Shown here: positions 1-64,000 of the stretch, piece by piece
How the letters are laid out: each line of letters begins with the position of its first letter
How positions within the stretch are numbered: the first letter of the stretch is position 1
Assembly: GCA_958295805.1 (NCBI GenBank)
Contig: OY282373.1
Location: forward strand, 1,025,001 to 1,089,000
Direction: 5' to 3'
From: an uncultured Nitrospirales bacterium
GTDB lineage: Bacteria; Nitrospirota; Nitrospiria; Nitrospirales; UBA8639
Length of the DNA stretch: 64,000 nucleotides
Translations under genes and position numbers: made by a program
Notes under the pieces: model-generated
Databases searched by the model: none
What the model was told of the DNA's origin: nothing
Seen by the model: only the letters and a program-made list of their open reading frames with translations

Positions 1-54
1 TTCAGCATGTTTTTCCAGAGTGCATCGGAAAACACGCAAGCCGAAGCCCCCTGA
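1..54 (+). CDS. 3' end of an upstream gene (partial)
   Basis: Frame 1 is open from the first base to a TGA at 52-54 and reads a short hydrophilic tail ending in QAEAP. The next gene is mlaC, so this could be the C-terminus of an mlaD-type gene. Only about 17 codons are visible, so that is a guess from usual operon order. Confidence 0.35.
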   Translation, partial: FSMFFQSASENTQAEAP

Positions 55-174
55 TCGTCGTCAGAAATTGAAAGAACGAGGCCAATGGTTCTCTCTTTAT
101 TCGAGAAACTTGTCCCGTGCAAACGTGATAAGATTCAGAACAAAGCCGACAGTGTTTTGCCATGGAGGGAAAGA

Positions 175-834
175 ATGATGACGCAGGTTTCTTCAGGCAT
201 CGGAAGGTCGCTGGGATTAACGTGCCGTGTATTGCTCAACGTGCTGATTCTTGGATTGTTGACGTGGGGATTTTCTTCAAACCTCTTCGCCCAGGACGCG
301 GCGAGGTCCGCCACTGAAGCCATCAAAGAGACGGTCGATCAGGTGTTCACGGTGCTTGACGACGATGAACTGAACGCGCCGGACAGAGCCAAGGAACGAT
401 TGAATTTTCTGGAAGAAATCGTGGCACGGCGCTTCGACTTTGAGGAGATGGGCAAACGCACCTTGGGGGCCCATTGGCGGACGTTGAACGCCGGTCAACA
501 AAAAGAATTCGTGCGACTCTTTCAGCACTTTCTCTCCGGCACCTACGCCGGAAGCATTGACGGGTACGTTGGTGGACACGTTGAATACGTCAAAGAACGG
601 AGAAAGGGAGAGTTTGCCGAAGTGCAAACGAAAATCGTCACGAAAACATTAACCGTGCCCGTCGATTATCGTTTGTTGAAACGGTCAAACACGTGGCGCG
701 TGTATGACGTGGTGATTGACGGCATCAGTTTAGTGAAAAATTATCGAGGCCAATTCGGCCGCATCATCAAAACCGACTCGTTCGAAACTCTGCTTGAGAA
801 ATTGCAAAACAAGATTGCACAACCGTCGCGTTAA
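175..834 (+). CDS. mlaC: MlaC/Ttg2D-like periplasmic phospholipid-binding protein
   Basis: About 219 residues. The N-terminus is a signal peptide (hydrophobic stretch near residues 18-35, cleavage around LFAQ/DA) followed by the all-helical and beta MlaC fold. The signatures seen are RFDFEEMGKRTLG, the FVRLFQHFLSGTYA region, and VYDVVIDGISLVKNYRGQF near the C-terminus. MlaC proteins ferry phospholipids across the periplasm between the outer membrane and the MlaFEDB ABC complex. The frame opens at 85, but ATG at 175 has GGAGG six bases upstream and is directly followed by a signal-peptide-like sequence, so I prefer it. The partial gene before it is probably another mla component. Confidence 0.85.
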   Translation: MMTQVSSGIGRSLGLTCRVLLNVLILGLLTWGFSSNLFAQDAARSATEAIKETVDQVFTVLDDDELNAPDRAKERLNFLEEIVARRFDFEEMGKRTLGAHWRTLNAGQQKEFVRLFQHFLSGTYAGSIDGYVGGHVEYVKERRKGEFAEVQTKIVTKTLTVPVDYRLLKRSNTWRVYDVVIDGISLVKNYRGQFGRIIKTDSFETLLEKLQNKIAQPSR

Positions 835-929
835 GGAGACCTTTGCAACACCGTCAGGCCCCCCAACCACACTCATCTTGGCCCCTGACTTCGGTCCGGC
901 GGTTGAGTTGGACTTGCCGCGTTGATTTC

Positions 930-958
930 TTGACAGTCTCTCGCAGGTTTGCGAAAAT
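930..958 (+). promoter_or_regulatory. Possible sigma-70 promoter before dxs
   Basis: A perfect TTGACA at 930-935 is followed 17 bases later by GAAAAT, a poor -10. It lies about 60 bp before the dxs start in a gap of about 185 bp that otherwise holds nothing I recognise. Weak evidence. Confidence 0.3.
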
Positions 959-1021
959 TTTTCTTCCTCATGAATTTTCTATCCGATACGCGGCGTCCAT
1001 TCCCGGTGAGAGGAGACCCCT

Positions 1022-2917
1022 ATGACTCTCCTGCAACGGATTGAAAGTCCGGCCGATCTCAAAAAATTATCTCCCGACCAGTTTCCACAAATCTGCGAAG
1101 AAATTCGTGAACAGATTGTTTCCGTCATCTCGAACGTGGGCGGACATCTGGCCTCTAACCTGGGCGTCGTTGAATTGACGGTGACGCTCCATTACTTGCT
1201 CCAGACTCCTGAGGATCTGATCGTGTGGGACACCGGCAATCAAGCCTATGCGCATAAACTGTTGACCGGACGGCAGGCGCGATTTCAGACGATTCGGCAA
1301 TTCGGCGGCTTGAGCGGGTTTTGTAAACGCGAAGAAAGCGTGTACGACACGTTTAACGCGGGGCACGCGGGGACGGGTGTGTCTGCTGCCGTGGGATTCG
1401 TGGAAGCCCGTGCCCAACTCAAACAATCGCACAAGATCGTCTGCGTCGTCGGCGACGGGGCGTTGACGTCGGGCTTGACCTTGGAGGGATTGCAGCAAGC
1501 CGGTGATTCGCAGAAAGACCTCCTCGTGATTTTGAACGATAATCAAATGTCGATTTCGAAAAACGTCGGGGCCCTTTCCGCCTATCTGAACCGGACCATT
1601 ACCGGTAAGTTCTGTACTCGCCTCAAGGCGGAAACGGATTACATCCTGGAAACCATTCCTCAGATCGGGCAGCCCGTCAAAAGAATGGCGAACAGGGCTC
1701 AAGAGTTGGCTAAAGGCCTGTTGTTGCCGGGATTGCTGTTTGAGGAATTGGGGTTTCGGTACATCGGTCCCATTGACGGCCACAACTTCGAGCATCTGTT
1801 ACCCACCATGGAAAACGTGCTCAAACTGAACGGTCCCACGTTGTTACACGTGGTGACGAAAAAGGGCTTGGGCTATGAACCGGCGATGAAGAATCCCGTG
1901 TGGTTTCACGCGAGTGCTCCCTTTGACCTTGACACCGGCAAGCCCAGGAACAAAGCCACAAAACCGTCTTACAGCGCCGTCGCCGTGAAGACCTTGATTC
2001 AGTTGGCCCGTGAAGATGAACGCATCGTGGCGATTACTGCGGCGATGTGTGAAGGCACGGGGCTGACCGCCTTTGAGAACGTGTTTCCTGATCGACTCTA
2101 TGACGTGGGGATTGCCGAGCAACATGCCGTGACGTTCGCCGCAGGTATGGCTGCCCAAGGCATGAGGCCGGTGATTCCCATTTATTCGACGTTCCTTCAA
2201 CGGGCGTATGACCAGGTGGTTCATGACGTGGCCACGCAGAATCTTCCCGTGACGTTCTGCATTGATCGAGGCGGACTGGTGGCTGAGGATGGAACCACCC
2301 ATCATGGCGCCTTTGATTTTGCGTATCTCCGGCACATGCCGAACATGGTGGTGATGGCACCGAAAGATGAAAATGAATTACAGCACATGATTAAATCCTG
2401 CATCAGTTATAACGTGCCCACGGCGGTTCGCTATCCCCGAGGGTCGAGCCTGGGAGTGGAACTGGACCCCGTGCCGGACGTACTGCCGATGGGTAAAGGG
2501 GAATTGTTACGGGAAGGGAAGGACGTGGCGTTGGTGGCCATCGGGGTGACCGTTCATCAGGCCATGGTCGCGGCCGAGCGACTGGAGCACGAGGGCATTT
2601 CCGCTGCGGTGATGAACGCGCGATTTGTCAAACCGCTGGACGGAGAGTTGATTGCAACCGTGGCGAAACAGGTGAAGTGCCTGCTCATCATAGAAGAATC
2701 TTCCCGAATGGGTGGCTTCGGGTCCGCCGTGCTCGAATTTCTTTCCGATGAAGGCATGACTCAGGTGCGGACGAAGTGTATGGGGCTCCCTGACTGGTTT
2801 ATTGAACAAGGGCCGCAAGAGTTGCTGCGGGAGAAATATGGCTTGACCGCCGACGGCATTTATGAACAAACCAAACAATTATTGACTCACGTTTCCGCCC
2901 AACCCGTCTTCCTGTAA
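1022..2917 (+). CDS. dxs: 1-deoxy-D-xylulose-5-phosphate synthase
   Basis: 631 residues, the normal length for DXS, the thiamine-diphosphate enzyme that condenses pyruvate and glyceraldehyde 3-phosphate in the first step of the MEP isoprenoid pathway. The sequence shows the catalytic His in GGHLASNLG (His42), the HAGTG motif near 115, and the TPP/metal motif GDGALTSG (144-151) with LNDNQMSIS following at 171-179. A transketolase central domain carries the DVGIAEQHAVTFAAGMA motif, and a C-terminal transketolase domain completes it. The start has AGGAG upstream (GAGAGGAGACCCCT-ATG). ispG follows 16 bp downstream, so both MEP genes are likely co-transcribed. They supply precursors for quinones and for the hopanoids implied by hpnH nearby. 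Confidence 0.97.
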   Translation: MTLLQRIESPADLKKLSPDQFPQICEEIREQIVSVISNVGGHLASNLGVVELTVTLHYLLQTPEDLIVWDTGNQAYAHKLLTGRQARFQTIRQFGGLSGFCKREESVYDTFNAGHAGTGVSAAVGFVEARAQLKQSHKIVCVVGDGALTSGLTLEGLQQAGDSQKDLLVILNDNQMSISKNVGALSAYLNRTITGKFCTRLKAETDYILETIPQIGQPVKRMANRAQELAKGLLLPGLLFEELGFRYIGPIDGHNFEHLLPTMENVLKLNGPTLLHVVTKKGLGYEPAMKNPVWFHASAPFDLDTGKPRNKATKPSYSAVAVKTLIQLAREDERIVAITAAMCEGTGLTAFENVFPDRLYDVGIAEQHAVTFAAGMAAQGMRPVIPIYSTFLQRAYDQVVHDVATQNLPVTFCIDRGGLVAEDGTTHHGAFDFAYLRHMPNMVVMAPKDENELQHMIKSCISYNVPTAVRYPRGSSLGVELDPVPDVLPMGKGELLREGKDVALVAIGVTVHQAMVAAERLEHEGISAAVMNARFVKPLDGELIATVAKQVKCLLIIEESSRMGGFGSAVLEFLSDEGMTQVRTKCMGLPDWFIEQGPQELLREKYGLTADGIYEQTKQLLTHVSAQPVFL

Positions 2918-2933
2918 CGGCACTGCGCGTTCG

Positions 2934-4112
2934 ATGCGGATCACTCGAAAAAAGACCAGACCCGTTCAGGTGGGGTCCGTCAAGATCGGGGACGGGGCGC
3001 CCATCTCCGTCCAATCAATGACCATCCCGCATCCGAGTGACGTGCGGGCCACGGTCGAACAAATCCATCAGCTTGAGCAGGTCGGCTGTGAACTGGTTCG
3101 GGTGGCCGTGCCGGATGAGGCCGCCGCTGCCGCGCTGCCGCGTATCAAATCCCAAATCTCGATTCCCCTGATTGCCGACGTCCACTTTGACCATCGGTTG
3201 GCGGTGAAAGCGGCTGAAGTCGTTGACTGCGTTCGGATCAACCCGGGCAACATCGGCCCGTGGTGGCGATTGGCCGAAGTCATTCGCGTGGTGCGGGAGC
3301 GAGGCATTCCGCTTCGGGTGGGCGTCAACGGCGGTTCGTTGGAGCGTCCGCTGTTGGAGAAGTACGGGTATCCCACTGCAGAGGCCCTTGCTGAGTCGGC
3401 CTTGAACGCGGTTCACGCCATTGAGGACGCGGGCTTTACCAATATGAAAGTGTCGTTGAAAGCCTCGGACGTTCACGTGGCCGTCGATGCCTATTGGTTG
3501 TTTGCCCATCAATCGGATTATCCGCTTCACATCGGCATCACGGAAGCAGGGACGGCAACGACCGGTGCAGTCAAATCCGCCATTGGGTTGGGGTGGTTAT
3601 TATCACAGGGCATCGGGGATACGCTCAGGGTGTCGTTGGCTGCCGACCCCGTGGAAGAGGTCAAGGTGGGGTTTGAAATTCTCAAGTCACTGGAACTGCG
3701 GCATCGCGGCGTGAACGTGATTGCGTGTCCGACTTGTGGACGGGTTGAAATTGACGTGGTACGGATGGCCGGCGAATTAGAAAAACGATTGAGTCACATT
3801 ACAACGCCCTTGACCGTATCGGTTCTGGGCTGCGTCGTGAATGGCATTGGTGAAGGCAAAGAAGCTGACATTGGGATTGCCGGGGGACAGGGCATGGGTA
3901 TTTTGTTCAAAAAAGGGAAACTCATCAAAAAAGTGCCCACGGCAGAATTGATGGACGTGTTGATTGATGAGGTCGAGATGATGGCGTTGGAAGAAGCCGC
4001 TGATGCACGTACGCATGAGCCCCCCTCACTCCAACCTGGTCTTTCTCAGGCTGTACCGGCGTCTGACGTATCATCCGTGAGTCGTGAACTTCCCGTTGTT
4101 CCTTCCCGCTGA
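2934..4112 (+). CDS. ispG: 4-hydroxy-3-methylbut-2-en-1-yl diphosphate synthase
   Basis: 392 residues with the IspG (GcpE) signature. The N-terminal TIM-barrel part contains SVQSMT, the PLIADVHFD motif and CVRINPGNIG. The C-terminal [4Fe-4S] domain has CPTCGR (about residue 265) and CVVNGIGEGKEADIG (about residue 300). The enzyme reductively converts MEcPP to HMBPP, the penultimate MEP step, and needs an electron donor such as ferredoxin or flavodoxin. The C-terminal 35 or so residues (rich in P, S and V) extend beyond the usual end and look unstructured. It sits 16 bp after dxs. Confidence 0.96.
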   Translation: MRITRKKTRPVQVGSVKIGDGAPISVQSMTIPHPSDVRATVEQIHQLEQVGCELVRVAVPDEAAAAALPRIKSQISIPLIADVHFDHRLAVKAAEVVDCVRINPGNIGPWWRLAEVIRVVRERGIPLRVGVNGGSLERPLLEKYGYPTAEALAESALNAVHAIEDAGFTNMKVSLKASDVHVAVDAYWLFAHQSDYPLHIGITEAGTATTGAVKSAIGLGWLLSQGIGDTLRVSLAADPVEEVKVGFEILKSLELRHRGVNVIACPTCGRVEIDVVRMAGELEKRLSHITTPLTVSVLGCVVNGIGEGKEADIGIAGGQGMGILFKKGKLIKKVPTAELMDVLIDEVEMMALEEAADARTHEPPSLQPGLSQAVPASDVSSVSRELPVVPSR

Positions 4113-4182
4113 CTCTCCGAACGTGTTGTGGCACAGGTTTTTTTGACCCGAACGGGGAGCCCTGGGGTGTGATGCCTTCTCC

Positions 4183-4211
4183 TTGTGATGTTGTCCGGGC
4201 AGGCTTATAAT
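4183..4211 (+). promoter_or_regulatory. Sigma-70 promoter of tRNA-Cys
   Basis: TTGTGA at 4183-4188, a 17-bp spacer, and a perfect TATAAT at 4206-4211, just upstream of the tRNA at 4223. The spacing to the mature 5' end is short, so little or no 5' leader is expected. Confidence 0.7.
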
Positions 4212-4222
4212 GCCCCGTCGTG

Positions 4223-4298
4223 GGCGCCGTACCCAAGTGGCTAAGGGAGCAGTCTGCAAAACTGCGATTCAGCGGTTCGAACCCGCTCGGCGCCTCCA
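4223..4298 (+). tRNA. tRNA-Cys (GCA)
   Basis: Acceptor arm GGCGCCG pairs perfectly with CGGCGCC at 4288-4294. The anticodon loop CUGCAAA gives anticodon GCA, and the T arm GCGGTTCGAACCCGC is intact. The discriminator is U73, as expected for Cys, and a genome-encoded CCA ends at 4298. Confidence 0.96.
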
Positions 4299-4377
4299 TT
4301 TTCTTTTCATCCCGTCGAAGCCTGACGCTCCATTGGTTCGGCGATCACGGAACGTTGTTTTCCCGCAGGATGTCGAA

Positions 4378-4406
4378 TTGACCAGTTGTAGAGTCGATGT
4401 TACAAT
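4378..4406 (+). promoter_or_regulatory. Sigma-70 promoter of hpnH
   Basis: TTGACC at 4378-4383, a 17-bp spacer and TACAAT at 4401-4406, about 45 bp before the hpnH start. It is a close match to the consensus, so hpnH has its own promoter after the tRNA. Confidence 0.65.
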
Positions 4407-4451
4407 CCTGTCATTTTGGTCAATGAGAACAGGGGCTTAGCATAGAAGAAG

Positions 4452-5468
4452 ATGGCCGTTCCTTTTTCGCAGATGGTCACGGTTGCCGGTTACGTCATCT
4501 CCCAAAAATTCAAGGGCGTGAAGCGTTATCCGCTCGTGTTGATGTTGGAGCCGATCTTCCGCTGCAATTTGGCTTGTGCCGGATGTGGAAAAATCCAATA
4601 TCCCGATCACGTGTTGGATCGACGGTTGACGCCGGAACAATGTTGGGCGGCGGCGGAAGAATGTGGTGCTCCGATTGTGAGCATTCCAGGCGGGGAGCCG
4701 CTCATTCATCCGGAGATGGCGGACATCGTGCGAGGCTTGGTGCAGCGAAAAAAGTACGTGTACGTGTGTACGAACGCGATTCTCTTGGAACGAAAAATTA
4801 ATGAATATCAGCCGTCCAAATATTTGACCTTCAGCATTCACATGGACGGGTTGCGAGAGGAACATGATCGTGCCGTCTGTCGCAATGGGGTGTATGACGT
4901 CGCGGTGAAGGCAATCAAGACCGCGCTCTCCAAAGGATTCCGCGTGAACACCAACACCACACTGTTCAACGATGCCCACCCGCAACGCGTGCGAGCCTTT
5001 TTTGATAAAATGATGGAACTAGGCGTTGAGGGCATGATGATCTCTCCAGGGTATAGTTATGAAAAGGCCCCGGATCAAAACGGGTTTTTGCAGCGGCACC
5101 GCACCCGCGAATTGTTTACCAAACTCCTCACCGAGCGAAAGCGCGGCTGGCAATTCAACCAATCTCCCCTGTTTTTAGAATTTTTAATGGGCAAACGCGA
5201 TTATCAATGCACGCCCTGGGGAAATCCCACCTATAATATATTCGGCTGGCAAAAACCGTGTTACCTCCTGCAGGATGAATCCATCTCGAGTTTCAATGCC
5301 TTGCTTGAAGAGACGAACTGGGAGCAGTATGGAGTCGGGCGAAATGAAAAATGCAAGGACTGCATGGTGCATTGCGGGTACGAAGCCTCGGCCATTGAAG
5401 AAACGTTCGGTTCCTGGTCCGGGTTTGCACAAACGGTCAAAACCATGCTGTTTCCCAACGCGACGTGA
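4452..5468 (+). CDS. hpnH: Adenosyl-hopene transferase, radical SAM protein HpnH
   Basis: 338 residues. HpnH joins a 5'-deoxyadenosyl group to diploptene, the first step toward C35 bacteriohopanepolyols. The radical SAM cluster motif CNLACAGC (Cys38, 42, 45) follows LEPIFR, and there is a GGEP motif near residue 79. The C-terminal SPASM-like stretch contains KCKDCMVHCGYEAS. The sequence is collinear with the family over its whole length. It has its own promoter and is followed 100 bp later by a conserved-looking small gene. No squalene-hopene cyclase is visible in the window, so other hopanoid genes must lie elsewhere. Confidence 0.93.
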   Translation: MAVPFSQMVTVAGYVISQKFKGVKRYPLVLMLEPIFRCNLACAGCGKIQYPDHVLDRRLTPEQCWAAAEECGAPIVSIPGGEPLIHPEMADIVRGLVQRKKYVYVCTNAILLERKINEYQPSKYLTFSIHMDGLREEHDRAVCRNGVYDVAVKAIKTALSKGFRVNTNTTLFNDAHPQRVRAFFDKMMELGVEGMMISPGYSYEKAPDQNGFLQRHRTRELFTKLLTERKRGWQFNQSPLFLEFLMGKRDYQCTPWGNPTYNIFGWQKPCYLLQDESISSFNALLEETNWEQYGVGRNEKCKDCMVHCGYEASAIEETFGSWSGFAQTVKTMLFPNAT

Positions 5469-5521
5469 GTTGGGTCTCCCTTCGAGAGCGGAGTAGATAG
5501 AAGGACGGGAACATCTGTAGT

Positions 5522-5538
5522 GCCGCATCTCATGCGGC
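5522..5538 (+). other. Short perfect hairpin downstream of hpnH
   Basis: GCCGCAT-CTC-ATGCGGC forms a 7-bp stem with a 3-base loop between hpnH and the next gene. No T-run follows, so it is not a typical intrinsic terminator. It may stabilise or separate the two coding segments. Confidence 0.5.
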
Positions 5539-5569
5539 CAGAACCAGAGCGGCCAGCGAACGGTAGACC

Positions 5570-5953
5570 ATGATCGAAGAATCTCTCCACGTGTCTGAAG
5601 AGACGACGAAACGTCCTGCTGAGGATGGCCTCCAAGGGGCGGAGTTTCGTCCCACCTCCCGTGCGGAACTGATGAACGTCGTCAACTTGGCGTTTAATTA
5701 CCGGGGTGACGTCACGCTGGAACTGAAGTCCCAAGAGACCGTCACCGGATATATTTTCAATCGGGTGCCTGACGTGCCTCATCCTTACCTCGAACTGTTC
5801 CCTTTGAATCATCCCGACCCCCGAACCATTGCCTATGACGACGTTCAGGTCATTCGGTTTACCGGCGATGATACAGCCTCGGGAAAATCCTGGGAAACCT
5901 GGATGCAGAAAAAACAGGAAGAAAAGAATACCCTGCCTCCAAAAAGTCCGTGA
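5570..5953 (+). CDS. Conserved-looking small protein of unknown function
   Basis: 127 residues, no signal peptide or membrane segment. The N-terminal 30 residues are polar. Residues 32-100 look like a compact beta-rich domain (NLAFNYRGDVTLEL, TVTGYIFNRV, IAYDDVQVIRFTGDD) suggestive of a small SH3/Sm-like barrel. The C-terminus is a basic tail (WMQKKQEEKNT). I do not recognise a named family. It follows hpnH on the same strand after 101 bp containing a short hairpin, so it may be co-transcribed with it, but nothing in it points to hopanoid chemistry. Confidence 0.7.
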   Translation: MIEESLHVSEETTKRPAEDGLQGAEFRPTSRAELMNVVNLAFNYRGDVTLELKSQETVTGYIFNRVPDVPHPYLELFPLNHPDPRTIAYDDVQVIRFTGDDTASGKSWETWMQKKQEEKNTLPPKSP

Positions 5954-5984
5954 CGCGCTTTCTTGAATCAGACAATGCCTCCCC

Positions 5985-6095
5985 ATCCCTCATTTGTCAT
6001 CCTGCCCCTCCCGTCATCCTGCCCCCTTTCATCATCCCGCCCTTTCTCGTCATCCTGTCCCCTCTTGTCATCCTGAACGAAGTGAAGGATCTGCT
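5985..6095 (+). repeat. Degenerate tandem array ending in a GTCATCCTGA...GAAGGATC element
   Basis: Five imperfect units starting GTCATCCTG or CATCATCCCG, spaced about 17-20 bp and separated by pyrimidine-rich spacers. The last unit continues into AACGAAGTGAAGGATCTGC. Related copies of the final element lie at 18175-18350 and 19771-19805. It fills most of the 240-bp gap before the next small gene. Confidence 0.7.
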
Positions 6096-6195
6096 TCTTC
6101 ATAAATGCCCCCAAAGGGTAAGGTGAGTATTGACTCCCGGTCCCGCTTGGGGTATTCTCCGCTACCTTTATCGGGGAGCAGCTGATGGAGTACCC

Positions 6196-6441
6196 ATGTT
6201 CATGAAACATAAGGGAGTTCCTGTCATGCCGCAGTCATGCTTTGGTTTGTTTTTCCGCCTCCCCTGCTTCACGCTTGTCGTCTTGGCAAGCATCCTTTTC
6301 GTCCCAACCCTCACATCCGCCAAAGAAACCGATCAAGATACGCGAGTGGCGCATCCTTTGGATGCCAGCAAGCTCTTCCGCTGGTGTCTGGATCGGGTAG
6401 AAGACACGGATTTATTGAGCCGATTAATTGCTGATTGCTAA
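6196..6441 (+). CDS. Small secreted protein of unknown function
   Basis: About 81 residues from ATG 6196, which has GGAG about 5 bases upstream. A hydrophobic segment (LPCFTLVVLASILFVPTL) ending at TSA/KE looks like a signal peptide, leaving a mature chain of roughly 40 residues with two Cys. The upstream in-frame extension (from TTG 6130) is unlikely to be translated. It lies just before the respiratory cluster but shows no haem motif. No family recognised. Confidence 0.5.
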   Translation: MFMKHKGVPVMPQSCFGLFFRLPCFTLVVLASILFVPTLTSAKETDQDTRVAHPLDASKLFRWCLDRVEDTDLLSRLIADC

Positions 6442-6498
6442 ACATATATATTCACCGGATTCACCTTGATTCTGTCACGTTAAAAAAGGGGTTTTTTT

Positions 6499-7095
6499 AT
6501 GGAGCGTAGAGAGAAGTGGATAAACCGAGAGACGTGGGGGATTATTGCCGTGGTGGCGATGGGATTGACGGTCTCAGCTTGTGGGGAGGCCAAGCCGCCG
6601 GCTCCGCCGCCTCCGGCGCCGCCGGAATATGCGGATAAGCACATGCCTGAGGGTTATTGGAATAATCCCGAGATTCTTGAGCAAGGGAAAGCCATCTTTA
6701 CGGGTGAGGAAAACATCGACGTGAATTGCGCCAGTTGTCATGGGAAGGATGGAAAGCCGGTGAAAGCCGGGGCACGAGATTTTCGTCAGGGTGAGCACAT
6801 GAAGTTGTTCTCTGATTCTCAATGGTTCTGGCGCGTGTCTGAAGGGGTGAAAGGCACCAAAATGAAAGCCTGGAAATCCAAGCTTCCTGAGGAGGACCGG
6901 TGGAAAGTGATTGCTTATGAAGCGACGTTCGGCCTGAAAGGGATGGAATACAGCGTTGCTCAAAAGAAATGGGTGCCTCAAGGAACGGCCGCGGCTCCGG
7001 CGGCTTCGGGTGGGGCCGGGAGTGAGGCTCCAGCAGAGCCGCCTGTGGACGGGGAACCTGCCGGGAAGGGAACTTCTGAAGAAACTCCGCAGTAA
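6499..7095 (+). CDS. Lipoprotein monohaem cytochrome c
   Basis: 198 residues. The N-terminal lipoprotein signal ends in a lipobox (TVSAC, Cys28), followed by a Pro/Ala-rich tether (APPPPAPP). A class I cytochrome c domain has CASCH (Cys77, Cys80, His81), and a downstream Met in KGTKMKAW is the likely sixth ligand. The C-terminal 45 residues are Ala/Pro/Gly-rich and low complexity. It should be anchored on the periplasmic face and pass electrons to or from the cytochrome bd-like and bc-type proteins encoded next. A GGGG-rich ribosome-binding region (TTAAAAAAGGGG) precedes ATG 6499. First gene of a co-oriented respiratory block reaching 18110. Confidence 0.88.
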   Translation: MERREKWINRETWGIIAVVAMGLTVSACGEAKPPAPPPPAPPEYADKHMPEGYWNNPEILEQGKAIFTGEENIDVNCASCHGKDGKPVKAGARDFRQGEHMKLFSDSQWFWRVSEGVKGTKMKAWKSKLPEEDRWKVIAYEATFGLKGMEYSVAQKKWVPQGTAAAPAASGGAGSEAPAEPPVDGEPAGKGTSEETPQ

Positions 7096-7110
7096 CGGGG
7101 CCGTATAAAC

Positions 7111-7316
7111 GTTGACTGGTCATATGACAAAAGAAGACTTTTGCAAAAGTGAATGATTGTGCCCCGCCACTCACCGGTCAGATGCGTGGAGCACCACTTC
7201 TGGATTCCCGCTCCCCGATAACAAATGTCGGGGACAGGTTTCGCGGGAAGGACAAAAGGGAAACGGGAATGACGGTTGTGCAAAGGTCTCTTGACTGGTG
7301 AGATGACAAAAGGAGG
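7111..7316 (+). repeat. Direct repeats flanking a palindromic intergenic element
   Basis: Two near-identical segments, TTGACTGGTCATATGACAAA (about 7112) and TTGACTGGTGAGATGACAAA (about 7291), lie 180 bp apart. Between them sits a palindromic element running from CTGGATTCCCGC (7199) to CGGGAATGACGG (about 7273), with an inner CCCCGA/TCGGGG hairpin. The element belongs to the family also seen at 44802, 49287 and 60255. It occupies the whole gap between the first cytochrome and the first CydA-like gene. Confidence 0.65.
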
Positions 7317-7326
7317 GCTACGATCC

Positions 7327-9039
7327 TTGAACGTTTCAACCCGCAGTCTTGTTATTGTTCTCGGACTTGTGCTGGGGGGGGCCGCTCTTGCCTCGGCGCA
7401 GGTTCCGCCTGCTCCCCCTGCTGAATTTCCGTATACCGGGAATCGGACGGCGGTGTGGATCGTGGCCCAGCTCCATATTTTGTTCGCGGCCTTTATTCTG
7501 GGCGCCCCGATTTTTGCCGTGGTTTCGGAATGGCTGGGCTATAAAAACCAGGACCCGAAGTATGATCGATTGGCCAAGGAAGTCACCAAAGTCACGGTGA
7601 TCTTATATAGTATGACGGCGTTGACCGGCGGCCTGTTTATTTTTGTACTGCTGGCGACCTATCCCGACTTCACGACTTGGCTCATCAAGCATTTCTTCCT
7701 GATTTTCGCCCTGGTGTATCCGCTCCTGTTCATCCTCGAAACGATTGTGCTGTACCTGTATTTTTACTCCTGGGATTCCCTGAAGGGGGAAAAGAAAGCG
7801 CGCCATATTGCTTTGGGCGTTCTCCTGAACGTTATTGGAACCGTGACCTTGTTTGTCATTGACGGGCCGACTTCATTCATGAATACCCCGGCCAAGGCCG
7901 CGGAAGGAGTCTCGATTTTCGAGTACATCCAAACCGCGGGCCTCTGGGATAAGATTGCCAATTATAGTTGGATGCCGCTGAATCTGCATCGACTGGTCGG
8001 CAACGTCACCTTCGGCGGGTTTATTGCCGGACTGATTGCGGCCTATATGTACATGGGCGCCAAGTCGGATGAGGAACGCTCGTATTATGATTGGATGGGA
8101 TTCGTGGGAAATCTGATCGGCGTCGGGGCGCTTCTGCTTCTGCCGTTCATGGGGTATCTGCTGGCGTATGAACTGTGTGACTACGATGCGTCGATTTGTC
8201 CGTACATGATGGCCGACCAGCTTTCGATGTTTTTTGAAATGCAGGGCGCCATGGTTGGGCTGATCTTCCTGGCCAGCAACTATTACATCTGGCTGAGTAT
8301 GAAACGGATTCAGGGCGTGGAGCAGGTTCGGATCTCCGGCATGGTCATGATCGCGGTGATCCTGATTCCGGCGGTCATGTCCGTGGCCTGGAAACTGTTC
8401 CCACCGCCGGAATGGCAATCGCTGATCTTCCTGGCGTTGCTGATCGTGCTTCCGCCAATCTTGAGCAGGCTTCCGGGTTTGCGATTTACCGTGTCGTCGT
8501 TCACCATGATCAAGGTCGGATTTTTGATGATTGTGGTGGCCAACGCCATCTGGATGACGCCGCATGGATTCGTGGCGACGCAGGCGTTGGCCACGGAAGA
8601 GTTGGAATTACCGTCCTGGGCCAGCGAATTGGCGCTGATGCCGGCGAAAAACGCGGCCGCGTTTACGTTGGTCTTTCTGACCATCGTCAATTATATTCTC
8701 TATAATCGGGCCATTCGGAGCGGAACCATTATCTGGGGGAAAATCGATTTCACGTCCCAGTTCGTTTTGATCTTCCTGGCCTTCAGTGCGATCTGGACGA
8801 TGGGCCTGATGGGCACGGTCCGGTCGCTTACGAGAAAGTATTACCACGTGTATAACCTGATGCCGGACTTTACCGCGGAATCGTTTACGCCGACATTGGC
8901 CTATTCCGCCTGGTGGATTACGGGTGTCACCTTGCTTTTTTATCTGGTGGTGAGTTTTGCCATCGTGGTGACGTTAGGGGGCGGCGGCCAGAAGACGGAG
9001 GCTCCGCAAGGCACCCCGGTGCCCGCGGGTGCGAAGTAA
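7327..9039 (+). CDS. Cytochrome bd oxidase subunit I-like membrane protein (CydA-like 1)
   Basis: About 570 residues, larger than E. coli CydA (about 520). An N-terminal signal-like segment is followed by some 14 predicted membrane helices. Candidate haem-b ligands are His50 (IVAQLHILFAAF) and His221 (LNLHRLVGNVTFGG), placed like the CydA b595 and b558 histidines. The GRQPW quinol-loop motif is not present, and no CydB gene is nearby. Such stand-alone CydA-like proteins are known from Nitrospira, where one was proposed as terminal oxidase. Whether this copy reduces O2 or only moves electrons cannot be told from sequence. I chose TTG 7327 because GGAGG (7311-7315) precedes it; ATG 7303 is the alternative. 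The stop is 17 bp before the next cytochrome gene. Confidence 0.82.
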   Translation: MNVSTRSLVIVLGLVLGGAALASAQVPPAPPAEFPYTGNRTAVWIVAQLHILFAAFILGAPIFAVVSEWLGYKNQDPKYDRLAKEVTKVTVILYSMTALTGGLFIFVLLATYPDFTTWLIKHFFLIFALVYPLLFILETIVLYLYFYSWDSLKGEKKARHIALGVLLNVIGTVTLFVIDGPTSFMNTPAKAAEGVSIFEYIQTAGLWDKIANYSWMPLNLHRLVGNVTFGGFIAGLIAAYMYMGAKSDEERSYYDWMGFVGNLIGVGALLLLPFMGYLLAYELCDYDASICPYMMADQLSMFFEMQGAMVGLIFLASNYYIWLSMKRIQGVEQVRISGMVMIAVILIPAVMSVAWKLFPPPEWQSLIFLALLIVLPPILSRLPGLRFTVSSFTMIKVGFLMIVVANAIWMTPHGFVATQALATEELELPSWASELALMPAKNAAAFTLVFLTIVNYILYNRAIRSGTIIWGKIDFTSQFVLIFLAFSAIWTMGLMGTVRSLTRKYYHVYNLMPDFTAESFTPTLAYSAWWITGVTLLFYLVVSFAIVVTLGGGGQKTEAPQGTPVPAGAK

Positions 9040-9056
9040 CGGAGGGGACAGCGAGT

Positions 9057-9866
9057 ATGGCTGAGCAAAGTATGACGCGAAACATTCTGAAAAAGGGCGT
9101 GATCGGCGTGGTGGTGGGCATGGTGTTCGTCATAGTCGCCAAGGCCACTCACTTTCCTACGGTCTTCCAGGTGATGTTCTTTATTTACGCGATGCTTGGA
9201 GCCTTTGTGTTTATTCTGCTGGATGCGCCGTCCATGAACCGTCTGCAGGGCGGAAAGGCCATCGTCGGACTGATCTTGTTTTACCTCGTTCTTTCAGGCG
9301 TGTACATCGGCGGGGCGACAGGTCTGCCTCAATACGATCCGGAAATTGAAAAAGGCAAGATCGACAAAATCCTGAAGGCGCGTCGAGCCAGAACCCAACG
9401 GGGGAAAGCCGAAGAACTGATTGCCCGGGCCAAAGCCTTGAATGAACGGGCGGCGTCAATCGACGAACGATTAAAAGCCCTTGGTGGGGGAGCCCAGGTC
9501 GCGGTGGACGCGGAAGCCGTGCCGACCTCTCCTGCCGCGGCCGGTGATCTGGTTGCGCTTGGGAAAGAGCAATGGGAACTCCAGGAGTGTTACAACTGCC
9601 ATAAACTCTTCGGTAAAGGGGGGAAGAAACGGGGACCGGAATTAGATAACATCGGCAATCTGATGACACCCGAAGCCCTGCGGCAAAAAATTCTCAGCCC
9701 CAAAAGCTGGATGGCGGAAGGATTTGAAAAGCAGTACAAGAAGGGTAAAATGCCCAACAAATATAAAGATTTGATGTTTGACGAAGAGGTCGACGCGCTC
9801 GTGGCCTTTTTGGCGACGTTAAAAGATTCTTCGGTCAAGACCCCGAAACCTGTCAAGATGAATTAA
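9057..9866 (+). CDS. Membrane-anchored monohaem cytochrome c
   Basis: 269 residues. Three membrane helices (about 14-30, 36-56, 67-88) are followed by a charged, probably coiled-coil stretch (96-142). A periplasmic c-type domain carries CYNCH (Cys178, Cys181, His182), with MPNKY supplying a likely Met ligand. The frame is open further upstream, but ATG 9057 has GGAGGGG before it. Nested between the first CydA-like gene and the Rieske gene, it probably accepts electrons from the bc-type complex or feeds the bd-like protein. No close named family recognised beyond the cytochrome c domain. Confidence 0.87.
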   Translation: MAEQSMTRNILKKGVIGVVVGMVFVIVAKATHFPTVFQVMFFIYAMLGAFVFILLDAPSMNRLQGGKAIVGLILFYLVLSGVYIGGATGLPQYDPEIEKGKIDKILKARRARTQRGKAEELIARAKALNERAASIDERLKALGGGAQVAVDAEAVPTSPAAAGDLVALGKEQWELQECYNCHKLFGKGGKKRGPELDNIGNLMTPEALRQKILSPKSWMAEGFEKQYKKGKMPNKYKDLMFDEEVDALVAFLATLKDSSVKTPKPVKMN

Positions 9867-9892
9867 GTGCTCTCAGCGCGACTGCAGAACCC

Positions 9893-10837
9893 ATGCAACC
9901 GAAACTCACCGCAAAAACGCGATGCACCGACGGCGAAGTCGGAACGGTGTCCAAGGTCATCGTTGATCCGTTATCCCGTGAGATCAGTCACGTCGTCGTC
10001 AGGGAATCCAATGGGCAGGGAGCCGATCGACGGGTTCCGATCAGCCAGGTGCAGGCGGTCCCGAATGAAGAAGAAATTGTTTTAGGGTGTTCCTCTGAAG
10101 CATTCGGACAATTTCCCGTGCTGGATCGAGATGCCTACGTTACGATCCATGACGTAGAAATCGCCCATCTGGAGGATCATCTGCACGTGGAACCCGGTGA
10201 AATCCTCGTACCCTATCCACGGCTTGAACGCGGCGTCCCACGCCGACGGTTTTTTACGAACATGACGCACGCCATCGGCACGTTGATTGCGCTGCCACTG
10301 GTGTTCCCGGTTTTGAAATATCTGATGAAGCCCATGTATAAGCCCTTTGATAATTCGTGGTTTTCAATCGGCAACGTCCGCAAAATCAAAAAGGAAAACA
10401 TCGGGTACCAGTTCAAGTTTCAGAAGGGGTTTCAGGAAGCCTTCATGCCTGAGCAGCAGATTGAAAAAAATATCTGGGTGGTGAAGGCCACGCCGGAAGT
10501 CCAAAAAACCGTCTACGGAGGGAAAGATAAAAAGTTTTATGACCATAAGGGAAATTTGATCTGGATGAATAAAGCCACGTCTCCCTACATCGGCTATTCC
10601 GGAAAATGTCCGCATTTGGGATGCGGCTACAAGTGGAGACGGACGAAGAATTTCCCCGATGGCGTGTTTTTGTGTCCCTGCCATTTGAGCATCTATGATG
10701 AAGCCGGCAAAGTGCTGGATGGGCCGGCGCCGCGACCTCTTGACGTGTTGCCGATGCAGGTGAACGCGGCAGGGGAAGTGCAGGTCATTGACATTGAATA
10801 CAAAGCCGGAGTGAGAAACCAAGTCCGCCTTCTTTAA
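9893..10837 (+). CDS. Rieske iron-sulfur protein with N-terminal PRC-barrel-like domain
   Basis: 314 residues. Residues 1-100 have the beta-strand pattern of a PRC-barrel (CTDGEVGTVSKVIVDPLSRE... HVVVRE... RRVPISQVQAV). A membrane helix lies at about 126-146. The Rieske domain follows, with cluster ligands Cys239/His241 (CPHLGC) and Cys261/His264 (CPCH) and disulfide partners Cys244 and Cys263. It is the [2Fe-2S] subunit of a quinol:cytochrome c oxidoreductase and is followed 19 bp later by cytochrome b. The domain order is unusual: bacterial Rieske subunits normally start with a Tat signal and a single anchor helix. The PRC-like domain would sit on the cytoplasmic side if the helix is a simple anchor. 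Confidence 0.88.
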   Translation: MQPKLTAKTRCTDGEVGTVSKVIVDPLSREISHVVVRESNGQGADRRVPISQVQAVPNEEEIVLGCSSEAFGQFPVLDRDAYVTIHDVEIAHLEDHLHVEPGEILVPYPRLERGVPRRRFFTNMTHAIGTLIALPLVFPVLKYLMKPMYKPFDNSWFSIGNVRKIKKENIGYQFKFQKGFQEAFMPEQQIEKNIWVVKATPEVQKTVYGGKDKKFYDHKGNLIWMNKATSPYIGYSGKCPHLGCGYKWRRTKNFPDGVFLCPCHLSIYDEAGKVLDGPAPRPLDVLPMQVNAAGEVQVIDIEYKAGVRNQVRLL

Positions 10838-10856
10838 TTTTACCCATAAGCCTTTT

Positions 10857-11969
10857 ATGAACGGTCAATCCGAACCTGCCCACCAACCCAACGCGTTTGA
10901 GAAAGTCGTCGATTTCGTTGATGAACGAGTCGGACTGAAAACGATTCAGGCCAAAATGTTGAATGAGCCCGTCCCGGGAGGGTCGCGCTGGGCGTATGCC
11001 TTTGGCTCGTGTCTGCTGTTCATTTTCATCATGCAGGTGGTGACCGGCATTCTTTTGATGTTCTACTACGTGCCAAGCACCGATCACGCGTATGCGAGCA
11101 CCCAATACATCATCCATGAAGTGGATTACGGCTGGTTTCTGCTGAGTTACCATTTCTGGGGATCGTCCGCCATGGTGGTGATGGTGTTTGCTCATATGTC
11201 GCAGGTGTTCTTATGGGGTGCGTACAAGAAACCCCGTGAACTGGTTTGGTTGGTGGGACTGGCCCTTTTCGGACTGGTTATGGCGTTCGGGTTTACCGGC
11301 TATCTGCTCCCATGGGACCAACGGGCGTACTGGGCCACGGTGGTGGGAGTGGAAATCATGGATAAGACGCCGATCATCGGGGATTTCATGAGTCGCTTTT
11401 TGAAAGGGGGGCCGACGCCCGGACAAATGACCTTGAGTCGGTTTTTTGTCATTCACGTGATGATCCTGCCCGCGGCACTGATGGGGCTGGCGGGTCTCCA
11501 TCTGTTCTTATTCCGTAAAGCCGGCCCCGCCGGTCCGTTCAGAGGGACCCCTGAACAAATCAAAGCCAAGACGGATTATTTCTTTCCCCGACAAATCTGG
11601 AAGGATATCGTGGCCATGGCCTCGGTCTTCCTGATTATCTGCTCGTTGGCGTTCATTGAACCGGTGGTGTTGCTGGAAGAGGCGACGCCTGATCCCGGGG
11701 ATTATCATCCAGAACCGGAATGGTATTTTCTCTTTCTTTTCCAAATGTTGCGATTGAAGATTTTCGCGGGAGAGTTCGGGCAATTTCTCGGAGCCGTGGC
11801 CATCCCCGGAGCGTTTCTGGCGTTTCTGGCGGTGTTGCCCTTTCTTGACAAGAATCCTGAACGAAATATTTTTAAGCGACCGATTGCCTTGATAGGCTGG
11901 ATTGCCATTATGGCGGGCATTTTGATTTTTACCGTCTCGGCGGTTCTGAACAGAGAGTTCTTGCATTAA
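10857..11969 (+). CDS. Cytochrome b of a bc-type complex (b6/subunit IV fused)
   Basis: 370 residues, one chain covering both the haem-bearing N-terminal half and the subunit IV-like half. Haem ligand pairs are His99/His113 (spacing 14) and His200/His215 (spacing 15). The extra residue in the second pair is the cytochrome b6 pattern rather than mitochondrial or proteobacterial cytochrome b. The Qo-site motif PEWYF is at 287-291. Eight membrane helices are expected. It follows the Rieske gene by 19 bp, and the next gene starts immediately after the stop codon. There is no separate cytochrome c1 gene, so one of the neighbouring membrane cytochromes c probably takes that role. Confidence 0.94.
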   Translation: MNGQSEPAHQPNAFEKVVDFVDERVGLKTIQAKMLNEPVPGGSRWAYAFGSCLLFIFIMQVVTGILLMFYYVPSTDHAYASTQYIIHEVDYGWFLLSYHFWGSSAMVVMVFAHMSQVFLWGAYKKPRELVWLVGLALFGLVMAFGFTGYLLPWDQRAYWATVVGVEIMDKTPIIGDFMSRFLKGGPTPGQMTLSRFFVIHVMILPAALMGLAGLHLFLFRKAGPAGPFRGTPEQIKAKTDYFFPRQIWKDIVAMASVFLIICSLAFIEPVVLLEEATPDPGDYHPEPEWYFLFLFQMLRLKIFAGEFGQFLGAVAIPGAFLAFLAVLPFLDKNPERNIFKRPIALIGWIAIMAGILIFTVSAVLNREFLH

Positions 11970-11975
11970 GTGCGT

Positions 11976-12836
11976 ATGTCGAACGCCAAACTGGGTCTCT
12001 TAGTTTTCTGGCCGACCTTCTGGACGGGCTTCCCCATAAAGATGGTCATCGCGTTGCTGTTGTTGGCGGCCCACGTCCATCCCTGGGAAGGTACCGGCCT
12101 CCAAGCCTTGTTGCTCCTTTCCGTGCCCGTGGACATCTGGGCTTTGGGGCTCTGCACGCGAACCGTCTTGCTGGAACGGCTCAACGTCGACCCGCCCAAA
12201 GGGACGGGGCTTCGCTTGTGGGGATATTGGGCCGCGTTTTCGGTGGTCTATCTTCCTCTGTTGTCGTTCGTCGTCAGCGGAGTCAAAGCCCTGACGCTAT
12301 CCGCAACCGAGGCGACCATTCATTTTGTTGAAGAAAGTATCGTCGCAATTCCCATTGCCGAAAAAATCAGTCTGGAGTTGGTAATGTGGGGCACACCGAC
12401 CACCATTGTGCTCATCGTCTTGCTCTACGGCTGGTTGTGGGGGTTGGGCGCCATGGCGCAGCGCTTCGTGCGTGCGGCGACCTCCGTTGACGGCACGTTC
12501 CAGGATATCGTATGCAGATGGGATTTCCTGCGGATACCCAAAGATCAACCATTGGTGTTGACGGCCTTTACCGGCACGGGCGTGGTCCTGGTGTTGGTGT
12601 TCTGGGGATTGATTCCCGTGAGTACCCCGCATCCGCATGAAGAATATGAGTTTGTTCACGTGCAAAAGGTGGAAGAGAAGATCGTTCCCAAAGACGTCAT
12701 GAAACGGGCAGAGCAGACCCTGGCTCGCGCGGAAGCCACGTTAAAAGAATTGGAAACGGACAAGCCGGCAGGTGAACGGCCCAAAGAGGAAACCAGTGCC
12801 CCGACCAAAACGGTCGAAGAAGAGTCGAAACCTTAG
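11976..12836 (+). CDS. Membrane protein of the bc/bd cluster, unknown function
   Basis: About 286 residues from ATG 11976; GTG 11970, directly after the cytochrome b stop, is an alternative. About five hydrophobic segments (near 10-32, 40-55, 75-98, 130-155, 195-215) are followed by a soluble C-terminus of 70 residues. That tail is rich in Lys and Glu and probably forms a coiled coil. No haem c motif or recognised domain. Its place between cytochrome b and the second CydA-like gene, with no spacing, argues that it is a structural or linker subunit of the same complex. Confidence 0.75.
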   Translation: MSNAKLGLLVFWPTFWTGFPIKMVIALLLLAAHVHPWEGTGLQALLLLSVPVDIWALGLCTRTVLLERLNVDPPKGTGLRLWGYWAAFSVVYLPLLSFVVSGVKALTLSATEATIHFVEESIVAIPIAEKISLELVMWGTPTTIVLIVLLYGWLWGLGAMAQRFVRAATSVDGTFQDIVCRWDFLRIPKDQPLVLTAFTGTGVVLVLVFWGLIPVSTPHPHEEYEFVHVQKVEEKIVPKDVMKRAEQTLARAEATLKELETDKPAGERPKEETSAPTKTVEEESKP

Positions 12837-12871
12837 CCTTAACAGGATCATAGACACCGGTGAGGACCCCC

Positions 12872-14749
12872 ATGAAAAACCCCGGCACAATTGAAACGCG
12901 ACATTCCTGGTTGCCAAAGGTGAAACCAGCCTCCCTCTTCGGGTGGAGCGTTGTGTGGACCCTTCTCCTTCTGCCGGCGTGCGTCTGGGCTCAAGATGCC
13001 GCGACACAAGCCATGTCCGTGGAGTATCGAGACATTCCCGGACTCGGCAGCCGGAACGTGATCTGGGTCATTGCTCAACAGCATCTCCTCCTTGCCGGAT
13101 TCGTGCTTGGCGTGCCGATCTTTGCCTGGGTCTGTGAGATTGTCGGATGGAAGACCAAAGAAGCCCGGTATGACACCCTCGCCAAAGAATTTACCAAGCT
13201 GTTGACGTCGGCCTATGCAACCACGGCCCTGTTCGGCGGCATTCTTCTCTTCCTCCTGATCGGCCTGTATCCCAAACTCATGGCGTACCTCTCCGACGTC
13301 TTTTTCCCGTCCTTCATTCTCTACTGCATCCTGTTTCTCCTGGAAACCGTGACCCTCTATTTGTACTGGTACGGGTGGGACGCGATGCAGGGGAATAAAA
13401 AAGGGTTCCACCTCTTCCTTGGGTTTTTGCTCAACCTGTTTGCCTTGGGAATCATGATCGTGCCCAATGCGTGGGCCACCTTCCAAGCCAGTCCGGTGGT
13501 GGTTGCAGATGGGACGGCGATTGATCGGGCGTGGGCTGCAACGTGGAATCCGACGTGGTGGCCGGTCAATATTCATCGCCTCATTGCCAACGTGGTGCTG
13601 GGCGGGTTTATTTGCGGGGCCTACGCGGGTATCCGGTATCTCCTGGCGGCCAGCCAGGCGGAACGCGAACATTACGATTGGATGGGCTACGTCGGAAATT
13701 TTATCGGCGTGTTCGGAATGCTCCCGCTGCCCTTTGCCGGATATTGGCTCATGCGGGAGATCTACCAATATAACCAGCAAATGGGCATTACCCTGATGGG
13801 AGGATTTTTAGCGTGGCTCTTTATCCTGCAGGCGATGCTCATCGGCGTGCTGTTCCTCGGAGCCAATTATTACTTCTGGATGGGGATTACGTATCGGATT
13901 CCCGGGTCGGAGCAGAGCTACAAACGGCCGATTCTGGCCATGCTCATTGTGCTCATGGTATGCCTCGGGGTCTGGATGACGCCCCACTCCCTGGTTGCCA
14001 GTCTGGAAGAGGCCAGAAAAATGGGAGGCACGCATCATCCGCTGCTGGGGGTTTTCGGGGTGATGTCCGCCAAAATGACGGTCGCCAATCTCATGATATT
14101 GGTCACCTTCATGAGTTTCATCATGTATTGGCGGGCCGGCAAGCAGGAAACAAGCGGGTGGGCGAAGATGGCCAAGGCGGTGATGGGCGCCTTACTGGTC
14201 ATCGCCGGCATTGCGGTCATTGTTCTGGGAGTGTGGGGGTATTTCGTCCCGGCCATTATTCGGATTAATTATTTCTCCGTGGCCCAGGTGTTGATCGTCC
14301 TGTTTATTATGATCACGTTCACGCCCTTGACCGCGGTGCTGATGAAAAGTGCCAAAACCATGACCGAAATGGTCTGGGGACGGATGCCGATCCGGGCGGC
14401 GTATTGCCTGGTGTCCAACGCCGTTATGGTCATCCTGCTCATGTCGTTGATGGGCTACGCCCGATCATCCTCTCGGGTGCATTGGCATGTCTACGGGGTG
14501 ATGCGGGATACCTCGGACTATGCCTATTCGCCGGCCCTGGGCTATGCGGCTGCCTTCATGTCGCTCAATACCTTTGTTTTCTGTTTACTGGTGGCGTTCA
14601 TCTTCTGGGTCGCCACGATGGGCGACAAAGGGAAGAAAGGCCCGGAACGGGGTCAACCCGCCGAGGAACCGGCCAAGATCCCAATGGACGCGACGCCGGC
14701 CATGGCCGGCGGAGCACCGCGAGAGGGAGAAGCGACGCCGAAAGGGTAG
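12872..14749 (+). CDS. Cytochrome bd oxidase subunit I-like membrane protein (CydA-like 2)
   Basis: About 625 residues from ATG 12872. An N-terminal hydrophobic signal-like segment precedes some 14 helices. The candidate haem ligands His71 (VIAQQHLLLAGF) and His235 (PVNIHRLIANVVLGGF) align with those of CydA-like 1. Near the C-terminus the stretch SSRVHWHVYGVMRD resembles the CydA segment around the b558 Met better than the matching part of the first copy does (KYYHVYNLMPD). The C-terminal tail is charged and Pro/Ala-rich. No cydB gene accompanies it. The pair probably arose by duplication and then diverged. Confidence 0.83.
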   Translation: MKNPGTIETRHSWLPKVKPASLFGWSVVWTLLLLPACVWAQDAATQAMSVEYRDIPGLGSRNVIWVIAQQHLLLAGFVLGVPIFAWVCEIVGWKTKEARYDTLAKEFTKLLTSAYATTALFGGILLFLLIGLYPKLMAYLSDVFFPSFILYCILFLLETVTLYLYWYGWDAMQGNKKGFHLFLGFLLNLFALGIMIVPNAWATFQASPVVVADGTAIDRAWAATWNPTWWPVNIHRLIANVVLGGFICGAYAGIRYLLAASQAEREHYDWMGYVGNFIGVFGMLPLPFAGYWLMREIYQYNQQMGITLMGGFLAWLFILQAMLIGVLFLGANYYFWMGITYRIPGSEQSYKRPILAMLIVLMVCLGVWMTPHSLVASLEEARKMGGTHHPLLGVFGVMSAKMTVANLMILVTFMSFIMYWRAGKQETSGWAKMAKAVMGALLVIAGIAVIVLGVWGYFVPAIIRINYFSVAQVLIVLFIMITFTPLTAVLMKSAKTMTEMVWGRMPIRAAYCLVSNAVMVILLMSLMGYARSSSRVHWHVYGVMRDTSDYAYSPALGYAAAFMSLNTFVFCLLVAFIFWVATMGDKGKKGPERGQPAEEPAKIPMDATPAMAGGAPREGEATPKG

Positions 14750-14797
14750 GCATGAAGAATGAGTGCCAATGGCAGTCTTTAACCTGAGCGAGGAGAC

Positions 14798-15400
14798 ATG
14801 AGCGAGGTTGCGTTACTCCAATTGATCGGTCTCACCGTCGTAGGATGCGGGATCCTGATCCTGCTGTTCATCACGTCAAAATTTCTCAGGGTCGTGGGCT
14901 TTGTGGTCATCGTCTTGGGGACGTTTACCTTGATTGCCTTGGGTGTCCCGCAAATGCCCTCTCTGCCCCCGGCGATTGAAACCTTCGACATTGCCAAGGT
15001 CAAAACACCGGACGACTTGGCGTCGATCGGTCAGAAGATTTTCTTCAGCAAAGGCCAATGTGCGCTGTGTCATTCCATCGGTCCCAGCGAATCCGCTCGA
15101 TGCCCGGATTTGAAAGGCATCGGGGCCAAGCTCGCGCCCGAGTTTATCTATGAAAGCCTTACCGAGCCTCAAGCCTATATTTATCTGGACTTCAGGCATG
15201 AAGGCCTGCCCAAGGAATATCCGGCTCGTATGCCACACATCAACAAGAATCCGATTGCCTTGTCCAAGCAGGAGATTTATTCGGTGATCGCGTTTCTCCA
15301 GAAAATGAGCGGCGAACCCATTAGCGTCAAAGTCGAAGACGTCCTTGGAGTCGGCGAAGAGGGTGACGTGAAAGTCGCCTCCGTCCATGGAGCCTACTAA
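14798..15400 (+). CDS. Membrane-anchored monohaem cytochrome c
   Basis: 200 residues with two N-terminal membrane helices (about 5-26 and 31-50) and a c-type domain with CALCH (Cys88, Cys91, His92). A Met in ARMPHINKN is the likely axial ligand. An extra Cys (Cys102 region, SARCPDLKG) is present. It starts 48 bp after CydA-like 2 and has GAGGAG before its ATG. Probably an electron carrier of the same respiratory assembly. Confidence 0.86.
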   Translation: MSEVALLQLIGLTVVGCGILILLFITSKFLRVVGFVVIVLGTFTLIALGVPQMPSLPPAIETFDIAKVKTPDDLASIGQKIFFSKGQCALCHSIGPSESARCPDLKGIGAKLAPEFIYESLTEPQAYIYLDFRHEGLPKEYPARMPHINKNPIALSKQEIYSVIAFLQKMSGEPISVKVEDVLGVGEEGDVKVASVHGAY

Positions 15401-15415
15401 CCAGGAGAGTGCTGC

Positions 15416-16141
15416 ATGAAAGGCCCCCTTGCGCAAACGGGAATCTTGTTGGTGGGAATGTACGTGTTTCTGAAATTCATTCTGCCGTTGTTTACCGCGC
15501 CGCTGCCGGCAAGTCTCATCTTTTTATACTTGGCGCTGACGGTCGCCGCGGCGATGATTTTCTATACTATGAGCGGCGCAGGTCTTGAAGAGTTCATGGG
15601 ACCCATCGGGAGGTTCCTGACGGGAGAAGGGCAGAAGGGCGTGGCCACGACGGCCCGCGTTATGGTGTTCATGCTGTTCCCGTTGTTGGTGGGATGGCAA
15701 ACGTACACGAAATTGGCCCCGAGCGACGTGCCGCCTCCTGAAAATCGAACGATTCATCCCGCGCCTCCCGGCGAATTTGTCGGATTGTCCAATCCATTTC
15801 AGAAAACGCAGGAAAATATCATGATGGGGAAAGGGCTCTACGCGGCGTTTTGTTCACCCTGTCATGGAGCCAATTTTGACGGGAAAGGCCCGGCGTCCGT
15901 GGGCTTTAATCCTCCTCCGGCGAATTTCGGTGATCCGGGAACGATTGCGCAGTTGCAGGAATCCTATCTGTTCTGGCGAATCAAAAAAGGCGGGGTAGGG
16001 CTTCCGGTGGAAGGGATGCCGTGGAAGTCCGCCATGCCGCGCTGGGAAGTGGAATTGCCGGACGAGTGGATTTGGAAAATTATCATGGGTGAATACGACG
16101 GCGCGGGCCAATCGCCGCGGACGTGGGAAGAAGAGGAATAG
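15416..16141 (+). CDS. Membrane-anchored monohaem cytochrome c
   Basis: 241 residues. Hydrophobic segments lie near 8-28, 33-52 and 81-98. The C-terminal c-type domain has CSPCH (Cys146, Cys149, His150) and MPWKSAMPRW, where Met residues may ligate the haem. CAGGAGAG upstream supports ATG 15416. It lies 15 bp after the preceding cytochrome gene. Confidence 0.86.
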   Translation: MKGPLAQTGILLVGMYVFLKFILPLFTAPLPASLIFLYLALTVAAAMIFYTMSGAGLEEFMGPIGRFLTGEGQKGVATTARVMVFMLFPLLVGWQTYTKLAPSDVPPPENRTIHPAPPGEFVGLSNPFQKTQENIMMGKGLYAAFCSPCHGANFDGKGPASVGFNPPPANFGDPGTIAQLQESYLFWRIKKGGVGLPVEGMPWKSAMPRWEVELPDEWIWKIIMGEYDGAGQSPRTWEEEE

Positions 16142-16191
16142 GAGCGCTGCAAACGGCGAAACAAGGAGTGGAGCAGCCAAGGAGCATGACA

Positions 16192-17028
16192 ATGGGACGG
16201 AAGACACTTATCAACGTCACGCTGGGAACCATCCTGATGACGGCGGGATTCGGTGCCGCCTGGGCTGTGGCGAGCGATCCGCCTCCTGACGGTGAAACCA
16301 GCAGTGTGGCCGTTCGGTTGTATCTGACCGAGGGATCACTTCCCACGGATGATCTGAATGCCGCGGCGTGGAACTCGATTCAGCCTTCGGAGTTCAAGTT
16401 GGCACCTCAGGTCCATTGGCCTGACCGGATTCAAGAGGTTACGGTGAAATCCGTCAAGGTGCGCGGGATGCACAACGGACGAGACCTCGCCGTCATGCTG
16501 GAATACGACGACCCGTCGGAAGACGTTGCTGATGCCGCTGCTCTGGAATTTATGGTTGGAGACCAAAAAGCCCACTTCGCTCATGGTCAGGGAATGCTGC
16601 AAGTTGAAGGCGGGCCGGTCAACATCTGGTACTGGAAAAAAGAAAACGGCAAGGCCACGGACATGAGTGCCAAAGGATTCAAAACCCTTCGGGCACAAGA
16701 ACGGCAGGATGTCTCGGCAACCGGAGCTTGGCAGGACGGAACGTGGCGGGTCGTCTTTTCTCGACCACTCCAAACCGGTGATGAAGCAGACGTGCAAATC
16801 ACGCCCGGTGAATGGAGAAACGTGGCGTTTGCCTTTTGGGACGGTCAACTCGTTGACGGCGTAGAAAAGGAAAAAGGTTCACAGAAAGCCGTGTCGTCCT
16901 GGTGGTACATCCGGGCTGAGCCTCAGCCGGACAACTCCATTTATGGATACGTCGTCTTAGGCATTGCGATTGCTGCCGGCTTTGAATTTTTCCTGGTGCG
17001 AAAAATCCGAAAAGGTAACCAAGCATGA
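16192..17028 (+). CDS. Haem-b-binding gamma-subunit-like protein (NxrC/EbdC family) with C-terminal anchor
   Basis: 278 residues. A signal peptide (about 1-22) is followed by a beta-rich domain matching the ethylbenzene dehydrogenase gamma-type haem-b domain. Features are VAVRLYLTEG near the start, a central LAVMLEYDDPSED, VNIWYWKK, and a late TWRVVFSRPL and EWRNVAFAFWDG. A single C-terminal membrane helix (about 252-270) ends in a basic tail. The family normally passes electrons out of periplasmic molybdoenzymes such as nitrite oxidoreductase; here it is linked to bc/bd genes instead. ATG 16192 is better spaced from GGAG (7 bp) than ATG 16186. Its stop overlaps a possible ATG of the next gene (ATGA). 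Confidence 0.78.
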   Translation: MGRKTLINVTLGTILMTAGFGAAWAVASDPPPDGETSSVAVRLYLTEGSLPTDDLNAAAWNSIQPSEFKLAPQVHWPDRIQEVTVKSVKVRGMHNGRDLAVMLEYDDPSEDVADAAALEFMVGDQKAHFAHGQGMLQVEGGPVNIWYWKKENGKATDMSAKGFKTLRAQERQDVSATGAWQDGTWRVVFSRPLQTGDEADVQITPGEWRNVAFAFWDGQLVDGVEKEKGSQKAVSSWWYIRAEPQPDNSIYGYVVLGIAIAAGFEFFLVRKIRKGNQA

Positions 17029-17042
17029 AGGGGGAGCCATAC

Positions 17043-18110
17043 ATGCCGCGGGGACTGGTCATGGTCGCAATGGTGGGGATCGTCACGTTGGCGGTGACGA
17101 GCGGATGCGCCCTGTTTGAAGACGAAAAAACTGCCAAGGGCCGAAAACTCTATCGTCATTACTGCATGCATTGTCACGGTGAAACAGGACAACAGGCAGA
17201 AGGCTTTAATTGGGAGCGCATGCCGGACCCTCGTCCTCGTGATCTCTCGGAAACCGCGGCCATGTCCACCTTTTCCGATGAGGAAATTTTCAACACGATT
17301 TCTCGGGACATGAGAGACACCGCCTTGCAGGAAGTGCTGGATGATGAAAATTACTTTGCCGTGTCCACGATGCCGACCTTCAAATATACTCTGTCTGAGG
17401 AAGAACTCTGGGCCATCGTAAGCTACGTGCGAACGTTGCACGGGGGGGCGTTGGAGTTTGACGTTGAAGGACGAAGAGCCCAGTTGGAATCGGAGTTTCA
17501 GGCCGCGAAGGCAGAACACGACCAGGCCAGAACCGTGATGGATGAAGCCCTAGCGAAACAGGAAGCCGAAGAGTCTGCCCGGGCCGCCGCCGAAGAAGAC
17601 GCCGAAGATGACGACGATGAGGACGTGGAAGATGAAGATGAGGACATAGAAGAGGACATAGAAGAGGACGATGAGGAAGAAGAAATCCTGCTTCCCGAAG
17701 AAGAAGCCTATGAACGAGCGTCTGAAAAGTTTGAAGCCGCCCAAACGGCTTGGGAAAATTTCTCAAAGCGTCCGAAGATGTCTCAAATCCGACGCCCTGA
17801 CCTTACCGCCGGTGAAGAACGGCAAAAACTTGGAGAAGAAGGGAAACGTCTGTATTACGATACCTATGGGTGCAACGGCTGTCACAGTATCGGAGATAGC
17901 GGTGGTCTGGTCGGTCCGGCCTTGGACCGTGCGGGCTTTCGTCTCAATGACACCTGGGTCTATCGCTGGATTCGGTATCCGCAGGGTATGAAAAAGCACA
18001 CCCGGATGCCGAATTTGGGGATCAACGATCATGACGCCAGAGCTGTGGTTGCCTATCTTGATACGTTACGGGCACCCAAGCCGGATAAACCCATCCCTCC
18101 GCTGGAATAA
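17043..18110 (+). CDS. Dihaem lipoprotein cytochrome c with a long acidic linker
   Basis: 355 residues from ATG 17043, which has GGGGGAG six bases upstream; ATG 17025 overlaps the previous stop but lacks a site. A lipoprotein signal ends at Cys22 (AVTSGC). The first haem domain has CMHCH (Cys41, Cys44, His45). A helical, then extremely acidic segment (about 165-225, almost all Asp and Glu) follows, and the second haem domain has CNGCH (Cys277, Cys280, His281) with KHTRMPNLG as a likely Met ligand. The negatively charged linker is unusual and may dock a positively charged soluble cytochrome. Last gene of the respiratory block. Confidence 0.87.
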   Translation: MPRGLVMVAMVGIVTLAVTSGCALFEDEKTAKGRKLYRHYCMHCHGETGQQAEGFNWERMPDPRPRDLSETAAMSTFSDEEIFNTISRDMRDTALQEVLDDENYFAVSTMPTFKYTLSEEELWAIVSYVRTLHGGALEFDVEGRRAQLESEFQAAKAEHDQARTVMDEALAKQEAEESARAAAEEDAEDDDDEDVEDEDEDIEEDIEEDDEEEEILLPEEEAYERASEKFEAAQTAWENFSKRPKMSQIRRPDLTAGEERQKLGEEGKRLYYDTYGCNGCHSIGDSGGLVGPALDRAGFRLNDTWVYRWIRYPQGMKKHTRMPNLGINDHDARAVVAYLDTLRAPKPDKPIPPLE

Positions 18111-18174
18111 CCCCTACAGACCTCGCAAACGTCTCTTTTCCTTCCCTCTCCCCCTGACGAGACTTTTGAAAAAA

Positions 18175-18440
18175 TTGTCATTCTGAGGAGCGAAGCGACG
18201 CCTGCCCTGAGGTTCCTCTGAGCCTCGAAGTGCCTCGAAGGGAAGAATCTCCAGTGTCGGTCTGTCCCACGACGGAGCCCTGAGATTCTTCGCTTCGCTC
18301 AGAATGACAATTCTTTGCTCAGGATGACAGTTCTTTGCTTAGGCTGACATGTTGCAAAGATATCCTCTGAGAAAGAGGGGCAAGCCCTTTTATCCTTCCC
18401 CCTTGAGGGAGAGGGTAGGGGGCAAAGGTCTCTAGCAAGC
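18175..18440 (+). repeat. Intergenic repeats between the respiratory block and ubiA
   Basis: An imperfect inverted repeat of about 136 bp has outer arms TTGTCATTCTGAG-G-AGCGAAGCG (18175) and CGCTTCGCTCAGAATGACAA (ending 18310), and inner arms GAAGAATCT/AGATTCTTC. It is followed by two tandem 20-bp units of the type TTCTTTGCTCAGGATGACA. At about 18375-18435 lies a separate GAGGGAGAGGGTAGGGGGC-type element. The rest of this roughly 410-bp gap shows no gene. Confidence 0.7.
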
Positions 18441-18520
18441 CGGAGATAAAGAGAACAAAAAGGCGGTGCCATCACGTGGCCTTTTCGTTTTTGAAGGAAA
18501 TCAAGCGGTTGGCATCGCCG

Positions 18521-19417
18521 TCACAACGTTCCGACCCAGATCCCTGCTAGAATCACAAGGCCGACGCCGACGTGGTGTTGAAACATGGCGAAGGCCTCAG
18601 AAGGAGATACTTCCCCTCGTAATCGCCAGACTTGTTGGCTGTAAAACCCCGCGACGCCGGCGAGCCCAACGTAAAATGTCGCGTTGAGATGCTCCAGCCA
18701 CCCTGCCGTTGCGAGAAGCCCCAGCATGACCAGTTCGAAGGTTCCAACGGCAATCCACACGTGGGAACTAAAGAGCAGAGCTGATGAATGCACGCCCACC
18801 CGCCGATCATCCTCACGGTCTTGCAGCGCGTAGACGGTATCGTAGGCCAAGGCCCAGCAAATGGTACAAGCAAAGAGCAGCCACGTTGCAGGGTCGAGTT
18901 GATTCCGAACCGCGGCCCAGGCCAGCACGGTTCCCCAACCGAAAGCCAGACCGAGAAAGAATTGAGGGGCAGAAAAGAATCGTTTCGTGAACGGGTAGAC
19001 CGTGGCCAATCCTAACGCGATGGGGCTGAGAACAACGGTCAGCGGATTGAGAAAAGCCAGAAGGCCAGCGGCGACAAACAAAAATCCGACAAGAAAAAGG
19101 ACGGCGTGAACGGGACGAAGCGTGCCACGGGCCAGAGGCCGCATTTTCGTGCGGGTGACTTGGCGATCAAACGAACGATCGGCTAAATCGTTGATAATGA
19201 CGCCCACGCTGCGCATGACAAAGGAGCCCACGACAAAAATGATGAGCAACGGCACGGAAGGCCGTCCCTTGGAGGCCAGGACCAAGGCCCACAAGGATGG
19301 AAGCATGAGCAAGAGGGTCCCCGTCTGATTGGAAAGCCTGATCAGAGCAGCAAAATCGGTCAACGAGGGCGTGTTTGATGCAGGAGACGAAGGGCCGGAA
19401 GAAACGGGAGGAGACAT
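18521..19417 (-). CDS. ubiA: UbiA-type polyprenyltransferase
   Basis: About 298 residues with eight or nine membrane helices. The two Asp-rich prenyl-diphosphate/Mg motifs are present: NDLADRSFD in helix 2-3 and YALQDREDD later. The second has the form typical of 4-hydroxybenzoate polyprenyltransferase, and RPLARG follows the first motif as in UbiA. It attaches a polyprenyl chain to an aromatic acid in quinone synthesis, or acts on a related acceptor. The frame extends to a TTG at 19453; ATG 19417 is preferred but has no strong ribosome-binding site. That upstream TTGACA may be a -35 element rather than coding. Confidence 0.88.
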   Translation of the reverse strand: MSPPVSSGPSSPASNTPSLTDFAALIRLSNQTGTLLLMLPSLWALVLASKGRPSVPLLIIFVVGSFVMRSVGVIINDLADRSFDRQVTRTKMRPLARGTLRPVHAVLFLVGFLFVAAGLLAFLNPLTVVLSPIALGLATVYPFTKRFFSAPQFFLGLAFGWGTVLAWAAVRNQLDPATWLLFACTICWALAYDTVYALQDREDDRRVGVHSSALLFSSHVWIAVGTFELVMLGLLATAGWLEHLNATFYVGLAGVAGFYSQQVWRLRGEVSPSEAFAMFQHHVGVGLVILAGIWVGTL

Positions 19418-19515
19418 CCATTGACGGTAGCGCAGAATAAAAAATGCTGTCAATCATTCAACCCGTGGCACCGGATGTGGGACGGCGACATGTATCTGAA
19501 CGTGAATGCGCTCAG

Positions 19516-19544
19516 TTGACACGGCCCACCCCAAGAAATACCAT
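19516..19544 (+). promoter_or_regulatory. Sigma-70 promoter of tRNA-Thr
   Basis: Perfect TTGACA at 19516-19521, a 17-bp spacer and TACCAT at 19539-19544, placing transcription start about 40 bp before the tRNA. Confidence 0.6.
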
Positions 19545-19589
19545 GACCGTCCAGCCGGATTTCGCCGAACGTGACGTTTTCTCTTTAGA

Positions 19590-19664
<75 letters not shown>

Positions 19665-19699
19665 TTTCAACGCGGCACGGCATCTCGCTCAGCCCGACG

Positions 19700-19805
19700 C
19701 GAGATAATCGTTGTCCCCCCTGTCCCCTGTTGGCCTCCCGTCCCTCGTTGTCCCCCTGGCCCCACCCCTGTCATCCTGAGCGAAGCGAAGGCTCTGCTTT
19801 TTCAG
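19700..19805 (+). repeat. Pyrimidine-rich degenerate array plus GTCATCCTGAGCGAAGCGAAGG element
   Basis: Repeated GTCCCC/TTGTCCCC units at 19712-19770 run into CTGTCATCCTGAGCGAAGCGAAGG (19771 onward). This is the same element family as at 6057 and 18175, in the same array-then-element arrangement as 5985-6095. No gene is seen between tRNA-Thr and the dehydrogenase gene. Confidence 0.6.
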
Positions 19806-19900
19806 TGGCATGTCCACCATAACCCCAACGGTTTCTGTCCAGTATTCCCATGATGACGGCAACGTCACTGGAAGGCAGGTCATCCGTAGCCGAGTCTGCC

Positions 19901-20734
19901 TTACTGAGTCGGCGGGCGAAATCTTTTTCCGATCGTTGTGACGAGCGTTTTCCTGGGCACCCATTTCGCCAACAGGACTGCGAGTTTCCCTTGCCATCCG
20001 ACGGTAACGACCGGTTGCCTTGTCTGGAGGGCAGACAGAGAGGCTTTAACGACCTGGGTGACTGATTGGCGTCCCATCGGACTGGAGGGACGGAATTTCG
20101 CTGTTTCATGAAAATCGGTATCCGTTGAGCCCGGGCAACAGGCTTGAACGTAGACGCCGGTTGATTCAACTTCCTCCGCCAACGCTTCCGAAAATGAAAG
20201 CAGAAACGCCTTGGTTGCAGCATATTCGGCAAAATAGGGGATGGGCAACAGACCGGCGATCGAGGTCACGTTGATGATCGTCCCTGACCCCCGCTCAATC
20301 ATCCCCGGCAGAAACAACCGAATACTTTCTACGACCGTCTGAACGTGGACGTGCAGCATCTCCTGAATGCGCGGCAGTGGGTGCGACGCGAATGCTCCGT
20401 ATAACCCGAACCCCGCGTTGTTAATCAGCAGGTCCGGGGTTGGCCGATACCGGCGACTTTCGACGAATAATTGATGGGCAATATCGGGTTGAGCCAAGTC
20501 GCCGATGAACACGTGCGCGTGAACGTGATGGTTCGTCTGAAGTTCACGCGAGAGGTGCGTGAGTCGCGCTTCGTCCCGGGAAACCAGCAACAGGTCATAC
20601 CCGTGGCTCCCAAGGACCCGCGCATACTCGGCCCCAATTCCTCGGGAAGCACCGGTAATAACGGCAAAAGGATTCAGTTCCACGTCGTTCAATAGCGGGA
20701 ATCCAAGCAGGAAGACGCGGCGTCCGGAAAACAA
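19901..20734 (-). CDS. Short-chain dehydrogenase/reductase
   Basis: 277 residues if started at TTG 20734; a GTG at 20683 is an equally possible start and neither has a strong ribosome-binding site. It is a classical SDR: NAD(P)-binding TGASRGIG near the N-terminus, DLAQPD for the adenine pocket, NNAGFG, the catalytic Ser in NVTSIAG and the YAATK active-site Tyr/Lys. A C-terminal hydrophobic and basic tail may touch the membrane. The substrate cannot be predicted. It is 16 bp downstream of the secreted unknown gene on the same strand. Confidence 0.88.
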   Translation of the reverse strand: MFSGRRVFLLGFPLLNDVELNPFAVITGASRGIGAEYARVLGSHGYDLLLVSRDEARLTHLSRELQTNHHVHAHVFIGDLAQPDIAHQLFVESRRYRPTPDLLINNAGFGLYGAFASHPLPRIQEMLHVHVQTVVESIRLFLPGMIERGSGTIINVTSIAGLLPIPYFAEYAATKAFLLSFSEALAEEVESTGVYVQACCPGSTDTDFHETAKFRPSSPMGRQSVTQVVKASLSALQTRQPVVTVGWQGKLAVLLAKWVPRKTLVTTIGKRFRPPTQ

Positions 20735-20750
20735 CGCTTACGTAAGGTCG

Positions 20751-21317
20751 CTAAGAGGTAGGGGAAGCGTTCCAGAGTGCCCGCTGAACTTTGGCTTTGT
20801 CGGCATCCTGATAAATCACTCGGAGAATGAGATTGCCGAAGGGACGACGGACGACTTTCAACAAGACAACACCGTCGGCAAGACCAATAATCAGTTCTTG
20901 ACTTTTTCCTTGCTGGAACATCGCGTCTTCCTGTTCGGTCGGGGAGTGGATGACCGGGAATTGGGAGGCTAAGACGTCTATCAGTTCTAAAAACCACGTC
21001 CGCGTATAGTTCCCCATGTCAATGTCGATCAGGCTTAAGGTTCCTGGGGGCGTCTGGGATGGAGGGGTCTTCGGGTCTGGACGTTCAGGACGGTACACCA
21101 AACGGAAGTAGCGATTTTTTCCTAAAATTTCATACAGACATTCCGTTTGACTTGAACATCCGTCAAGTGCCGCCACTTCGTCCGGTTTCATGCCGAATTT
21201 CAATTTACCCACTCCGTCAATTGGTTGCGCATGGATTGGAGAGGCCAGGAGCAAACTGCCGACGATGCCGATAGCCGCAAAGGCAATCCAATTCCTTTTT
21301 CTGAACGTTCGTTTCAT
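20751..21317 (-). CDS. Secreted protein of unknown function
   Basis: 188 residues. A clear signal peptide (basic MKRTFRKRN, hydrophobic core, cleavage at IHA/QP) is followed by a domain beginning VGKLKFGMKPDEVAAL. That opening resembles small periplasmic domains in which a short motif precedes a helix. Two Cys (in DGCSSQTECLYE) may form a disulfide. No enzyme motif is seen. It lies after the cyanase gene on the same strand, but 140 bp away with a hairpin between, so co-expression is uncertain. Confidence 0.7.
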   Translation of the reverse strand: MKRTFRKRNWIAFAAIGIVGSLLLASPIHAQPIDGVGKLKFGMKPDEVAALDGCSSQTECLYEILGKNRYFRLVYRPERPDPKTPPSQTPPGTLSLIDIDMGNYTRTWFLELIDVLASQFPVIHSPTEQEDAMFQQGKSQELIIGLADGVVLLKVVRRPFGNLILRVIYQDADKAKVQRALWNASPTS

Positions 21318-21377
21318 GGGTGTTCAACTGGAAGCAAGAATCATCTGGTAAGAAACACGTGCTCCACGTTTCGGCGT

Positions 21378-21399
21378 GTTCCTCACCCCTTTGAGGAAC
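21378..21399. other. Hairpin between cyanase and the secreted gene
   Basis: GTTCCTCA-CCCCTT-TGAGGAAC is an 8-bp perfect stem with a 6-base loop. No T-run follows in either direction. It could be a weak terminator or an mRNA stabilising structure at the end of the cyn operon. Confidence 0.45.
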
Positions 21400-21461
21400 C
21401 CTACCAGAAACGGCTTCCAGTCGTCACCCTGTTTCATGAGTTTTTAATAAGTCGGAGGTCG

Positions 21462-21902
21462 CTAGAAGGTTTTATATTCGAGCCATTTGCCGTTCAGGGT
21501 GATCTTACAACGATCTTCGCCCTGACTGCCTTTGACCTTTTCCACGTCCAGCGAGAAATCAATTGCGCTCATGATGCCGTCCCCGAACATTTCATTGGCC
21601 ATCTCCCGCAACGCGTCGCCGTACACGCCGATCACCTCAAGCAGACGGTACTTAAAGGGATCGGCGGTATTCGGAAAGTCTGCCCGCACCGGGAACCGAC
21701 TCAAACCGGCGGCGGTGTCCTGATCGAGACCCAAGAGGGTGCCGACGGTCTCGGCCTCCTCAGGGGTCAATCGATGATTTCCCTGTAACGCGGCGGCCAC
21801 AAAGACAGGGCTCTTGTGTACGGCTTCGGCTACCTGAGCAATGGTCACGTTTTTTTCCAGACGTTTGGCGTTGATCGTGTTTCGAGCACACGTGGCGTCC
21901 AT
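21462..21902 (-). CDS. cynS: Cyanate hydratase (cyanase)
   Basis: 146 residues, the usual cyanase length. It has the N-terminal helical DNA-binding-like domain (KRLEKNVTIAQVAEAVHKSPVFVAAALQGN) and the C-terminal catalytic domain. That domain carries YRLLEVIGVYGDALREMANEMFGDGIMSAIDF, containing the conserved Arg, Glu and Ser of the active site, and a closing GKWLEYKTF. It converts cyanate and bicarbonate to carbamate and CO2, and the carbamate then gives ammonia. Encoded 60 bp after the ABC transporter ATPase on the same strand, so the operon imports and detoxifies or uses cyanate as nitrogen source. In nitrifying communities the ammonia released can also feed ammonia oxidisers. Confidence 0.96.
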   Translation of the reverse strand: MDATCARNTINAKRLEKNVTIAQVAEAVHKSPVFVAAALQGNHRLTPEEAETVGTLLGLDQDTAAGLSRFPVRADFPNTADPFKYRLLEVIGVYGDALREMANEMFGDGIMSAIDFSLDVEKVKGSQGEDRCKITLNGKWLEYKTF

Positions 21903-21962
21903 GATGATGGCTCCTTTCTCTTCCGCGGGTTGGTGTGATGATGCGTCGTGCTTGTTCGTCGT

Positions 21963-22817
21963 CTAGGCACTGAAGTTGATCGAGACGGGGTCGGAAGGGC
22001 TCGATTCCGTCTGATTTCCGGCTCCATGCTCGCGTTCACGCGAGGCGTGGCGCACGAGAAAATGAATGACGTGGTTTCTGATTTTGTAATACCGGTGGTC
22101 GTCGATGATCGTTTCTCGTGACCGGGGTCTGGGGATGGTCACGTCCACGATTTCGGCAATCCGGGCCGATGGGCCGTTGGTCATGAGCATGATGCGGTCC
22201 GAGAGTAAGATGGCCTCATCCACGTCGTGCGTGACCATGAAGACCGTGTTGCGGGTGGCGTTCCACATTTGCACTAATTCCTCTTGAATCACGCCACGGG
22301 TCAAGGCATCGATTTGCGCAAACGGTTCATCCAACAACAGCACCTTCGGCTCAATGGAGAACGCGCGTGCCAAGCCGACCCGCTGCTTCATGCCCCCGGA
22401 CAGCGCCGTCGGTTTTTTGGTTTCGGCTCCGGTCAGGCCGACCAACGCGATATATTTGTTGACGTGCGCGTTGATCTCTTGCGAACTCCAGGTGGGATAA
22501 GCCGAACGGACGGCCAGGGCGACGTTTTCAAACACGGTCATCCACGGCATCAAGGCGAAATTTTGAAACACCACCATCCGATCCAATCCCGGCCCCGTGA
22601 CTTCTTGCCGATTCAGAATGACGCCGCCTTCGGTCGGCGTGTCCAGTCCGGCGATGATGTTGAGCAACGTGCTTTTCCCACACCCGGAATGGCCGATCAC
22701 GGTGACGAATTCGCCTTTATCAATCTTGACCGTGACGTCTTGAAAAATGCAGACGGTGCCGTTCCCGGAATGATTCGGGAAATATTTGCTCAGATGATCG
22801 ATAGAGAGAAATGACAT
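21963..22817 (-). CDS. ABC transporter ATP-binding protein, NrtD/CynD type
   Basis: 284 residues. The Walker A motif is GHSGCGKST, followed by a Q-loop (VVFQNFALMPWM), signature LSGGMKQRVGLARA, Walker B VLLLDEPFAQID and a switch His (TVFMVTHDVDEA). This matches the NitT/TauT ATPase family for nitrate, nitrite, cyanate, bicarbonate or sulfonates. The C-terminal 35 residues are non-conserved and Ser/Pro-rich. It is separated from the permease gene by 3 bp. The adjacent cyanase makes cyanate the likeliest substrate, though nitrite or nitrate cannot be excluded. Confidence 0.92.
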   Translation of the reverse strand: MSFLSIDHLSKYFPNHSGNGTVCIFQDVTVKIDKGEFVTVIGHSGCGKSTLLNIIAGLDTPTEGGVILNRQEVTGPGLDRMVVFQNFALMPWMTVFENVALAVRSAYPTWSSQEINAHVNKYIALVGLTGAETKKPTALSGGMKQRVGLARAFSIEPKVLLLDEPFAQIDALTRGVIQEELVQMWNATRNTVFMVTHDVDEAILLSDRIMLMTNGPSARIAEIVDVTIPRPRSRETIIDDHRYYKIRNHVIHFLVRHASREREHGAGNQTESSPSDPVSINFSA

Positions 22818-22820
22818 GCG

Positions 22821-23708
22821 TTACTCGTGATACGTGACCAGACCGGCCAATTTATTAAATCCCGAGTCCAGGAGTACCCCGACGGTGCCCACCACCAGAA
22901 TGGCAAAGATCACGCCGGCAATATCAAGATTGTTCCATTCAATCCAACTCAGATAGCCCACGCCCAATTCCCCGAGCAGCATCTCCGCCGGGACCACGGC
23001 GACCAATGCGCTCCCGAACGAAATGCGGAGGCCGTTCACAATGGTCGGCGCGGCTCCGGGAAGAATCACCTTGTAGAGCCGCTTCACCCACGATAATTGA
23101 AGAATGGCGGCCACCTGCAAATATTCCCGTCGGAGAGAATTCACGCCGAAGGCCGTGGTGGCCAGGGTGGGCCAGATCGCGGCCATGAACACCACCATGA
23201 TTGCCGTCCATTTCGGATCTTTGACCGTGTACAGGAGCAAAGGCATCCAGGCTAAGGGCGAGATGGGCTTCAGAATCTGAATAAACGGGTTCAGCGCGCG
23301 AAACAACATCTGGTTCAGTCCCAATAGAATTCCCACCAGAATCGCCACTCCGGAGGCAGCCAGGAACCCGACCGAAAATCGTGAAACCGTATACCCCACC
23401 AGAAAGGCGATCCCATGATCGTTGGTCCCTTTAATCACAAAGGCTTCGGTCAATTCGATCCAGGCTTTCTCCGCCACCGTCATGGGCCCCGGGACCCCTT
23501 TCACCTTTTCTTTCTCCGGATTCCACGTGTACCCGCCGTCGTCGGTCTGTACGATATCGCCGTTGAACTCCAGGACCAGCAACTCCTCCTCCGTTTTTCC
23601 GGTGGGGTCGAACGTGGGACTGATGGTGGCGACATGCCAGACGAGCAGAAAAATCCCAAGGAAAAATATGGAAATAAAGAACGGATGTTGTGTGCGTGTG
23701 ATCTTCAT
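22821..23708 (-). CDS. ABC transporter permease, NrtB/CynB type
   Basis: 295 residues with an N-terminal helix, a periplasmic stretch and five or six further helices. The cytoplasmic EAA-like loop contacting the ATPase is visible (LRREYLQVAAILQLSWVK..LPGAAPTIVNGLR). The region between the first and second helices (about 30-85) is longer than in typical NrtB and carries a GDIVQTDDGG stretch, a feature of some nitrate/cyanate permeases. It lies 20 bp after the binding-protein gene. Confidence 0.92.
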   Translation of the reverse strand: MKITRTQHPFFISIFFLGIFLLVWHVATISPTFDPTGKTEEELLVLEFNGDIVQTDDGGYTWNPEKEKVKGVPGPMTVAEKAWIELTEAFVIKGTNDHGIAFLVGYTVSRFSVGFLAASGVAILVGILLGLNQMLFRALNPFIQILKPISPLAWMPLLLYTVKDPKWTAIMVVFMAAIWPTLATTAFGVNSLRREYLQVAAILQLSWVKRLYKVILPGAAPTIVNGLRISFGSALVAVVPAEMLLGELGVGYLSWIEWNNLDIAGVIFAILVVGTVGVLLDSGFNKLAGLVTYHE

Positions 23709-23728
23709 CCTCGTGCGTTCCGTCCAGG

Positions 23729-25054
23729 TCAGACCATGCTGTGAATGGGAAAACTCTTCACGTAAGCGTCAGGCTTCAGGGGATCGAACGTCTTTCCCAT
23801 AATAACGTGGGACGTCATGGTCCTGGCGTGCGTAGGATAGCCCAGACTCTTGGCCACCTTGTCACAATCCGCCGCACGATAGACCTGCTCGGCGACTTTT
23901 TGATAATTGACGTCCCCTTTCAGATGGCCCCATCGTTTCATCTGAGTCAATATCCAAATGGCCATGGAATGCCAGGGATACGGATCGAAATCAATGCGAC
24001 TCGGAACCTTCTGAATGCCGCCTAATCCATCGGCAAACGTTCCGGTGAGCACTTGTTCCAGAACGATGCGAGGCTGGTTCAAGTAGTTCGCCGGCGCAAT
24101 CGCTTTGGCGATCTGTTTCCGGTTGGCCGGGTTTGACGCGTAATGCGTGGCATCGACGATTGCCTTGAATAACGCGAGAAACGTATTCGGATGCGTCGTC
24201 GCGAATTCCTGTGAGATCGCAAACGCGCAGCACGGATGTTTGTCCCAGATGTCTTTCGAGAGCTTGTAGATAAAGCCGACGTTCTCATAGACCGCGCGTT
24301 GGTTAAAGGGATCCGGAGCCAGATAGCCGTCAACGTTTCCGGCCTTCAGATTGGCGACCATTTCCGGCGGCGGCACCACGCGGATCTGCACGTCTTTGTC
24401 CGGGTGAACGCCGCCGTCCGCCAGAAAGTAGCGTAGCAGGTAATTGTGCATGGAATAGTCAAAAGGCACGCAAAAGCGAAATCCCTTCATATCCGCGGCC
24501 GTTTTCACGGCTTGATGTTTGTTGTGCAGGGTAATGGCCTGTCCGTTGATATTTTCCACGGCGGGCATATAGAACGGGACTTGAGGCGAGCCCGCCCCCA
24601 AGGTAATGGCCAAGGGCATGGGCGAGAGCATGTGCGCAGCATCGATGTCTTTATTGATTGCCCAATCTCTCACCATGGCCCAACCGGCCGCCCGTTTTAC
24701 TTTGGCGTTCAAGCCATGTTTGCTGTAGAAGCCCATGGGTTCGGCCATGATAATCGGCGTAGCGCAGGTAATGGGAATGAACCCGATGCTGAGGTCCCGT
24801 TTTTCCGGTTTCCCGACGGGGTCCGCGGCCAGTGCCTGGATCCGTGAGAGAGGAAGAAACTCACTGATCAGGCCAACCAAGGCCGCGCTGCCCAGACCGG
24901 CAAGGAGTTGACGTCGACTCGGTCCCGTTTCCCGTAGCACGGCGTTCACAACGGCCTTCTCCAGCGTCTTGGAAAGACGGTCGTCAGCACTGAGCGTTCG
25001 ACTCTCCGTTGCCGTCTCAAATGAGGGATCGTAAGTGTTCGTGGATTGTGCCAT
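23729..25054 (-). CDS. Substrate-binding protein, NrtA/CmpA/CynA type, Tat-exported
   Basis: 441 residues. A twin-arginine signal (SRRQLLAGLGSAALVG) begins about 47 residues in. The mature domain is a two-lobed NitT/TauT binding fold (GFIPITCATPIIMAEPMGFY; RVVPPPEMVANLKAGNVDGY; ACCAFAISQEF-like region). It should deliver a small anion to the adjacent permease. GGAGG lies 5 bases before ATG 25054. It is the first gene of a four-gene operon ending in cyanase and is controlled by the sigma-54 promoter and leader described below. Substrate is inferred from cynS, not from binding residues. Confidence 0.92.
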   Translation of the reverse strand: MAQSTNTYDPSFETATESRTLSADDRLSKTLEKAVVNAVLRETGPSRRQLLAGLGSAALVGLISEFLPLSRIQALAADPVGKPEKRDLSIGFIPITCATPIIMAEPMGFYSKHGLNAKVKRAAGWAMVRDWAINKDIDAAHMLSPMPLAITLGAGSPQVPFYMPAVENINGQAITLHNKHQAVKTAADMKGFRFCVPFDYSMHNYLLRYFLADGGVHPDKDVQIRVVPPPEMVANLKAGNVDGYLAPDPFNQRAVYENVGFIYKLSKDIWDKHPCCAFAISQEFATTHPNTFLALFKAIVDATHYASNPANRKQIAKAIAPANYLNQPRIVLEQVLTGTFADGLGGIQKVPSRIDFDPYPWHSMAIWILTQMKRWGHLKGDVNYQKVAEQVYRAADCDKVAKSLGYPTHARTMTSHVIMGKTFDPLKPDAYVKSFPIHSMV

Positions 25055-25113
25055 GAGAGCCTCCTTTGCCGCTCTATGAAGTCAATAATGAAACTGATCG
25101 CTGGGCTGAGACC

Positions 25114-25193
25114 AAAAAAAACGCCAAGCCAAGAGTGTCCCATCACTCTCGTGCCTGGCGTCATCGCCAGAAACATTCTGACATCTCCGTCAG
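25114..25193 (-). promoter_or_regulatory. Leader attenuator: two tandem hairpins competing with an intrinsic terminator
   Basis: Reading the minus strand, hairpin P1 is CTGAC-GGAGAT-GTCAG (25193-25178) and, after a 7-base linker, P2 is CTGGC-GATGAC-GCCAG (25170-25155). Both have hexanucleotide loops. The 3' arm of P2 is also the base of a 17-bp terminator stem (25161-25121, one bulge, loop ATGGGA) followed by eight T (25121-25114). P2 and the terminator cannot form together. This is the layout of ANTAR-protein antitermination leaders such as nasF of Klebsiella. As I recall, those loops conserve A1 and G4; here both loops have G1 and G4, so the match is partial. The regulator is not in the window. 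Confidence 0.7.
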
Positions 25194-25232
25194 ATTACAA
25201 ACATGCTCCGTGCAACCTGTTGTAATAATAAA

Positions 25233-25247
25233 GCAAGTTCAATGCCA
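25233..25247 (-). promoter_or_regulatory. Sigma-54 promoter of the cyn operon
   Basis: The minus strand reads TGGCATTGAACTTGC, with GG and GC exactly 10 bases apart as in the -24/-12 consensus TGGCACG-N4-TTGC. Transcription should start near 25221, giving a leader of about 168 nt before the binding-protein gene. It implies control by an NtrC-like enhancer-binding protein, in keeping with nitrogen scavenging. Confidence 0.72.
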
Positions 25248-25301
25248 CGTTCCCATGATGCCTCGTTGTTGAATATTATTGAAGTTTGTCAAAACCCACG
25301 G

Positions 25302-25336
25302 ACGACAGCTTTGTCGGAAGCCGACAATGTTGTCGT
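25302..25336. promoter_or_regulatory. Large palindrome at enhancer distance upstream of the sigma-54 promoter
   Basis: Two arms centred on 25319: 14 of 16 positions are Watson-Crick complementary, one is G-T and one is mismatched, with a 3-base centre. The core is TTGTCGG-AAG-CCGACAA and the outer part ACGACA/TGTCGT. It lies about 100 bp upstream of the predicted start site, where an enhancer-binding protein would sit. No T-run flanks it, so it is unlikely to be a terminator of tRNA-Leu. Confidence 0.55.
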
Positions 25337-25439
25337 GTTCCGAACAGTTTTGTCTCTCGTCCTTCTTCAGTAAGAAGTTTGGTCGGCGGAGCGTTATTCT
25401 GGAGGCAAGAGAGAGGGTCGTTGTTCGTGGAGAAGAAAG

Positions 25440-25526
25440 TGGTGCCGAAGGCGGGATTTGAACCCGCACACCCCAAGGGGCGCTAGACCCTGAATCTAGT
25501 GCGTCTGCCAGTTCCGCCACTTCGGC
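25440..25526 (-). tRNA. tRNA-Leu (CAG)
   Basis: Acceptor GCCGAAG/CTTCGGC, D arm, and anticodon arm CTAGA-TTCAGGG-TCTAG with anticodon CAG. A long variable arm (CGCCCCTTGGGGTG) is typical of a class II tRNA. T arm GCGGGTTCAAATCCCGC, discriminator A and encoded CCA. Confidence 0.95.
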
Positions 25527-25547
25527 ACGCGAGCGTCTTGTAAAGCG

Positions 25548-25577
25548 ATTATCAGCTTTTACCGGCAAAGGCGTCAA
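25548..25577 (-). promoter_or_regulatory. Sigma-70 promoter of tRNA-Leu
   Basis: The minus strand reads TTGACG (25577-25572), an 18-bp spacer, and GATAAT (25553-25548), about 22 bp before the tRNA. Confidence 0.6.
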
Positions 25578-25642
25578 GCCGAGATAGGGGTTCCCTGCAC
25601 GTGAGACGGCGGGTTTCTGGCCGAAAGGCTCAGCCAGTGGCG

Positions 25643-25924
25643 TTACAGGGCCGTGCGCTCCGTGACGGAATGGGCCAGCAGTTCCTGGTGGAGCGTGGAG
25701 GCAGCATCGAGTCGATGCCGGTTGATGTTCAGGGCATCGGTATCGTAGCCGGTCGGCCTATATGCTTGTAGGACACTGAGGTGGCCTGAGATATGGAGTT
25801 CCCAACACTGTTGGCGCCAGAGGCCATGGGTGTTCAGGATGTCTCGCGTGTCGCCGGCGATGTCGTGATCCTTGCAATAAACGCAGTTGCAGCAACGTCT
25901 GCATGTCACGCCGTCCATCAGCAA
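25643..25924 (-). pseudogene. Duplicated tail fragment of the degenerate helicase-like gene
   Basis: The frame encodes IAGDTRDILNTHGLWRQQCWE, which nearly repeats IAGDTRDLRGTHGLWRQQCWE at the C-terminus of the gene at 26628-28118. The DNA is also similar over about 75 bp (25805-25880 against 26655-26730). The fragment continues with NINRHRLDAASTLHQELLA, probably sequence lost from the other copy. It has no credible start and overlaps the toxin gene in another frame, so I take it as a remnant of a partial duplication. Confidence 0.55.
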
Positions 25925-26192
25925 TCACGAGTACGTAGACGTTATTGTCCATCACTTGATAGATGACGCGGTAGGGCTTGAAGAATATCTCGCGGTACTC
26001 CCGAATCCCAACGTCCAGCAATTCTTTTGGATCATTTCCGCGGTGGGGATGCTCGGATAGGCTACTGAACGCCTTTTCGATCTGTTCCAGCACGTGATCC
26101 GCCATGCCCGGTGCATCGTGCTGATTAATGGAATCGCAGATTTCCCTCAAGTCCCGTGTCGCGTTATCGGTCAACTGCACCAAGAAGGGCAT
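25758..26192 (-). CDS. RelE/ParE-type toxin with run-on C-terminus
   Basis: 144 residues. The first 95 or so match the RelE/ParE fold: a helical start (LTDNATRDLREICDSINQH), SLSEHPHRGNDPKEL, the YREIFFKPYRVIYQV strand pair and VYVLVIADGRRDMQTLL at the end. RelE-type toxins normally stop there. Here the frame continues for about 40 basic, Pro/His-rich residues read out of frame from the duplicated helicase tail. The original end of the gene therefore seems to have been replaced. Its start overlaps the antitoxin stop by one base (TGATG), as is usual for these pairs. Activity of the extended protein is uncertain. Confidence 0.75.
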   Translation of the reverse strand: MPFLVQLTDNATRDLREICDSINQHDAPGMADHVLEQIEKAFSSLSEHPHRGNDPKELLDVGIREYREIFFKPYRVIYQVMDNNVYVLVIADGRRDMQTLLQLRLLQGSRHRRRHARHPEHPWPLAPTVLGTPYLRPPQCPTSI

Positions 26193-26460
26193 CAGCGAGA
26201 CGGCCGCCGTTCACGAAGCCGCGCGATGACATCGGGGGCAGGCTGCACCTGACCTGTTTCAATCTGGCGGCGGCCCAGGGCGAGAATTTTGAGTAGCGCA
26301 ACGGTCTCCTGCGTTTGCTCGTAGCTGTCGATATCCTGCATGACCACTTTGGCTTCGCCATTCTGGGTGATGATCAAAGGTTCCCCCCGAGCGTACGCAC
26401 GATCTCTGCGGTGTGGGCTTTGAGGTAACTGATTGGCTTAATCTGGCTGGACAATTTCAT
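26192..26460 (-). pseudogene. Phd/YefM-type antitoxin gene with a 1-nt frameshift
   Basis: ATG 26460 opens a classic YefM start (MKLSSQIKPISYLKAHTAEI, then VRTLGG), preceded by AAGG. After a run of six G (26388-26383) the frame hits TGA. The missing remainder (LIITQNGEAKVVMQDIDSYE and onward, about 61 codons) continues one frame over to 26192. One extra G would restore an 89-residue antitoxin. The break may be a real mutation, a homopolymer sequencing error or programmed slippage. The C-terminal part would bind and neutralise the toxin, and the N-terminal part DNA. The separate downstream ATG (26377) could give a DNA-binding-deficient 61-residue form. Confidence 0.7.
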
Positions 26461-26492
26461 GGTCTGCCTTCTTCGGAGGCTAAATGGAGACC

Positions 26493-26533
26493 ACAAACAG
26501 GTCAATAAACAAGTCACGTTATAAACAAGTCAC
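26493..26533 (-). promoter_or_regulatory. Iterated operator-like repeats before the antitoxin gene
   Basis: ATAAACAAGTCAC occurs at 26505-26517 and again at 26521-26533, with a third partial copy ACAAACAGGTCA just before. The 16-bp and about 12-bp steps, about 35-70 bp upstream of the antitoxin ATG, suggest binding sites for the antitoxin or toxin-antitoxin complex (autoregulation). Confidence 0.5.
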
Positions 26534-26627
26534 ACCTTAAAAACTACCGCATGTTTTCAACGTTTCGCTAACCTGACCTTCAGTCCTTTTGTCAAGGGAA
26601 AGGGGATGCGGCGACTCCATTCGTCAC

Positions 26628-28118
26628 TTACGCGGAGGTGACCCGTGAGAGCCGGGGTTCCCAACACTGCTGGCGCCAGAGGCCATGGGTGCCCCGGAGG
26701 TCCCGGGTGTCGCCGGCGATGATGATCCGTTCACGAATGAGTCCAGCCACCCCGAGTAAGAACGGCGCTGGAACGTTGGGGGCGTCTTCGGCGATCAACA
26801 CGTCGAACCGGACTCGCGTGAACAAGGGATCGCTGATCACTCTTCCCGGTGTGGCCGCGACCAATCGTTTGTTCTGCATGAAGGCTTGCCGATTCGTGGC
26901 TTCTCCCGCGGCCAACATCTCGCGAATTTTTTTTGTTCCGCCCAACCGCGTGATTTCCTCTTTGAGTTCCTCATATTCCGGCCGCATCTCTTCCGGTATA
27001 GCCGCTTCGGGTGACAATTCTCGGATGCGAGCCTGTGCGATTTCGACCTGTTTCATCAGGCCGACAATTTTCTCTTCGTCAATCCGGCGATATTCTCCCA
27101 AGGTTGCCACGTTTTTCCCCACGGTTTGCAAGCCGAGGCGTTTCCAGATGGGAAGCCGTTCATAATCGGCGAGCGTCTTATCAATGTCTTTGATCCGACC
27201 TTGATATTCACTCACCTGGGCGAGCAACCGCCATTCCAGCAATTTGACTTCGTTTAAATCACGCTGCTTTTGCCCTTTGTAGGCCAGGATCGGCGTGAGT
27301 TCTCGAAATCGATCATACGTCCGTCGAAGCGCGTGTTTGTGAGATCGTGACGTGGCGAAAAAGTTGTGCATTTGGGCTTCGAAACCCAGTGTGCCGAGCG
27401 GGAGTCCTTCCACTTCCTTGAGAACCGAGACTTCGTAGCGGCTCAACAAGCTTTGAAAGGGGAGACCCGTGTTGCGCAAGGTTTTAGCCAAAAACCCGAG
27501 CAAACGATCCACGGCGTCGTGAGTGGGGGCCACGCAGAGCACGCGTTTATTGTTTCGCATCAACTCCACGGTCAACGTTCCCAATTTGGTCCAACGTGCG
27601 ACTTGGTCCTCGTTCCAGACGGTCGTCAGCACTGCGGCCGATGCGCCGGTTCTGGCCGAGATATTATCTTCCCCGGGTTCCGGATCCAGCCAGGGGGCAA
27701 GCCGTTCGGCCGGACCCAGCGCGTAGGATTCAGGTTTCGCCGCAATATCGGCTAACCGCTTGGAGGCGAGTTTGAACAACGTGGCCGTATCCGAAACCAG
27801 GGTGTTGTCAACGGTCGACTGACCGAGTGAGTCCTGAGTTTGCACCAGCGCGGTGTGGTCCTGATGGCGCAGAATATAGCCTCCGGTGGGGTCCATGTCT
27901 CCGGGAGGGACAATCGTGACCGGGGCATCTTCAAGCAACGTTGTCCCCTCCGGAACCTCTATGGAATAGAGGTGCAGGGCACCGGTTGTCCCAAGTTTTT
28001 GAGCGGTGCCGGACTCAATCAGTTCATCCAGTGCCGCGGCGGACTCCTGGTCGTTCGCCAATTGCGTTGAGAAACGTTGGAGAAGGTCAAGGAGTTTCAT
28101 GGGTGACGGCTGGATCAA
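26628..28118 (-). CDS. Degenerate SF1 helicase-like protein, truncated after motif III
   Basis: 496 residues. A motif Ia-like stretch VLCVAPTHDAVDRLL (about 195) resembles UPF1/RecD-type helicases. A long charged coiled-coil insert (about 270-400) follows, then VAATPGRV, a motif II-like IAEDAPNVPAPF and motif III-like IAGDTRDL near 470, after which the protein ends. I see no Walker A GxxxxGKT anywhere, and the second RecA domain is missing. It is therefore probably not an active helicase, or is decayed. The N-terminal 150 residues are not recognised. Its 3' end is duplicated at 25.8 kb. It overlaps the next upstream gene's 3' end by 32 bp. Confidence 0.6.
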   Translation of the reverse strand: MIQPSPMKLLDLLQRFSTQLANDQESAAALDELIESGTAQKLGTTGALHLYSIEVPEGTTLLEDAPVTIVPPGDMDPTGGYILRHQDHTALVQTQDSLGQSTVDNTLVSDTATLFKLASKRLADIAAKPESYALGPAERLAPWLDPEPGEDNISARTGASAAVLTTVWNEDQVARWTKLGTLTVELMRNNKRVLCVAPTHDAVDRLLGFLAKTLRNTGLPFQSLLSRYEVSVLKEVEGLPLGTLGFEAQMHNFFATSRSHKHALRRTYDRFRELTPILAYKGQKQRDLNEVKLLEWRLLAQVSEYQGRIKDIDKTLADYERLPIWKRLGLQTVGKNVATLGEYRRIDEEKIVGLMKQVEIAQARIRELSPEAAIPEEMRPEYEELKEEITRLGGTKKIREMLAAGEATNRQAFMQNKRLVAATPGRVISDPLFTRVRFDVLIAEDAPNVPAPFLLGVAGLIRERIIIAGDTRDLRGTHGLWRQQCWEPRLSRVTSA

Positions 28119-28587
28119 GCGCCTGTTGGATACAAATGGCTACACAGCCCAGTCCGCCGGTCATCGGACGGCGGTCATACGCGCACCTCCGATGCTCGGC
28201 ACACGCGGTGACAAACGGAATGGTTGCAGCAAAATCCACGTCGACGAGTACCTGGGCTTGCAGGGACCCGTCTTCCAAAGCCGACAGGATGAGGACGCGG
28301 TTATGGTGATCGTCTTCCAAAATGGCGGCTCGGGGGGAGGGAGCGATCTTGGATCGGGCGGCGTGAACGTGCGGGAGTGCCACGATTTCTTTCACGAAGT
28401 GTCGTGGAGCATGAATCGTCCGGTGACTCAACCTGACGTTTAACGACGTCAGATCAGGGATGCCTGGATCAGGTGCGTCTGCCTGAGCCCACGCCTCATC
28501 GGGATGAATCATCAGCGTCTGGATCGAGAAAACGGTGAGGACCAGAATTCCCAGGTTCAGCCGCCGCCTCATCTTGTGAATCCGCAT
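28087..28587 (-). CDS. Secreted protein of unknown function
   Basis: About 166 residues from ATG 28587, followed by a basic N-terminus (MRIHKMRRRLN), a hydrophobic core and cleavage at AWAQA. The mature protein contains VKEIVALPHVHAARSK and a Cys-containing segment (FVTACAEHRRCAYDRRP, GCVAICIQ), suggesting disulfides. The frame is open further upstream but without a plausible start. It overlaps the 5' end of the helicase-like gene. No known domain recognised. Confidence 0.6.
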   Translation of the reverse strand: MRIHKMRRRLNLGILVLTVFSIQTLMIHPDEAWAQADAPDPGIPDLTSLNVRLSHRTIHAPRHFVKEIVALPHVHAARSKIAPSPRAAILEDDHHNRVLILSALEDGSLQAQVLVDVDFAATIPFVTACAEHRRCAYDRRPMTGGLGCVAICIQQALDPAVTHETP

Positions 28588-28688
28588 GGCGGCATTGTAG
28601 TGAACGGTTGAAGTTGGTGTCCAGCTTCCAAGCAGCATCCGCGTTGCGGGTTTGCACGTCCATCGAGCGTTTCGCCTCCCACCCGAAA

Positions 28689-28718
28689 TTGACATTTCCC
28701 AGGGGGGAACCGTATGAT
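28689..28718 (+). promoter_or_regulatory. Sigma-70 promoter of the rplI operon
   Basis: Perfect TTGACA at 28689-28694, an 18-bp spacer and TATGAT at 28713-28718, about 37 bp before the L9 start. It probably drives rplI-glyA-nrdR. Confidence 0.65.
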
Positions 28719-28754
28719 CGTGCCTTCGATTGTGTAAAAGGAGGAATGGAAAAG

Positions 28755-29321
28755 ATGAAAGTGATTCTTCAAGAGAACGTCGAGAACGTCGGGTACGTGG
28801 GGGACGTGCTTGACGTCGCCGATGGGTACGCGCGGAACTTCCTGCTGCCTCGCAAAAAAGCCATAGAAGCCAATCTCCGAAACGTCAAGGCGTTGGAACA
28901 CGCGAAACGCGTGACGGCGCATACGGCGAAAAAGATCGAGCACGATCTTCGGAAATGGGCCGATCAACTGTCTGCCGTCTCGCTGACCTTTCCTGTCCAA
29001 ACCGGTAAGGATGATAAGCTGTTTGGCTCCATTACGGCCAAAGACCTTGAAGCCGGATTGTTGACTGAAGGTTTTGAGGTTGACCGGCGGAACATTCAAT
29101 TGGCTCATCCGCTCAAGGAGTTGGGGACTTTTCCCGTCGGCGTCAAGGTGCATCGAGACGTTCACGCGACGATTTCCGTGTCACTCGTTAAAGCAGGTGA
29201 ACAGGCGCAGGCTCAGGAAGCCGCGGATGGGGCTGAAGAAACGGAGGCTGCCCCCAAAGCCGTAAACGCGACGGTCGAAACCGGAGAGACGCCCGTCGAG
29301 GTTGGACGGCCGCAGGAATAA
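28755..29321 (+). CDS. rplI: 50S ribosomal protein L9
   Basis: 188 residues from ATG 28755 (MKVILQENVENVG), with AAGGAGG 10 bases upstream; ATG 28746 is too close to it. The N-terminal domain has GYVGDVLDVADGYARNFLLPRKKA, followed by the long connecting helix and the C-terminal domain (GKDDKLFGSITAKDL). The last 40 or so residues (Ala/Glu-rich) are an extension beyond the usual roughly 150-residue protein. L9 binds 23S rRNA near the L1 stalk. glyA starts 3 bp after the stop. The usual rpsF-rpsR partners are absent here. Confidence 0.95.
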   Translation: MKVILQENVENVGYVGDVLDVADGYARNFLLPRKKAIEANLRNVKALEHAKRVTAHTAKKIEHDLRKWADQLSAVSLTFPVQTGKDDKLFGSITAKDLEAGLLTEGFEVDRRNIQLAHPLKELGTFPVGVKVHRDVHATISVSLVKAGEQAQAQEAADGAEETEAAPKAVNATVETGETPVEVGRPQE

Positions 29322-29324
29322 AGG

Positions 29325-30587
29325 ATGGGACACGCCGTCGGCACGCTCAAAGCGATTCAACGGGAAGACCCCGAGGTATACGCGGCTTTTCGCGCCGAAG
29401 AAAAACGTCAGCGCGAAAAACTCGTGTTGATTGCGTCGGAAAATTACGCCAGCCCCGCGGTTCAGGCCGCGCAGGGGTCGCTGATGACCAACAAGTACGC
29501 GGAGGGCTACCCGGGACGACGCTATTACGGTGGCTGTCAACACGTGGACACCGTTGAAGAGTTGGCGATTGCTCGCGCCAAACAATTGTTCGGGTGTGAA
29601 CACGTCAACGTGCAACCCCACTCAGGCTCCACCGCCAACATGGCGGCGTACTTGGCGGTCCTCAAGCCCGGCGATACCATCCTGGGCATGGATCTCTCGC
29701 AGGGCGGCCATCTCACCCACGGCAGCAAGGTCAATTTTTCCGGAAAACTGTTTCACGCCTACTCCTATGGCGTGGACCGCGAAACCGAGTTGATTGATTA
29801 TGACGCGGTGCAGAAAAGAGCGGAAGACGTTCGTCCCCGCATGATCGTCGTGGGAGCGAGCGCCTATTCGAGAATCATCGACTTCCCGCGGTTTCAGCAG
29901 ATTGCCCAATCGGTCGGAGCGTATCTGTTAGTGGACATGGCGCACATTTCGGGATTGGTGGCCACGGGTCTTCACCCCAGCCCCGTGCCTTACGCCGACT
30001 TTGTCACCACGACCACGCATAAAACGTTGCGAGGGCCTCGTGCCGGGATTGTGATGTGCAAAGAAGAACACGCGAAGACCGTTGATAAAACGATCTTTCC
30101 GGGACTCCAGGGCGGGCCGCTCATGCACGTCATTGCCGCGAAGGCCGTTGGGTTGAAAGAAGCCTTGGCCCCGGAGTTCAAAGCCTATCAGCAACGAGTC
30201 CTGGCCAACGCCACGTCGCTTGCGGAAGGATTCAAGTCCCAAGGCTATCACGTGGTGTCCGGGGGAACGGAGACGCATCTGTTCCTCCTGAATCTCAATT
30301 CAACGGCGGTGACGGGGAAAGAGGCCGAAGCTGCGCTTGACGCCTCCGGAATCATCGTCAATAAAAATGCCGTGCCGTATGATGAGAGGCCGCCCGCCGT
30401 GGCCAGTGGCATTCGAATGGGGACGCCCATCGTGTCCACGCGCGGGATGGCGTCATCGGAGATGGTTCAAATCGTGGCGTGGATAGACGAGGTGTTACGT
30501 GCTCCCGCAGGGAAACGAATCCAGCGTCGAATTCGAAAGGAAGTCAAGACTCTGTGTGCACGCTTCCCCGTCTTTTCAGCCTCGTGA
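29325..30587 (+). CDS. glyA: Serine hydroxymethyltransferase
   Basis: 420 residues. The PLP-dependent enzyme interconverts serine and glycine with tetrahydrofolate, feeding one-carbon metabolism. Visible motifs are [34 protein letters not shown], the substrate loop VNVQPHSGS and the PLP lysine in [14 protein letters not shown]. The C-terminal [14 protein letters not shown] region is also present. The last 12 residues differ from the typical end. It is close-packed with rplI (3 bp) and nrdR (79 bp). Confidence 0.97.
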
Positions 30588-30666
30588 CTCGCCGTTCGTT
30601 TCTCTTATTCAAATTGCTCATGTCTCGTCAGTTTTCCGTGAACCTTCCCGACGTCGGTGTCTCGTC

Positions 30667-31131
30667 ATGAGATGTCCGTTCTGCACTCAACCGGATGACA
30701 AGGTTATTGATTCTCGCACGGCCCGGGAGGGAGAGGTCATTCGCCGCCGTCGGGAATGTCTGGAGTGCAAGCGTCGTTTTACGACCTACGAACGGATTGA
30801 AGAAAATCTTCCCATGGTGGTCAAAAAAGATAACCGACGACAAGCGTTTGACCGCAAAAAGGTCATGGCCGGTCTGCAAAAGGCCTGTGAAAAGCGGCCG
30901 ATCAGTCGTGAGGCACTCGACACCGCCGTGGACCGGATTGAAAAGCGTCTCCAAGACGTCGGCGAATCCGAGATTCCGGCCAGAAAGGTGGGAGACGCCG
31001 TCATGCAGGAACTCCACGCGTTGGACCAAGTCGCCTACGTGCGGTTTGCCTCCGTGTACCGGGAGTTCAAAGACATTGACCAGTTTATGGAAACGATTCA
31101 ATCCCTGGCCCGGGATAAGGGGAAACGCTGA
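30667..31131 (+). CDS. nrdR: Transcriptional repressor NrdR
   Basis: 154 residues from ATG 30667 (MRCPFC). The zinc ribbon has CPFC and CLECKRRF, followed by an ATP-cone domain ([24 protein letters not shown]). It represses ribonucleotide reductase genes by sensing ATP/dATP. The glyA-nrdR neighbourhood is common in bacteria. Upstream in-frame codons from 30499 overlap glyA and are not coding here. Confidence 0.96.
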
Positions 31132-31154
31132 CGACGAACGTTCCGCCTTGGTGC

Positions 31155-32315
31155 GTGACCATGCCGTCCTCCGTCACTTCCACGAAACGGTCGATCTCTC
31201 GAAAGTCATCCGTCTCCGGACGTAAGCCGGAATCCGGACCACGTGGCTCCACTCGTGCCACCCGCGTGGCGATCCTGGGAGGCGGGCATGGAGGCAAGGC
31301 CCTGCTGGAAATTTTTGCCCAGGACCCCTTGGCCCGACTCGTGGGCTTGGCGGAGACCAAAGCAGAGACAACGGGCACCGAACTTGCCGAGCAATTGAGC
31401 GTGCCCGTGACTCACGACTATCGGGAGATTTTGAAAATGAAGGGCGTCGATCTGATTATTGACGTCACGGGCAGTCCTGAAGTCGAGAAGGCGCTCCAGA
31501 GAATTCGAAAGCCCAGCGTGGCCATTATCGGAGGAGCCAGCGCCAAGTTCATGTGGCGGTTGATTGACGCGCGGATTCGAGCCACCACGGAAATTGAAAA
31601 GACGCTCACGCGGTACCAATCCTTATTTCGGCGGTACGTCAAGGAGGAAGCGGAAAGCGCGGTTGATGAAGAGCGGACGCGCATCGCCTGCGAAATCCAC
31701 GATGGGTTGGTGCAAACGCTGGTGGGCGTGAATTTCAAGATGGAACGGTGCGGGGAATTGATTCAGCAGGAACCGACGAAGTGTTTCGACTTGATGAACG
31801 AGGCCAAAGTCCAGCTCAAACACGGCATTCAAGAAGCCCGACAGGTGGTGTTCAACTTGCGACCAGGTCAATATGAGCGGCTGGATCTGTTGTCGGCGCT
31901 GTCGAATTATCTGGACGCCTATAAAAAGCAGAATCGGGTGAGAGTCGACTTCTCTCACGTGGGGAGTGACGCCCGTTTACATCCCAAGACGAAGGTCTTT
32001 GTTTTTCGCATCATTCAAGAAGCCCTGCAAAATTCGTCGAAACACGCCAAGGCCACGACGGTGCGCGTGGAATTGACCATTCACCAGGATGCTCTCTCCG
32101 CCACCATCAGCGATAATGGAATTGGCTTCGACGTCCACGCGGTGTCTCGGAATCCCGATAAGTGGGATCACTTCGGGTTGCGCGGCATGAAAGAGCGGGC
32201 CGGATTATTGGGCGGGGAAGCCTCGTGGACTTCTCAGAAAGGATTGGGAACGACCGTGTCGGTCTTTATTCCGTTGGCCAGAAAGGACGCGACCCGAAAT
32301 GTCAAAAAAAGTTAA
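31155..32315 (+). CDS. NarX/DegS-type sensor histidine kinase with Rossmann-fold N-terminus
   Basis: 386 residues, no membrane helices, so cytoplasmic. Residues 1-35 are a basic Ser-rich tail. Residues 37-145 form a dinucleotide-binding fold (VAILGGGHGGKALLEIF, then VGLAETK and LIIDVTGSPEVEKALQ). A linker helix leads to a HisKA_3 domain with phospho-acceptor His182 in RIACEIHDGLVQTL. The HATPase domain carries FRIIQEALQNSSKHAKA, ISDNGIGFD and GLRGMKERAG. The N-terminal fold suggests sensing of NAD(P)H or a nucleotide rather than an external ligand. The 3' end overlaps the response regulator by 17 bp, so the two are translationally coupled. Confidence 0.88.
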   Translation: MTMPSSVTSTKRSISRKSSVSGRKPESGPRGSTRATRVAILGGGHGGKALLEIFAQDPLARLVGLAETKAETTGTELAEQLSVPVTHDYREILKMKGVDLIIDVTGSPEVEKALQRIRKPSVAIIGGASAKFMWRLIDARIRATTEIEKTLTRYQSLFRRYVKEEAESAVDEERTRIACEIHDGLVQTLVGVNFKMERCGELIQQEPTKCFDLMNEAKVQLKHGIQEARQVVFNLRPGQYERLDLLSALSNYLDAYKKQNRVRVDFSHVGSDARLHPKTKVFVFRIIQEALQNSSKHAKATTVRVELTIHQDALSATISDNGIGFDVHAVSRNPDKWDHFGLRGMKERAGLLGGEASWTSQKGLGTTVSVFIPLARKDATRNVKKS

Positions 32316-32973
32316 GGTGCTGATTGCAGATGATCATCGCGTCGTCCGCGAGGGATTGTCCGCGATTCTCGAAACCAAAGAAGAAATCGAGATTGTCGGT
32401 GAAGCCAGGGACGGAGGAGAAGCGATCGAAAAGGCCAGGGAACTACTGCCCGACGTGATCGTCATGGACGTCAGTATGCCGGGGATGACCGGCGTCGAGG
32501 CCACGAGGATCATTAAACGGGAACTGCCGCACATCGGGATCATTGCCCTAACGATGTATGAGGATCAACAATATATTTTTGACCTCGTCCGGGCCGGCGC
32601 TACCGGATATCTGCTCAAGGATTCGGATTCCACGGAAATCGTCGCGGCCATTCGCTCCATTTCAAAAGGTGAGTCGCTCATTCATCCATCGGTGGCGAGC
32701 AAAATTTTAGCCGAATTTTCGTTGTTGGCCGAAGGCAAAGGGAGAAAAAAGTCCTTACTGGAACACGATCTGACGGAGCGGGAGATCACGGTGCTTCGGC
32801 TGGTGGCCGATGGGAAGACCAACAAAGAAATTGCCAACGTGCTGGATCTCAGCGAGAAAACCGTCAAAAATCACGTGCGGAACATCTTCCACAAACTCCA
32901 CGTCTACGATCGCACCCAGGCCGCCATCCTGGCGATCCGGAAGGGGATCATCGAACTGGACCCTCATCACTAG
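32299..32973 (+). CDS. NarL/FixJ-family response regulator
   Basis: 224 residues. The receiver domain has DD at 11-12, the phospho-acceptor Asp57 (VIVMDVSMPG), a conserved Thr/Ser in IIALTMYED and Lys in YLLKDSD. The LuxR-type helix-turn-helix follows (LTEREITVLRLVADGKTNKEIAN; SEKTVKNHVRNIFHKL). A linker near residues 130-155 is charged. It starts inside the kinase gene. Target genes are unknown; the exporter downstream is one candidate. Confidence 0.94.
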   Translation: MSKKVKVLIADDHRVVREGLSAILETKEEIEIVGEARDGGEAIEKARELLPDVIVMDVSMPGMTGVEATRIIKRELPHIGIIALTMYEDQQYIFDLVRAGATGYLLKDSDSTEIVAAIRSISKGESLIHPSVASKILAEFSLLAEGKGRKKSLLEHDLTEREITVLRLVADGKTNKEIANVLDLSEKTVKNHVRNIFHKLHVYDRTQAAILAIRKGIIELDPHH

Positions 32974-33045
32974 CATGTGCCTGAACGCGAACCAACGTAC
33001 CTGAAGCCGCGGGCGTCGTGGTGACCTCGTAGCGAAAAAATCGTC

Positions 33046-35541
33046 GTGAATTCATCCTTGTTCCGATTGTATCAAACGCTGGTGATTGATCGTCCGGTCG
33101 TCGCCCTCGCGGTGGTGGTGGGCCTGGTGGGATTCTTCGCGCTGTACGGTCAGAATTTCAAGTTGGATGCGTCTTCTGAATCGATCGTTTTAGAAAACGA
33201 CCAGGCGCTGAAATATTATCGCGCCACTCGGGAAACCTACGGCTCGGATGATTTTCTCATCGTCAGTTATACCCCTCACGACGACCTGCTCTCACCTGCC
33301 TCGCTCAAGCCGTTGGCCAAACTCCGCGATGAATTAGCTCAACTCGATTCAGTGAAAGCCGTACGGTCGATTTTGGACGTGCCGTTGGTGAATAGCCCAA
33401 AAATCCCCATTTCGGAATTGATCGGAGGCGAGGGGGTGCGAACGTTAGAGACCCCGGACGTCGATAAGGAACTGGCCAGAACGGAATTTTTAGAAAGCCC
33501 CGTCTATCAGAATAATCTCGTCAGTCCTGATGCGCGTACGACCGCGATTCAAGTGGTGTTTAAGGAAGACGAGACCTATGCCGCCTTACTGAACGAGCGA
33601 AATCGGTTGCGAGAGAAGAAAATAGGATCAAGGCTCACGCCGGAAGAGGAGGTGGAATTGGCAAAGGCCACGCGGGTCTTCAGCGACTATCACGCCGCGT
33701 TTCTTGAAGCAGGACGGAAAGATATTGACGCGGTTCGCGGTATCCTGAACAAGTATCGTGAGTCGGCTACGTTATATTTGGGCGGCGTCCGAATGATTAT
33801 CGCCGACATGATCCGTTTCATTGAGCACGATCTCGCGGTGTTCGGCGTCGGCGTCATCGGCTTTCTGGTTGCGGCCCTGGTCTATTTCTTTCGGAAGCTG
33901 CGCTGGGTGCTCTTGCCCACGTCCTGTTGTGTGATTTCGGTCAGCGTGATGGTGGGGTTCCTTGGGTTCATGGATTGGCCCGTCACGGTGATTTCTTCAA
34001 ACTTTGTCTCCCTCCTGCTCATTATCACGATGTCCCTGACCATCCATTTAATCGTGCGTTACCGCATTCTCGCCGGAGAAAACCCGGAGGCGGACCAGAA
34101 CGCGCTGGTCTCTCAAACCGTGCAGGAAATGGCAAAGCCCTGCCTGTATACGGCCGTGACGACCGTTGTGGCCTTTTGTTCCTTGATCGTCAGTGATATC
34201 CGTCCCGTGATTGATTTTGGCTGGATGATGACGATGGGGATCACCTTTGCGTTCGTGCTGAACTTCATCTATTTCCCGGCGGTCCTGGCGTTGCTCAAGC
34301 CGGAAAAAACCGTCGTGCGCCCGGATGCGACCCGGTCGTTCACTATGGCTATAGCTGGATTCACGCTCAAGTACGTGAAGCCGATTATCGCGGGATGTCT
34401 CGCGTTGGCCGCGTTGGGTGGCGTGGGGATGATGCAACTGGAAGTGGAAAACCGCTTTATTGATCATTTCAAACGCACCACGGAAATTTATCAGGGCATG
34501 GAATTGATCGATACGAAATTGGGCGGGACGATTCCGTTGGATATCGTGATCGACGCCGATGAAGCCGCGTCTGTCTCCCTGGAAGAGGCCCAGGAAATGG
34601 ACGATCCGTTTGATGATCCCTTCGGTGAAGAGGAGGAGCAAGCCGACGTGACCTCCTATTGGTTCAACGGGGATCAATTGACGAAGCTTGAGACCGTTCA
34701 TGATCATCTTGAGTCTCTGCCGGAAGTGGGAAAGGTGTTTTCTCTCGCCACCGGCATGAAGGTCTTTAAGCAATTGAATGATGGCCGGATGCCGGATGAC
34801 TATGAATTGGCTCTCTTCAGAAAGTACGTGCCCGCGCCCGTGAAGGAAGCGTTGATGGATCCCTATCTTTCCTCAGATGAGCATCAGACGCGCCTGACCA
34901 TGCGTCTGATTGAGTCCGCGCCGACGCTCAAGCGAAAAGAGTTGATCGAACGCGTTCGGCGGTACCTGATTGAGGAGATGGGATTTGCCGAGGCAACGGT
35001 TCATCTCACGGGCATGGCCGTGCTCTATAACAATCTGCTTCAGAGCTTATATACGTCTCAGATTCTCACGCTCGGCGTGGTGTTTATCAGCATTCTGCTC
35101 ATGTTCATCGTTCTGTTTCGGAGCGTGTCGTTTTCGATTATCGCGATTCTTCCCAACATGTTGGCGGCGTGTTTGGTGCTGGGCGTGATGGGATGGTGGG
35201 GGATTCCATTGGACATCATGACCATCACGATTGCGGCGATCACGGTGGGCATTGCCGTGGATCACGCCATTCACTACATTCACCGGTTCCAGGTGGAATT
35301 CCCACGGTATCGAACGTATCGGGACACCGTTCTGGCGTGTCACGGCAGCATTGGCCGGGCCATCTATTACACGGCGCTCACGATCACGGTGGGGTTCAGT
35401 ATACTGGCGTTCTCCAGTTTTATCCCCACCGTCTACTTTGGCGTGCTCACGGGATTTGCCATGCTGGTGGCCCTGATGAGCAATCTGACGCTGTTGCCCG
35501 CGTGTATCATGATCGTGAAGCCGTGCGGTCCGGAACAATAA
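33046..35541 (+). CDS. RND/MMPL-family membrane exporter
   Basis: 831 residues with two-fold internal symmetry: a helix at 15-33, a periplasmic domain to about 260, then five or six helices. The second half repeats this pattern. The sterol-sensing/RND cores are visible (GFLVAALVYFF ... LIITMSLTIHLIVRY ... AVTTVVAFCSLIVSDI; and later ITIAAITVGIAVDHAIHYIHRF). Such MMPL proteins move lipids, and a relative (HpnN) moves hopanoids, but nothing here fixes the substrate. An acidic stretch (DDPFDDPFGEEEEQ) lies in the second periplasmic loop. The start is a GTG without a strong ribosome-binding site, 72 bp after the response regulator. Confidence 0.9.
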   Translation: MNSSLFRLYQTLVIDRPVVALAVVVGLVGFFALYGQNFKLDASSESIVLENDQALKYYRATRETYGSDDFLIVSYTPHDDLLSPASLKPLAKLRDELAQLDSVKAVRSILDVPLVNSPKIPISELIGGEGVRTLETPDVDKELARTEFLESPVYQNNLVSPDARTTAIQVVFKEDETYAALLNERNRLREKKIGSRLTPEEEVELAKATRVFSDYHAAFLEAGRKDIDAVRGILNKYRESATLYLGGVRMIIADMIRFIEHDLAVFGVGVIGFLVAALVYFFRKLRWVLLPTSCCVISVSVMVGFLGFMDWPVTVISSNFVSLLLIITMSLTIHLIVRYRILAGENPEADQNALVSQTVQEMAKPCLYTAVTTVVAFCSLIVSDIRPVIDFGWMMTMGITFAFVLNFIYFPAVLALLKPEKTVVRPDATRSFTMAIAGFTLKYVKPIIAGCLALAALGGVGMMQLEVENRFIDHFKRTTEIYQGMELIDTKLGGTIPLDIVIDADEAASVSLEEAQEMDDPFDDPFGEEEEQADVTSYWFNGDQLTKLETVHDHLESLPEVGKVFSLATGMKVFKQLNDGRMPDDYELALFRKYVPAPVKEALMDPYLSSDEHQTRLTMRLIESAPTLKRKELIERVRRYLIEEMGFAEATVHLTGMAVLYNNLLQSLYTSQILTLGVVFISILLMFIVLFRSVSFSIIAILPNMLAACLVLGVMGWWGIPLDIMTITIAAITVGIAVDHAIHYIHRFQVEFPRYRTYRDTVLACHGSIGRAIYYTALTITVGFSILAFSSFIPTVYFGVLTGFAMLVALMSNLTLLPACIMIVKPCGPEQ

Positions 35542-35595
35542 TCACCCGCTGCTCCCGTTCCGGAGAAGACGCGGCCGCGTTGCCTGCTCCGCTTC

Positions 35596-36621
35596 TTACG
35601 GTGTCTCTGACGAGGTATGCGTGATGATTACGTGTTCTTTTGAATTGGGCACCGCGTGAATCTCGCTTCGTCCGAACCCGGCGTTGTGAAACATGGCAGC
35701 CAACTCTTTGAACGTGTACGCGTCACCGGCCGGCGTCGTGGCAAGCATGATGAGGGCAAAGTCCGCGGACGCCGGGCTGATGCGATCATCATTCGGGACA
35801 AACTCCAGCGTGATCACGCGTCCGTTTGAGGCCAAGGAAGCCTTGACCTTTTTGAGAAGGGTTTCACACGTTCGCGGGTCGAAGTGATGAAGAAAGTTGG
35901 TCAAGAGAACAACGTCGTACCCGTCGCCGAAGTCCACGTCAAAGGCGCTACCTGGAATGGTGGTATAGCGGTTGCCCACGGACTCGGCGTCCGCGGTTTC
36001 CCGAGCCACCGCAAGGACGTTGGCCCAATCGACGGCTGTGACCTCGGCGTCTGGAAACCGTTTCGCGATTTCCACGCCGAACACTCCATGACCGGCCGCA
36101 ATATCCAGGACCTTGCGGATCGTTCCACCCGCCGAAAGCAGGTGGTCGCCGATCCAGTTGGCGGGGTGCCTCATCATGGGAATCATCACGCGAGCGAACG
36201 TCACCCATTCGGGATGTTCCTCAGCCGTGGTGCCGTCGGCCTCCAGAGCCGTTCCACCTTTTCGGACGGCCTCCGTGAGCCGGCGAAAGCCGTCAAACAG
36301 CGGAGGCGAGAGAATGAAGTCCAGCGTCCCACCGAGGTAGGCCGGCGAAGTTTTCGCTAAAAAGACGTCAGAATCCGGAGTGAGGGCGTAGGCGTTTCCT
36401 GATTTGGTCAGAAAGCCGAGGATGACCAGATAATCCGCCAACATGCGCATGCCTCGCTCTGATGCGTGACATCGACGTGCGAGGGCAAGGGGCGTCGTGT
36501 GCCCTTCTTTCATGGCCGTAAAGATTTCCAGGTCAATGGCGGCTTTGATGGAACAGGTGCGTTGAACGGCAAAAGCCGCGTCAAAAAACAGTTGAGGAGA
36601 AGGCACGGTTGGTTCTGTCAT
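35596..36621 (-). CDS. SAM-dependent O-methyltransferase (acetylserotonin O-methyltransferase-like)
   Basis: 341 residues from ATG 36621, which has AAAGGA before it; the frame extends to 36732. An N-terminal winged-helix dimerisation domain (IDLEIFTAMKEGHTTPLALARR...LVILGFLTKSG) is followed by a Rossmann methyltransferase domain. SAM motif I is VLDIAAGHGVFGVEIAKRF, and later motifs are VTAVDW and YDVVLLTNFLHHFD. Family members methylate small phenolic or polyketide compounds. No partner biosynthetic genes are adjacent. It faces away from the RRM protein gene across a 355-bp gap. Confidence 0.88.
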   Translation of the reverse strand: MTEPTVPSPQLFFDAAFAVQRTCSIKAAIDLEIFTAMKEGHTTPLALARRCHASERGMRMLADYLVILGFLTKSGNAYALTPDSDVFLAKTSPAYLGGTLDFILSPPLFDGFRRLTEAVRKGGTALEADGTTAEEHPEWVTFARVMIPMMRHPANWIGDHLLSAGGTIRKVLDIAAGHGVFGVEIAKRFPDAEVTAVDWANVLAVARETADAESVGNRYTTIPGSAFDVDFGDGYDVVLLTNFLHHFDPRTCETLLKKVKASLASNGRVITLEFVPNDDRISPASADFALIMLATTPAGDAYTFKELAAMFHNAGFGRSEIHAVPNSKEHVIITHTSSETP

Positions 36622-36758
36622 CGTCGTTCCTTTTGTCAGCGAGGTTGTTAAAAAAGCAGACGCGGCCCGAAACGGACGGCCGTTCGTCGACCGGATATCG
36701 GGTTCAATGATACGACCGTCGATCCAGGGCATTCAAATGATTATTATGATGAACGCTG

Positions 36759-36825
36759 TTGTGTTCCGGGAAAGAGTGTGGTACGGTGATAGACCTTCAA
36801 CTGTTGGTGGCCTGCGTTGAAGGTC
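36759..36825 (+). promoter_or_regulatory. Possible promoter and 5'-end hairpin in the leader of the RRM gene
   Basis: A weak promoter-like pair (TTGTGT, 17 bp, TACGGT at 36782-36787) would start RNA near 36794. There a perfect 10-bp inverted repeat GACCTTCAAC/GTTGAAGGTC (36792-36801 and 36816-36825) could form a 5'-terminal hairpin, leaving about 150 nt of further leader. In the rest of the 36622-36976 gap I see only a near-palindrome ACGGACGGCCGTTCGT at about 36666. Confidence 0.4.
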
Positions 36826-36976
36826 GGAAAAATGGCCATTCATTCAATCGAGGTTGCAATCGGGAATCTGATCGAAAGTCTGACCTGAGTCGCCTTCTGC
36901 AGTCGCGTCTTTGGCCCACCCTTTTCATTTCTGTTTCTCGAGTGTCAAGCCCCAATCCATTCAAAGGAGTTGTTCT

Positions 36977-37279
36977 ATGGCGTTCAAAATTTACGTGGGC
37001 GGTTTGCCGTATGAGACGAGCGAAGCTGAGTTGACGGATCTGTTCGTGCAACACGGCAACGTGGAATCTGCAAAAGTCATCATCGACAAATACACCGGTC
37101 GATCCCGGGGTTTTGGTTTTGTCGAAATGCCCTCAGAGGAAGAAGGAAAGGCAGCCATTACGGCGTTGAATGGCAGCCAATTAGGAGGGCGGACGTTGAC
37201 CGTGAACGAGGCTCGGCCTCAAGAAGCCCGGCCTGGTGGTGGTGGCGGTGGTCGCGGCGGCAAACGCGATCGCTGGTAA
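36977..37279 (+). CDS. Glycine-rich RRM RNA-binding protein
   Basis: 100 residues. A single RRM has RNP2 IYVGGL at 5-10 and RNP1 RGFGFVEM near residue 45, followed by a Gly/Arg-rich RGG-like tail (ARPGGGGGGRGGKRDRW). This is the cyanobacterial-type Rbp family, often linked to cold or stress adaptation and mRNA handling. AAAGGAG precedes ATG 36977. A long leader with a hairpin upstream and a strong terminator downstream make it a monocistronic unit. Confidence 0.93.
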   Translation: MAFKIYVGGLPYETSEAELTDLFVQHGNVESAKVIIDKYTGRSRGFGFVEMPSEEEGKAAITALNGSQLGGRTLTVNEARPQEARPGGGGGGRGGKRDRW

Positions 37280-37290
37280 CGAGAACCGAG

Positions 37291-37332
37291 AAATGAGGGG
37301 AAAACGCTTGATGCCTTTCCCCTCATTTTTTT
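37291..37332 (+). terminator. Intrinsic terminator after the RRM gene
   Basis: AAATGAGGGGAAA (37291-37303) pairs perfectly with TTTCCCCTCATTT (37316-37328) across a 12-base loop, with a T-run through 37332. It starts 12 bp after the stop codon. Confidence 0.88.
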
Positions 37333-37533
37333 CTTGGTAGACCCGCGAGACTGATCCCAGAGCCTGTAACACCATCCCGCAAACGTGGCGTGCTCTCCTT
37401 TTTCGGTGGCAAAGAGTTGCCGCCGGAACCAGTTCTACTCATCGATTCCACGTTGATGGAATCGCGTCGATTGAAGTTCCAGCCGTATGCTCCGGTCGAA
37501 CCCTCTCCCCTGAAGACGCAAAAAGGAAAAACC

Positions 37534-38784
37534 ATGGCGACGATTATGCCCTTTCGTGCCTTACGACCTAAACGGGAATACGCGGCTCGCGTGGCGTCGC
37601 CTCCCTATGACGTTGTTTCCTTGGATGAGGCACGAAAAATTGCCGATGGCAATCCGTATTGTTTCCTTCGGGTTGGACGAGCCGAGTTGGAACTGTCTGA
37701 CGACGTCGATCCTTACTCCACGGAGGTCTATGAGAGAGGGGCGACCAACCTGCAAGGCTTGATTCGGGACGGGATCATGGCACGGGAGACACGTCCCATC
37801 TTCGGGGTGTATCGCCGACGCTGGGGCGAACGTCAGCAAACCGGTCTCGTCGCGCTGGCGTCCATTGCTGAATACGATGACGGGCTCATTAAAAAACACG
37901 AACTGACGCGCACGATAAAAGAAAATGATCGCGTGCGGATCATTGAAACGCATGAATCGCAATCAGGCCCCGTCCTCTTATTTTTTCGTCGGACGGCGGC
38001 CTTCACGAACTGGCTGGGAAACGTCACCGCCGCGGCACCGGAGGTCCAATTCATGACGGATGACGTGGAGCACGCCGTCTGGAGCCTGCGGGACCAAGCG
38101 GCCATTGAACGAGTCGTCCAACGTTTTCGAAGCGTTGATGCGTTGTATATTGCAGACGGGCACCATCGATCTGCCGCCGCCAGTCGAGTGCGCGGTGCCA
38201 GCAAGAGAACGAACGCAAGATCATCGCATCCTGACGAGGAAGGATTCTTATCCGTGATCTTTCCTCATGACGAATTGTGCGTCTTGCCGTATAACCGGAT
38301 CGTTCGTGACTTGAACGGCTATACGCCCAAAGGATTTCTTGAAGCGATCGCGTCGCGCTATGAACTGGACGTGCCGTCGCAACCGGGCAACCCGCCACCC
38401 GCGGGATTCGACCTGTATCTGGAAGGGCACTGGCGTCGCGCCACGCCAATCATGACACCGGAGGACCGGTTGAAGACGCAGGCGGATCCCGTGAGGGCGT
38501 TGGCGGTATCGATGCTCACCGATCGCGTGCTCGATCCACTGTTGGGAATTCGAGATCAACGGGTTGACCGGAGGATTGAGTTTGTTGGAGGGATTCGGCC
38601 ACTGGAAGCGTTGGCGGCGAAGGTGGATGGGGGAGAGTGGGCCGTGGCGTTTTGGCTCTATCCGACGACGGTTGACGAGTTGATGGCCGTGTCCGATGCC
38701 CGACGCGTCATGCCGCCCAAGAGCACGTGGTTTGAGCCCAAGCTCTCCGACGGCTTATTCGTCCACGTGTTGCGTGACGGGTAA
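37534..38784 (+). CDS. DUF1015 family protein
   Basis: 416 residues from ATG 37534 (MATIMPFRALRP), the standard start of the family; the frame opens earlier at 37390 but that part overlaps the terminator region. Motifs are VASPPYDVVSLDEAR, NPYCFLRVGRAE, the YADGHHR-like IADGHHRSAAA near 205 and the C-terminal KSTWFEPKLSDGLFVH. Function is unproven. Members often lie near serine/phosphoglycerate or one-carbon genes, and no such link is visible here. Confidence 0.92.
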   Translation: MATIMPFRALRPKREYAARVASPPYDVVSLDEARKIADGNPYCFLRVGRAELELSDDVDPYSTEVYERGATNLQGLIRDGIMARETRPIFGVYRRRWGERQQTGLVALASIAEYDDGLIKKHELTRTIKENDRVRIIETHESQSGPVLLFFRRTAAFTNWLGNVTAAAPEVQFMTDDVEHAVWSLRDQAAIERVVQRFRSVDALYIADGHHRSAAASRVRGASKRTNARSSHPDEEGFLSVIFPHDELCVLPYNRIVRDLNGYTPKGFLEAIASRYELDVPSQPGNPPPAGFDLYLEGHWRRATPIMTPEDRLKTQADPVRALAVSMLTDRVLDPLLGIRDQRVDRRIEFVGGIRPLEALAAKVDGGEWAVAFWLYPTTVDELMAVSDARRVMPPKSTWFEPKLSDGLFVHVLRDG

Positions 38785-38836
38785 AGCCTGGCTTACCGAC
38801 CCCAAGAACCGCCCTGCTCCGTCCTGATAGCTTTTC

Positions 38837-40492
38837 TTAGGGCTTTGCTTTCACCTGAACCAGCGTGGGTGGGCGTTGGGCGGCGAGGTCGGTGTAAAAA
38901 TCCCGGCCTTGGTGATTGATCACGATGAAGGCCGGGAAGTCTTCCACCTCGATTTTCCACACGGCTTCCATCCCGAGGTCTTCGTATTCCAGAACTTCAA
39001 CCTTTCGAATGCTGTGTTCGGCCAGGTGCGCGGCGGGGCCGCCGATGGAGCCCAGATAGAATCCGCCGTACTTTCCGCATGCCTCGCGCACGCGTTGAGA
39101 GCGGTTGCCTTTCGCCAGCATGACCATGCTCCCTCCCGCGGCTTGAAACTGATCCACGTATGAATCCATTCGACCGGCGGTGGTGGGCCCGAAGGAGCCT
39201 GAAGCGTAACCGTCGGGTTTCTTGGCGGGGCCGGCGTAATACACCACGTGATCTTTGAAGTATTGCGGAAGTCCTTCTCCGGCTTCCAGTCGCTCTTTGA
39301 GCCGTGCATGGGCGATGTCTCGTGCGACCACGAGGGGTCCGGTCAGCGACAGTCGGGTGGCGACGGGATGCCGACGCAGCTCAGCGAGAATGGCCGGCAT
39401 GGGTCGATTCAGATCGATCGTCATCACGTCTCCGGCCAAGTCGTGCTCCGTGACGTCGGGAAGGTATCGTGCAGGATTGGTTTCCAACTGTTCGAGGAAG
39501 ACGCCGTCTCTGGTAATTTTTCCCAGGATTTGTCGATCGGCTGAGCATGAGACGCCCAGTCCCACCGGGCAAGACGCGCCGTGACGCGGGAGGCGAATGA
39601 CCCGCACGTCGTGCGCAAAGTATTTGCCGCCGAACTGTGCGCCGATGCCGGTCTCAGTGCAGAGTTGGAAAATCCGTTGTTCTAAGTCGAGGTCTCGGAA
39701 CGCACGCCCGCGGTCGTTTCCGGAAGTAGGAAGGTCGTCAAGGTCGTGACAACTCGCCAATTTCACGGTCTTCAGCGTAAACTCCGCGGACGTGCCGCCG
39801 ATGACGAAAACCAGATGGTACGGCGGGCAGGCGGAGGTGCCGAGGGTCCGAATTTTTTCCGCAACGAAGGTCAGGAGAGAGTGCGGATTCAACAGAGCTT
39901 TGGTCTCCTGATATAAAAACGTCTTATTCGCCGAGCCGCCGCCTTTGGCGATAAACAGAAAGCGGTAGTCGGTTCCCTGGTCGGCGTAAATTTCGATCTG
40001 CGCCGGAAGATTCGTGCCGGTGTTTTTTTCCGTGTACATGTCAAGCGGGGCCAACTGGGAATAGCGCAAGTTGCGTTGATTGTAGGCTTCATAAATCCCG
40101 CGGGAAATCGCTTCGGCGTCGTGGCCCATCGTGAACACCCGTTGCCCCTTATACCCGATGACGATGGCCGTGCCGGTATCCTGGCAACCGGGCAGCACTC
40201 GCCCCGCGGCGACGTTGGCGTTCTTGAGCAGTTCCCACGCCACGAACCGATCGTTCGCTGAGGCTTCCGGGTCGTCCAGAATCGTGGCCAATTGTTTGAG
40301 GTGACTGGCTCGCAAGAGATGCGCGACGTCGTCCATGGCCTCACGGGCCAACAGCGTGAGGGCTTCGGGCTGCACGCGCAAGACTTCTCTGCCTTCGAAG
40401 GTCGTGGTGGACACGTCGTCCGACGTCAGTTTGCGATAGGGCGTGGCATCGACGCCGTGTTCAAAGATTTCCTGATAATGAAATTCCGCCAT
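38837..40492 (-). CDS. fumA: Class I (iron-sulfur) fumarate hydratase
   Basis: 551 residues as one chain with alpha and beta domains fused, like E. coli FumA/FumB. The alpha part has [12 protein letters not shown] with a cluster Cys, [33 protein letters not shown] and [17 protein letters not shown]. The beta part begins with [18 protein letters not shown] and has [13 protein letters not shown]. It hydrates fumarate to malate with an oxygen-sensitive [4Fe-4S] cluster in the citric acid cycle, including the reductive direction. The downstream gene on the other strand converges on it. Confidence 0.95.
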
Positions 40493-40548
40493 GCGCGGCT
40501 CCCATCACTGGTTCAAGTCGAAAGGGAGAGCGATCGTCCGATGACCGG

Positions 40549-41127
40549 TTATCCGACGGGAGGCGCCCAATCTTCATCCCGGCGTTCCTTTTGTGCTTCC
40601 CTGTAGGCTTTTTCATCGTCCTCTAATTTGTTGGCCGCCTGAACGTCCAGGATTTCCTGGGGGGTAAGATACTTGAGTGCCGTGCCCGTCAGGATTTTTT
40701 GCTGAATCGTCCCTTTGATCTGAATGTTGATAATGGCGTTGGCGTTGATTTGTTGTGCCCGTTCCAGTAATTCGGCATGAAGCACGTCCCAATTCACCGA
40801 CGATTTCTCGGGGGGCTGGACGACTTCCAATTCCCCCAATTCCTGATAGGGAATCACGGGCAATTCATCAAGCACTTCGACCGTATGCGTGGAAGGTCCA
40901 CCGTCCAGGCGTTGCGTGAGTGGTGATTGGGTTGCAGTGGTCGAGCCTTGTGGTTGCGGGGCGCGGGCCGCGTGGATATCGAAGTCTTTCAGTCTGGCCG
41001 CGGCCGAGGCGGCTTCGTGGGGATTGCTGCTCGCCGCCATGCGTTTGAGTTTTTCGGCGCGTTCGAGGGCTTCCTGCAGACTCATTTTCGCCCCGGGTTT
41101 TCGCAGTGCATTGATGGGCATGGACAT
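40549..41127 (-). CDS. Hypothetical protein with helical N-terminus
   Basis: About 192 residues from ATG 41127 or 41121 (AAGG upstream). Residues 15-50 are a predicted helical pair (LQEALERAEKLKRMAASSN... EAASAAARLKDFDI). A polar middle follows, then a stretch INANAIINIQIKGTIQQKILTGTAL. That stretch recalls the heavy-metal-binding YbjQ-like beta fold but is too short to assign. The C-terminus is very charged. No signal peptide. Family not recognised. Confidence 0.65.
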   Translation of the reverse strand: MSMPINALRKPGAKMSLQEALERAEKLKRMAASSNPHEAASAAARLKDFDIHAARAPQPQGSTTATQSPLTQRLDGGPSTHTVEVLDELPVIPYQELGELEVVQPPEKSSVNWDVLHAELLERAQQINANAIINIQIKGTIQQKILTGTALKYLTPQEILDVQAANKLEDDEKAYREAQKERRDEDWAPPVG

Positions 41128-41349
41128 GCCTTCTACCTGCCGACCAAACGCATTGTCAACCAATGCAAAGGTCCCAAAAGGAAAGGAGAAAGTGTCCCCT
41201 ATGTTTCCGGCACGTTTGTGACCCACGTCCACGGGCTGATCTGCGGGAGAGGGTCAGGGTGAGGAGCATCAAGGAGGAAAAGAAACGTTCTGCCTCTTGC
41301 TCCCTTTTGCGGGACCCGTTAAGCTTGCTTGGTTATCTGGGAATCCTCC

Positions 41350-42636
41350 ATGTCGTTCATTGCCGATCTCCACGTTCATTCCCGCTATTCCCGTGCCGTC
41401 AGCAAGGACATGGTGCCGGAGAGTCTCCATCGCTGGGCGCAACTCAAGGGGATTACCGTGGTCGGGACCGGAGATTTCACGCATCCGGCCTGGTTCGCCG
41501 AACTTCAGGATAAACTCGAACCGGCGGAGCCGGGCCTCTATCGCCTGAAACCGGAACTGGCCGCGCCGGTGGATGCCGAGGTTCCTGAATCCTGCCGGGC
41601 CGACGTCCGGTTTCTGCTGACCTCCGAGATCAGCAGCATTTATAAGCGGCACGGACGCACGCGCAAAGTTCACAATCTGATTTTCGCTCCCAGTTTCACG
41701 GCCGTCGCGCACGTCACGGACAAGCTGGCGCGCATTGGGAACGTGCAATCAGACGGCCGCCCTATCCTGGGGTTGGACAGTGAGGCGTTGTTGCGCCTGA
41801 CGTTGGAGCGCGCCCCGGAGGCCCTGTTCGTTCCGGCCCATGCCTGGACGCCGCATTTCTCGGTGTTCGGGGCGAATTCGGGGTTTGACTCCCTGGAAGA
41901 ATGTTTCGGAGAACTGACTCCCCACGTCAAAGTGATTGAAACCGGCCTGTCTTCGGACCCGGCGATGAACTGGCGGCTGAGTCAATTGGCCGGCGTGACG
42001 TTGATCTCGAACTCTGACGCGCATTCCCCGAGCAAACTTGGGCGTGAAGCCAACGTGTTGAACGGGGACCCGTCGTTCGACGGCATACGTGGAGCTTTTA
42101 CGAGCGGTGATCCGAACCGGTTCCTGGGCACAATCGAGTTTTTTCCTGAAGAGGGCAAATACCATTATGACGGTCATCGAAACTGCCAGGTTCGCCTGTC
42201 ACCGGAAGAAACCAGAACGCACGACACGGTATGTCCCGAATGCGGGAAGCCCGTCACGCTTGGGGTCATGCACCGGACGGAGCTGCTGGCGGATCATCCC
42301 GTCGGCTATCGTGCCCCGAATGCCTTGCCGTATTGGAGTCTGGTCCCCTTGGTAGAAATCATCGCGGAAGTGACGGGCGCGGGTGTCACGTCCAAGGGCG
42401 TGACGGAAAGGTACCATCGGCTGCTGGGCGACCTGGGCAATGAGTTTTCGATTCTGATGACGGTTCCTCTTCCAGATATCGAAGCCGCGGGGGGACGGTT
42501 GCTGGCCACGTCGATTCAGTCTATGCGTGCAGGCAAGGTGACCATCGCGCCCGGGTATGATGGCGAGTACGGCACCGTTCGTCTGCTGACTGCGGAAGAT
42601 CGGGCAGCCCATTCCTCGCAAACGTCCCTCTTCTAA
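41350..42636 (+). CDS. Endonuclease Q-family PHP nuclease
   Basis: 428 residues from ATG 41350 (MSFIADLHVHSRYS). The PHP domain carries the metal ligands in DLHVHSRYS (His8, His10), VGTGDFTHP, LLTSEISSIY, PAHAWTPHFSVFG and ISNSDAHS. A Cys-type zinc module follows (NCQVRLSPEET ... CPECGKPVTLGVMHR), then a C-terminal domain. This is the EndoQ/TIGR00375 pattern; EndoQ cuts 5' of deaminated bases (uracil, hypoxanthine) and abasic sites. The helicase gene starts 13 bp after the stop, supporting a joint repair role. Databases often mislabel the family as UvrD because of that neighbourhood. Confidence 0.85.
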   Translation: MSFIADLHVHSRYSRAVSKDMVPESLHRWAQLKGITVVGTGDFTHPAWFAELQDKLEPAEPGLYRLKPELAAPVDAEVPESCRADVRFLLTSEISSIYKRHGRTRKVHNLIFAPSFTAVAHVTDKLARIGNVQSDGRPILGLDSEALLRLTLERAPEALFVPAHAWTPHFSVFGANSGFDSLEECFGELTPHVKVIETGLSSDPAMNWRLSQLAGVTLISNSDAHSPSKLGREANVLNGDPSFDGIRGAFTSGDPNRFLGTIEFFPEEGKYHYDGHRNCQVRLSPEETRTHDTVCPECGKPVTLGVMHRTELLADHPVGYRAPNALPYWSLVPLVEIIAEVTGAGVTSKGVTERYHRLLGDLGNEFSILMTVPLPDIEAAGGRLLATSIQSMRAGKVTIAPGYDGEYGTVRLLTAEDRAAHSSQTSLF

Positions 42637-42649
42637 TCGGCGTCCGACG

Positions 42650-44653
42650 TTGACCGCCTCGTCACACTCCCATTTGTTCGAGTCGTTGAATGAGCAACAA
42701 CGAGACGCGGCGCTCGCACGGGAGAAAGCCGTGCTCGTTCTCGCGGGGCCGGGGACGGGAAAAACCAGAACGCTGACGGTTCGACTCGCGGCGTTGCTGA
42801 CCCGACGTCACGTCGCGCCGGAATCCTTGCTGGCCGTGACCTTTACCGGGCGGGCCGCACGACACGTGCGAGAGCAACTTCACTCGTTGGTGGGCGATGT
42901 CGCCCGCCGCGTCGTTCTCGGAACCTTTCACGGCTTTTGTCTTCGATTGCTGCGAGAAGAAGGACAGCGACTTCAACTTCCTCAAGACTTTGGCGTCGTG
43001 GATGGCCGCGATCAGGTGACGATTATGCAAAAGGTCATGAAGCACATCGGGCAACCTGAACATCGGACCGTCGCTCAACGAACGCTGCACGACCTTTCCG
43101 CGCTTCGCAGTCAAGGGACGCCCGTGGCCGCGTCGTTGAAAGAGGCGGGGTTGTCTGACGTTTACGAAACCTACCACCGACACTTGCGAAAATACGGCTT
43201 GCTGGATTTCGATGATCTGCTGTGCCTCGGTGTGGACGTGCTTGAGGGCTGTCCAGAGGTTCGGAGCAGATTGCGGCAGCAATTGACCCACGTGTCGGTT
43301 GATGAGTATCAGGACGTCAATCCCGTCCAGCACCGCCTGTTACACTTGCTCGTGGGTGACGAAGGGAATCTGTGGGCCGTGGGAGACGGCGATCAAGCCA
43401 TTTACGCCTTTCGAGGCGCGGCATCCGAACACCTTCTGCAATTTTGCACACGTTACGTGAACGGGAAGGTTCTCCGACTCGAACGGAGCTACCGGTTGCC
43501 GCCGCACATTGCCGCCGCGGCTTCGCAGGTCATCGGCAAGAATCCGGCACGACCGGACTATACGCTCAAAACCGACCAGACCTCCGGGGCAGCGGTCCAG
43601 GTCGTGAGCGTTCCCGACGAACGGGCAGAAGCCGAGTGGGTCGTCAGGCAGATTGAAGAATGCGTGGGCGGCACCAGCCATTACCAACACAACCAAGGGA
43701 AGGTCATGGACACCGTGAGCCGACGAGAGGGAAGTTTTCGGGACTTTGCGGTGTTGTGCCGCCTGCACGCCCTCACGAAACCCCTTCAAGAAGCCTTGGC
43801 ACACTCAGGTGTTCCTTTTCGGGTCGTCGGCGAAACCAGATGGTTCGACAAGAAAATCGTCAAGGACGTGGTGGCCTATTTGAAGGTGATTCACAATCCT
43901 CACGATGATCCCAGCCTCGCCCGCGTGCTGAATCGTCCGCCGCGGGGAATCGGGGTCCAGACGCAAACGGCCCTTGAAGCCGAGGCCGAACGACGACGCT
44001 GTTCCTTGTATGAGACCTTGGGACGGTTGAGCACGCTGTCCGCGTCTCAAGTCAGCACGGTTCGAGTCTTCCTGCAACGGCTTGAGGAGTGGCGAGTCAA
44101 CCTGGAGGAGACGCCGCTGTCACGATTGCTTGCACACGTGGCCGACGTGACGGGACTTCAACGGTGGCGCGTCGAACAGGACCCGCGTCAGGAAAACGAC
44201 GTGTTACGGCTTCGTTTGCTGGCCGCGAAGTACGATGAGATGAATCCCCCCGAGGCACTCCGACAATTTCTGGAAGAGGTGGCCTTGGCCGTGGAGGCCG
44301 ATGACTACGATGCCGACGTGGACGCAGTGAGCGTGATGACCATCCACGCCGCCAAGGGCTTGGAGTTTCCCGAGGTGATGATGTGCGGGGTCGAAGAAGG
44401 GATCCTGCCGTATGAGCACGGAGACCTTGAGGAAGAACGCCGACTGTTTTACGTCGGCCTCACTCGAACGAGGGAGCGCGCGCATCTTCTGCACTGCCGC
44501 AGCCGGTTCCTGTTCGGCGACCGTCGCGACCGTGCAGCCTCACGTTTTCTTTCCGAGTTCGACGATGATCTGAAGTCCCCCGTCACGATCGCCGACCGCC
44601 CCCGCCGGTCAAAACAAGAACGGGGACCGGAGCAGCTTTCCTTCTTATCGTGA
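42650..44653 (+). CDS. UvrD/PcrA-type superfamily 1 DNA helicase
   Basis: 667 residues from TTG 42650. The SF1A motifs are complete: Q motif LNEQQRDAA, Walker A AGPGTGKTRT (32-41), Ia VTFTGRAARHVREQL, II VDEYQDVN (about 216), III GDGDQAIYAFRGA, IV RLERSYRLP, V VMTIHAAKGLEFPEVMM and VI VGLTRTRERAHL. It is a 3'-5' DNA translocase, somewhat short compared with UvrD (720). It is translationally close to the EndoQ-family gene, so it may unwind or displace DNA at EndoQ nicks. Confidence 0.93.
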   Translation: MTASSHSHLFESLNEQQRDAALAREKAVLVLAGPGTGKTRTLTVRLAALLTRRHVAPESLLAVTFTGRAARHVREQLHSLVGDVARRVVLGTFHGFCLRLLREEGQRLQLPQDFGVVDGRDQVTIMQKVMKHIGQPEHRTVAQRTLHDLSALRSQGTPVAASLKEAGLSDVYETYHRHLRKYGLLDFDDLLCLGVDVLEGCPEVRSRLRQQLTHVSVDEYQDVNPVQHRLLHLLVGDEGNLWAVGDGDQAIYAFRGAASEHLLQFCTRYVNGKVLRLERSYRLPPHIAAAASQVIGKNPARPDYTLKTDQTSGAAVQVVSVPDERAEAEWVVRQIEECVGGTSHYQHNQGKVMDTVSRREGSFRDFAVLCRLHALTKPLQEALAHSGVPFRVVGETRWFDKKIVKDVVAYLKVIHNPHDDPSLARVLNRPPRGIGVQTQTALEAEAERRRCSLYETLGRLSTLSASQVSTVRVFLQRLEEWRVNLEETPLSRLLAHVADVTGLQRWRVEQDPRQENDVLRLRLLAAKYDEMNPPEALRQFLEEVALAVEADDYDADVDAVSVMTIHAAKGLEFPEVMMCGVEEGILPYEHGDLEEERRLFYVGLTRTRERAHLLHCRSRFLFGDRRDRAASRFLSEFDDDLKSPVTIADRPRRSKQERGPEQLSFLS

Positions 44654-44674
44654 GCATGCCGGACGAATTGGAAT

Positions 44675-44828
44675 TCCTCTCTCCCCTTTGCAAGGGGAGG
44701 CAAGGTGGGGGAGAGGGTGCGCACCAGATGCCGGACGTCGGATGGATGAACGGTGCTTGTCAACGAACGCGTGAACACATACAATGACGATCCTGATCCG
44801 TCATTCCCGCGAACGTGAGAATCCAGCA
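44675..44828 (+). repeat. Two intergenic palindromic repeat elements
   Basis: CTCCCCTTTGCAAGGGGAGG (about 44683) followed by a GGGGGAGAGGG end is a copy of the G-rich element also at 18375. At 44801-44828, CGTCATTCCCGCGAACGTGAGAATCCAGC is a copy of the CATTCCCGC...GAATCCAG family. No gene is seen in this 175-bp gap. Confidence 0.6.
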
Positions 44829-44830
44829 CG

Positions 44831-45163
44831 ATGAAGCAAATGGATGCCGCCCCGACGCTTGAACTCAAACTGCTTTCCGCCTATGCCGGTGTGGAATCGA
44901 TAGCGGATGCCCTTCTTGTGCCACGGGCAGCCCGATTGTTGTGGCTGGAAATTCTGGTCAACGAGCAATTCGATCTCACGGGCTGGCAGGATCACCCCGT
45001 CGTTCAGGAAGCGTACGTCAAAGCGTGTCGATGGTATACGGCCTACCGCAGTGTTCTGCAGGCGACGCTCTCCCGTCCTCCTCTTCCCCATACCCCCGAC
45101 CCCATTGATTTTCGAGAATACCGGACTTTTGCGGAGACGCTTTCTTTTGTCACTCACCGTTAA
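44831..45163 (+). CDS. Small protein paired with a nucleotidyltransferase-like gene
   Basis: 110 residues, mainly helical, no signal peptide. Visible features are LELKLLSAYAGVESIADALLVPRAARLLW and a Trp/Tyr-rich helix (KACRWYTAYRSVL). No family recognised. The next gene begins inside its last codons, so the two are probably translated together. By analogy with other two-gene units with a nucleotidyltransferase-like partner it might be an inhibitor or cofactor of that protein, but this is inference. Confidence 0.55.
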   Translation: MKQMDAAPTLELKLLSAYAGVESIADALLVPRAARLLWLEILVNEQFDLTGWQDHPVVQEAYVKACRWYTAYRSVLQATLSRPPLPHTPDPIDFREYRTFAETLSFVTHR

Positions 45164-45683
45164 GCAGGTGATTCCGGCGTTGACCCAATACGTTCGGGAA
45201 AACGGCGGTCCCCTCGACCTGATTCTCGTGGGGGGATTGGCTCTTCAGGCGTATGGACTGCCGGATCGGGTGATGATGGACGTTGGTGGAGAACTCGTTG
45301 GGGACGTCCATGATCTTGCGACGTTTCTGCACAAACGACGCGTGCCGGCGGATCTTGGAGAAAACATGTCGGGTTGGTCGGTGGTGGCGATGCCGCCCGG
45401 GTATCGAGAGCGCACGACCGTGCTTCATGAAGAGGCCAATCTTCGGGTCCGACTGTTGGCCCCGACGGATTTTGTTATTGCCAAACTGAGGCGCGGAACC
45501 GATCAGGATTTAGAAGACGCCGAATTCGTCGCCAACACGTTTCACGTTAGCGTGTCAGACGCTCGGACCGCTGCGGAACGAGCCGTTGCCGTCTCACCGA
45601 AAGATACGACCCTGTTTCTGTTCAATCAAACGGTGGAAGTCTTTTGCCAACGATTGATCCACGGCTCACACCTTCCGGCGTGA
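45147..45683 (+). CDS. DUF6036/AbiEii-like nucleotidyltransferase-fold protein
   Basis: About 178 residues from TTG 45147 (GGAG 11 bases upstream); GTG 45168 is an alternative. The start LDLILVGGLALQAYGLPDRVMMDV resembles the GG-x-AL-x(2)-G helix-strand of minimal nucleotidyltransferases (DUF6036, AbiEii). FVIAKLRRGTDQDLEDA is the usual later motif. The second Asp of the catalytic D-x-D pair is not clear (MMDVGGELVGDV). It might be a toxin-like enzyme or an inactive relative. The frame is open upstream to 44907 only because it overlaps the preceding gene. Confidence 0.6.
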   Translation: MSLTVKQVIPALTQYVRENGGPLDLILVGGLALQAYGLPDRVMMDVGGELVGDVHDLATFLHKRRVPADLGENMSGWSVVAMPPGYRERTTVLHEEANLRVRLLAPTDFVIAKLRRGTDQDLEDAEFVANTFHVSVSDARTAAERAVAVSPKDTTLFLFNQTVEVFCQRLIHGSHLPA

Positions 45684-45793
45684 GGCGAACGTTTTTCACT
45701 GCTCGTCGCCGAACACGTCCTTCAAGGTGGAAAATTTTTTCGTGTTGGCTTCTTTTCATCCTTGTTTGGCGGTAGAATCAGGCCGGAGCGAGG

Positions 45794-48700
45794 ATGAAGA
45801 CGGACGCGGCTCCTCTCACCCAGACGGATCGTTCAATGAGCGACGGCGAAAACCATCAGCATCGTTCTCCTCTCCGAGGGCTGCTTATTGCGCAGTTCTT
45901 CGGGGCGTTCAATGACAACGCGTGGAAGTTGATGGTGGCGTTGTTGGCCATCAGACAATTAACCGCGCAGATGGAAGCAGGGCCGGAGTTTGAGGCTGCT
46001 TCCCAGGCCCAAACGACCCTCACCTTCGTCGTTTTCACCTTGCCGCTTGTTCTGGTCTCCATCTTTTCCGGCGTTTTTTCCGATCGATTCAGTAAGCGTT
46101 CCGTCATTGTGGTCATGAAGGCGGTGGAAGTGGCGTTGATGGCCTTGGGTACCTTGGCGCTCTACGGCAATCCATCAGGGGGAATCCTGCCGCTCATTGT
46201 GTTGGCCGGCATGGCCGTTCAGAGCGCGATCTTCAGCCCGGCCAAGTATGGCATTCTGCCGGAGTTGCTCCCTCACGAACGGTTGGCCGTTGGGAACGGG
46301 CAACTGGAATTGTGGACGTTTCTGGCCATTATCGGTGGGACGGGGGTCGGTGGAGCGTTGCTTCAGATATCCGGGGCCTCTCCATGGTTGGGCGGCTTGG
46401 TCCTTCTTCTGTTTTCGGTCGTGGGATTCGCTGCCTCTTTTCTAATCCCTGCCGTCCCTCGAGCACGTGAAGAAGGGGGGGTGGGCGCGACGCTCCATGG
46501 TGCGTGGCGGGCCGTTCAAGCGGACCGGGTGTTACGCCTGGGTATTTCCGGAAACGTGGCCTACTGGACGATTGCCAGTCTGGTGGGGCAAGACGTTCTC
46601 GTCTATGCCAAGGTGGTCCTGGGGCTGTCCGACTCCTTATCAGGCTTCCCATTGGCGACGTTTGGGGTCGGCGTGGGTCTTGGATCGATCTTGGCCGGCA
46701 AACTCTCTCACGCGAAAGTCGAAGTCGGGCATATCCCCTTAGGTGCAATCGGCTTGACGCTGGGGTTGTTGACGTTGGGAACGCTGACTCCGGGATTGAC
46801 GGGAGTTTTACTGGGGATGGGCTGGTTGGGGCTCGCCAGCGGATTCATCGTGGTGCCGATTAACGCCTTGATTCAATGGCGCGCGCCTGAAGATCGACGA
46901 GGCGCCGTGATCGCGTTCAGTAACATCTTTGTGTTTGGCGGCGTGCTGGTCGGTTCCCTCGGGGCCGGAGCGTTGTCGTGGGTCGGCCTCGATACGAGCG
47001 GTATCCTGCTTGCCGCTGGGGTGGCGTCGGCGGCGTTGACGGCTTGGGCCGTGTGGATCATGCCCGAAACCTTCATCCGAATGGTGTTGTTTCTGTTCAC
47101 GCATACGTTCTATCGTCTTCGGGTTATTGGCCGGGAGCACGTGCCCGAACAGGGAGGCGCATTGTTGCTGCCGAACCACGTGTCGTTCGTGGACGGGCTG
47201 TTCTTGTTGGCCAGCGTGGATCGTCCGATTCGATTCGTCGTGGATCGTCAATACTATGAGACGCCTTTTCTGCATTGGGCGGCACGCATCACGGGGGCCA
47301 TCCCTATTCTTGCCAAAGGATCGCCGCGGGACATCCTCCACTCCCTCCGCGAGGCCGGTCGCCGGCTGGACGCCGGCGAACTGGTCTGCCTCTTTCCCGA
47401 AGGACAGATCACGCGCACGGGGGGACTGTTGTCGTTTCGCCAAGGATTCCAGCGCATCTTGAAAGGCCGGGAAACTCCCGTGATTCCCGTTCACCTTGAT
47501 CGCGTGTGGGGGAGCATCTTCAGTTTTATCGGTGGAAAATTTCTTGCGAAGTGGCCGGCGCGCGTTCCCTATCCCGTGACCATTTCCTATGGGGCGCCGA
47601 TGAAGTCAACCGCCACGGCAACCGCGGTACGACGGCGAGTCCAGGAATTGGGTCAGGAGGCGTGGCACTACCGCGTCCCTTCTCGATCTCCGTTGCACCA
47701 CTCTTTTGTTCGAGCCGTGCGCCGCCATCCGTGGCGATTGGCGTTTGCGGACGTGACGCGACCCAGCGTGACCTGTCTGGGCTCGTTGACCGGCGCCGTT
47801 GCCTTGGCTCGCGCACTGCGGAGTTACTGGAGGAATCAGTACACCGTGGGCGTCTTGTTGCCGCCGAGCGTCGGCGGCGTCCTGGTGAATCTGGCGGCCA
47901 CGTTGTCCGGGCGGACGACCGTGAATCTGAATTACACGGCCGGCCGAAGCAGCATGGAGTCCGCGGCGAAGCAGGCCGGGATCGAGACGATCGTCACAAG
48001 CCGGCTGTTTCTTGAGAAGGCGAATCTGGAGATTCCCGAAGACGTCAAGCTGATCTGGATCGAGAACGTTCGGAAAACCGTCGGGACGGCCTCGCGATTC
48101 ACGGCGTTGATTCTGGCCGCGTTTGCACCCCTCGCGATCATCGAACGCTTTATCGGTGCCGTCTGCCGTCCGAACGTGAACGACTTGGCCACGATTATTT
48201 TCAGCAGTGGGAGTACGGGAGAACCCAAGGGCGTGCGGCTGAGCCATTTGAATATTGACGCAAACGTCGAAGGCGTCGCGCAGATCTTTCATCTGGGACC
48301 TCGTGATCGGGTGCTGGGGATTCTTCCTTTTTTTCATTCCTTTGGATATCTCGCGACGATCTGGTTGGCCGTCCACCACGGCGTCGGCGTGGTCTATCAT
48401 CCTACACCGTTGGATGCCGCGGCCATTGGAGAATTGATTCACAAGCGGCGGGTCACCGTGATCATTGCGACCCCCACGTTTTTGCAACTGTATCTACGGC
48501 GATGCACGCCGGAGCAGTTCGGGTCGGTTCGCGTCGTCCTGACCGGTGCCGAAAAACTTTCGGATCGGCTCGCGCAAGCCTTTGAAGAGAAATTCGGCAT
48601 TCGTCCCATTGAAGGCTACGGCGTCACCGAGTGCTCACCGGTGATTTCCGTCAACTGCCCGGACTTCCGGGCCGCGGGCTTTTACCAACCGGCTTCGCGT

Positions 48701-49267
48701 CGGGGCACCGTTGGACAACCCCTGCCGGGTGTGTCGGTACGCGTCGTTGATCCCGAGTCCTTTGAACCGCTTTCCGTCGGGACGGCGGGTATGCTGTTGG
48801 TGAAGGGGCCGAACGTGATGCAAGGGTATCTTGGCCGCGAAGATCTCACGGCCGACGTGATGTATGAGGGATGGTACGTCACGGGTGATATTGCGATGCT
48901 CGATGAAGATGGGTTTATCACGATCGTGGACCGGTTGTCGCGGTTCGCCAAAATCGGGGGAGAAATGGTGCCGCACGGAAAAGTTGAAGAAGCCCTGCAC
49001 CAGGCGGCCGGCGCGGAGACGCAAACGTTTGCCGTGACGTCGATCCCGGATGAAAAGAAGGGGGAACAACTGGCGGTGCTCCACACGGCCAATGAAGACG
49101 CCATTCCCGCCCTGTTGGAAAAAGTCGCAGCCGGCGGGATGTCGAATTTATTCCTTCCCCGAAAAGACGCCTTTATCAAGGTCGATCACATTCCGGTGCT
49201 CGGAACGGGTAAGTTGGACCTTCGTGCCCTCAAACGAGTAGCGATGGAGACGTTGGGCAAACGCTAA
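45794..49267 (+). CDS. LplT-PlsC-Aas triple fusion: lysophospholipid transporter/acyltransferase/acyl-ACP synthetase
   Basis: 1157 residues. Residues 25-420 are a 12-helix major facilitator (LLIAQFFGAFNDNAWKLM, FSDRFSKRS) like LplT. Residues about 430-620 are a PlsC acyltransferase with the HX4D-type motif NHVSFVDGLF (about 460) and FPEGQITRTG. Residues 640-1157 are an AMP-forming synthetase (IIFSSGSTGEPKGV at about 800, GYGVTECSPV, GWYVTGDIAML). In E. coli these functions are split into LplT and Aas. Together they import lyso-phosphatidylethanolamine and re-acylate it with activated fatty acids. ATG 45836 is an alternative start. Confidence 0.93.
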   Translation: MKTDAAPLTQTDRSMSDGENHQHRSPLRGLLIAQFFGAFNDNAWKLMVALLAIRQLTAQMEAGPEFEAASQAQTTLTFVVFTLPLVLVSIFSGVFSDRFSKRSVIVVMKAVEVALMALGTLALYGNPSGGILPLIVLAGMAVQSAIFSPAKYGILPELLPHERLAVGNGQLELWTFLAIIGGTGVGGALLQISGASPWLGGLVLLLFSVVGFAASFLIPAVPRAREEGGVGATLHGAWRAVQADRVLRLGISGNVAYWTIASLVGQDVLVYAKVVLGLSDSLSGFPLATFGVGVGLGSILAGKLSHAKVEVGHIPLGAIGLTLGLLTLGTLTPGLTGVLLGMGWLGLASGFIVVPINALIQWRAPEDRRGAVIAFSNIFVFGGVLVGSLGAGALSWVGLDTSGILLAAGVASAALTAWAVWIMPETFIRMVLFLFTHTFYRLRVIGREHVPEQGGALLLPNHVSFVDGLFLLASVDRPIRFVVDRQYYETPFLHWAARITGAIPILAKGSPRDILHSLREAGRRLDAGELVCLFPEGQITRTGGLLSFRQGFQRILKGRETPVIPVHLDRVWGSIFSFIGGKFLAKWPARVPYPVTISYGAPMKSTATATAVRRRVQELGQEAWHYRVPSRSPLHHSFVRAVRRHPWRLAFADVTRPSVTCLGSLTGAVALARALRSYWRNQYTVGVLLPPSVGGVLVNLAATLSGRTTVNLNYTAGRSSMESAAKQAGIETIVTSRLFLEKANLEIPEDVKLIWIENVRKTVGTASRFTALILAAFAPLAIIERFIGAVCRPNVNDLATIIFSSGSTGEPKGVRLSHLNIDANVEGVAQIFHLGPRDRVLGILPFFHSFGYLATIWLAVHHGVGVVYHPTPLDAAAIGELIHKRRVTVIIATPTFLQLYLRRCTPEQFGSVRVVLTGAEKLSDRLAQAFEEKFGIRPIEGYGVTECSPVISVNCPDFRAAGFYQPASRRGTVGQPLPGVSVRVVDPESFEPLSVGTAGMLLVKGPNVMQGYLGREDLTADVMYEGWYVTGDIAMLDEDGFITIVDRLSRFAKIGGEMVPHGKVEEALHQAAGAETQTFAVTSIPDEKKGEQLAVLHTANEDAIPALLEKVAAGGMSNLFLPRKDAFIKVDHIPVLGTGKLDLRALKRVAMETLGKR

Positions 49268-49286
49268 GCGGCATGAACGTGTTCCG

Positions 49287-49510
49287 TCGTTCCCGGCCCG
49301 CCCCACCGTCATTCCCAGCTAGCCCCACCGTCATTCCCGGTCAAGCCCATCGTCGTTCCCGCCCAACCCCACTGTCATTCCCGCAGTTGTAAGCGGGAAT
49401 CCAGAGGAAGGGGAAAGTCATCAGGCCACTGGTGGCCGGTCCATAGGCGCCGACCCCACTCAAACCCGTGGCGGATGGGAAAAGACACCGGCTTCCGCCG
49501 GAATGACGGA
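49287..49510 (+). repeat. Tandem 22-bp units leading into a palindromic element
   Basis: Four 22-bp units of the form CCGTCATTCCCxGxxxxxCCCCA (from about 49287) run directly into CTGTCATTCCCGCAGTTGTAAG-CGGGAATCCAG (about 49373-49404). A second end, CCGGCTTCCGCCGGAATGACGG, lies at about 49489-49510. No gene in the gap before 49528. Same family as at 7199, 44802 and 60255. Confidence 0.75.
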
Positions 49511-49527
49511 AGGGATCGGGATACCGA

Positions 49528-50565
49528 ATGAAGATTCAGAACGGCAACGGGTCCTGGGATTCTTCTCGTAAGATCAGGGAAACGCCGACGTCTGGTGCTT
49601 CGTTGCCTTCTTCAAAAATCATCGATTGTCACGTCCACCTTGCGGCACTGCCGGAAGGGACAAACGGGTGCTACGTTTCCCGGAAAATGTTGGCCAGTCC
49701 GTTGTTTCGATACCTCATGTGGAAGCATGGGCTGGACGCGAACAATCCGCGTCAGGCCAATCAGCAGTACGTTGATGAGTTGCTGAAGGAACTCCGACGG
49801 TCCACGTTCGTCGGGAAGGTCGTGCTTCTGGGGATGGATGGAGTCTATGACGCCGGTGGAAAAATCGATCAATCAGAGACCCATTTTCTGGTCGGCAATG
49901 ATTACGTCCTGCAAACGGCTCGGGCGTATCCCCATGAATGCTTGCCCGGCGTTTCGATCAACCCTCAACGACGCGATGCCGTTGATGAACTCCACCGGTG
50001 CGCGGAGCTCGGCGCAGCCCTGGTCAAAGTGCTGCCGAATACCCAGCAGTTTGATCCGGCCAACGCGCGATACAAAGCGTTGTATCGGGCGTTGGCCCAA
50101 CGGCGGATCCCACTGCTGAGCCACGTGGGATATGAATGGAGCTTGATCGGCAAGGATCAATCCGTTGGTCATCCCGACCGGCTCCGCGTGGCGTTGGACG
50201 AAGGCGTCACGGTTATTGCCGCCCATGCGTGTAGCTCCGGGTTGATGTTCCATGAAACATTTCATGCTACCTTGCTGACTCTTGCCGGAACGTATCAACG
50301 CTTCTATGCGGATATTTCCGCGCTGACGCTTCCCAATCGCTTGAAAATGCTCCTGCTTTTGCGCGATCACCCTGAAGTCCATGGTCGCCTGTTGTTCGGG
50401 ACTGATTATCCACTTTCGGTTTTTCACCTGCCCGTCTGGGGCAGGATCGAGCGAAGCGCGTGGCGTGACATTGTGAACACGAACAATCGGTTTGATAAAC
50501 AATTCAAGATTTGTCGGTCATTAGGCATTCACTTCCACTCGTTTGATCAGCTCCTTCGGGACTGA
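49528..50565 (+). CDS. Amidohydrolase-2 family metal-dependent hydrolase
   Basis: 345 residues. A TIM-barrel amidohydrolase with the strand-1 motif IIDCHVHLAAL. Later come LPGVSINPQRRDAVDELHRC, LPNTQQFDP, LLSHVGYEWS, VIAAHACSSG and the metal-binding Asp in LLFGTDYPLSVF. These residues match the gamma-resorcylate decarboxylase/aminocarboxymuconate-semialdehyde decarboxylase superfamily, but the substrate is not predictable. The first 28 residues are unstructured and could reflect a later true start. Repeats fill the upstream gap. Confidence 0.85.
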   Translation: MKIQNGNGSWDSSRKIRETPTSGASLPSSKIIDCHVHLAALPEGTNGCYVSRKMLASPLFRYLMWKHGLDANNPRQANQQYVDELLKELRRSTFVGKVVLLGMDGVYDAGGKIDQSETHFLVGNDYVLQTARAYPHECLPGVSINPQRRDAVDELHRCAELGAALVKVLPNTQQFDPANARYKALYRALAQRRIPLLSHVGYEWSLIGKDQSVGHPDRLRVALDEGVTVIAAHACSSGLMFHETFHATLLTLAGTYQRFYADISALTLPNRLKMLLLLRDHPEVHGRLLFGTDYPLSVFHLPVWGRIERSAWRDIVNTNNRFDKQFKICRSLGIHFHSFDQLLRD

Positions 50566-50579
50566 TACTCATCAGTCTA

Positions 50580-52361
50580 TCATGGGTAACGTCCCCCTAT
50601 TTCGGCCTTTTTGCGAAAGATGGCTATGCCGTCCTGCATGGGCAGGGGTGTAAAGGAGTGCCAGAAAATACTCGGCCGTTGCGTTGGATAGTGATACACG
50701 TCCGGTTGTGCGACGAGGTCGTACAGAGAGCTGACTTGCTCCCGATACTCATTCGACACTCGCCCGGAGACAACGATCCAGTCAGGAATGCATTCGCCTA
50801 CGTACAGGGATGTCCTCAACGTCTCCACCGTGGCGCGAGGCAGAAGAGAATCGTCATCCAGTAGGCCGCAGAACAGTACGAGATGACCAACGCGCACTGT
50901 CAGGGCTTCACTGTCGAAAGTATTGGTCACGTACACAAGATCGTCCCGTTCGGCATGTTCCAGCAGATAGTCTGAAACTGTTCGAAATGCGTCGCGATAC
51001 GGTCGGTGAATCTCACCGATAAACTGGAATAGATGGAATCCTAAGATTCGCTCCCCGGAATGCGGCATGATGGGGTTAAAAGGGTACGTCCCCGCGCTGG
51101 TCAACAACAGAACTGCCACGACTGCTCCCCCCGCGAGCTTCGAATAACGGCATACCCATTCGGCAAACAATCCTTTCATTGCCAGCAGCAACGGCAGTGC
51201 CGCCACGTAGTAGCGCAAGTCCACGTATTGCGCGGCCCAGACCGGTTGTGGCGATAACAGCGCGCTAAACAGCGCAAACAGCGCGCCAGTCAGGATGAGG
51301 TTGCTCACCGCGGCCACTGGGAGTTCTTTCTGCGATACTTTCTTGACCATGGGGGCAGATTTCCTGTGCTTGGCTTGTCCGACTCGGCTTGAATTCCCGG
51401 CCGGCCGGTTGTTCCGATTGCGTCGGCCATGAACGAACCACAACGTTCCGGCAAACCACAGGAAGACCGGCCATGAGATCCAGTCCGCAAGGAACAAATC
51501 ACGGACGCAAAACCAGATTTTGAGAAGAAACAGAGGGACGGTTCCGTGATAGTCGCCGAAATCCGCACTGCGAAAAGTTGCAATAGGGTCCCGGTCGCCG
51601 CCAATCAACCCTATGGCGGTCAGGTACGCAAGGCCAAGCGCACCAACAATCGATCCACACGCGGCAAAGGCCATTCACTCCCGTCTTGAAGTCTCGCGTG
51701 CCCGAAACAGCAGGTGCATGGTGGCAAGCGAAAGCATGGTCGCTGCCCCGACGGCGTAGTGGTTGAAGAACGCCAGCGTGGCGACCAAGGTCAGTGCGGC
51801 AAGATAGATCGGCCTCCTGGTTTGCCAGTAACGTTCATAGAGATAAAGGCCGGCCATCATGGTCAACACCGTCATGCTGTAGTAGCGCGCTTGGCGGAAC
51901 CACAGCAGGAGCTGCGCCGACCAAGCGGCAAACAGGAAAATGAAGAACGTCAGCCGCGGACTGTCCGACAGGTGCTGGCGCAAGATCAGATAGAAACCCC
52001 CCAGCGCGAGTATCCCGGCCAGGGCATGCACGATTCTCGCACCGGTTTCGTTAAAGCCGAACACCGCGAATCCCGCTGCCGTCAGGACGTATTGCAGCGG
52101 TGGCGCAACGTCCCGTAATTCTTCGTTTAGCGCGCGTCCATTGGGGCCGGCTACCAGGTTCCGACCGTCCCAGCCGACGATATCACCTTGTTCCAAGAGG
52201 TTGTTACCCAAAAATGCGACGACGGCTTCGTCATGCCAAAGGGCGGCGTAGTTCAGGTTCACCAGACAAAGGTATGCCGCGACAAGGAACACGCACCACG
52301 AAGCCGTCTGGTACGGTTTGGCACGGGCCCGTTCTAAAAAAGTTGAGGTGAGGTGAGACAT
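50580..52361 (-). pseudogene. GT39/ArnT-like membrane glycosyltransferase split by an in-frame TGA
   Basis: Two open segments (52361-51678 and 51674-50580) share one frame and are separated only by TGA at 51677-51675, directly followed by ATG. Together they give about 590 residues. The first part holds the start of a family 39 glycosyltransferase (helix, LWHDEAVVAFLGNN with the catalytic Asp-Glu, then helices and RQARYYSM). The second part has the remaining helices, DLRYYVAALPLLLA and a C-terminal periplasmic domain. A single CGA-to-TGA change would explain the break. GGGAG just before TGA-ATG could allow re-initiation and a two-piece protein. Confidence 0.7.
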
Positions 52362-52366
52362 TGCGG

Positions 52367-52669
52367 CTAACGGGTCAAGAAGACCGTTCCCACGGCAATC
52401 AGAGCCAGCGCGCCGGCGAGACACGCGGCAATGAGCGCCTTTCGGGCCATGTGATGGATCAGTTCAAGTTGCTGAGTGAGCGATTCAATCATCTCCAGTT
52501 GTTGAGCCAGTTTTCGTTCCATGTCCAGAAAATGTTCTTGAATCCGTTCGCCTTGTGGAGCGGTCTGATTGTGTTGCTGCTTGAGAGTTTTCAGGATTTT
52601 CACCACGTCGGGAATGCTCGGACGAACCATGTTGAACAGAAATTTTACAAGAGGCCAGTTTACGGGCAT
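52367..52669 (-). CDS. Small coiled-coil protein with C-terminal membrane anchor
   Basis: 100 residues from ATG 52669, preceded by GGAAGGAGA. Residues 25-70 form a likely coiled coil (ILKTLKQQHNQ ... ERKLAQQLEMIESLTQQLELI). Residues 78-97 are a membrane helix close to the C-terminus. It is a tail-anchored small protein, family unknown. It lies 23 bp after the nucleotidyltransferase gene and ends 6 bp before the broken glycosyltransferase start. Confidence 0.75.
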   Translation of the reverse strand: MPVNWPLVKFLFNMVRPSIPDVVKILKTLKQQHNQTAPQGERIQEHFLDMERKLAQQLEMIESLTQQLELIHHMARKALIAACLAGALALIAVGTVFLTR

Positions 52670-52691
52670 AGGTGAACGTCTCCTTCCTTTG

Positions 52692-53966
52692 TCAAGACAA
52701 ATCCGCGGATGACGCGGATGAACGCAGACGTGCGACAAACTCCCGCTCATCTGCTTCGGTCGTCACTTCTCCATCCAAGCGGGCATCCAGGAGGCGGTCC
52801 AATACCCGTTGGTACACAGGGCCCGGTTTCAGTCCCATGGCTTTCAAGTCGTTCCCTTTCAGCACGGGTGTCGCACTTTCAGGGGTGAAGAGGGTTGAGA
52901 TTTTTTGTTGCTCAGATTCCGACTGGATTTTGGCCATAAAAAAAAGCAGCGTCTCGTCCGGGAGATCACGGAGCAGACGGAAGACCTCCGATGGTGTGGT
53001 TCGTTGATTCAGGGTCCGAAGCAGCCGAGGGCCTTCTTGAGTGACCCACAACGTCCGTCTGGTCTGCCCCCGCGGAAACGTGAAGCGGGACAGGGTTTCC
53101 TGTACGGCTGGCGTGGGCAGGGAGTCCATCAGGGCGAGGTGGTAGACGACCCATTGACGTATGAGACGATCCCGGGCGAGCCGGTCGTGCCACGTGAGGG
53201 TTTCCTCAACGTCTTTCAGGAGTCTGGCAAGCTCCGGAGACCATTTCAATTCGGGATGAATGCAGCGAAGCAGGTCGAAATCCGCCAGTCTGGCGAGCAC
53301 CGTTCGTGGTTGACGTTCCGACAACACGAGGATCATTTCTTTTGAGAGCCGAGCGGGAGAGAGGCGTTGAATGGCATCCCTCGTTGCTTCTTCCTTCATC
53401 AGTGTCGCGGTTTCTGCGTCCAGCCGAAATCCCAACCGTTGCTCGAACCGAACGGCTCGAAACACGCGGGTCGGGTCTTCGATGAAACTGAGAGGGTGCA
53501 GCACGCGAATGGATTTGTTCTGAAGGTCTCGTCGGCCTCCGTCGTCGTCCACGACTTCACCGAAACGAGGGGCGTTGAGGCTGATGGCCAGGGTATTGAT
53601 GGTAAAATCCCGTCGAGCGAGGTCTTCCTTGATGGAACCCTGCTTGACGGTTGGAAGTGCCGCGGGAGAGTCGTAAGACTCGGTTCGTGCCGTGGCGACG
53701 TCGAATTTGAATCCGTCTTCCAACGTCACGACGGCCGTCCCGAAACGTTCATGGACGGTCACGCGGGCTTGACGTTTGCGTGCAAAGGTTCGCGCAAAGG
53801 CGATGCCGTTGCCTTCGACGACCAGGTCCACGTCAAGGTTCGTGACGCCGAGAAGCAGGTCTCTGACAAACCCTCCTACGGCGTACACGCGGACGCGATG
53901 CTGCTCAGCCAGTTCACCGGCCTCGTGTAAGAGAGAAACAAGCGGGGCGGGCAATCGATCCTTCAC
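52692..53966 (-). CDS. CCA-adding / poly(A) polymerase-family tRNA nucleotidyltransferase
   Basis: 424 residues. The class II nucleotidyltransferase head has VGGFVRDLLLG, LDVDLVVEG (catalytic Asp pair) and RRDFTINTLAISL. RNA-binding segments follow (IEDPTRVFRAVRFEQRLGF; RLSKEM), then a helical C-terminal part. Bacteria with split CC- and A-adding enzymes have two such proteins; sequence alone does not tell which activity this one has. The phosphatidyltransferase gene ends 7 bp upstream on the same strand. Confidence 0.9.
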   Translation of the reverse strand: MKDRLPAPLVSLLHEAGELAEQHRVRVYAVGGFVRDLLLGVTNLDVDLVVEGNGIAFARTFARKRQARVTVHERFGTAVVTLEDGFKFDVATARTESYDSPAALPTVKQGSIKEDLARRDFTINTLAISLNAPRFGEVVDDDGGRRDLQNKSIRVLHPLSFIEDPTRVFRAVRFEQRLGFRLDAETATLMKEEATRDAIQRLSPARLSKEMILVLSERQPRTVLARLADFDLLRCIHPELKWSPELARLLKDVEETLTWHDRLARDRLIRQWVVYHLALMDSLPTPAVQETLSRFTFPRGQTRRTLWVTQEGPRLLRTLNQRTTPSEVFRLLRDLPDETLLFFMAKIQSESEQQKISTLFTPESATPVLKGNDLKAMGLKPGPVYQRVLDRLLDARLDGEVTTEADEREFVARLRSSASSADLS

Positions 53967-53973
53967 GTTCTTC

Positions 53974-54549
53974 TCATTGCCGTCGTTGGTTCAACGTCAA
54001 CGCGTGATAGAGACTTGGGACGTCGTGGACCCACTCGCGTAGAATGATTGACGCCCACAGGCCTTCTAGGTTGGTCAGAATCCCCAGTGCCAGTGCTCCG
54101 ATAAAACCAACTCCTGCGAAATCGAAAACCAGAATTTCCGTGAATCCCAGCAAGAGAAAAATCCCCCAGACTTTTGCGCTCCACATGTGGTACGCAGCCG
54201 ACCGGCCGAATTTGATCCGGTCAAAAACGTGTCGTCCCGTCTCCAACAGAAAAAAGCAGGCCAAAGGAAACCAGAAGGGCATGAGGAGTTCATGATGTTT
54301 CAGGACGGCGACCGTGAAGACTCCCGCGTAGAAAATCGTGTCCGCCGTGCTGTCCAGAGAACGCAACGTCTCCGTCGCGACGCCTAATTTTCTTGCCAGG
54401 ATTCCGTCGAAGACGTCGGAGAAGAACCCGATTCCCAATACGACGCCGTACCAGAAGGATTCGACGTTGAAGCCGTACATGATGAGCAGCACGGGCGCCA
54501 ACAAGATTCGGAGGCCTGTAAGATACAATGGAATCCGACGGAACGTCAC
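53974..54549 (-). CDS. CDP-alcohol phosphatidyltransferase family protein
   Basis: 191 residues with five or six membrane helices. The CDP-alcohol motif D-x2-DG-x2-AR-x8-G-x3-D-x3-D is present as SDVFDGILARKLGVATET followed by LRSLDSTAD, except that the conserved Gly is replaced by Leu. The metal-binding aspartates are kept. Members make phosphatidylglycerol-phosphate, cardiolipin or similar lipids; the altered Gly and short length prevent a specific call. Confidence 0.85.
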   Translation of the reverse strand: MTFRRIPLYLTGLRILLAPVLLIMYGFNVESFWYGVVLGIGFFSDVFDGILARKLGVATETLRSLDSTADTIFYAGVFTVAVLKHHELLMPFWFPLACFFLLETGRHVFDRIKFGRSAAYHMWSAKVWGIFLLLGFTEILVFDFAGVGFIGALALGILTNLEGLWASIILREWVHDVPSLYHALTLNQRRQ

Positions 54550-54665
54550 GCGTTCATTCTGTCATCCCGGAAAACGAAATTCAAGAATTCGGACCGTGGA
54601 ATTCTTACGGGAACGACGTCGCATGAGGGAACTTCAAATGAGACCGATTGAGTCGGAAAGAGGCG

Positions 54666-56501
54666 TCATCCCCGAGATCCCAGCGCACGATCCAGGTTAA
54701 ACGCGGCACTGATCAACGCCAAGTGGGTGAAGGCTTGTGGAAAGTTGCCGAGACCTTCTCCGTGGTGTCCGGTTTCTTCGGCGTAGAGGCCGAGATGGTT
54801 GGCGTAGCCGAGCATTTGTTCAAACATGAGCCGGGCTTGATCGAGGCGCGCGTGGTCCGCGCGTCCGGCTCGCGTGAGGGCTTCGACCAGCCAGAAGGTA
54901 CAGATGTTGAAGGTCCCCTCTTCACCTTCAAGCCCATCCGCGGTTTCGTTGACGTTGTAGCGATAGACTAAGGCGTTGGCGATCAAGCCGCCTTTTTCGG
55001 GTGGCTGGTTGATGGCGTCCAGCGTGCTGAGCATACGGGGGTCCGTGGGTGAGACAAAAAAGACGAGCGGCATCATGAGATTGGCGGCGTCCAACGTGTC
55101 ACTCTCATAGCGTTGCACGAAGGCGCGCCGACGTTCGTTCCACCCTTTGGTCATGATTTCTTCATAAATCTGGTCGCGCACGTGCAGCCAACGACTCCGG
55201 TCAGCCGGGAAGGATCGTTTATCGGCCAACCGCAATCCTCGGTCCAGGGCCACCCAACACATCAATTTGGAATAGAGGAAATGTTGTGATCCCCCGCGCA
55301 CCTCCCACACCCCGTCATCCGGGCGTTGCCAGTTATCGCAGACCCAATTGACCAGACGACGCAGATGTTTCCAGAGGTCATAGGAAATCGGCGTGCCGTA
55401 TTTGTTGTAGAGATACACCGAATCCAGAAGTTCGCCGTAGATGTCGAGCTGCAATTGGGCATAGGCGTCGTTGCCCACGCGCACGGGGCTTGATTGTTTG
55501 TACCCTTCAAGGTGAGGCAGGTTTACTTCCGGCAGTTCATGGCGGCCGTCGATGCCGTACATGATTTGCAGCGAGCCGTCAGCCTTCAGTTCACGGCACC
55601 GTGCTTCCAGCCACTGCATGAACTGTTCCGCCTCGTCAATGAAGCCGATGCGGAGCAGCGCGTACAGGGTAAACGCCGCGTCGCGGATCCACGTGTATCG
55701 ATAATCCCAGTTGCGATATCCTCCAACGTCCTCGGGCAGACTACAGGTCGGGGCCGCCACGATGGCTCCCGTGGGTTCAAACGTCAGCAGTTTGAGCGTG
55801 AGGGCGGAACGCTGCACCATCTCACGCCAGCGGCCGCGGTAGGTACACTGCGCCAACCAACGGCGCCAATAATCCACCGTTTGGCGAAAGAGGGTTTCTG
55901 CCTGGTCTTGTGAGACGGTTAGACGGGAGTCGTGCTCACGGTTGATTGCTTGAAGCGAAAAACTGCGTTCATGGCCTTCCTGAAGTTCAAATTCTGCCAT
56001 GACGCCCGTGTCCCGTTGCTGCAAAGGAATCGTCGAGCCCAATCCAAGGGTTAAGCCGTCCGCCTCAAAACGTGCGCCGCGATCGGTCAAGGTCGTGCGG
56101 TGAGAACCGCGGGCGTAATCAAAGGCGGGATAACATTCCAGCCTGAACGTGAGCGTGCCACGAATAGCCTGGACGCGACGAATGATACCGTGATACCCCA
56201 ATTCCGTTTCCTTCAGGCCCACGGGCATGAAATCCACGACTTGCCCGACGCCCTGAGCCGAAAGAAACCGAGTGACGAGCACGTTGGTATCAGGCCAATA
56301 AAATTGTTTGTGGATCACGTCCTTGCCTTGCGTGGTAATCTTGAACCATCCGCCTTTGTGCTCATCCAGAATTGCGGCAAACACGCTGGGAGAGTCGAAA
56401 TGAGGAAAACAAAACCAGTCAATGGAGCCGTTCATGCCCACTAACGCACTGGTACGCATGTTACCGATCAAGCCGTAATTTTCGATTGGTTGATAAGACA
56501 T
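54666..56501 (-). CDS. Glycoside hydrolase family 15 protein (glucoamylase/trehalase-like)
   Basis: 611 residues from ATG 56501 ([14 protein letters not shown]), the usual family start; the frame extends to 56567, and neither start has a clear ribosome-binding site. An N-terminal beta-sandwich domain ([20 protein letters not shown]) is followed by an (alpha/alpha)6 barrel with [51 protein letters not shown] and [21 protein letters not shown]. No signal peptide, so cytoplasmic. In bacteria such proteins often hydrolyse trehalose or maltodextrins as compatible-solute or storage sugars. Confidence 0.9.
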
Positions 56502-56595
56502 ACGATCGAAGTCTAGCATTAAAGTGCTCTCATGCCCAATGGTCCTGGGCAGAAAATGCTCCCCCATTCGGTGCCGGTCAATCGTGTTTCGCCGA

Positions 56596-56624
56596 TTGAC
56601 ACGTTGACGTCAATGGCCTACAGA
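56596..56624 (+). promoter_or_regulatory. Sigma-70 promoter with palindromic operator before the soxC-like gene
   Basis: TTGACA at 56596-56601, a 17-bp spacer and TACAGA at 56619-56624. Within the spacer lies the perfect palindrome TTGACGTCAA (56604-56613), a likely repressor site. The leader would be only about 20 nt. Confidence 0.5.
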
Positions 56625-56650
56625 TTGATAAACAATTCCGGATCGGCGAC

Positions 56651-57943
56651 ATGAAGCTTGTGAAGCAGCAAACGGCGCAATCAACGCCGCTGAAAGAGAA
56701 GACGACTACGGCCATGCCGACGACGCGGGCCAAAGACCCGCCAACGCGCCGGGCCTTTCTCGTCGGGGCCACGTCGGTCGTCGGGGCCGCGGCGGCGCAC
56801 GTCTTGCTCACCCCCTTTCTGGGCAACGCGGCAGACGTGACCGACGATCCAACCCGAGTGCCCGGTGCTCCGGCGACGGAGTATGGGCAACGCTCGCCAT
56901 TCGAACGTGTCCGGCGGTTGGCCAAGCCTCAGCGGTCACGAACGCCTTTGCAAGCGTTACACGGCGTCGTCACGCCGTCTGCCCTGCATTTTGAACGCCA
57001 TCACAATGGTGTGCCGCGTATCGACCCTTCGCGGCACCGCCTCTTGGTCCATGGCCTCGTCGAACGGCCCCTGATTTTCACGATGGATGAGTTGAAACGG
57101 TTTCCCGCCGTGTCCCGTCTTGCCTTTCTCGAATGCTCCGGTAATTCCGGTCAAGAATGGAAAGGGCCTCGGGGAACGTCCGCTCAAGAAATTCATGGAC
57201 TCACGAGCACCAGTGAATGGACCGGGGTTCGGCTTTCGACGGTGTTGGGAGAAACGGGCCGTCACGCCGAAGCGACGTGGATGTTGGCCGAAGGCAGCGA
57301 CGCCGCCGCAATGACGCGAAGCGTGCCGTTGGATCGAATTTTGGGCGAAGCGTTGTTGTGTTATGCCCAGAACGGAGAACCCCTTCGTCCGGAGCAGGGG
57401 TACCCGCTTCGGTTGCTGTTACCCGGATGGGAGGGTAATACGTGCATAAAATGGGTACGACGACTGAAACTCACGTCTGCGCCGTTGATGACTCGTGAAG
57501 AAACGTCGAAATATACCGACGTGATGCCGGATGGGACCGCGCGTCAATTCACCTTTGAGATGGAAGCGAAGTCCGTGATTACGAGTCCTTCCGGTGGTCA
57601 ACGATTACCAGGTCCCGGCTTTGTTGAAATCAGAGGATTGGCGTGGAGCGGACGGGGACGAGTCGAACGAGTGGACGTGAGCGTCGATGGTGGAAAACGT
57701 TGGCGAACGGCTGCGTTACAATCTCCGGTGCTGCCTAAGTGCCACACGCGCTTTCGCACGGCTTGGCAGTGGGACGGTCGGGAGGCCGTGCTCCAAAGTC
57801 GCTGCACCGATGAGACGGGGTATCGGCAACCAACGCACGAAGAGTTGGTCGCCGTTCGTGGTACCAATTCCTACTATCACTATAACGCCGTTCAAAGCTG
57901 GAAGATTGACGAAGACGGTCGAGTGTCCAACGTCCAGGTGTGA
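56651..57943 (+). CDS. Molybdopterin sulfite oxidase-family protein, SoxC/SorA-like
   Basis: 430 residues. A Tat signal (PPTRRAFLVGATSVVGAAAA) begins at about residue 31, and the mature enzyme is periplasmic. The Mo-cofactor domain has the LECSGNSGQEW segment (molybdenum-binding Cys about 162), the PLDRILGEALLCYAQNGEPL run and GWEGNTCIKWV. The C-terminal immunoglobulin-like dimer domain holds GLAWSGRGRVERVDVSVDGGKRW. This is the sulfane dehydrogenase/sulfite oxidase family, which oxidises sulfite or protein-bound sulfane sulfur and passes electrons to cytochrome c. The partner cytochrome follows with a 1-base overlap. Confidence 0.9.
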   Translation: MKLVKQQTAQSTPLKEKTTTAMPTTRAKDPPTRRAFLVGATSVVGAAAAHVLLTPFLGNAADVTDDPTRVPGAPATEYGQRSPFERVRRLAKPQRSRTPLQALHGVVTPSALHFERHHNGVPRIDPSRHRLLVHGLVERPLIFTMDELKRFPAVSRLAFLECSGNSGQEWKGPRGTSAQEIHGLTSTSEWTGVRLSTVLGETGRHAEATWMLAEGSDAAAMTRSVPLDRILGEALLCYAQNGEPLRPEQGYPLRLLLPGWEGNTCIKWVRRLKLTSAPLMTREETSKYTDVMPDGTARQFTFEMEAKSVITSPSGGQRLPGPGFVEIRGLAWSGRGRVERVDVSVDGGKRWRTAALQSPVLPKCHTRFRTAWQWDGREAVLQSRCTDETGYRQPTHEELVAVRGTNSYYHYNAVQSWKIDEDGRVSNVQV

Positions 57944-59922
57944 TGATGGTTCAACGACAATCATCTTTTCTTGTTTCGCTGCTGTCGTTCGTCGTGATGA
58001 CGGGGGGGGCGACTGATTTGTGGGGGCTATCAAACCGCGAGGCTTTTCATCTCGGTCGTCCTCCCACGGCTGAGGAAGTCCGGGCCTGGGATATTGACGT
58101 GGCGCCGGACGGTAAAGGGTTGCCGGCCGGCCGCGGCAGCGTCGAAGAGGGAGCGAAGGTCTATGCGGAATTCTGTGCGAGTTGTCACGGCGCGACCGGC
58201 GTAGAAGGACCCATGCCTCAACTCGTTGGTGGGCAAGGCACCCTGATCACCGATCATCCCGTGAAAACGGTCGGCAGTTATTGGTCATACGCCACGACGC
58301 TCTATGATTACGTTTACCGTGCGATGCCGTTCAGTGCGCCGCAGTCGCTTAGTCCCGATCAAGTCTACGCAGTGGCAGCGTGGATCTTGTTTCGCAACGG
58401 GTTGATTGATGAAGATTTCGTGCTCACGCAAGAGACGCTGCCTTCCGTTCGTCTGCCGTACCGCAATGGGTACGTGGCTGATCCACGTCCCGACGTTGTG
58501 CAATCTTCTCAAGAGGTGTCGGCCTCGCTTGGCGACGTTCATTTTCCCACCTCAGGCTCCATGACGGCTCAACGACATTTTCTTCAAGGAGCCCTGTTGC
58601 TGCACAACTTTGAATATGATGACGCGCAAGCCGCGTTTCAACGGGCCCAGAAGGTTGACCCTGATTTTGCCATGGCCTATTGGGGAGAGGCCATGACCAT
58701 GAACCATCCCCTGTGGGGTCAGGAATACCGTCAACAAGCTCGGGATATTTTACGACGACTGGCTCCCACGTCAGCCGAGCGGATGGCCAAAGCGCCGACC
58801 GAACGGGAACGAGGGTATCTCCGAGCCGTTGAGGCCTTGTACGGAGCAGGAGAGAAGCATCAGCGCGACCTGAGGTACATGGCCGCTATGCGAGCACTTG
58901 CCGAACAATTTCCCCAGGACGAGAACGCCCAGACTTGGTATGCGTTGTCCATGTTGGGCGCCGCAGAAGGAAACCGGGAGGACGGACGGTATCTTGAGGC
59001 GGCCTCCATTGCCCGACGGGTGTTTGAAGCCAATCCTCGTCATCCCGGAGCCGCTCATTATCTTATTCACGCGCTGGATGACCCGGCCCATGCCTCCCTG
59101 GCCTTGAGAGCGGCGCGAACCTATGCCGACATTGCTCCGGCTGCGCCTCATGCCCAGCACATGCCTTCGCACATTTTTATGGCGTTAGGCATGTGGGAGG
59201 ACGTGGTCAAGGCCAATGAAAGGAGTTGGACGGCGAGTGAAGACCGACGGATTCGTCAAGGCTTGGGCGTTGAGAAGCGTTCCTACCATACTGCGTATTG
59301 GCTCATGTATGCGTGGCTTCAGCAGGGTCGCGTGGAAGAAGCGAAGGCATTGCTCGCAATGGTGGAGGAGGACGCGCACCGTGTGCCGTCGCGGTCCGTT
59401 CGCGGGTATCGAGCGGCGATGCGGGCGACGTATATCGTAGAAGGCCGAGCGTGGGACGTGAGCGGACTCGATCGTGATCGATCAGCCCTTCGGTTTTCTG
59501 CTGCAACGAGTGAGGTATTTGCTATCGGGATGAGTGCCGTTCACACCGGACAAATGGACGTGGCGAATCAATCGCTGGATCAGTTGCGTCAGCGAGTGAG
59601 TCGAGCAGCCGATGAGGCATCCACGGATCACGTGTTGTCGGGGAAAGTGATGACCCAACAATTAGCCGCAATGATTTTCATTGCGCGGGGGAACGTTGAC
59701 GACGGGCTCTCGCTCTTGCAGGAAACGGCTTCTTTGGAAGATACCGTCCCGTATAAGTATGGGCCGCCGTTTCCAGTCAAACCTTCTCATGAATTATTAG
59801 GCGAGGTGCTGTTACGTCTGGGGAAACGAGACGCGGCGCATCGACAATTTACGTTGGCATTAGAGCGAAGGCCTCAACGGGCGTTGTCACTCGCGGGGTT
59901 GCGCAAGACAAGGGAACCGTAG
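57943..59922 (+). CDS. SoxD/SorB-like cytochrome c fused to a TPR domain
   Basis: About 659 residues. A signal peptide is followed by a SoxD-like segment (FHLGRPPTAEEVRAWDIDVAPDG) and a haem motif CASCH (Cys78, Cys81, His82). The stretch PVKTVGSYWSYATTLYDYVYRAMPF is characteristic of SoxD. From about residue 200 the protein changes to a large TPR-type helical domain (LLLHNFEYDDAQAAFQRAQKV, AHYLIHALDDP, HMPSHIFMALGMWED) instead of the second SoxD haem. ATG 57943 overlaps the soxC-like stop by one base. It should be the electron acceptor of the molybdoenzyme; the TPR half may recruit another periplasmic partner. Confidence 0.85.
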   Translation: MMVQRQSSFLVSLLSFVVMTGGATDLWGLSNREAFHLGRPPTAEEVRAWDIDVAPDGKGLPAGRGSVEEGAKVYAEFCASCHGATGVEGPMPQLVGGQGTLITDHPVKTVGSYWSYATTLYDYVYRAMPFSAPQSLSPDQVYAVAAWILFRNGLIDEDFVLTQETLPSVRLPYRNGYVADPRPDVVQSSQEVSASLGDVHFPTSGSMTAQRHFLQGALLLHNFEYDDAQAAFQRAQKVDPDFAMAYWGEAMTMNHPLWGQEYRQQARDILRRLAPTSAERMAKAPTERERGYLRAVEALYGAGEKHQRDLRYMAAMRALAEQFPQDENAQTWYALSMLGAAEGNREDGRYLEAASIARRVFEANPRHPGAAHYLIHALDDPAHASLALRAARTYADIAPAAPHAQHMPSHIFMALGMWEDVVKANERSWTASEDRRIRQGLGVEKRSYHTAYWLMYAWLQQGRVEEAKALLAMVEEDAHRVPSRSVRGYRAAMRATYIVEGRAWDVSGLDRDRSALRFSAATSEVFAIGMSAVHTGQMDVANQSLDQLRQRVSRAADEASTDHVLSGKVMTQQLAAMIFIARGNVDDGLSLLQETASLEDTVPYKYGPPFPVKPSHELLGEVLLRLGKRDAAHRQFTLALERRPQRALSLAGLRKTREP

Positions 59923-59941
59923 GTGGCGTCGGAAGGCGTCG

Positions 59942-60178
59942 TCAGCCGTTTTCAGAATCGCGGCTTGTTGATTCTTGGTATGCAAGCGTCGCGTGAGGCG
60001 TTTTGCTCCTCGTGTACCACTTGATGGTGAGATAGACCCCGAGAATAAAGATCAAGCCCGCCATGATCGTGATTTTCTTTTGAATCGTCACGGCGTCATT
60101 GATGTAGCTCGTAACGGAAAAAAATCCAAAAGCCACGCACCACACAAAAATAATCACGAAGCGAAAAATTTTTTCCAT
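59942..60178 (-). CDS. Small two-helix membrane protein
   Basis: 78 residues with hydrophobic segments at about 5-24 and 37-53, a basic loop between them (NDAVTIQKKIT) and a polar tail. No family recognised. It faces the preceding gene tail to tail. Its predicted start (60178) has no strong ribosome-binding site. Confidence 0.55.
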   Translation of the reverse strand: MEKIFRFVIIFVWCVAFGFFSVTSYINDAVTIQKKITIMAGLIFILGVYLTIKWYTRSKTPHATLAYQESTSRDSENG

Positions 60179-60242
60179 TGCGTTCTCAAAAATTCGTTGA
60201 CAAAAATCGTTCTTTTGTCCTGACAGTTGTGACTGCCTCTCC

Positions 60243-60335
60243 CCTCTGGTCCCCTTTATTATTCCCGCCCCCCGTTGTTATTCCCGCGCCCCCTCCGTTA
60301 TTCCCGCGCAAGCGGGAATCCAGAGAATTCAGGAA
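60243..60335 (+). repeat. Degenerate tandem copies ending in a TTATTCCCGC...GCGGGAATCCAG palindrome
   Basis: Two or three short units (TTATTCCCGCCCCCC, TTATTCCCGCGCCCCC) precede the full hairpin TTATTCCCGCGCAAGCGGGAATCCAGAG (about 60299-60326). Same element family and same array-then-element layout as 49287-49404. Confidence 0.65.
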
Positions 60336-60368
60336 GAGAGAACATGAGTGTCCATGGCCACGTCTCCT

Positions 60369-60866
60369 TTACCTTTTTTGAGCAGGCGAGCGACCGTAAA
60401 ATGGTCCTTCAGTCTGCAAGCGGTTCATTGTTCTTCCCCCGGATGACTTGTTCCCAGGCCACCGGAGTATAAGAACTTCTTCTCGCAGTTGCTGCTTCGT
60501 TGCCGTCGCCAGTCGCGTTCGGAACAAGTCGATTCTTACCGGCTCATATCCCTGTGCCTTCGCCACGTCGGCCAGAATCCGTCCCGTGCGGATCATGACT
60601 TGCAGATATGAAGCCTGGTCTCCTACGACGTAGGCTAACTTGGCGCCCGGCTTCAGCACGCGCTTCAGCGTCTCAAGATGTCTGGCCATCCCGCCGTTAC
60701 GGACCCCGAAGTCATTCAAATAATCGCGGACCAGATGTGGGGGAAAGGAAAGGACGAAACGATACCACCGATGCGCGGCGGCGTCCTCGTTTTGAACTTT
60801 GTTGGCGTCCCAATTACGGTATTCGCCAAGAGGCTCGCCGGTTGTCGTTTGTGTTGCACGCGGCAT
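60369..60866 (-). pseudogene. C-terminal remnant of a DNA methyltransferase
   Basis: 165 residues whose central part (LKRVLKPGAKLAYVVGDQ, then RTGRILADVAKAQGYEPVRI and LATATKQQLREEVLILRW) matches the last third of a site-specific DNA methylase. The SAM-binding and DPPY/SPPY catalytic parts are absent; the first 35 residues are unrelated filler. No restriction gene is nearby. It therefore appears to be a decayed restriction-modification or orphan methylase gene. Confidence 0.6.
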
Positions 60867-60899
60867 GGTACATTCTTTGCGTCAGAGCCGGACCCGACT

Positions 60900-62093
60900 T
60901 TACTCTTTCGTCGTGGCTGCAATCCGAACGTCGAGTTCCTTCGCTTCGTTTTCTCGGTTGGTTTTTCTCAGCAGTGCCGCGTAGTTTTTGAGCGTGCGGA
61001 CGACCGTCGGGTGATCCTTGCCCAAGGTTTTTTCGTTGATCGCAAGTGCCCGCGTCAGGAGGGGTTCGGCTTTTGCATAATTCTCTTGTGAAAAATAGAG
61101 CAACGCTAAATTGTTGGCGACGTTGGCGATCGTTTGATCCTCAGCGCCGAACTTTTTTTCGTTGATGTCCAGAGCCCGCACCAGTAACGGTTCAGCTTTT
61201 TCGAATTGTTCCCGCAGGCGATAGAGTTGAGCAAGGTTGGTCAGACTGGGCACCAATCGTGGATTATCCGACCCAAAAGACGTTTCATGAATGCGTAGCG
61301 CCCGCTTCAGCAGGACTTCGGCTTTGCTGAATGCGCCTTGGGTCATGTACAGGAACGCGAGGTTATTGAGGCTGCCGATCAGACCGGGACTTTCGGCCCC
61401 CAACGTTTCCGTATTGACGGCAATGGCTCGTTCCAGCAATGGAACGGCTTTTCCGTCGTCTTGTTGGGCACGGTACAGGAGGGCAAGGTTATTCAGATGT
61501 TCGATCAGCGCGGGGTCGTTCTTGCCGACGGCTTTTTCCGTGATGGCAAGGGCCCGGATGAAATGTGCCTCGGCTTGATCGTACTGTTTTTGCGCAGCCA
61601 ACGCCCCCGCGAGATTTTTGAGATCCAAGGTCAAATCAAGATGGTTCATTCCAAGTGCCCGTTCCCGAACGTGCAAGGCCCGTTCAAAAAGGGGCAGGGC
61701 TTGTTCATAGTTTCGTTGGGTGTAATACAGCGCGGCGAGGTTACTCAGACTGACGGCGAATTCCGGGTCCTGGTCTCCAAGAATGCGTTCATTCAGAGTG
61801 ACGGCCCGGTGTAAGAGCGGTTCGGCTTGAGCATATTCACCTTGTGCGTCATGAATCCCAGCGAGTTTGGTCAACGTTTGCGGGAGCCGTGTATCCCGTT
61901 CGTCGAGTTGTTCGGCTTCCGTGAGCGCGGCGCGATAGTGTTCTTCGGCTTCTTTGAAACGTCCTTGTTGAAAGAGCAGATCGCCACGCTCCACGTGTTT
62001 GTCCCAAGGAATTTTCGCGTCCTCGCACCCCGCGAGGCCGATCGCGCTGGCCAGACACACTGCAATCAGCCTTTGCCAATGACCATTCGGCAT
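60900..62093 (-). CDS. Lipoprotein with tetratricopeptide (kinesin-light-chain-like) repeats
   Basis: 397 residues from ATG 62093 (AAAGGTG upstream); the frame extends to 62201. A lipoprotein signal ends in LAGC (about Cys23). About nine 42-residue TPR units follow, with the repeating core NLAxLYxxQxxYxxAxPLLxRAL and linkers of the type GxDxPxLxxxL. It is probably a periplasmic or surface protein-interaction scaffold. The terminal AATTKE end is typical of the repeat fraying out. Function unknown beyond protein binding. Confidence 0.85.
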   Translation of the reverse strand: MPNGHWQRLIAVCLASAIGLAGCEDAKIPWDKHVERGDLLFQQGRFKEAEEHYRAALTEAEQLDERDTRLPQTLTKLAGIHDAQGEYAQAEPLLHRAVTLNERILGDQDPEFAVSLSNLAALYYTQRNYEQALPLFERALHVRERALGMNHLDLTLDLKNLAGALAAQKQYDQAEAHFIRALAITEKAVGKNDPALIEHLNNLALLYRAQQDDGKAVPLLERAIAVNTETLGAESPGLIGSLNNLAFLYMTQGAFSKAEVLLKRALRIHETSFGSDNPRLVPSLTNLAQLYRLREQFEKAEPLLVRALDINEKKFGAEDQTIANVANNLALLYFSQENYAKAEPLLTRALAINEKTLGKDHPTVVRTLKNYAALLRKTNRENEAKELDVRIAATTKE

Positions 62094-62236
62094 TTCAACA
62101 CCTTTTGTTTGTTCGATGGAATGGAATTGCGTTTGGATGGTATCCCGCGGGGAACGACCTCGCTTTCCGTTGATTGTAACGACGGGAATATCTTTTGCCA
62201 ACCGGAAAAAAGCGCACGATTCAAGGTGCGGGGGAT

Positions 62237-63268
62237 TTAGTCATCTGTCGACGAAAACAGAGTGAGTTGCGCGGCCGGTGGTCTGATGAAGGTTGAGGGA
62301 ATGGGTTCGTCTTGATCGAATCGCTGAAAGCCTTCTTTGCGAAAGGACAAATCAAATAATTGTTTGATGGCCTGCCACGATGAACCCCGTCCCCGGTGGC
62401 GCGCAAAAAATCGTTTTTCTTCCAGCGTGCCGCCTCTGGTTTCTTTCAGTCGGTTGGTGATTTTCTTGATTCGGTGAGGAAAGGCTTCCGCCATGCGTTC
62501 CAGGAACACGGGTTGCACGTTGTCGTTGAGCCGTAAGAGCGTATAGGTCGCGTAGGTGGCTCCGGCTTGTCTCGCGTGGTGAAGAATGCGTGGGATATCC
62601 TGTTCATTCAATCCTGGGATCACGGGGCCGATCAGGACGGCGGTCGGAACGCCGGCGGCAGAGAGGGCGGCCATCGCTTCCAAGCGTCTGGTAATGGAGG
62701 GCGTCTGCGGTTCAACCTTTCGCGCGACCTCGTTGTCGGCAAAGGGAATGCTGAAGGAGACCCGAATCCACGCCCGTTCGTTGAGACGTTGCAGAAGATC
62801 GAGATCCCGTTGAATGAGTGCGGCTTTGGTAATGACGGCGACGGGGTTCCGAAATTCGGCACACACGGTTAAGCAGGCTCGCGTGAGTTCATACGTGGCT
62901 TCCAGCGGTTGATAACAGTCGGTGTTGCCGGAGAAGACGACGAGTTCACCTTTCCATGATGGTTTCAAAAACGCCGTGCGCAACGCGTCCGCGGCATTGG
63001 GTTTCACGATGAGTTTGGATTCGAAATCCGTCCCCGCGCCAAATCCCCAATATTGGTGAGTCGGTCGGGCATAGCAATAGGCGCAGGCGTGAAAGCATCC
63101 GCGATACGGATTCACGCTCCACCGAAAGGGAAGATCGGGGCTGTCGTTTCGACTCAGGACGGCACCCGTGTGCTCCTCAAAGACTTGCGTCGTCACGTGT
63201 GGCGCCGGTTCGAGGAATTCCCGGTGGGCTGATTCAAAGGGATTCGGTGGATTGGAGATCGGTTTCAC
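62237..63268 (-). CDS. PA0069-family radical SAM protein
   Basis: 343 residues. Radical SAM cluster motif CFHACAYC with NPYRGC before and YARPTHQYWGFG after, as in the spore-photoproduct-lyase-like SplB/PA0069 group. GNTDCYQPLEATYELTR and LIGPVIPGLNEQDIP are further family signatures. The C-terminus (EEKRFFARHRGRGSSWQAI) is basic and could bind nucleic acid. Biochemical role is not established for the family. The 63269-63518 gap to tRNA-Arg shows no gene to me. Confidence 0.88.
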   Translation of the reverse strand: MKPISNPPNPFESAHREFLEPAPHVTTQVFEEHTGAVLSRNDSPDLPFRWSVNPYRGCFHACAYCYARPTHQYWGFGAGTDFESKLIVKPNAADALRTAFLKPSWKGELVVFSGNTDCYQPLEATYELTRACLTVCAEFRNPVAVITKAALIQRDLDLLQRLNERAWIRVSFSIPFADNEVARKVEPQTPSITRRLEAMAALSAAGVPTAVLIGPVIPGLNEQDIPRILHHARQAGATYATYTLLRLNDNVQPVFLERMAEAFPHRIKKITNRLKETRGGTLEEKRFFARHRGRGSSWQAIKQLFDLSFRKEGFQRFDQDEPIPSTFIRPPAAQLTLFSSTDD

Positions 63269-63518
63269 GGATCAATCCGGCGGTGGTAAACGTGGAACGC
63301 GTGACGGCGCCTGATGGTGAGCCGATACCTGCGTGCGCAAAAGCTGGAGATGCTTCGTGCGTTTCGATTCCAGCGACCATCTCGTACCCTAGGCGTTCTT
63401 GATCCGAGAAACAACCCCCGTGGGACTCGTTTGCCTTGCTTGTCCCGTCCCGAGCATTGCAGTAGACTTGACGCTGACGATACAGATGCGGTTTTCCTGA
63501 CGATCGTTGTCGTTGATT

Positions 63519-63595
63519 GCCCCCGTAGCTCAGTTGGATAGAGCAACGGTTTCCTAAACCGCAGGTCGGACGTTCAAATCGTCTCGGGGGCACCA
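63519..63595 (+). tRNA. tRNA-Arg (CCT)
   Basis: Acceptor GCCCCCG/CGGGGGC (63585-63591), anticodon loop TTCCTAA with anticodon CCT for AGG codons, T arm GACGTTCAAATCGTC, discriminator A and encoded CCA. The first pair of the anticodon stem (A-C) is mismatched, otherwise the cloverleaf is complete. Confidence 0.93.
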
Positions 63596-63627
63596 ATTTT
63601 TGATCGTTGCATAAATGGAGGTCCCTT

Positions 63628-64000
63628 ATGGGATACGTTCTTGCAGAAATCGAATTACGGAACTCAAGACAGCCGGATTTGGCTTCCGTGAAAGTGAACG
63701 CGTTGGCCGACGCTGGTGCATTGCCCATGCCGTGGTGCTGGTACGAAGCATCGCGCGAAAATCGCTGCAAGCCGTCCCGCTCGACTCGGCTGGCCAATAT
63801 CGCCAAGGTCGCTGCCGCGGTCACGCTGACCGCGTTGGCTTGTCTTCCCGCCCGGTCCGCGGGCGCGGAAACGGGCTCGATGCCAGTCTGCGCGGACGAA
63901 GTCCTCAAGGTCGGCTTCTTTGCCAACTACGTGCCCGTCAGCTACAGTGAGAATAGCGACGCTCCGACAAACTCTCGCGCGTACAACACGCACCGCGGGT
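63628..64000 (+). CDS. Open frame joining an aspartic-protease N-terminus to a substrate-binding-protein-like sequence (partial)
   Basis: The frame runs from ATG 63628 (GGAGG six bases before) to the window end without a stop. Residues 1-33 (MGYVLAEIELRNSRQPDLAS, VKVNALADAGAL) match the start of clan AA aspartic proteases, but the active-site D-T-G reads D-A-G and the rest of the protease is missing. From about residue 34 the composition changes to GC-richer DNA encoding a basic start, a signal-like hydrophobic run (VAAAVTLTALACLPARSAGA) and VLKVGFFANYVPVSYSE, as in periplasmic amino-acid-type binding proteins. The second gene may really start at ATG 63727. Confidence 0.5.
   Translation, partial: MGYVLAEIELRNSRQPDLASVKVNALADAGALPMPWCWYEASRENRCKPSRSTRLANIAKVAAAVTLTALACLPARSAGAETGSMPVCADEVLKVGFFANYVPVSYSENSDAPTNSRAYNTHRG

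Follow-up and report, generated by a model that had tools for sequence, protein, structure and literature searches.

The closest described counterpart of the locus studied here is a region of Nitrospira moscoviensis that comprises CIII_1, bd-like_1, bd-like_2 and alt_nxrC_1. This region is highly expressed, and a III+IV supercomplex was proposed for it in 2019 (PMC6606698). In papers citing Murali 2021, the pair of CydA-like proteins is named OR-N2 (NIDE0901-like) and OR-N1 and suggested to be a CydAA' cytochrome c oxidase (PMC12342949, PMC10839748). In bd-like proteins, the Q-loop quinol residues are described as absent (PMC3578206), and an antiporter-bearing oxidase, TO_2, is described as restricted to Ca. 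Manganitrophaceae (PMC9040806). Nitrospira is a globally important nitrifier, and its reduction of O2 without a heme-copper oxidase has been an open question since the first genome (2010). In a nitrite-oxidising relative of Nitrospira, the block presented here most likely serves as the part of the respiratory chain by which electrons reach O2.

The window, that is, the whole stretch of 64,000 nucleotides that was analysed, belongs to an uncultured Nitrospirales bacterium whose genome is complete (1 contig, 99.85%, 2.9 Mb). The first-pass annotation had placed eleven consecutive, co-oriented genes at positions 6499-18110 of the + strand, and all eleven open reading frames were found:

g1, 6499..7095, +, monohaem c-type cytochrome, possible lipoprotein (PF13442, 39 bits; CASCH; lipobox-like VSAC)
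g2, 7327..9039, +, CydA-like protein in the position of bd-like_1 / OR-N1 (PF01654, 63.0 bits; clade by tree)
g3, 9057..9866, +, membrane-anchored monohaem cytochrome c (PF00034, 47 bits; CYNCH; hydropathy)
g4, 9893..10837, +, Rieske protein (PF00355, 30 bits; CPHLGC and CPCH)
g5, 10857..11969, +, one-piece b6-type cytochrome b (PF00033, 173 bits; PF00032, 36 bits; PEWY at 287)
g6, 11970..12836, +, unknown membrane protein of about five transmembrane helices with a C-terminal TPHPHE motif (without Pfam or NCBIfam match)
g7, 12860..14749, +, CydA-like protein in the position of bd-like_2 / NIDE0901-like / OR-N2, candidate O2-reducing subunit (PF01654, 64.7 bits; fold; conserved His)
g8, 14798..15400, +, membrane-anchored monohaem cytochrome c, with g7-g8 fusions in some relatives (PF00034, 33.5 bits)
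g9, 15416..16141, +, membrane-anchored monohaem cytochrome c (PF13442, 30.5 bits; CSPCH)
g10, 16186..17028, +, haem-b gamma-like protein with a C-terminal transmembrane helix, in the alt_NxrC_1 position (PF09459, 80 bits)
g11, 17025..18110, +, dihaem cytochrome c (two Cytochrome_CBB3 stretches; CMHCH and CNGCH)

The content agrees with the earlier description: one Rieske protein and one cytochrome b of b6 type, a pair of CydA-like proteins, five cytochromes c, a gamma-like haem-b protein and a membrane protein of unknown kind. The six haems c attributed to the cytochromes are borne out by their CXXCH motifs (g1, g3, g8 and g9 one each, g11 two). Scores exceed the curated Pfam cut-offs for the cytochrome c domains of g1, g3, g8, g9 and g11, Cyt_bd_oxida_I in g2 and g7 (gathering score of PF01654, 26.2), Rieske in g4, Cytochrome_B with Cytochrom_B_C in g5 and EB_dh (PF09459) in g10. 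The latter protein reached 103.6 bits against TIGR03477 (DMSO reductase type II gamma), short of the cut-off of 169.85. By motif reading, g5 carries the haem-ligand pairs H99/H113 and H200/H215, whose spacing we take to be b6-type; these four histidines and PEWY in g5, with CPHLGC and CPCH in g4, are the features of a bc/b6f-type complex. The N-terminus of g4 holds a PRC-barrel-like stretch scoring below the Pfam cut-off. Translation of g2 probably starts at the TTG at 7327, judging from an AGGAGG Shine-Dalgarno at 7311-7316, and not at 7276, where the reading frame opens; the corrected start of g3, read from the list of open reading frames, lies at about 9057. Intergenic distances are at most 48 bases throughout the block, g1-g2 excepted. 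Promoter and terminator scans of positions 6200-18700 gave 9 hits against 7.0 in shuffles (sd 2.9) and 21 against 15.2 (sd 4.6), not clearly above the shuffles.

The absence of CydB, pointed out before for the block, extends to the whole genome, where PF02322 gave 0 matches. COX1 (PF00115) likewise gave 0 matches genome-wide, hence no heme-copper oxidase, as did NrfD (PF03916), the ActC/ActF type of alternative complex III. Thus, profile searches of the genome for a heme-copper oxidase, CydAB or an alternative complex III located elsewhere found none. The only Cytochrome_B match in the genome is g5, and CydA-like genes number four: the two of the block and two in a second locus (L005), where they lie with cytochromes and a gamma-like fusion. 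An NxrA-like protein of 1147 aa is encoded elsewhere; its family score is below the cut-off and the name was given by reading. In a sample of the genus, a COX1 match occurred in 1 of 14 genomes, CydB in 0 of 14 and a single cytochrome b in 13 of 14. In the order sample, which includes incomplete MAGs, neither COX1 nor CydB was found in 44/117 genomes at E <=0.001, and neither scored above the curated cut-offs in 52/117. This genome shrinks the question of O2 reduction to a single complex III and two bd-like loci, COX1 and CydB oxidases being absent.

All 11 genes were present in the same order and on one strand in every relative with enough contig (53/53). The loci compared were the best 80 of 309 by cytochrome b similarity, a sample leaning to close relatives, and 27 of these loci lay on contigs too short to be counted. 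Gene order is thus kept far beyond chance. Moreover, g2 and g7 lie beside g6 on the same contig in 57 of the 58 genomes with g6, the exception being at a contig end. These co-location lists took in proteins of at least 58% identity for g7 or at least 60% for g2, so that G012 (48%) and G049 (cut at the contig end) were left off them and treated separately. The scatter in close relatives that had been named as evidence against a supercomplex was not seen within Nitrospirales, and the supercomplex suggested by the first-pass annotation, already in print for N. moscoviensis, fits this strict synteny; its parts do separate in more distant Nitrospirota, and co-location alone is no demonstration of one complex.

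The gene g6 follows the block closely. It is present in 58 of 198 genomes of the phylum, namely all 56 sampled Nitrospirales and two class-level relatives. Profile searches (Pfam and NCBIfam) and a sequence search against the PDB gave no match, and its AF2 model (pLDDT 79.8, pTM 0.59) had no Foldseek match at E <=0.001, the best being VIA with Z 6.0 over 66 residues. As neither profile, PDB sequence nor fold searches gave a convincing match, its assignment to a known subunit was dropped, although its fold may be a known one. From its distribution we infer that g6 is a dedicated subunit or an assembly factor.

Separation of the parts was observed in both directions. In five class-level genomes (G139, G159, G175, G181 and G183; listed completeness 94-99%), a g7-type gene occurs without g2 or g6 and, in most of the fetched contigs, in the company of g8-, g9-, g11- and gamma-like genes. 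Outside the block, g2-clade genes were found with g1- and/or g3-like cytochromes in G054 and G049, of one family, and in G012. These block-free g1-g2-g3 loci (L121, L122 and L123) lie on three contigs from two distant lineages, that of G049 ending within g2, and no g7 is present on these contigs. Their proteins fall in the g2 clade with an SH-aLRT of 100 in a quick tree. All three contigs encode a molybdopterin oxidoreductase alpha subunit and a 4Fe-4S beta subunit, together with a TorD-like chaperone (Pfam match in G054 and G012, read from a similar reading frame in G049). The alpha subunits of the two lineages are only 27% identical and thus represent two different enzymes. NrfD (NrfD/PsrC-type) is the usual membrane anchor; among the listed reading frames of the three contigs, no NrfD-like gene was seen by eye. 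Fusions were found only within a module, g7-g8 in some relatives and g3-g1 in L122, and none joining the g4-g6 genes to the g7-g11 genes was seen in the relatives' loci. Since the parts are separable in distant Nitrospirota, the block gives the impression of several modules brought together.

The two CydA-like proteins had been taken as duplicated subunits. Two such proteins are indeed encoded, but they belong to two old paralogue clades, about 37% identical, and not to a recent duplication. The trees are quick ones with SH-aLRT support, and their row L050_g2, a misassigned copy of L050 g7, was disregarded. The AlphaFold2 model of g7 (42-row alignment; pLDDT 79.4, pTM 0.78) has a predicted CydA fold, with Z 34.0 and rmsd 3.7 over 351 residues aligned to 6rx4_A. 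It is similar to ACIII subunits, too (Z 23.6 and rmsd 3.5 over 318 aligned residues).

In E. coli CydA, His19, His186 (haem b558), Glu445 and Met393 are haem ligands, and Lys252 and Glu257 are Q-loop quinol residues. The equivalent of His19 is retained in 66/66 g2 and 74/74 g7 proteins of the MAFFT alignment, and five histidines are invariant across both families. One of them, in helix 5 (66/66 and 74/74), matches the His186 motif by eye, although MAFFT puts E. coli His186 elsewhere; g2 retains this histidine and also the Glu107 equivalent. Solved CydA and the g7 family are similar in sequence only over residues 64-260, so the Glu445 and Met393 equivalents cannot be placed reliably. In the MAFFT alignment, which is unreliable past helix 5, neither is conserved, and the columns of Lys252 and Glu257 hold no conserved Lys/Glu pair; this mapping past helix 5 was not counted as evidence. 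Additional histidines are found in g7, namely His392 and His393 (74/74) and His271 and His541 (73/74; L098 g7 has Tyr at position 541), where nearly all 66 g2 rows have other residues. The set His392/393/541 was at one point considered exclusive to g7. This was dropped after a tree and alignment with cydA4-like proteins of distant genomes (L109, L110), which have the extra histidines as well.

According to the published gene order (PMC6606698), g7 corresponds to bd-like_2 and g2 to bd-like_1; the OR-N names were given to g2 and g7 by position and from the literature (PMC12342949), not by a tree with reference sequences. Genes of g7 type occur where g2 is missing, and g2 occurs beside molybdoenzyme genes with no g7 adjacent, which favours g7 as the protein reducing O2 and g2 as a partner. 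Judging from gene neighbourhoods and conservation, g7 is thus the likely O2 reductase and g2 probably its electron-transfer partner, although g2, which keeps the equivalents of His19 and Glu107 and the invariant histidine of helix 5, could bind haem and O2. The question of which copy reduces O2 thus becomes one of two roles, that of bd-like_1 and that of bd-like_2, which can be tested separately.

We hypothesize that the block encodes a three-module quinol/cytochrome c/O2 assembly in which g7 would be the O2 reductase and g2 a bd-fold electron-transfer unit, a proposal to which we give an even chance. The Rieske protein, cytochrome b and g6 would carry out the quinone-cytochrome c step, and g7-g11 would form a cytochrome c oxidase of bd-like type. 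Its electrons could come from nitrite, by way of periplasmic cytochromes and the haem-b protein g10, or from the quinone-cytochrome c module; the c haems of g8, g9 and g11 would pass them to g7, which would reduce O2. The third module, g1-g3, would be a bd-fold membrane electron-transfer unit with two cytochromes of its own. It would probably connect the oxidase with the quinone-cytochrome c module and with a periplasmic molybdoenzyme, NXR in this case, without itself reducing O2. It is tempting to go further and, tentatively, consider g1-g2-g3 a general bd-fold electron-transfer module for molybdoenzymes, in place of an NrfD/PsrC-type anchor, with bd-like_1 being no oxygen reductase. The module would then serve two different molybdopterin enzymes in distant Nitrospirota and would have joined the Rieske/cytochrome b pair and the bd-like oxidase in Nitrospirales. 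If this is true, a single assembly would let the periplasmic NXR supply electrons for the reduction of quinone by reverse flow as well as for that of O2.

The CydAA' model, as stated in PMC12342949 and PMC10839748, would make g2 (OR-N1) and g7 (OR-N2) one obligatory heterodimeric cytochrome c:O2 reductase with CydA' replacing CydB. It agrees with the constant presence and closeness of both genes throughout Nitrospirales (57/58 genomes with g6, 53/53 loci), but the five genomes that carry a g7-type protein without a g2-clade one, and the molybdoenzyme contigs that carry g2-clade proteins without g7, argue against an obligatory pair, even if another CydA paralogue may be the partner in either case. 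We regard it as possible but doubtful. A comparable degree of doubt attaches to the reading that the genes are co-regulated but that complex III, the bd-like oxidase and the g1-g2-g3 unit are separate complexes connected by diffusible cytochromes. The modules being apart in other genomes and the confinement of fusions to single modules speak for it; the strict order across Nitrospirales and the occurrence of g6 only together with g2 and g7 suggest contact. Finally, that the main role of the block is a reverse flow of electrons from nitrite to quinone while the second bd-like locus reduces O2 seems improbable: that locus, with its two CydA-like genes, cytochromes and gamma-like fusion, could also reduce O2, and reverse flow is required for CO2 fixation in nitrite oxidisers, but its relatives are found in anammox bacteria, which are anaerobes (both points from PMC6606698 and PMC3578206), and its CydA-like copies are without His392 and His541 equivalents.

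A variant of the block was found in Nitrospira sp. RSF151 (L050) and in a Rifle clade A genome (L052, the same genome as L105 and counted once), where a g7-g8 fusion has two antiporter-type proteins beside it inside the block. The g7 proteins of L050 and L052 form a clade of their own in quick trees. A like antiporter pair flanks the g7-type gene in L100-L104, and the pairs of L105 and L101 exceed the Proton_antipo_M cut-off. In all, antiporter matches occurred in 8 of 100 scanned loci, representing six genomes. Titles and abstracts returned by literature searches included none reporting such a variant in Nitrospira. These variants suggest that the slot of g7 can also be taken by an oxidase that possibly pumps ions.

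Compared with canonical cytochrome bd (CydAB), the block proteins share the CydA fold (g7 model) and the His19 and Glu107 equivalents, but there is no CydB, sequence similarity is confined to the first five helices, and extra helices stand where the Q-loop would be (PMC3578206; AF2 model). TO_2 (PMC9040806) has in common a CydA-like protein of g7 type, accompanied by cytochromes and a gamma-like protein (L100, L101 and L104, taken as TO_2 on the basis of two antiporter-like genes). In TO_2-like loci, g7 and g8 are fused and two MrpD-like antiporter subunits are present as well; the present block has neither feature, while the two Nitrospira MAGs have both. With the OR-N CydAA' pair, a putative cytochrome c:O2 reductase in the literature, the block shares two CydA-like proteins without CydB, conserved across Nitrospirales. 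CydA-like proteins are indeed known in Nitrospira, bd-like_1 and bd-like_2 of N. moscoviensis being in print (PMC6606698). That region has the same Rieske protein, cytochrome b, two bd-like proteins and several cytochromes c, and its gamma-like gene likewise follows two cytochrome genes; besides these, N. moscoviensis possesses another complex III and two CydAB oxidases, whereas CydB and a second cytochrome b are both absent from the genome studied here. In summary, other Nitrospira were already known to have this block, and our results add its 53/53 collinearity, the genome-wide absence of COX1, CydB and NrfD, the separability of the g1-g3 and g7-g11 modules and an antiporter variant in two Nitrospira MAGs.

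The block is directly adjoined by a gene for a UbiA-type prenyltransferase, which may have a bearing on the identity of the quinone used. Genes on either side of the block include:

window 4452-5468, upstream of the block: HpnH adenosyl-hopene transferase (543.9 bits)
window 18521-19453, - strand: UbiA-type 4-hydroxybenzoate prenyltransferase (TIGR01474 match above cut-off)

The only wide gap within the block lies upstream of the CydA-like gene g2 and holds a pair of near-identical stretches (TTGACTGGT..ATGACAAAAG; window 7112-7135 and 7291-7314).

In two Nitrospira blocks, the second CydA-like gene, g7, is fused to the membrane-anchored cytochrome c gene g8, with two complex-I/Mrp-type antiporter subunits encoded per block, one on either side of the fusion:

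L050 (Nitrospira sp. RSF151), 3865-9640: fused g7-g8 gene flanked by antiporter subunits
L052 (Rifle clade A), 10518-16324: same arrangement

A g7-g8 fusion was also observed at loci L056 and L082 (frames of 799 and 813 aa), where antiporter genes are absent. Two MAGs labelled Nitrospinota (L023, L041) carry the block with Nitrospirales-like identity, and are possibly mislabelled bins.

On three contigs of distant Nitrospirota (L121, L122, L123), bd-like relatives of g2 have a TorD-like gene and genes for molybdopterin alpha and beta subunits as neighbours, and no NrfD-type anchor was seen there.

The genome containing the window block also holds a second bd-like locus:

L005 (G000:C1:1216000-1233000), 4631-16405: second bd-like locus

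It encodes two further CydA-like proteins, two cytochromes c (one dihaem, one monohaem) and a fusion protein of the dihaem-cytochrome/gamma type, being similar to the published bd-like_3/bd-like_4/alt_nxrC_2 cluster.

Follow-up and report, generated by a model that had tools for sequence, protein, structure and literature searches.

A putative ANTAR-type attenuation leader behind a sigma-54-type promoter of the cynABDS operon in a Nitrospirales bacterium

The cyanate operon cynABDS of an uncultured Nitrospirales bacterium probably carries a cis-acting attenuation leader of the ANTAR-target type, which would be read by a GAF-GAF-ANTAR protein and would act on transcripts started at a sigma-54-dependent promoter. 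The operon lies in a stretch of 64,000 nucleotides, referred to here as the window, which corresponds to positions 1025001-1089000 of the only contig (C1) of a 2.90-Mb genome; the nearest relatives of this genome are Nitrospirales MAGs and it is a relative of marine-type Nitrospira. Positions without the prefix C1 are those of the window. Read along the minus strand, two dyads are followed by the -24/-12 element, two hairpins (P1 and P2), a terminator, a run of eight T and the operon itself (25054 to 21462):

25323-25334, unstranded: candidate upstream activator dyad 1, GACAACATTGTC (GACA-N4-TGTC)
25304-25315, unstranded: candidate upstream activator dyad 2, GACAAAGCTGTC (GACA-N4-TGTC)
25233-25247, minus strand: sigma-54-type -24/-12 promoter, TGGCATTGAACTTGC; expected transcription start near 25222
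25177-25194, minus strand: P1 hairpin, loop GGAGAT (A1/G4 in nine of ten relatives)
25154-25171, minus strand: P2 hairpin, loop GATGAC (AATGAC in ten of ten relatives); 3' arm common to the terminator
25114-25161, minus strand: intrinsic terminator with T8 tail, 17 bp, -28.2 kcal/mol (RNAfold); kept in 11 of 11 genus members
23729-25054, minus strand: cynA, substrate-binding protein (Pfam, NMT1_2), start at 25054; homologues in 37 of 147 relatives
22821-23708, minus strand: cynB, ABC permease
21963-22817, minus strand: cynD, ABC ATPase
21462-21902, minus strand: cynS, cyanase

The preliminary description of this locus reported two hairpins with six-base loops downstream of a sigma-54-type promoter, the second sharing its 3' arm with a 17-bp terminator followed by eight T, and all of these elements were recovered on the minus strand. 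P1 is formed by CTGAC-GGAGAT-GTCAG at 25193-25178 and reaches 6 bp with TCTGAC/GTCAGA (25194-25177), P2 is formed by CTGGC-GATGAC-GCCAG at 25170-25155, and the linker between them measures 5-8 nt. Both loops have a G at position 4 (G4). The terminator (25161-25122, with T8 at 25121-25114), folded by RNAfold with 17 pairs, begins within the 3' arm of P2, and the two structures are mutually exclusive. Directly before the cynA start, a hairpin of 5 bp (AGAGC/GCTCT, 25055-25075, minus strand) is predicted, with the ribosome-binding sequence AAAGGAGG in its loop.

A scan for P1, P2 and an overlapping terminator gave a single match in the window, at the cyn leader, against 0.17 per dinucleotide-shuffled window, and a reversed control of 857,498 bases contained none. 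With the window left out of its training, a covariance model gave the cyn site 29.0 bits (E 4.9e-5), and the runner-up in the 64-kb window reached 13.2 bits. The Rfam search that had been proposed as a check was negative: neither gathering nor permissive thresholds produced a meaningful match at the cyn leader, and no family reached its gathering score there.

The strict -24/-12 pattern has likewise one match in the window, at the cyn promoter, versus 0.23 expected. The GG and GC elements are present at -24 and -12 with the correct spacing, the TGGCAT..TTGC of the promoter is kept in 11 of 11 genus leaders, and both rpoN and an AAA+ activator gene are encoded in the window genome. The tandem GACA-N4-TGTC dyads, 19 bp apart, are situated about 70-120 bp 5' of the -24 element. 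Of the 11 genus leaders, ten have one or both dyads intact, and seven have both. They are candidate sites at which an activator would bind. An AT-rich box between the dyads and the promoter (AACTTCAATAATATTCAA, 25267-25284, minus strand) is largely conserved in the genus and possibly represents a DNA-bending (IHF-like) site.

Alignment of the leaders of related genomes had been set as a test of the switch, and the pairing of P1, P2 and the terminator proved to be conserved in 11 of 11 genus members; the -24/-12 element is kept together with these structures in every one of these cyn-bearing genomes. The stem cells of 34 modules are paired in 95.9% of cases, a fraction that is biased upward because the scan required at least four pairs. 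Covariation, which is less affected, amounts to 71 stem cells changed on both sides vs 25.3 in shuffles, and sliding the stem partner abolishes this signal. Across the order the stem changes are compensatory. In other families a similar module, often two in series, stands ahead of cynA, either behind a sigma-70-like promoter and glnA or before an activator gene that precedes cynA. A transcription start downstream of the terminator was rejected on comparative grounds.

Several cyn leaders of family f3, among them L019, L028 and L031, have P1-P2 linkers of 20-25 nt. As a linker longer by 20 nt abolishes antitermination in the EutV system, the geometry may differ in Nitrospirales. Many Nitrospirales linkers, at about 20 nt, are above the EutV optimum; in the cyn leaders of the window genus the linkers are short.

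The window genome encodes exactly one ANTAR protein, a GAF-GAF-ANTAR protein of 469 aa (C1:2411874-2412029), and thereby supplies the ANTAR-domain protein that the preliminary description suggested should be sought elsewhere in the genome. Alignment to EutV (6wsh) shows that seven of the 11 RNA-contact residues listed in PMC8934654 are identical (R142, K143, K149, E160, M172, N173 and R175), K147R and Y164F are conservative, and R168 and R177 differ. ANTAR proteins were found in 110 and the RNA motif in 104 of the 147 related genomes, the motif being present in 101 of the 110 genomes with an ANTAR protein versus 3 of the 37 without one (Fisher p ~1e-21, a significance inflated by shared ancestry). 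All 37 cyn-bearing genomes possess an ANTAR protein. The proposed combination of sigma-54 initiation with an ANTAR-type two-hairpin antiterminator is therefore supported by conservation, compensatory changes and co-occurrence, and by the presence of rpoN and of one ANTAR protein.

The ANTAR gene of families f2 and f3 belongs to the cluster aroB-ANTAR-nadE-amtB-glnK-glnD-glnA-cynABDS, of which aroB-ANTAR-nadE-glnD are still together in the window genome, while cynABDS is found elsewhere with its own leader. ANTAR-type modules lie between the genes of the nitrogen cluster in other Nitrospirales families (L082, L083, L084 and L091), which suggests an order-wide ANTAR nitrogen regulon. The gap between the ANTAR gene and nadE in the window genome (L085, about 7113-7170, minus strand) retains the 3' end of a terminator alone, GAGGGCGTTTTTT, at a place occupied in other genera by a full module; no nadE module was found in the genus of the window, and in the window genome it looks degraded.

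In members of the genus, modules also precede a gene for an OmpL-like porin and a gene for a sigma-54 activator. The activator, with AAA and Fis HTH domains and no receiver, is divergent from cynA in six of 11 genomes. It agrees in type and in placement with CynF of Pseudomonas pseudoalcaligenes CECT5344, is likely to be CynF-like and would control cynABDS. The cynF gene of the window genome (C1:567900-569087) is unlinked to the cyn operon, and its leader comprises P1, P2 with the seven-base loop AATGAAC, a terminator and then a second module. Such a seven-base P2 loop is common to the cynF leaders (L183, from the window genome, and L173-L182), conserved as AATGAAC, with AATGAGC in one of them, and A1 and G4 are kept. 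The porin gene of the window genome (C1:1905510-1906727) is preceded by P1 with the loop ACTGGT, P2 with GAAGAA, and a terminator. A model search of this genome returned chance matches only, inside genes or without terminators; as it missed the genome's own cyn, porin and cynF sites, it cannot define the full regulon. The cynF and porin leaders suggest a feed-forward gate, and as the same switch stands before the cyn operon, the likely activator gene and the porin gene, the entire cyanate pathway is probably under the gate of a single RNA-binding protein.

The preliminary description also pointed out that the loops of the window leader show G1/G4 rather than A1/G4, which is correct for both P1 and P2. 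Its suggestion that this might reflect another regulator or else a variant code found no support: relatives combine A1/G4 with an ANTAR domain that is nearly identical, and modules with G1 in a single loop are a recurring variant. Within the genus, the cyn loops are A1/G4 except in the window genome and in G013, which has G1 in P1. When loop letters were left unconstrained, 147 module-like sites yielded G4 and, at position 1, a purine, with A ahead of G, a preference absent from the reversed control; position 4 of P2 is G in 120 of these sites. Only the window module, among the 147 collected, has G1/G4 in both loops. G1 in a single loop is common: the second module of several f3 cyn leaders has it in P1, the window P2 loop GATGAC recurs at nadE of G141, and nearly all porin leaders of the genus keep GAYGAA or GAAGAA in P2, the latter in the copy of the window genome. 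The same protein would therefore have to read both A1 and G1 loops. No coding change matching G1 was found in the ANTAR domain, which is near-identical within the genus.

Position 6 of the window loops is U in P1 and C in P2, therefore RNAfold closes both loops to tetraloops, which happens in none of the ten relatives. In the crystal structure of EutV with RNA, the only base contacted specifically is G4, and no contact is made with A1 (Walshe et al., PMC8934654); the same authors suggested that A1 keeps the loop from closing, and Met172 has been proposed to exclude tetraloops (PMC8934654). According to Ramesh et al., A1-to-U changes lower induction and antitermination in the EutV system (PMC3369931), and the preference of NasR in SELEX is A1/G4 (PMC7496416). 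Because of G1 in both loops and the predicted tetraloop closure, switching in the window leader may be weaker than in the relatives.

Based on these observations, we propose that a CynF-like activator and RpoN would start transcription near 25222 and that RNA polymerase would by default stop at the terminator, which takes the 3' arm of P2 as its own 5' arm. The active GAF-GAF-ANTAR protein would bind P1 and then P2, keeping P2 folded and blocking the terminator, so that cynABDS would be read. The signal is probably nitrogen status. The same ANTAR protein would also gate cynF through two leader modules, and cynABDS and the porin gene through one each, in a coherent feed-forward AND circuit; as cynF is itself behind ANTAR terminators, cyn expression should need the ANTAR protein twice. 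The reading in its widest form, in which one GAF-GAF-ANTAR protein gates the mRNAs of cynF (with two serial terminators), cynABDS and the porin, recognizes hexaloops with G1 as well as A1, even in a leader whose loops can both pair shut, and thereby creates an AND gate of initiation times elongation within an order-wide nitrogen regulon, is put forward tentatively, at slightly under even chances.

The loops of the window leader might instead be signs of decay, in which case the ANTAR protein would no longer read it and the terminator would attenuate a sigma-54 operon in a fixed manner. We regard this as unlikely, though by no means negligible: its doubled G1/G4 is unique among the collected modules, P2 is an invariant AATGAC in the ten other genus members, tetraloops are predicted here only, and the nadE module of the genus is degraded too. 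However, all stems are preserved, as are the C:G closing pairs, G4, the terminator and T8, and P1 is longer than in the relatives; G1 in P2 is kept in nearly all porin leaders of the genus, GATGAC is found at nadE of G141, and EutV does not contact A1 in the crystal structure. The departure from A1 could also point to some other RNA-binding regulator, or the hairpins could be controlled by a translated leader peptide. Such control is very improbable, as the relatives have A1/G4, the motif and the ANTAR protein co-occur across the 147 genomes, ANTAR and cyn genes are clustered in other families, and a leader peptide does not appear to be needed to account for the leader.

A tRNA-Leu gene (25526-25443, minus strand) lies about 200 bp 5' on the same strand, and the terminator might belong to its transcript and merely shield cynA from read-through. 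This is hardly credible, since in six of 11 relatives a divergent cynF, and no tRNA, is found upstream and the leader is still kept; moreover, P1, G4 and the covariation call for more than a terminator. We retain an ANTAR-read attenuation leader as the most plausible explanation; its anatomy, conservation, covariation, co-occurrence with the ANTAR protein and regulon members are seen in the sequences, and binding, antitermination, the activation of cyn by CynF and the signal are inferred from them.

The arrangement resembles the leader of Klebsiella oxytoca nasF, where a nitrogen-assimilation operon under the control of NasR follows a pair of hexaloop hairpins and an intrinsic terminator that overlaps the second of them. 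Transcription of nasF starts by sigma-54/Ntr initiation. In contrast to nasF and its NIT-ANTAR regulator NasR, the target here is a cyanate operon, the regulator is an unlinked GAF-GAF-ANTAR protein, the gene of the activator has the same switch, and the window genome has G1 loops. The dual-hairpin and terminator plan is also that of the Enterococcus faecalis eut leaders read by EutV and of the ANTAR-target RNAs described in a survey (PMC3369931), although EutV is a phosphorylated response regulator, unlike the protein considered here. That survey (Ramesh et al. 2012) linked such RNAs to PII, to ammonium, urea, nitrate and nitrite transport, and to glutamine and glutamate synthesis, and no cyanate genes were found in passages of its main text (PMC3369931).

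In P. pseudoalcaligenes CECT5344, cynABDS depends on CynF, and cynA has a sigma-54 promoter upstream (PMC6627978); the promoter type recalls the one described here, and the Fis-type sigma-54 activator is divergent from cynA as in six of the 11 genus members. No terminator or ANTAR layer has been reported for that strain (PMC6627978), whereas cynF of the window genome is unlinked and has its own ANTAR leader. Dual-hairpin ANTAR leaders on nitrogen genes (PMC3369931) and sigma-54/CynF control of cyn (PMC6627978) are therefore each already known. A literature search of incomplete coverage, limited to main texts, yielded no paper that describes cyanase under ANTAR control or ANTAR regulation in Nitrospira.

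If the proposal is true, one RNA-binding protein joins cyanate uptake, cyanase and their activator in a single regulon controlled at the level of elongation, to which ammonium transport and NAD synthesis are added in relatives. The leaders would also constitute a natural test of loop position 1, with A1 vs G1 and an open hexaloop vs a closed tetraloop facing near-identical ANTAR domains. Nitrifiers of the Nitrospira type are important in the nitrogen cycle, and as the cultured Nitrospira moscoviensis (L221) has such terminator modules ahead of cynA, the system is open to experiment.

In a wider set of cynA loci, -24/-12 elements without the module precede cynA in many phyla, and the modules are nearly confined to Nitrospirota, plus one Rhodospirillales MAG (L279). 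Within this set, both layers, the sigma-54 promoter and the module, are clearly present on cynA in one group alone, the genus of the window. In L279 (1-630) a gene for an ANTAR-domain regulator ends just 5' of a P1/P2/terminator module and cynA, possibly an independent ANTAR-controlled cyn operon. A weak scan match in the same set, L283, looks like chance. Close to the cyn operon of the window, a ParE-type toxin gene (25758-26192, minus strand) is located 5' of the tRNA-Leu gene.
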